This document shows, piece by piece, positions 1 to 20,221 of a DNA stretch of 20,221 nucleotides. The position numbers were made by a program, and so were the translations under genes. How positions within the stretch are numbered: the stretch's first letter is position 1; the number at the start of each line of letters is the position of its first letter. The notes under the pieces are model-generated. The model was not told where the DNA came from. It made no database searches and was given only the letters and a program-made list of their open reading frames with translations. The stretch covers positions 5,406-25,626 of the forward strand of contig JAMYWO010000136.1 in the NCBI GenBank assembly GCA_024220525.1. Direction: 5' to 3'. The stretch comes from Cochliopodium minus (Eukaryota; Discosea; Himatismenida; Cochliopodiidae).

Positions 1-102
1 CACTTCCTGGAAGGCCATATATTACCATAGTGAAAAATTTACTCCAATCTAATTCCATATTTATATATATAATTCATTAGAATATTTATTTTCTAACTAA
101 AT

Positions 103-110
103 TAATATAA
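103..110 (+). promoter_or_regulatory. TAATATAA motif before the 235-residue ORF
   Basis: TAATATAA ends 3 bp before the ATG at 114. The same or nearly the same octamer occurs before the second ORF (828-835) and the fourth (TAATATAT, 2803-2810). In DNA this AT-rich such a motif can arise by chance, so a shared promoter element is only a suggestion. Confidence 0.25.
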
Positions 111-113
111 AAT

Positions 114-821
114 ATGGCTAATAATGGACCAACAAGTTGGGTTGAACATTCTGAGGAACAAAGGGGTGCGCTAATAAGATTTATGTTAGTTGATCCTAAT
201 AATAGAGCACCAGATGTAAGTGATGTAAATCCATTAAATGTTAATGATGGAATTTTTGGAAGAGCAGGAGGTTCTTCAATTTTTGGGAAAAATTATAATA
301 CGGATATGTATCCTAACAAAGGTGAAATTAAGACTTTTAAAAAAATGGCTTTAATAAATTTAAGGGAGTATTTGGATCCATTGAATTTTGGGTTTAGATC
401 TACTGTGAGTGATAGAGCAATTGCACTACTTTATGGCAGTGCTCCAGATGGATCAGGAGGTAGTGATTCAACACAAAGAAAATTTACTAAAGTTTCTTTT
501 GGAGATGCTGATTCAAGAGAAACAGGTATTGATAAAAAAGTATTTGATAGAAGTGTAACATCAGATGCAATTTTAGCTCCTGATAAATACATAATTAGAG
601 CAAATGAAGATTTGAAAAATATTGAAGAAAAATCTTTAAAAGTATATAGAGAGAGTTTTTCTAAATATTATGATGAATATAAATATACTGCTGAAGATGC
701 TAAAAAAATGGCAATGCAGGATAGACAAGTTTATTATGGTATGTTAAAGAAACAACATGATGAAATATACAAAGCTGATTTATTCAAACAAGCAAAGAAA
801 AGAATTAATAAAAATGTTTAA
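114..821 (+). CDS. Unknown 235-residue protein of the virus-like block
   Basis: This uninterrupted ORF starts at an ATG 4 bp after a TAATATAA motif and is followed 36 bp later by the next ORF. I do not recognise the family. The N-terminal half is rich in Gly, Asn and Asp (for example FGRAGGSSIFGKNY near residues 49-62). The C-terminal third (about residues 160-235) is strongly charged and probably helical, with many Lys, Glu, Tyr and Asp, ending in a basic tail (KQAKKRINKNV). There is no signal peptide or membrane segment. A structural role in a virion would fit the neighbourhood but is only inference. No competing long frame overlaps it, so the coding call itself is solid. Confidence 0.6.
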   Translation: MANNGPTSWVEHSEEQRGALIRFMLVDPNNRAPDVSDVNPLNVNDGIFGRAGGSSIFGKNYNTDMYPNKGEIKTFKKMALINLREYLDPLNFGFRSTVSDRAIALLYGSAPDGSGGSDSTQRKFTKVSFGDADSRETGIDKKVFDRSVTSDAILAPDKYIIRANEDLKNIEEKSLKVYRESFSKYYDEYKYTAEDAKKMAMQDRQVYYGMLKKQHDEIYKADLFKQAKKRINKNV

Positions 822-827
822 ACAAAA

Positions 828-835
828 TAATATAA
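828..835 (+). promoter_or_regulatory. TAATATAA motif before the 403-residue ORF
   Basis: The octamer TAATATAA lies 22 bp before the ATG at 858, inside the 36-bp spacer between the first two ORFs. It repeats the motif found before the first ORF. Its role as a promoter is inferred only from position and recurrence. Confidence 0.25.
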
Positions 836-857
836 ATTTATTAATTAATTTTATATT

Positions 858-2069
858 ATGATAAATACAAAGGTTTTTGCAAATAATTTAGAGAGTAGAT
901 ACGACGAATTATTAAATGATCCTGTAAAATGGGGAATAATGAGAAACCTCGCATATGCTTCCATAAGAGATGATGTTGAAAAAATAATAAAGGACACAAA
1001 TAAAAATTCAGCTGATGTTTATATAAACGCAGACAACCTAATACAAAATTTGAGAGCTCACAGAATTAATCAATATATTGAGGGTGGAACTGTTACTCAA
1101 GAAATAAATTTATATGATGAGGGTGCTAAAATAAATCAAGTTTTAATGAATTCAGATGTTTTTCAAACAGTCAATTATATTACACAAAAAACAATTATTG
1201 ATATGGTGGATAAAATAATAAAATCCCACAAAACTACTTTATTTTTTAACAATAAGTATGCTGCTATATTTTATGATACGAATAGTGAAAAACATTTAAA
1301 TATTTCATTTTCAGAGATTGAGCTATTAAGAAATTGGATTAAAGATAAAATTCTTTTAACTTATAGAATTGTTGATAATATCATTAATATTGAAGGGGAA
1401 AAAAATTATATTGAATTTTATAGAACAATTAAAGGTAAAAAAACATTATTAAAAGAACCATATCAAATAAATCACCCAAAAGAAGGTTTAAAATTAATGT
1501 TAGACAAAAATTTTGATCATATTATTTATGAATTAAAAAATGAAAATGAATTCTTTCTATTAGTCTTAATTAATTTAGAAGGAATCAAATTAAATAACGA
1601 CAAAATAAATAGAAAATTAAAAAACAACCTTTTTGGAGAAATTATTGGTGATAAAGATAAATTAAAAAATTTCCTTGGACCTAGATTTACTGAAAAAAAA
1701 TATAAAAAAGAAATAGATAGCATGATGAAGACAATAAAGGAATATGAACGTGATAATAATTTCCAATACAGAGACAAATTATTTCAACACGACAACAAAC
1801 CTCACACAAACGATTTATTGTTTGGGTTCAAAAAGAAAAAAGATAAAAATATAAAGATAGAACAAAATATTAGAGATTCATCAACCGTAAAATTTAATAA
1901 ATCAGATTTTAATGAATCCAATGAAAAATACATTACTGATTCTGAAGATATCTTTGATAAAGTTAATAATTTTAGAAAAAATGATTATGAAAATGTTAAT
2001 GAAAGTGACTATGATATTGATGATTTTGATATTGATTCATCTTCTGAATCATTATCTGATATTTATTAA
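858..2069 (+). CDS. Unknown 403-residue protein with acidic Ser/Asp-rich tail
   Basis: This is a long open frame with no introns, starting at the first ATG after a 36-bp AT-rich spacer. I do not recognise a family. Residues 1-130 look helical, with a segment around residues 90-125 (NQVLMNSDVFQTVNYITQ). The middle (about 130-280) mixes short beta-like hydrophobic stretches with many Lys and Asn. Residues about 280-340 are very basic (repeated KKK and KKKDKN). The last 50 residues are strongly acidic and Ser-rich (DYDIDDFDID and SSSESLSD), so the protein has a basic block followed by an acidic tail. Such a charge pattern can mean nucleic-acid contact or disordered partner binding, but nothing more specific can be supported. 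The next ORF begins 29 bp after its stop. Confidence 0.6.
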   Translation: MINTKVFANNLESRYDELLNDPVKWGIMRNLAYASIRDDVEKIIKDTNKNSADVYINADNLIQNLRAHRINQYIEGGTVTQEINLYDEGAKINQVLMNSDVFQTVNYITQKTIIDMVDKIIKSHKTTLFFNNKYAAIFYDTNSEKHLNISFSEIELLRNWIKDKILLTYRIVDNIINIEGEKNYIEFYRTIKGKKTLLKEPYQINHPKEGLKLMLDKNFDHIIYELKNENEFFLLVLINLEGIKLNNDKINRKLKNNLFGEIIGDKDKLKNFLGPRFTEKKYKKEIDSMMKTIKEYERDNNFQYRDKLFQHDNKPHTNDLLFGFKKKKDKNIKIEQNIRDSSTVKFNKSDFNESNEKYITDSEDIFDKVNNFRKNDYENVNESDYDIDDFDIDSSSESLSDIY

Positions 2070-2081
2070 ATAAAAAATGTT

Positions 2082-2098
2082 GTTATTTATATAATAAC
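2082..2098 (+). promoter_or_regulatory. Small hairpin abutting the start codon of the 226-residue ORF
   Basis: GTTATT and AATAAC form a 6-bp perfect inverted repeat around TATAT, ending exactly one base before the ATG at 2099. It contains a TATATAATAA stretch that could serve as a promoter core. The stem is only six mostly A-T pairs, so a functional RNA hairpin is doubtful. Confidence 0.2.
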
Positions 2099-2779
2099 AT
2101 GAGTAAAATTATTGAACTAAAAAATAAATGTGATTTATCACAAGTCGCCAATAACAAATATGCTGATTCAAAATCCTCTGAATTACCCATTGTTTCTGAT
2201 TTTGATTTTGAAAATCCATTAGATAATAAAAAACATGCAAAAACTTTTGATTTTACATCATTACCAATAGTACCACACAAACCAGATCCAATTTTAACTC
2301 CTGGTGAAATTAAAGAAAAAAGAAAATTGATTATTCATATTAAAAATTACATTAGAGAATTTCCAACGAGTTTAAATGAATTTAAAGAAATAGACTATGG
2401 AGGTAAATCAATTCAACAATTAAATAATTATCTTGAAGAAATAAAAATGACTGTTTGTCATTCAAATAGTGGTGGATTATTATTAGGTTTATTTCAAGGA
2501 GGATGTGATGTTTTGGAATCTGTAGCACCAATGATAAATTATGATTTAACAGGATTAAAATTTGTCGCTACCAAAAATCCAAATGTTATTAACTCAGTAA
2601 AAGAATTGTCACTTGAATATCAAAATCTAAATTATATTCCACCTGAAAAAAGATTAGCCTTGTTGATGTTTCAAATGTGTTATGCTTTAAATTCAATGAA
2701 TAAAACAAACAAGAAAATTGATGAAAAACTTGAAAAACCTTTACCAGAGAATATAAATGAGAAATACGTAGAATTATAG
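2099..2779 (+). CDS. 226-residue protein, possible conserved virus-element protein
   Basis: The start is the ATG directly after a small hairpin (2082-2098). Residues 1-70 are polar and Asp/Lys-rich, probably disordered. From about residue 70 (TPGEIKEKRKLIIHIKNYI) to about 200 the protein looks folded and mostly helical. It contains a Gly-rich hydrophobic stretch (GGLLLGLFQGG, about 127-137) and a helix ending LALLMFQMCYALNSMN. The arrangement of a charged helix, a Gly-containing amphipathic segment, a 'DLTGL' turn and a final hydrophobic helix resembles, from memory, a small protein shared by Polinton-like viruses and some giant viruses. I cannot confirm that without a profile search. It lies between the 403-residue ORF and the small hydrophobic ORF in the same direction. 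Confidence 0.55.
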   Translation: MSKIIELKNKCDLSQVANNKYADSKSSELPIVSDFDFENPLDNKKHAKTFDFTSLPIVPHKPDPILTPGEIKEKRKLIIHIKNYIREFPTSLNEFKEIDYGGKSIQQLNNYLEEIKMTVCHSNSGGLLLGLFQGGCDVLESVAPMINYDLTGLKFVATKNPNVINSVKELSLEYQNLNYIPPEKRLALLMFQMCYALNSMNKTNKKIDEKLEKPLPENINEKYVEL

Positions 2780-2802
2780 AAAGTTTAAAAAATATTTCTT
2801 AA

Positions 2803-2810
2803 TAATATAT
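2803..2810 (+). promoter_or_regulatory. TAATATAT motif before the small hydrophobic ORF
   Basis: TAATATAT ends 4 bp before the ATG at 2815, in the 35-bp spacer after the 226-residue ORF. It closely matches the motif before two other ORFs of the block. It may be a promoter element, or simply AT-rich background. Confidence 0.25.
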
Positions 2811-2814
2811 ACAA

Positions 2815-3050
2815 ATGGCTGATAATCGTACTTTTACAGAAAAATTAAAAGATGATCTCATTCCTTCATTGGCTAGTGGTGCTATTGGAGCGCTTGCAGC
2901 ATCATTTCTTTTAGGAGTTGATTTAACTATGGAGTTACCAATTGCAAGTATGAATCTTCCAGCGTGGGCAGCTATTGGAACTTCAATTGCTGGTGCAGAT
3001 TTGATAGCTTATGCTAGTCATGATTTTGTACTAGAAAAAATTCCAGCACT
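2815..3050 (+). CDS. Small hydrophobic protein, end lies beyond an assembly join
   Basis: The ATG follows a TAATATAT motif by 4 bp and the frame is open for 78 residues up to the N at 3051. The N-terminus is charged (NRTFTEKLKDDLIP). Two hydrophobic segments follow: SLASGAIGALAASFLLG (about residues 18-34) and a second around LPAWAAIGTSIAGADLIAYA (about 48-67), each rich in Gly and Ala, then an amphipathic end (SHDFVLEKIPA). It is probably a small membrane protein. Bases after the N match a host USP exon, so the residues that would follow in this frame do not belong to this gene and its true end is unknown. Two-helix Gly/Ala-rich proteins of this size occur in several DNA virus groups, but the family is not assigned. 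Confidence 0.55.
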
Positions 3051-3051
3051 N
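3051..3051. other. Single N: assembly join between the virus-like block and host DNA
   Basis: The N separates the virus-like block from a 77-bp sequence (3052-3128) that is an exact copy of 18703-18779, inside a USP exon. The repeated sequence starts at the base right after this N, and its other copy ends right before the N at 18780. This pattern is what a de Bruijn assembler with k=77 leaves when it bridges graph edges. Confidence 0.9.
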
Positions 3052-3128
3052 AATGCACTTGACAATGTTTCTTTCTTGTTAGAGAAATAGAATGAAAAGA
3101 AAGGATTGAAAGCATAAAAGATTCTTTC
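3052..3128. repeat. 77-bp exact duplicate of 18703-18779
   Basis: Read on the minus strand, this sequence continues the USP exon frame (ERIFYAFNPFF and so on). In the other copy it sits inside the eighth visible USP exon. The minus-strand frame stays open on the other side as well, up to about 3160 (ESTFKNR before ERIFY). The piece may therefore be part of an exon of a second USP-like gene. Both copies are exactly 77 bp and both touch an N. Confidence 0.9.
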
Positions 3129-3355
3129 TCTATTTTTAAAAGTCGATTCTTTGAAGGTTCAAATTTGAAATTAATAAAAATTTTCAACATTCATTTCAAA
3201 TTCTATTTTTGGAAAATTGGAGCATGCTCCAAATTTAAGAATCGTTCAAATTTATTACGGAAAAATAATGTGTGAAGAGATTGAATAAGAAAATAATAAA
3301 TAAAGAAATAATAAAAAAAAATCAAAAGTTTAATTGAAATTTATAATCGATAAGC
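3129..3355. other. Short spacer with palindromes
   Basis: No gene is visible except a possible continuation of a USP-like exon on the minus strand to about 3160. Two perfect palindromes stand out: TTCAAATTTGAA at 3158-3169 and TTGGAGCATGCTCCAA at 3217-3232. The remainder is AT-rich and leads into the 416-residue ORF. Confidence 0.5.
3217..3232. repeat. 16-bp perfect palindrome
   Basis: TTGGAGCATGCTCCAA reads the same on both strands and includes a GC-rich core (GGAGCATGCTCC), unusual in this AT-rich spacer. It lies 124 bp before the ATG at 3356. A binding site for a dimeric protein is possible but not shown. Confidence 0.6.
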
Positions 3356-4606
3356 ATGAGAGGAGGTAACAAGAGGATATCTAGAAAGGATATGAAAAAG
3401 AAGAGGATGGATTTCCACAACAGGATCACACAAATCACAAACAATTGCATCCGCCTGAAAAATGACCTGAATGAAGCAATGGAACTAAAAAAGGAAATTG
3501 AATTATCTACAGAAGAAAAAAGGGGAGTCAAAGAATTGGTATCAAGGATGCGGGATTTCATTTCAGTGGATAATTGCCTCTACATTACACATACAGGAGG
3601 AATTAATGAATGGATTGATAAATTAACAAGTGAGATGAAGAAAAAGCTCTCAATCTTGATGGAAATGATGATTGAATGGATATCTCCATTTAGAAGAGGA
3701 TCTTTGGGCATGGAAGGAAAAATATTTATCCATGTTGATGATGATGAAATGATCCCAATGATCAAAGCTCTGGTGAATAACAAGCATTGGGAATACACAA
3801 GGAGATATGTCAACATGAAAGTCTTCCCAAACAGAAAGAATGTTCTCTCAAGAAAATGGCAAACAGCTGACAAGGAAGTATTCATTGATTTTTGCAGCAA
3901 ATTCAGGGTATGTGAAGGAAGGGATATAACTTCACAGAATTGGATTTTCCAAAACAACGTTGAGAAAAAAGTTTTCAAGGAGATTGACGGTGATATCGAG
4001 AAAACATCGTGTGTGAAGAAAAAATGCAAAGAAATAGGCTGGCATCACAACAATGGATCCATTAGCTTTAGAACTGTAGACATTGCTTTCGGGAAATACA
4101 CCAAGTGTGGATCCATAACCACAAGCAAATTTGAGAAAAATAAAACGGAAACAAAGTCCAAAGATCAAACTGATACTGAGGAAACCAAAGACATCGAGGA
4201 CAAGATGGATACCAGTGAGGGCAGCAGGACCAGTGAGAACAACAAGACTACCAAAACAACCAAGAAAAGTGGGAGCAGCGGGACAACCAAAACCACCAAT
4301 ACCAGCAAGAATACCAAAACAACCAAGAAAAGTGAGAGCAGCAGGACCAGCAAGAACAGTGGGACAACCAAAACCACCAAGACCAGCAATACCGATAACA
4401 GTGATCCCAGCGAGAACAATGAGAACAGTGATCCATCAGAGAAAGAAACAAATCCAAATGGAAAGGAAAAATTGGAAAAGGGGCAATCAATTGGAAAATT
4501 CACAATCCAATATCTTAAAGGTGTGTATCAAAACCAGAATGTTGGTTTCCTTCGATTCAATTGCAAATATAGACAATTTACTGATGGGAAATTGTATGGC
4601 AATTAA
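3356..4606 (+). CDS. Unknown 416-residue protein with Thr/Ser/Lys/Asn-rich tract
   Basis: This single open frame has no introns, unlike both host genes here, and is visibly less AT-rich than its flanks. Residues 1-60 are very basic and probably coiled-coil (RGGNKRISRKDMKKKRMDF, then LKNDLNEAMELKKEIEL). Residues about 70-265 look globular, with several Trp (EWIDKL, MIEWISPF, HWEYTRR, RKWQTAD, QNWIFQN), four Cys and acidic patches (VDDDE). Residues about 265-375 are a low-complexity tract rich in Thr, Lys, Ser, Asn and Glu, built partly from a tandem DNA repeat. A short C-terminal domain (GKFTIQYLKGVYQNQNVGF to the end) follows. I recognise no family, catalytic motif, signal peptide or membrane segment. 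The ATG at 3356 is the first in frame. It could be host, viral or carried by a mobile element. The coding call rests on length and composition. Confidence 0.6.
   Translation: MRGGNKRISRKDMKKKRMDFHNRITQITNNCIRLKNDLNEAMELKKEIELSTEEKRGVKELVSRMRDFISVDNCLYITHTGGINEWIDKLTSEMKKKLSILMEMMIEWISPFRRGSLGMEGKIFIHVDDDEMIPMIKALVNNKHWEYTRRYVNMKVFPNRKNVLSRKWQTADKEVFIDFCSKFRVCEGRDITSQNWIFQNNVEKKVFKEIDGDIEKTSCVKKKCKEIGWHHNNGSISFRTVDIAFGKYTKCGSITTSKFEKNKTETKSKDQTDTEETKDIEDKMDTSEGSRTSENNKTTKTTKKSGSSGTTKTTNTSKNTKTTKKSESSRTSKNSGTTKTTKTSNTDNSDPSENNENSDPSEKETNPNGKEKLEKGQSIGKFTIQYLKGVYQNQNVGFLRFNCKYRQFTDGKLYGN
4250..4395 (+). repeat. Imperfect tandem repeat inside the 416-residue ORF
   Basis: Two units of about 60-80 bp follow each other, each beginning AAAACAACCAAGAAAAGTG and continuing with GGACAACCAAAACCACCAA and ACCAGCAA. 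They encode the TKTTKK / SGTTKTT / TSKN blocks of the low-complexity tract. The second unit carries an extra stretch encoding SRTSKN. The copies are close enough to suggest recent slippage or unequal exchange, so this tract probably differs in length between strains. Confidence 0.7.
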
Positions 4607-5544
4607 AAATCTAAAAATAATTTTTTAAGAAAGGATAAATAAAATATATTTGAAATATAAATTATATTTATAAAAATATTGAGATTTTTAATTTGATAAA
4701 GAAATTGTAATGTTTACACAAATGATTATTTCTCTCATCAATTTTTGACAAAAATTATCCAACTTTCTGCACCTTTTAAATTATCATTTTGAATATTTTT
4801 CATTTTTTTTTTTTTTTTTTCATATTTGATTTGTGGTGAAAAAGAAAAGGCATCTCATCAATAAACTGTTTTATTGGAACTTGCAATAATTTTGTTGAAC
4901 GATGAGAAGAAATCATTTTTTTTTAAATTTTTTTTATAAGATAAGAATGAAAACAAATGAGAAGTTTGAATAGTAATTATTTTTAACAAACATTGATATT
5001 TTACACAAAATGAAAGAAATAACTTTTCTGTAGAAAGAAATATTGTTTGGATCATAACCAAAACAAGTTTAAATGAGAAGTTTTATTCGTAATTATTTTA
5101 AACATGGATTTTAATAATTTCAATATAATCAGAAATCACTTACCTTTCTTTTCGTATAAATTCCTCTTTCTATGTTTCTAGGAGGAGATAAGTTAATCAA
5201 CATAAATAATTTAACAAAAAAACAGATCATAGGATGAAAAATGGGTCAGATGTTGCATTCAATCTCTTGAGGAAAAGACAAACTATCCGAAAAAAAGATT
5301 GTCCTGGTCAACATTTGAAATAGCAGTTTTCCTAGTATTGTTTTCGTCGAAAACTTTAGACCCTTGCTGTTGATCAAATGATGATGAGATACTTATCCCA
5401 ACGAAGTAGCTGAGGAAGTACAAAGATTTAGCAGGTGAAACATTAAAGTGTTTGGAAATCCAAATATATATTTGGATGTGATGGGATTGATTTTGCCTTA
5501 TCTATTTTGACTTAAATTAAAAAAATTAATTAATAATCAACGGA
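4607..5544. other. AT-rich spacer, nothing recognised
   Basis: I see no gene, RNA gene or convincing exon here. There is an 18-base T run near 4803-4820 and several short A- or T-rich runs. Short open frames on either strand have no recognisable content. Confidence 0.5.
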
Positions 5545-5697
5545 TGGGTTAAATATGATAAAAATATTCTCACAAACTAGTTGAAAAAGGATCATGAAAG
5601 TGATGGATCAGGAGTCCTAAGTGAGTACACGAATGTATGGTGATGATTCCTATTTAAAATTTAGATGAGGAAGCAAAATAAAAAGTTTTATATTTTC
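5545..5697. repeat. Diverged repeat, copy 1 (partner 6598-6720)
   Basis: The two segments share, in order, 'aaatRtgatRaaaa', 'attctcacaa', a 'agttg' step, 'gtgtatggtgatgattcctatt' against 'cagtatgtgttgatttctatt', and 'gaggaagcaaaata' against 'gagaaagcaaaaat'. They are about 1.05 kb apart in the same orientation. Similarity was judged by eye and is broken by small gaps. Confidence 0.5.
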
Positions 5698-5749
5698 TGT
5701 TGTGAATGAGTCAACAGGTGTGATGGGAAAAGATGTCATCTATCTTTAA

Positions 5750-5935
5750 AATAAATTAAATTAATAAAATAAAATTAAAAATAAATAAACATACACCAAA
5801 AATAAAAATAAAATAAAATAAAAATAAACAAAAATTAAAATGAAATAAATAAAATAAAATAAACAATAAATATTAAAACAAAATAAAAAATGAATAATAA
5901 AAAAATTTAAAAAATAAATAAAAATTAAGTACTAT
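5750..5935. repeat. A-rich simple sequence (AAAAT-type units)
   Basis: About 185 bp made almost wholly of AAAAT, AAATA and AAAAATA units, with hardly any G and very few C on the + strand. On the minus strand it would be T-rich, like the introns of the two host genes, which fits a minus-strand transcript but does not prove one. Confidence 0.7.
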
Positions 5936-6009
5936 TTGATCGTTAGTTGAAATTAGAGAATAAGAAAGTTGGTGATAAGACTATCTAAAATAGAAAGTGG
6001 GAATGAATT

Positions 6010-6230
6010 GATGGAGCTCCATGAGAATATCTTTTAATTTGCACCATGAGTAACTGGAAAAGAAGTGCCAATGGATAAATTGGTTGTGAAGGTGAACCTG
6101 GGAAGGAGAAAAACGATCAGGGAAAGTTATGGAAGATACCCAAATGAACATGGGTGGTAGGGATTTCTGTTGAAGAAGAAGATAAAAATTTGATGTGCAT
6201 GGTACAAATATAAAAAATTAATTTCTTACG
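6010..6230 (-). repeat. Decayed spliced repeat, copy A
   Basis: The + strand has, in order, a GATGGAGCTCC..GAATATCTTT island (from 6010), a GGGAAAGTTATGG..AGATACCCAAATGA island (from 6119), a GGATTTCTGTTGAAG island and an AATTTCTTAC end. Read on the minus strand, the last two parts look like an intron: donor GTAAGAAATTAATTTTT from 6229 and acceptor TTCTTCTTCAACAG ending at 6167. That makes 63 bp, the size of the USP introns. The following exon-like stretch encodes HLGIFHNFP and then a TGA stop. Copies B and C have the same order. Confidence 0.45.
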
Positions 6231-6540
6231 TAAACAGAAACTTTTATGTAAAGAAAATTTTCGAAATGTAAAATTAAAAATAATTATAAAATCAAAAGAG
6301 ATCAATACATTAACAAAAAAAGATCCTTTATCTAAATATGAGCAATGGAAATGAAAGATCAAGTGTAAATAAGGAGAAAAAAAGACGTCCTTTCAAAAAA
6401 TAAATAAAATTAAGATTTTAAATTACAAAAAAAATAAAAATTAAATTTGTATTATAAAAAAAGTTACAATTAGGTTAAATGGGAGTAAAAGAAAGGATTG
6501 TTATGTGAACCAATTTAAATAGAGAAAATGTTGTGGATAA

Positions 6541-6633
6541 AACTCTCCAATTTTAGTAGATAGTGGCGCAAGCATGAAGGTTGGTATTTCAAAACTTGAG
6601 AAATGTGATGAAAAGATTCTCACAACCCAGTTG
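6541..6633 (+). mobile_element. Possible fossil of a retropepsin (LTR retrotransposon protease)
   Basis: A 31-codon frame contains SPILVDSGASMKVGIS: hydrophobic residues before Asp-Ser-Gly-Ala-Ser, the active-site pattern of the aspartic proteases of Ty3/gypsy-type elements. No gag, reverse transcriptase, integrase or terminal repeats are seen around it, so if the call is right it is a small broken fragment of an old element. A motif this short can also arise by chance. Confidence 0.3.
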
Positions 6634-6720
6634 TAACAGGAGGAATCAAGAAAGTGAACAGTATGTGTTGATTTCTATTAAAAAATTGAAGTGAGAAAGC
6701 AAAAATAAAATTTTAGATTT
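6598..6720. repeat. Diverged repeat, copy 2 (partner 5545-5697)
   Basis: This is the second copy of the repeat described at 5545. It overlaps the end of the retropepsin-like reading frame at 6541-6633. The earlier copy shows no such motif upstream. Confidence 0.5.
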
Positions 6721-7279
6721 AGGGTTTCGTAAATTGGTAAATAATAAAAATATTTAAAAATTTTAAAAAAAGGAGAATGTTTACAATAAAAAAGGACAAA
6801 ATGAAACTAACTTAAAAAGATGGAGAAATGTGGTATCGCAAACAGAAGCAAATAATGGGAAGACAATTCTATTTTTGAAATAAGTTGAGTAATAAAAATT
6901 TGATACCAATACAAGCAAAAAATTACCTGTAAATGTGAAGGAGAAAAAAAGAAGGTATGGGGAGTTGTCAAATTTGAAAATATGGAAGGAGGAAATTCAT
7001 CAGGTTAAAGTGTAAATCGAAGAAAACATTTCAAAAATATACAAGGAGAAGTGTAAAACTTGTCCTATTTTTGTTGTTTCAGAGTTGTTGTCAATATACC
7101 TACTGAAAATTTTTTGAAAAAATGTATAATTATTCAAAAAAATTTTAAGATTAAATGATAAAAGATGGAAAAAAAAATTTACAAAAAAAAAAAAAATTTT
7201 GAAAAATAAAATGAATTAATTTTGAAGAAGAAAAGAATAAAAATTAACATAAATTAAAAGAAAAATTTAAAAATAAAAG

Positions 7280-7716
7280 GGTTATACATATAAAATGAAA
7301 ATAAACGATTGCTCTCCCAATAGCTGTAAACTTCAATATTCCGTCGAGTCACAGAAAACTATGATGATAAATAGTGACTGGAAAGGAAACATTCAGAGAA
7401 AAATGTCATTTCTACATTTTTAAGAAATAAAAAAAGATTTGAATTTAGAAAAAATCATAAAATGAAAATAAATAATGAAAAATTTCATTAGATCAGAAGA
7501 ATTACAAAAGATCAAGCGTTACATCAGACAAAATTTAACCAATGAAAAAATGGAACAAAAGAGATCAATGGATGTTAACGAATTAACAACGGAACCAGTG
7601 AGCAGGCTTAGCTAATATGGAAATGGAGTGATGGAGCTCCAATAGAATATCTTTCAATGTGCACCAGTAGAAACTGATATAGAAGTGCTAATGGAGAAAA
7701 CGCATGTGAAAAAAAT
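7280..7716 (-). repeat. Decayed spliced repeat, copy B (first part)
   Basis: Islands shared with copy C in the same order: 'agggttatacata' with 'cgatt' (from 7279; copy C from 8872), 'aacaacggaaccagt' (from 7585; copy C from 8961), then 'gatggagctcc..gaatatctttcaa' (from 7630; copies A and C at 6010 and 9000) and 'gagaaaacgca'. The remainder of this copy continues at 8371, after about 650 bp that have no counterpart in copy C. Confidence 0.45.
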
Positions 7717-8526
7717 GAAAAATAAAATAATTAAAAAATATTATTACTTACAAAATTGAAAATTTAATTCAGTGGTTGAAAATGGGAGAATACCCGTTTT
7801 TCATATCCAGTGTGAACAGACTCCTTCAACAGTTGTGACGGGCTACTGGAGAAATTGTAGTTGAGATGGCAGTGCTGAGACTCTGATGACTTTTCAAATG
7901 AGTAAATGGACAAAAATGAGTAGGAACATCTAAGAAAATGAAGATGATGGAAAAAAGACAACTGATTGGGAACAAAGCGTCCAGAACTAATGCTTACAAG
8001 GGTATGCATGAAACTGAGACATCAACTGAGATGAGAATAAGATGGTTGGAGAACAAAGGAACAATGTGGTTGATATCAAATTTTGCCTTTGCCTATGAAT
8101 CCTAAAAATTAATTTCATCCAAATTTTATAGTTAAATTAAAATCAATTGATAAAAAATTTATTAAAATACCTTTGGTGAGCGAAAACAAGGATAAATTTT
8201 CAAAAGTGATTGTATTGTTCTCATGCTTCAGGAAATTGAAATAATGTTCAAAAGACTAAGGATCAACAAGAAATTCTGCAGTAGGAAACAACGAAACCAA
8301 CATATTCAAGGCAAAAGGGAATGAAGGAATTTGTAGTACAAATTGCAATGGAAATAAAAGTTTAAAGTCAGGGAAAGTTATGGGAGATACCCAAATGAAA
8401 TGGTTGGTGGGATTTCTGTTGAGGGAGAGGATAGACATTTTGATCTTAATCTTTCATTAATAAATTCAAAATAAAAAGGAAAATAAAAATCAATTTCTTA
8501 CAAGAGCTCGAACCAAAGTGTTCCCT

Positions 8527-8783
8527 GAAACTAGCTCACTGTCCATCATTGTACTTGCATCCCATAGTCATGTTTGTGCTCTAATTTCAACAAGAATACC
8601 AATCAGAAGAAATCACCATGTTCTTGATCTCCCCCAAGTAATTGTCCCAAACCTTTGAGCATGAAAGAGATGAGGTTGGTTTGGGACAGTCAAAACATAA
8701 ACAAAAAAAAGGAAAATATATGAGAAAAATAAATAAATAAAATAAATTTGCAAAAAATATAATAATATTGTTATCTTCCCATG
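8527..8783. repeat. Long direct repeat, copy 1 (partner 9547-9786)
   Basis: Both copies start with GAAACTAGCTCACTGTCCATCA and then share AACAAGAATACCAATCAGAAG through to the exact 77-bp end. They differ by a short replaced segment and scattered substitutions. This copy holds an 11-bp perfect inverted repeat (8643-8653 and 8678-8688, TGTCCCAAACC) with a 24-base loop. Confidence 0.85.
8707..8783. repeat. 77-bp exact duplicate of 9710-9786
   Basis: The two copies are identical for exactly 77 bp, including the A-T rich tract and TTATCTTCCCATG. They differ on both sides: A against T before, TAAATT against N after. The length equals that of the other junction duplicates. Confidence 0.9.
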
Positions 8784-9546
8784 TAAATTTATAAAAATAA
8801 ATCCACACTCGGCATATAAATTGGCATTAACCAAATCATTATGCATAGCATTTATTTATATTAATTAAAAAGGGTTATACATACAAGCATATACGATTAC
8901 ATCTTGATGGAGGTTCATAATCTCCCAGACAAATGGAAAAGGAAATGTGTCAACAAGTAAACAACAGAACCAGTAGACACGACGGGAAATGAGAGTAAAC
9001 TGATGAGAATATCTTTCAAATTGCAACAGTAGCAACTTATATTGCTAACCGAGAAAACGCACGTGATGAACGAAAGGTATGAGAAAGATGATCTGCGAAA
9101 GTTATGGAAGAAACCCAAATGAGTACATGAATGGTATTGATGGAGATTTCTGTTCAGGAAGAGGATGGATACTTGATATCCTAATGTTCAAAAATGAAAT
9201 AAATATAAGACAATTTTAAAAATAAAACTAAAAATAAATTTCAAAATATCAATCTAAACGATAAATAAAAAACAAAAATAAAATAAATATTTTAAAAATA
9301 AAAATTTAAATTAAATTAAAATAAAATTCAAAAATAATAAAATAAAAATTAATTTCTTACAACAGTGCAAACCAAGTGTTCCCTGAAACTTTTCATATAA
9401 ATAATGAATGAAAACCAGACTAACTGTTTGCTTCACATCGAGTGAATCCTCGAACTCCTGCACCATCACCAAGATCTCTACACGATGTATAGTGTTGTAG
9501 AGTAGACCTTAGATAATTCTTGTCATACAAAATGATGTTGTTTTTG

Positions 9547-9786
9547 TGAAACTAGCTCACTGTCCATCAATGTAACTGGCTCAAGATCTCCAATGTCAAC
9601 AAGAATACCAATCAGAAGAAATCACCATGTTCTTGATCTCCCAAATAATTGTCCCAAACCCTTGCGCACGAAAGAGATGAGGTTGGTTTGGGACAATCGA
9701 AACATAAATAAAAGGAAAATATATGAGAAAAATAAATAAATAAAATAAATTTGCAAAAAATATAATAATATTGTTATCTTCCCATG
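9547..9786. repeat. Long direct repeat, copy 2 (partner 8527-8783)
   Basis: This second copy lies in the same orientation about 1 kb downstream. Its inverted repeat is longer and still perfect: ATTGTCCCAAACC at 9648-9660 and its complement at 9685-9697, 13 bp with a 24-base loop. The copy ends at the N at 9787. Confidence 0.85.
9710..9786. repeat. 77-bp exact duplicate of 8707-8783, ending at an N
   Basis: This copy ends immediately before the N at 9787, after which the sequence (GAACTCC...) no longer resembles the first copy. An assembly join is the simplest reading. The DNA upstream of the insulin-degrading enzyme gene may therefore not truly be this repeat array. Confidence 0.9.
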
Positions 9787-9787
9787 N
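9787..9787. other. Single N: assembly join upstream of the IDE gene
   Basis: The N follows the second copy of a 77-bp duplicate. The distance and even the order of the two sides are uncertain. Confidence 0.85.
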
Positions 9788-10170
9788 GAACTCCTTAATG
9801 AACATTTCCCAAAATAAAAATTTATATCTTTGTTTTCAATTGATTCCTTCAATTAATTATCAATAAATTTTGTTCATTATTTCAATCTGATTCATCGTTG
9901 ATTTTGATTTGACAAAATAGAATTTTCTTTTTACTTTTCAAAAAAATAAAATCATATGAAGGTGATGAAAAAAAAAAGGGATAGATAATATATCCATTTT
10001 ATTTGTCATCAAATTCGCTTTGAAGAAACCAAGGCAACTGCATATCCCAACACGATATGATAAAAAATCAAAAATTAATTCTTAAATTGCCATTCAATGT
10101 GTCAAATAATTTGACTCAAAAGAAAAAATAAATTTATTATTAAAATAAAATAAAAAATCAATTTCATTCA
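9788..10170. other. Upstream region of the IDE gene
   Basis: 383 bp of AT-rich DNA with no recognised gene. It should contain the promoter of the insulin-degrading enzyme gene, but no TATA box or other element stands out from the AT-rich background. The start codon context is TTTCATTCA followed by ATG. Confidence 0.5.
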
Positions 10171-13100
10171 ATGATTATCAAATCAGAAAACGATCAAAGG
10201 AAGTATAAAAATATCCAATTAGGTAAAGAACAAGAAATATAGAGGTTAAAAGAAAAAATTTAATTTATTTTTAATCCCTCATAGAGAACAAATTGGAAGT
10301 TGTAATCATCTCTGATAAAGGTATGGCAAAGAGATATTTTTATAAATGCAATATATATATATATATAAAAAATCTCTTTAAAAAATAGAATTGGAGAAAT
10401 CATCTGCATCATTGGATGTGAGAGTGGGGAATTTTCATGATCCACCAGAAATCCTTGGATTGGCACATTTTCTTGAACACGTAAAAACCTCAAAAAATAT
10501 TTTATTTTGTATTTAATATAATATTTTCTTTAATAAAAATAAAAAGATGTTGTTTCTGGGAACCAAGAAATATCCCAAAGAGAGTAAAAGAGAATTCTCA
10601 ATCTTATTGATCAAAAATTATTAACCATTAATTTTTTTTAAAATGGAAGGCTCTTATTCAGAATGTAAAAAAATTTTTTAATTGATGAAAAATATCAATT
10701 TGATAAAAAAACAAATATCTTTAAATCCAATAAAAATAATTATTTTTTGATAAATTAAATCAAATTATTAATCAAATTAGACATTTCAATGAACAGTGGA
10801 TCCAGAAATGCATCAACAGCGATAATAGACACTAGATATTTTTTCGAAGTGACGAATAGCGCCTTCGAAGAAGCGTTGGACAGAATCTCCCAATTCTTCA
10901 TTTCGCCTCTTTTCGATGAAAATTCTGTGGAGAGGGAAATCAAAGCTGTCGATTCTGAAAATGCAAAAAATTATAATAATGGTAAATAAAAAATTAAAAA
11001 ATAAAAATTATAAATAAACAATTAAAAATTTAAATTAAACTTTTAAAAAATATGAAACTATAATTTAAGAACAAAAAAAACTATTTTATAATTTAATAAA
11101 ATTTTTTTTTTGTTAGATTCTAGAAGGTTCTTTCAGCTCCATAGAGGTCTTTGCAAAAACAACCACGTAACATTCTTTTTTTTCCCTCAATATAAAATTA
11201 ATTTATAAAATCATTTTGTACTAGGTCTACTCAAAGTTTTGTAACAATTTTTTTTAAATTTTTTTGTTTTTATTTTTTTAAATTTTTTGTTAAATTTTTA
11301 TTTTTTGTTAAATTCTATTGTATTTTTTTTTTGTTATTAAATTTTTAATTAATGAATTATTTTTTTTTTAAGCCACAGGAAACTTGAAGACACTTTCAGA
11401 AATTCCAAAAGAGAAAGGGATAGACGTGAGAAAGAGAGTGATTGAGTTTTACGAAAAGCATTACAGCGCTAACGTGATGAAATTGGCCATTATAAGTAAT
11501 CAAGACATCGAAGTTATGGAGAAGTGGGTATAAAAACAAATATTTTTAATTTAATTTAATTTTAATTTTTTTTTACTTATTTAATAGTATTTAAATTTTC
11601 TATTATTTTTATTTTTTGAAAATTATATTTTATATTTAAATTAATGAATTTTTTTTTTTTTTTAGATGTCATTTATTAATATTTTTATATTTATTTTGAT
11701 CACTTTTGTTTTATATTTCGTTTGTTTTCACTTAATTTATTTACTTATTCTCTTTTTTATATTTTTATAGAATAATTATTTTTTAATTTTCGTCTTTAAA
11801 ATAGGTAGTGGAGAAGTTTTCGCCAATAGTTAACAAAGACGTGACGCCCATTCCATGGACAGACATGCCCTACTCCGAAAAGGAGCTCCAATCCATCGTC
11901 TATGTCGTCCCTGTCAAAGATATCCGTGAAGTTATACTCATTTTTCAACTTCCTTCCATGGACCAGTACCATAAAGAAAAACCTCAACTCATTTTGAGTA
12001 AAAATTTTTTTAAAATTTATTTATTTTAATTTTTTTAAAATTTGTTATTATTTATTTAAAATTAATATTAAATTTATCATTTTATTTAAATAATTTAAAG
12101 AAATTTTTATTTTTGTTATTATAGTTATTGTAAAATTTATTTCTAAAAAAACCATTTTTTTATTTTTCCATCATTACAAATTTAACTTAGTTATTTTAAA
12201 ATTTTTATTATTTTTTTAAACAAATTGTTTATATATGAATTTATTTTGTTTCTATTAAATTATTATTTTTAAATTATCATTTTTAAATTTATATTTTTAT
12301 TTTCGAAAAAAAAAAAGCTCATTTGATTGGACACGAATCAGAAGGATCAATTTTGAGCCACCTAAAGGAAAAAGGGCTAGCAACCTTATTATCAGCAGGA
12401 TGCTTATCCAACCCCATCTTCTCTCTCTTAATAGTTACCATCAGTTTGACCGATGAAGGTCTCAAAGAGAAAGATCGTGTTATTTCCCTCGTTTTCAGTT
12501 ACATCAACATGTTGAAGCATGAGGGCGTTCCTGAGCGTATCTTTGATGAAATTCAGACTATTAATGGATGCAAAGTAAAAAATTTCTTTTATAATTTTTT
12601 TAAAATTAGAATAAAAAAAATTATAAAAATTTAAATAATCTTACTTTGTAAATAAATGAATTGACAAAAAATTAAAATTAATATTAAAATTGTTTTCTTA
12701 ACTTAAACATTTATCTTTCTAATATATTTCTCTAATTTTGTTTTTCATTATTAATACGTTTTTTTATTATTGCCAAATAAAAATAAAACTTCTAATATGA
12801 CATCAACATTTCATTTTAAGTTGTTCAATTAAGTAAAATTAATCAACAATTAAAAGTAAAAAATTTCAAAATAATAAAAGAAATATTATTAATATTGTTG
12901 ATCAAAAATCTTTTATTTGCAAAATTGATTAAAAAATTTTTTTATTAATATTTATAGTTCCGCTATAAAGAAAAAGAAGAATCATCAGATTATGTGCAAA
13001 ATATAAGCTTGAGGATGCAAAGCTGCCCTATAAAAGACGTGCTGGTGCTGGATTACAAGTACGAAGTGTTTGACCAAAAGCTCATTCAAGACATCTTGAC

Positions 13101-16038
13101 CAAGTAATATTTTACTTTTCAAAAAAAAAAATTATTCTAATTATTATTTAATTTTCACAATTTTATTATTTTTTATTTTTTTACATTTATTTTTATAAAT
13201 CTATTTTTTATTTTTATTTTTTATTTTTTATTTTTTTACATTTATTTTTTATTTATTATTTAATTTTTTTATTTTATATTTTTTATTTTTTATTTTTTAT
13301 TTTTTATTTTTTATTTTTTATTTAAAATTTTATATTTTATATTTTATATTTTATTTTTTATTTTTTATTTTTTTTATTTTTTATTTATTATTGAGGTACC
13401 TCAACAAAGAGAACGTGATCATCTATGTCATCTCCAAGGCATTCATAGGCCAAACTGAATCGACCGAAGAATGGTACGACGTTCATTACAAACGCGAGAA
13501 GATTCCTAAAGAACTTACAAGTCTTATTGATAATCCTCCTGTCAAATGGGACAATTTGGAACCTCCTCTCCACTTGCCTTCTGAGTAAAAAATTTAATTA
13601 TTTAAATATTTGATAAAAAATTTTAAAAATATATTAATTATGAATAACATCAATTATTTAATAATAATTAATTAATTTATTTATTTGAATCTTTTTTTAT
13701 TTTTTTTTAATTCATATTAAAATTAAGAAATTCAATAAAAATTGATTAAAAAAATAATTTTAGAAATCAGTTCATCCCAAAAAACTTTGACATAAAAGAA
13801 ATAAACAACAGAGTGGAAATGCCAAAGCTAATAAGACAAGAAAAGTTCTGCAAAGTGTGGCACAAACAAGACTTTAGCTTCAACCAACCCAAAGCAAACA
13901 TCACCTTCAACTTCTTCTCCCCCCCCTCCTACTCCTCTATTCCTAATGCTGTCATGTCGTCTCTTGTGGTCGATTTGTTGATGGAACAGCTTTCGATAAA
14001 GAACTGCTATTTCGCCCATTTGTCTGGCCTTTCTTACAAAATCTCCGACAACACTGTTGGCTTTGATGTCAAGTAGAAATCTTTCTTTTTTTTTTTGTTT
14101 AAAAACGTTTTTTAAAATTATTTTTGATTACTTTATTTGTTTTTTGATGTCAATATTAATGATTTTTTATTTCTTTTTAATCTTTTCAATTTTTTTTGAA
14201 ATCAAATTGATTCAACCAAATTCTTTCTTATTTTTTCATTTTATTTTTATTATTTCATTTTTTCTAAAATTTTTAAAAAATTTTGTTTCTTCATTATTTT
14301 TTTAGTGTCACTGGATTCAACGACAAATTAGAAGAACTGCTGTATTTCATAATGAAAGAGTTCAAAAACTTGAAATTCACAGAGAAACAGTTCCAAATCT
14401 ACAAAGAAAAAAAAGCCCACCACTACAAAGACTACCTGATGAACCAACCTAATGAACACGCCACTTACCATATCAGCCTTCTTCTTCAATCTCCCAAGTT
14501 CTCCATGTATGAATATGCCAGTGCTATTGACTACATTTCTTATCAACAAGTTGTCGAGCATTCCAAACTTCTTTTTCAAAGTATGTATTTTTTAAAAATT
14601 TTTTTTTTTATTTTTTAATTGTTTATTATTTTAAAAAATATCATTTGCAAATATTTTTAAAATCTTAAAAATTTTTTTGATTTAACTTTTTTATTTTTCA
14701 TTTTTATTATTTTATTTTAATATTTTTATTTTACTTATAATTTATTTTTATATCTTTATGAGGTTATTTATTTTGTTTTGTTTTTATTTTTACTATTTTT
14801 TTGTTTTTTATCATTTAATTTTTTAAGATTTGTCCTACGATGCACTCACGATGGGAAACTTGACCAAAGAAGATTCGTTGAGAATATCAAGGGGAATCGA
14901 CGAAATAATTTTCCACAAAGAAAACTATTCTCCTCTCTCCATTAACTCCAAAGTCGTCCAATTACAGGCTCCTCATTACCTATATAAAGTCGATTCTCCC
15001 AACAAAAACGAGAAAAACTGTTCCGTCAGCATTTACTTCCAAATTGGTGATCAAGGTTATTTATTTTCAATTTAATATTTACCAACATTTTTTTTTGTTT
15101 AAAATTATTTATTTTTATTAATTTAAAATAATTTTTAAAAAGTAAATTCTTTTTTCTTTGAGAATTTCTTTCCTTTAATTTTATTAATTTTATATAATCG
15201 AAATTTATTAATTTTTTATAAAAGTATATTTTTTTGTTTATTTTTTATTTTATTTTTTTTTAAAATATTTAATTTTTAAAAAAAACTTAAAAAGGAAACA
15301 AAATGAGAGCAATACTGTCACTGTTCGCACAAATAGTGAAAGCAGACTGTTTCGCCCAGCTGAGAACAAGAGAACAACTGGGGTACTCAGTGGAGTCTCA
15401 CTCCAAAATCATGTTTACCGTGCCTGGCTTCGAAATCACCATTCAGTCCTCCGTCGCCACTCCTCAGTACCTCGAGTCTCGTATCGATCTTTGGCTTGAT
15501 AGTGTGGAGTCTTTGCTTTCTAACCTTGAAGAATTCAAGTTTCAACAGTACAAGGACTCCCTCATCATCACCAAAACTCGTCCGATTTTTTATTTTTTTT
15601 ATATCGTCTTTTTCTAATTTTATTTTGTTTATCGAAATAATTTCATTTTTATATTTTATTCTTTGATAAATAATAATTGTCTATTTGTTCAATTTCTTTT
15701 ACTAATTTATAATTATTTCTTTTTTAGAACCATTCAAAAGACTGAACGAAGAGAAAGTGGTATACATCGAAGAACTTTTGATCCAAAAATACGTCTACGA
15801 CCGTCGCTTCATCGAAGCAAAAGAGCTAAAAGGGTTATCCAAAGAAGATGTCCTCTCATTTTACAGGAAATACATCAAGAAGTGTTCCCCTCAGCTACAC
15901 AAGCTCTCTTCTTGGGTTTTTGCTACGGTTCCTAGCGACAAAGTTCTCTCTTTGGAGAATTTTGACTACAATAGCATCCATCTCATTCCCGATTTACAAC
16001 AATTCAAATCTTCCCAAAAGTTTTTCAGTAATTTGTGA
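10171..16038 (+). CDS. IDE: Insulin-degrading enzyme (M16A zinc metallopeptidase), 18 exons
   Basis: Splicing gives a 948-residue inverzincin that degrades short peptides in a closed chamber. Exons: 10171-10222, 10285-10320, 10389-10480, 10547-10583, 10650-10664, 10781-10981, 11117-11166, 11225-11240, 11373-11527, 11805-11997, 12318-12574, 12958-13103, 13396-13584, 13764-14072, 14306-14580, 14828-15055, 15295-15579, 15728-16038. All introns are GT-AG and phases agree throughout (2847 nt). The zinc motif HFLEH is at residues 56-60, and the third ligand Glu137 lies in AVDSENAKN, 81 residues after the first His as in human IDE. ALDRISQFF, VVPVKDIREV and LIGHESEGS follow. The C-terminal half has LRTREQLGY (774 and 781 match the substrate-binding Arg and Tyr of human IDE). 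The start aligns about 52 residues into the human protein, so there is no mitochondrial leader, and the C-terminus is about 20 residues short. All catalytic residues are present, so it should be active, probably in the cytosol. Confidence 0.95.
10351..10367. repeat. (AT)n run in IDE intron 2
   Basis: About eight AT units lie within the 68-bp second intron. It is a candidate microsatellite with no other visible role. Confidence 0.8.
10650..10664 (+). other. IDE: 15-nt microexon of the IDE gene
   Basis: The piece GCTCTTATTCAGAAT is flanked by AG and GTAAAA. With one base from the exon before and two from the exon after, it encodes SSYSEY. The spliced sequence KKYPKE-SSYSEYIS then aligns without gaps to KKYPKENEYSQFLS of human IDE. 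Without this exon the protein would lack five residues beside the active site. Confidence 0.85.
11225..11240 (+). other. IDE: 16-nt microexon of the IDE gene
   Basis: GTCTACTCAAAGTTTT lies between TACTAG and GTAACA and encodes VYSKF plus one base. Joined to CCACAGGAAAC after the next AG, it gives YSKFSTGN, matching FSKFGTGN of human IDE. The alternative acceptor six bases later (CACAG) would create a stop, which supports the site chosen. Confidence 0.85.
13184..13392. repeat. ATTTTTT-type simple repeat filling IDE intron 12
   Basis: Most of this 292-bp intron consists of ATTTTTT and ATTTT units in near-perfect tandem, with almost no G or C. It ends in TTATTGAG, which serves as the acceptor. 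This composition helps explain why the intron is several times longer than the smallest in this gene. Confidence 0.8.
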
Positions 16039-16427
16039 TGCTTGGGCTTTAATTAATTAAAATATATTATATTAGTTAGAACATCAACCTTCAATTAAGA
16101 TGCGTTTTAATTCTTGATTCTTTGCTTTTAAAAGATTGAAATCATATGATCAAAATACAAAAAAGATGATCAAAATATCTATATTTTTTCCGAAACACTG
16201 GGGTGTTCCCTAAAAAGTGAAGATGATTTTCAATATTGATGTGAGATAATTTAATTTAGAGTTGGTGAATCCGTTTAATTATCTGTTCAAAGTTCAGAGG
16301 TTAAATTGAAAGAATAAATAGTGCTGAGGATAGAACACTTCCTTGTGGGGTACCGCTATGTATGTTGAAGTTTTAGAGATGTCCAAAAATTACAAAACTG
16401 ACTTGCAACAAAAAAAATTTATAAGTT
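16039..16427. other. Space between convergent IDE and USP genes
   Basis: The 3' ends of the IDE gene (+) and the USP gene (minus) face each other across 389 bp. The stretch holds the reverse-transcriptase remnant at 16301-16372. The only AATAAA on the + strand, at 16313, is 275 bp after the IDE stop, so polyadenylation sites are not obvious. GAACACTGGGGTGTTCC-like bases near 16193-16210 form a weak inverted repeat. Confidence 0.6.
16301..16372 (-). mobile_element. LINE-type reverse transcriptase remnant
   Basis: The minus strand reads NFNIHSGTPQGSVLSSALF followed by ILSI and a stop. SGTPQGSVLSPxLF is the classic motif upstream of the catalytic Asp pair in reverse transcriptases of non-LTR (CR1/Jockey-like) retrotransposons. 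Here one Pro of the SP pair is replaced by Ser, and the frame closes after 23 codons. The catalytic motif YxDD is not found. Upstream codons are in keeping (VSFVIFGHL) but are interrupted by a stop. This is a short, dead fragment. The last USP exon ends 56 bp away, so a retrotransposon insertion may have cut that gene copy. Confidence 0.7.
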
Positions 16428-19400
16428 TTACACGTTATTAAATAATATTAAAACATCTTCATCATTCTTTTCATAGCCAACTATTTGTTGTTCAAAATCA
16501 ATCTTGAAAGGATGAATCTGATAGTTCAAACAAAAATGAAAAAAAACAACTCCATCGTTCTTCCCATTAATAAAATTTAGATCTTCAAAAGAGTAGATCA
16601 CAGATTTGTATTCACTATTAACAAAATGTTTTCTTTTCTCAATTTTTAATTGTTCTTCTAAATATTTTATTTTTTCCTCTTTTGCTTCTTCTATTTTGGA
16701 ATTGGCTATTGAAAAAAATTCAAAATGAAAAAAAAAAATTTATTTATTTTTTTTTTAAATAAAAAAAAACCTGTATTTTCATTGTTGTTCTCTAATGTCC
16801 CAAAGGATAGCACTCTTTTCACATTATCCGAAGAATGAAGATCTATAAATTCATATCCCAAGTGAGAAAAGATTTCTTTCAACACAAATAGATTGTCAAC
16901 ATTTTTTGGCAATGAAAATAACATTGAATAACACTTATTTATTTCACTAAAAAATGATTAATAATTATCCTTTAAAAAAAAATAATAATGAAATTTTTAC
17001 CTGTTTTCACATTCTATTATTGAAAACTCTTTATACAAAAATTTTTTGACCTCTTCTCTTTCTTGAATCGTTTGCTGAAAAAAATCAACTTCCTTATTTT
17101 TTACATCTATTTTTAGAAAATAATTGTTTGTTCCAAGTTTTTCAATCAACAACAAATCCAAGTTTTTGAGCAATGATAATTGAGAGTTGATGTCAGTGAG
17201 TGAATTGCAAGAAAGATAGGAAATGGTTGGTTTTTTGAGGAGACTGGGTTCCACAATAAATGTTTTTGAAAATTCCAATGAAGAGTTTCTAAGAGGAAAA
17301 GAAGTTGACTTTTTTTTGTACATCAAAAGATAAACATTTTTTTTGTATTCCCAATTTTCAAAAGTATCATAAATCTGTGTTTGTTTTTTAAAGTCACTTT
17401 CAAACCAAGAACCAAAATAAGAAACAACATTTTTGTAATGTCCTAGAAAAAAAAAAAAAAAAGTAAATAATATGAAAAATGTTGAATAAAAAAATGGAAA
17501 AATAATACCTTCTGTTTTGTCTCCATCATAACAAACAAAATTATCCAAAACATATTCTGAAGTTTCACTCAAACTTTGAATTGAAAGATTTCCTGAAAAT
17601 GAGATCAAATTTTTTTGTACAAAATTTGATCTCACCACATGAAAGATGAATGTGTCAGGAAGATCCAAAAGATAGTGCTTTTTGCAATGATTTTTGAGAT
17701 CGCATCCACTTTTTTTACAATTAAACTGAATGATTTCTTCTTTTGTTTGGTTCAATAAAAGATCTTCAATTGAGTAGTTTTTCCCATCAGGGATAGTGAG
17801 ATTATATATCCATTCTATATCTTTTCCTGTTGAATTTGGAATGTTGTTACTATGGATTGTTTCTTTGAGAACATTAAAATTCACAAACTCGCAAGTGATT
17901 GGGGAGTTTTCTATCAAAATCTCCAAAACTTCCATACAATCATTATGATATCCTTTTCTAAATTTTGGAAATTTTTTAAAAAATGATTCATACAGTTTTT
18001 TCCAATAAAACTCAAAAACTAGTTTGTCTTGAACTCTAAAAATATCAAACAATAGTTCATGAAATTCCTCTCCTTCAAAAGATCCAACTTTGCTTAAAAT
18101 TTCTTTTTTGACTATGTCGATTCTCACGAACATTTGAATGGCCGATCCAAGGAAACAAGAATTTCCAACATCCTCAAATGCAAATGGATGTTCTTTAATT
18201 AATTTATTAATTAATTAATTTGGAAAATTTTATGTTTTACCAAGATTATTTGTTGTGGGTACATAGTGAGAGAGATAAGGATACAATTCTAATATATTTT
18301 TTTTCAACAATATTTTAATTTTTTTTTTGTTGAGGAAATATTTATTATCAGAAAAAATTTTATTAAAGATATAATTGCCTTGTTTGTTATTGCTGATTAT
18401 AGTATTTGGAGCTTTGTCTTTGACATTCTGACGATCCAACAAATTTTTGGCGACTGGTGTAGTTGGAGTTTGAGAAACTGAGCCTATTTAAAATTATAGA
18501 AAGTTTAATAATAAAAATTTAAATTATTTACCTTCCTCAACAAAGTCGAAATTAACTTGAAAGATTTTCCCAATGTTTATTTCCTAAAAATGAAAAATTA
18601 AATGAACAAATTAAATTTAAATATTTTGATTATACCTCTAGATTATATCCTCTCACTTCATTATGAAAACAATTTTTGAGCACATTTTCGAAATTCCTTT
18701 TGAATGCACTTGACAATGTTTCTTTCTTGTTAGAGAAATAGAATGAAAAGAAAGGATTGAAAGCATAAAAGATTCTTTCNTTCTATCATTTTGGCGAACT
18801 TTGCTCATTGCTTGTTCCAATTCTTCAAAAGAATCTTTGAAGATGAACTTTTTTTTTACAGTTGGAATTTCTTTCAATTCAAGCAAATCTTTTTTGAAAA
18901 TTTGGATTAAACTTTTTTAAACAAAAAATGTTAATTAAATATTTACTTCTCCATAAAATAGAAGGATTCAAATCTGGTAAAAAGTCATTTACAACAAGGA
19001 TGTATTTTTGTGCTAATAATTGATAAAAAAGATGAAATTTTAAAGAAAAAAATTTGAAAAAATACCAAATGTAGTTTTCCAAAAATTATGATGAGGATAA
19101 TTTCTAAAGTGAGTTGCCAAAATATGAAGTGAATAAATATATTGGCTCTTTTCACTTGCCCTTTTCCCCATTGTCACTGTTCCTTTTGTTGAAAAATCGA
19201 ATAATTTCCTATGGTCAGCTTCTGGGAATTGTTCTGAGAAGCAATTTACTTTCAATCCTGGGAAGGTTATCCAAAGTTTTGAATTGTCAAATTTATCATC
19301 AGAAAAATTATAGACTTGAGTAAATTCGTTATCAAAGTAATTTTTGGAGTAACTATGTCTGGAATCATCTTCTTTTTCTATTACCTAAAAAAAATTTGAC

Positions 19401-20221
19401 GAAGAATAATTCAAAAATTAAAAAAAAAAAATGTATTTTTTACAATATTTCTTCTTTTTAAATCTATCCTATCTTGAATGTGTCTAGGTACGTCAACAAA
19501 GGGCTAAACAAAAGTTTAGTTTAAATATTTTAAAATAAAAGATTAAACCTTGTTTTTTTTTTCATTATCTTCTTTCAAATTTGTTTGATGAGGAATTGAA
19601 ATATTGTTTCTTTTTTCTTCCAAATTCTTTATTTCTTCCTATTGAAAATATTTTTTATTTAAAAGAAAAAAAAATTTATTTGATTACGATCTCAAGCGAT
19701 TCATCTTTCATTCCATCTAAATTTATTAATAAAAAATGATTTAAAAAGATAATTCATTAAACACTTTTACCATTGCAAGAATCATCTTCTTCACTCTCCT
19801 CTTCTCCAAATCCCAACGTATTTAAAAGATCGTCTTCTCTTGAACTATCTCCATCATTTTTTACTTCTTTTCCCTTCTCTCTTTTTGATTCTTTCTCATC
19901 AATGTTCAAAAGAGAATCCAAATCATTTGGAAATTTAGTTGAAGTACTCTTATCTTTTTCATATAAATCTTCGATTCCTTTTGTTTCAACAAAACTTTCG
20001 GAAATTGCCTTCATTAAAACAATTTCTATTGTGCTCATTTTCTCAAGTCTTTTTAATCAATTATTAATTTTATAAACAAAAATATTTAATTTTTTTTTTT
20101 TTTTTTTACCTCCACAAATCATCCAAAAATGAATAAATAATAGATAAAACATCTTCATCATTCTTTTCATAGCCAACTATTTGTTGTTCAAAATCAATCT
20201 TGAAAGGATGAATCTGATAGT
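16428..20221 (-). CDS. USP-type ubiquitin C-terminal hydrolase, 14 visible exons, 5' partial
   Basis: This cysteine protease of the UCH/USP family would cleave ubiquitin from proteins. Exons in order of transcription: 20221-20110, 20048-19771, 19716-19688, 19638-19549, 19503-19444, 19384-19066, 19012-18947, 18888-18636, 18583-18532, 18483-18241, 18192-17509, 17442-17001, 16946-16771, 16705-16428. Every intron is GT-AG, 45-66 bp, and phases agree everywhere except at the N (18780). The Cys box is EDVGNSCFLGSAIQMF (Cys codon 18155-18157). GYHNDCMEVLEIL matches the family's QQDxxEF box, and NCKKSGCDLKNHC a possible zinc finger. LPDTFIFHVVRS precedes the His box, which is split by an intron: CYDGDKTE-GHYKNVV (His codon 17438-17440), then NVYLLMYKK. 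An acidic Ser-rich linker (EEESEEDDS) and unrecognised regions surround the domain. The last exon has a coiled-coil segment (IEEAKEEKIKYLEEQLKIEKRK). The final residues ILFNNV may not be native. All active-site boxes are present. Confidence 0.85.
16449..16525. repeat. 77-bp exact duplicate of 20145-20221
   Basis: The duplicate lies in the last USP exon and encodes HPFKIDFEQQIVGYEKNDED. Its other copy forms the end of the window and encodes the same residues in the same frame. Beyond the duplicate this copy reads ILFNNV and a stop, whereas the other reads SIIYSFLDDLWR and continues through a splice site. Confidence 0.9.
18703..18779. repeat. 77-bp exact duplicate of 3052-3128
   Basis: It lies within the eighth visible USP exon, where it reads in frame (IFYAFNPFFSFYFSNKKE) with the downstream part of the exon. 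It ends right before the N at 18780, where the reading frame of the upstream part (SKVRQNDR) does not line up by one or two bases. Confidence 0.9.
18780..18780. other. Single N inside a USP exon
   Basis: The N stands for an unknown number of bases. Upstream codons end QNDR, and downstream codons begin ERIFY in another frame. A gap of two unknown bases instead of one would keep the frame. The mismatch is therefore better explained as an assembly join than as a damaged gene. Confidence 0.85.
20145..20221. repeat. 77-bp exact duplicate of 16449-16525 at the window end
   Basis: The window stops exactly where this duplicate is complete, as expected for a contig whose path ends at an already used k-mer. 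On the minus strand it is the start of the first visible USP exon. Confidence 0.9.

Follow-up and report, generated by a model that had tools for sequence, protein, structure and literature searches.

Is the 77-bp sequence that occurs twice at this locus a biological repeat, and do the pieces of DNA around it lie in the order in which they are printed? As printed, the window (the whole 20,221-nucleotide stretch of DNA analysed, C136:5406-25626) suggests that viral genes lie beside deubiquitinase and peptidase genes, and that a USP gene has extra 5′ exons. The sequence supports neither arrangement. The 77-bp duplicate is very probably an assembly mark, a de Bruijn overlap of K=77 between pieces set in a doubtful order, and not a biological repeat.

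Both flanks of the window on its contig (C136:1-5405 and 25627-40818) read N in the sequence examined, as gaps or masked bases, and the genome searched comprises 44.65 Mb in 598 contigs. The window contains three non-ACGT letters in all, at 3051, 9787 and 18780, and these single Ns divide it into four pieces:

1-3050, plus strand: piece 1, a virus-like block of four compact frames on the same strand
3051: single N at the join of pieces 1 and 2, from a letter scan
3052-9786: piece 2, with frame 3347-4606 and an 87% duplication
9787: single N at the join of pieces 2 and 3, from a letter scan
9788-18779: piece 3, with an M16 peptidase gene (plus strand) and a USP gene (minus strand), from Pfam and frames
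From about 10382, plus strand: M16 (insulinase-like) peptidase gene on piece 3, from Pfam and frames
18779 to 16449, minus strand: span of the USP gene on piece 3, from Pfam and frames
18780: single N at the join of pieces 3 and 4, probably a wrong join, from a letter scan and USP exon order
18781-20221, minus strand: piece 4, with 3′ USP exons printed upstream of the USP gene, from the order in a C49 paralogue

The frame at 3347-4606 in piece 2 encodes 419 residues with a part rich in Thr, Ser and Lys, and its best relatives in the genome lie on C243 (29%) and C147 (31%).

Exact 77-bp repeats at piece ends

Direct comparison confirmed the identity reported in the original prediction: 3052-3128 and 18703-18779 match for exactly 77 bp, and the adjoining bases, 3051 and 18780, are both N. 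In the genome search this 77-mer was found at two places, and both are piece ends. The original prediction lacked two further exact pairs that are present in the window, so that there are three in all, each with one copy that abuts an N or closes the window. The opening bases of piece 3 are shared in the same fashion with another contig. The sequences concerned are as follows:

3052-3128: copy A of the 77-mer, the opening 77 bases of piece 2, identical to 18703-18779
18703-18779: copy B of the 77-mer, the closing 77 bases of piece 3, identical to 3052-3128 and coding in the USP model
8707-8783: second pair, inner copy, identical to 9710-9786
9710-9786: second pair, end copy, the closing 77 bases of piece 2 before N 9787, identical to 8707-8783
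16449-16525, minus strand: third pair, inner copy, within a USP 3′ exon, identical to 20145-20221
20145-20221, minus strand: third pair, end copy, the closing 77 bases of piece 4 in the window, beyond which the contig reads N; identical to 16449-16525
9788-9864: the opening 77 bases of piece 3, with exactly 77 bp common to C86:91947-92023 (minus)

The longest exact direct repeat in control sequences (30 order-3 Markov sequences of window length) measured 16-19 bases. The match on C86 stops after exactly 77 bp, and the next base differs. Eight piece ends can be counted, two at the limits of the window and six beside Ns. Five have a second copy; for the other three (1-77, 2974-3050 and 18781-18857) none was found in the genome search. 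Longer similarities surround two of these ends: 9788-9962 recurs at two sites on C86 that lie about 2 kb from each other, and 8526-8783 is 87% identical to 9547-9786, about 1 kb away in piece 2. A graph would ordinarily branch at sequences such as the duplication where piece 2 ends and the C86 repeat where piece 3 begins.

The relationship between repeat length and N was examined in a sample of 33 stretches (232,628 non-N bases, about 0.5% of the genome), which was not random: such a pair was the reason for choosing the window, and the C86 stretch was included on account of its match. Nine maximal exact repeats of length 77 were found, and all nine abut N, as predicted for an assembly branch with K=77. 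Four of the nine pairs involve the window, one lies elsewhere on C136 and four lie wholly outside it, on C1, C2, C50 and C200; the C50 pair is a 27-bp tandem repeat. Above 77 bp the sample contains no exact repeat of 78-83 bp and one of 84 bp, the only one between 78 and 1237 bp, followed by repeats of 1238 and 2164 bp. None of these three longer pairs contacts N. Contact with N was also seen for 16 of 41 exact repeats of 60-76 bp, many of which sit at stretches resembling short-unit repeats. A second exact 77-mer was present in the sample for 10 of 39 N flanks and absent for 29, a count that misses partners outside the sample. Of 230,224 77-mers, 6,534 recur, and the two long repeats account arithmetically for almost every one of them.

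Those two repeats are exact direct duplications whose copies lie close together, one of 2164 bp (C1:8409-10572 and 10674-12837) and one of 1238 bp (C500:4037-5274 and 5678-6915); both are possibly assembly duplicates. The starts of C2, C100, C400 and C500 lie in exact repeats of about 60-72 bases with small-step offsets, as short-unit tandem repeats give.

Because every exact repeat of length 77 in the sample adjoins an N, and because the 3052/18703 77-mer occurs at two piece ends only, we read the duplicate as a K=77 overlap. De Bruijn edges that overlap by K produce repeats of one exact length where pieces end, and according to PMC7379835 adjacent edges overlap in this way in most de Bruijn assemblers. 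The same vertex of a K=77 graph would have been printed twice, at the end of piece 3 and at the start of piece 2, and a scaffolder would then have lined up the four pieces, separating them by single Ns. In the graph, piece 3 would run into piece 2, and piece 4 would run into piece 3 at 16449, which would make its place after 18780 wrong; the virus-like piece 1 would be tied to the remainder by N alone. A usual last K of SPAdes is 77, and the length presumably points to SPAdes as the assembler here. Scaffolders of the SSPACE or LINKS kind print a single N where a gap is judged negative, and we take the single N here to mark a join judged to overlap; confirmation of this single-N rule was not found in the portions of the literature consulted. 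Against the K=77 reading stand the N flanks and window piece ends that have no second copy, the composition of the sample, the tandem repeat on C50 and the 60-76 bp repeats at N, and read pairs may lie behind the scaffolder's joins. We claim no biological novelty for the duplicate.

The original prediction placed the branch between the virus-like block and the USP gene. A branch exists, but the block is not on it, since the last 77 bases of the block were found only once in the genome. The branch lies between the piece at 9788-18779 and the piece at 3052-9786. The related suggestion, that the sequence after 3128 is an alternative neighbour of 18779, is likely to be right, the genome search having revealed no third place for the 77-mer.

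The USP gene and the placement of piece 4

The frame at 18214-17000 on the minus strand was identified as a USP by its match to the Pfam family UCH (PF00443; E 3.3e-8, 33.9 bits vs a cut-off of 23.9). A four-exon model was built around it:

18779-18636, 18583-18532, 18483-18241 and 18192-16997, minus strand: USP exons, with introns of 52, 48 and 48 nt, all GT..AG

The only stop in the model is the frame end at 16997, and the reading frame is predicted to be open through copy B. As far as the model goes, this bears out the original proposal that copy B is native to a USP exon. When the USP frame is carried across N 18780 as printed, two stops lie directly beyond. On the piece 2 side the same frame is open for ten codons, and an acceptor-like TTTTAAAAATAG lies one base before the 77-mer. 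As a sign that USP continues there, this openness is weak evidence; the acceptor is predicted and the real gap length may differ. A separate frame, 18653-18916, is open across N 18780 and was considered as a USP exon, a candidate that was rejected on the ground that its frame differs from that of the spliced model. Apart from its own locus, the genome offered it only copy A and a single further match (E 0.84).

Piece 4 contains what appears to be the other end of the gene. Read on the minus strand from 20221 towards 19043, it presents further USP-like frames in the same order as in the C49 paralogue, and the exon that begins in the shared 77-mer continues in piece 4 to a GT donor. The inner copy of this 77-mer, 16449-16525, lies in an exon similar to the paralogue (E 3.7e-4 against a 1.7-kb piece of C49). 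Against the same 1.7-kb piece, the head of piece 4 matched at E 3.9e-4, mostly through the 77-mer itself, the next exon at E 0.001 and the last at E 2.0e-19; genome-wide, the last exon (19384-19043) matched the paralogue at E 7.4e-16. By arithmetic, the distance from the core to the last exon is about 1.3 kb both in the USP gene as joined to piece 4 and in the paralogue. Because piece 4 carries 3′ USP exons in paralogue order and ends in the 16449-16525 77-mer, the join at 18780 looks wrong, and on this comparison piece 4 has probably been set on the wrong side of the USP gene. Two caveats apply: C49:101802 has a further relative of the last exon, with no USP core reported nearby, and a second, upstream tandem copy of USP could account for the printed position of piece 4.

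The sequence that follows the inner 77-mer within piece 3 has a different character. The frames tested in 15900-16448 gave no match to the C49 piece at E 0.05. At a looser setting (E up to 10), many of the matches listed were short and chance-like, and one listed match, from the sequence left of 16449, covers 12 residues at E 0.011 on the other strand. The adjoining segment is a repeat:

16301-16448: dispersed repeat adjoining the third 77-mer, the minus strand of which reads GTPQGSVLSSALFILSI

Four further genomic sites carry parts of it at 85-92%, and it is a mosaic of two dispersed repeats that meet near 16373/16374. The GTPQGSVLSSALFILSI peptide encoded on its minus strand is, we assume, a reverse-transcriptase-like motif.

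The virus-like block and its edge at 3051

The genome searched is AT-rich and intron-bearing. The four compact frames of piece 1, two of which overlap (849-2069 and 2060-2779), are:

111-821, plus strand: virus-like gene 1
849-2069, plus strand: virus-like gene 2
2060-2779, plus strand: virus-like gene 3
2806-3050, plus strand: virus-like gene 4, cut at N

None of the four genes has a Pfam match above cut-off or a PHROGs match below E 0.1, and no viral hallmark family (capsid, packaging ATPase or polymerase) rose above the Pfam cut-off in the four frames, which represent a partial element only. When viral contigs were scanned for genes 1, 3 and 4, no relatives of the three were found. Profile searches against the PDB gave best matches at E 0.29 for gene 1 and E 0.034 for gene 3, with names that look unrelated, and the structure model of gene 1 has a mean pLDDT of 42.

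The block recurs with all four genes on C28 (C28:231387-235340) and C114 (C114:10062-13961), and a second place on C28 (C28:200518-203760) contains part of gene 2 and genes 3 and 4, followed by a run of N. On C28 at 231 kb and on C114 the block is followed by a frame with a cysteine- and histidine-rich start, and gene 3 in the former copy is divided into two frames. DUF5767, which one gene 3 relative matches below threshold, is a name also given to a gene of the alga virus CpV-BQ1 in PMC12085832. A block joined to host genes without a gap was not encountered; in the window there is N on both sides, and at the other copies about 3-4 kb each was read.

Gene 4 reveals most about the edge of the block. 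It matches its three closest relatives up to the last 1-2 residues before N 3051, beyond which the relatives share about 60 further residues and the window offers 12 other residues and then a stop. Copy A was accordingly considered as the true C-terminus of gene 4 (NALDNVSFLLEK and a stop, read across the N) and discarded, as the three relatives continue differently for about 60 residues. The C-terminal sequence shared by the relatives has nine matches in the genome, at the three relatives themselves and at six other loci of 37-48% identity, where open frames run to 113-151 residues; C1 carries one of the six. With sequence read at the three relatives, none of the nine was recognised as an orphan end belonging to piece 1. 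Since gene 4 departs from its relatives exactly at the N, piece 1 seems to be cut mid-gene and tied to piece 2 by N alone. Gene 4, and not the duplicate, is the better evidence for a cut at 3051. The original claim that linkage of 1-3050 to the remainder is unsupported holds, in that no sequence evidence for it was found, and the sequence gives no ground for placing the left-hand virus-like genes beside the host genes on the right.

Alternative readings and comparison with known systems

That the 77-mer is a true short repeat, found at two places which each lie near a gap for unrelated reasons, is highly improbable. The 77 identical bases do stand at two printed places, and copy A happens to extend gene 4 by 12 codons before a stop, but every length-77 repeat in the sample (9/9) touches N, only one exact repeat has a length between 78 and 1237 bp, and the other C-terminus of the three closest gene 4 relatives means that copy A does not look native. 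Real differences between haplotypes or gene copies, by comparison, are compatible with the K=77 reading as a cause of the branches, and we consider them possible, if doubtful. Of the two copies, one would have the dispersed repeat at 16449 where its counterpart keeps the normal 3′ exons, and the exit into piece 2 at 18779 would belong to one copy. A heterozygous insertion would give just this combination of a dispersed repeat left of 16449 and C49-like exons in piece 4; beyond such an insertion, however, the 3′ exons of USP should resume, and here the M16 gene follows instead. Moreover, such differences would account for branching of the graph and not for the printed order being right.

A third possibility concerns the join at 3051, which might be correct even if the 77-mer is an assembly mark, with a truncated virus-like insert followed by host sequence. 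Gene 4 does stop at the N, none of its nine C-terminal places was recognised as an orphan end (the loci of the three relatives having been read), and the presence of the family on several contigs makes integration plausible. Yet the last 77 bases of piece 1 were found nowhere else, the start of piece 2 already has a likely neighbour, and the missing part of gene 4 could sit in a stretch of N or in an unplaced piece; we consider a correct join unlikely. We give little credence to the broader proposal that the block is a truncated, host-integrated lineage of large DNA virus, unmatched in the libraries used and resident at many places in the genome, with its right edge truly at 3051 and the 77-mer an artefact.

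With the K=77 overlap retained as the explanation of the duplicate, the locus is of low biological interest, but it calls for care wherever an insertion is claimed. As a mark of fixed length, the 77-bp overlap would offer an easy, assembly-wide test for flagging joins before insertions, gene fusions or duplications are reported.

The block resembles endogenous large-DNA-virus blocks in protists in its compact same-strand frames, its repetition on other contigs and the sub-threshold DUF5767 match of one relative. It differs in that its four frames lack Pfam matches above cut-off and PHROGs matches below E 0.1, and in that the viral contigs scanned gave no relative of genes 1, 3 and 4. The single-N separators, seen here and on C1, C2, C10, C50 and C200, are like the joins made by scaffolders of the SSPACE or LINKS kind. 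Although some ends here have no partner, the 77-bp pairs resemble the overlaps of a de Bruijn assembly (SPAdes-type, K=77) in their exact length of 77, in their position at piece ends and in their recurrence on five scaffolds (C136, C1, C2, C50 and C200) and between C136 and C86.
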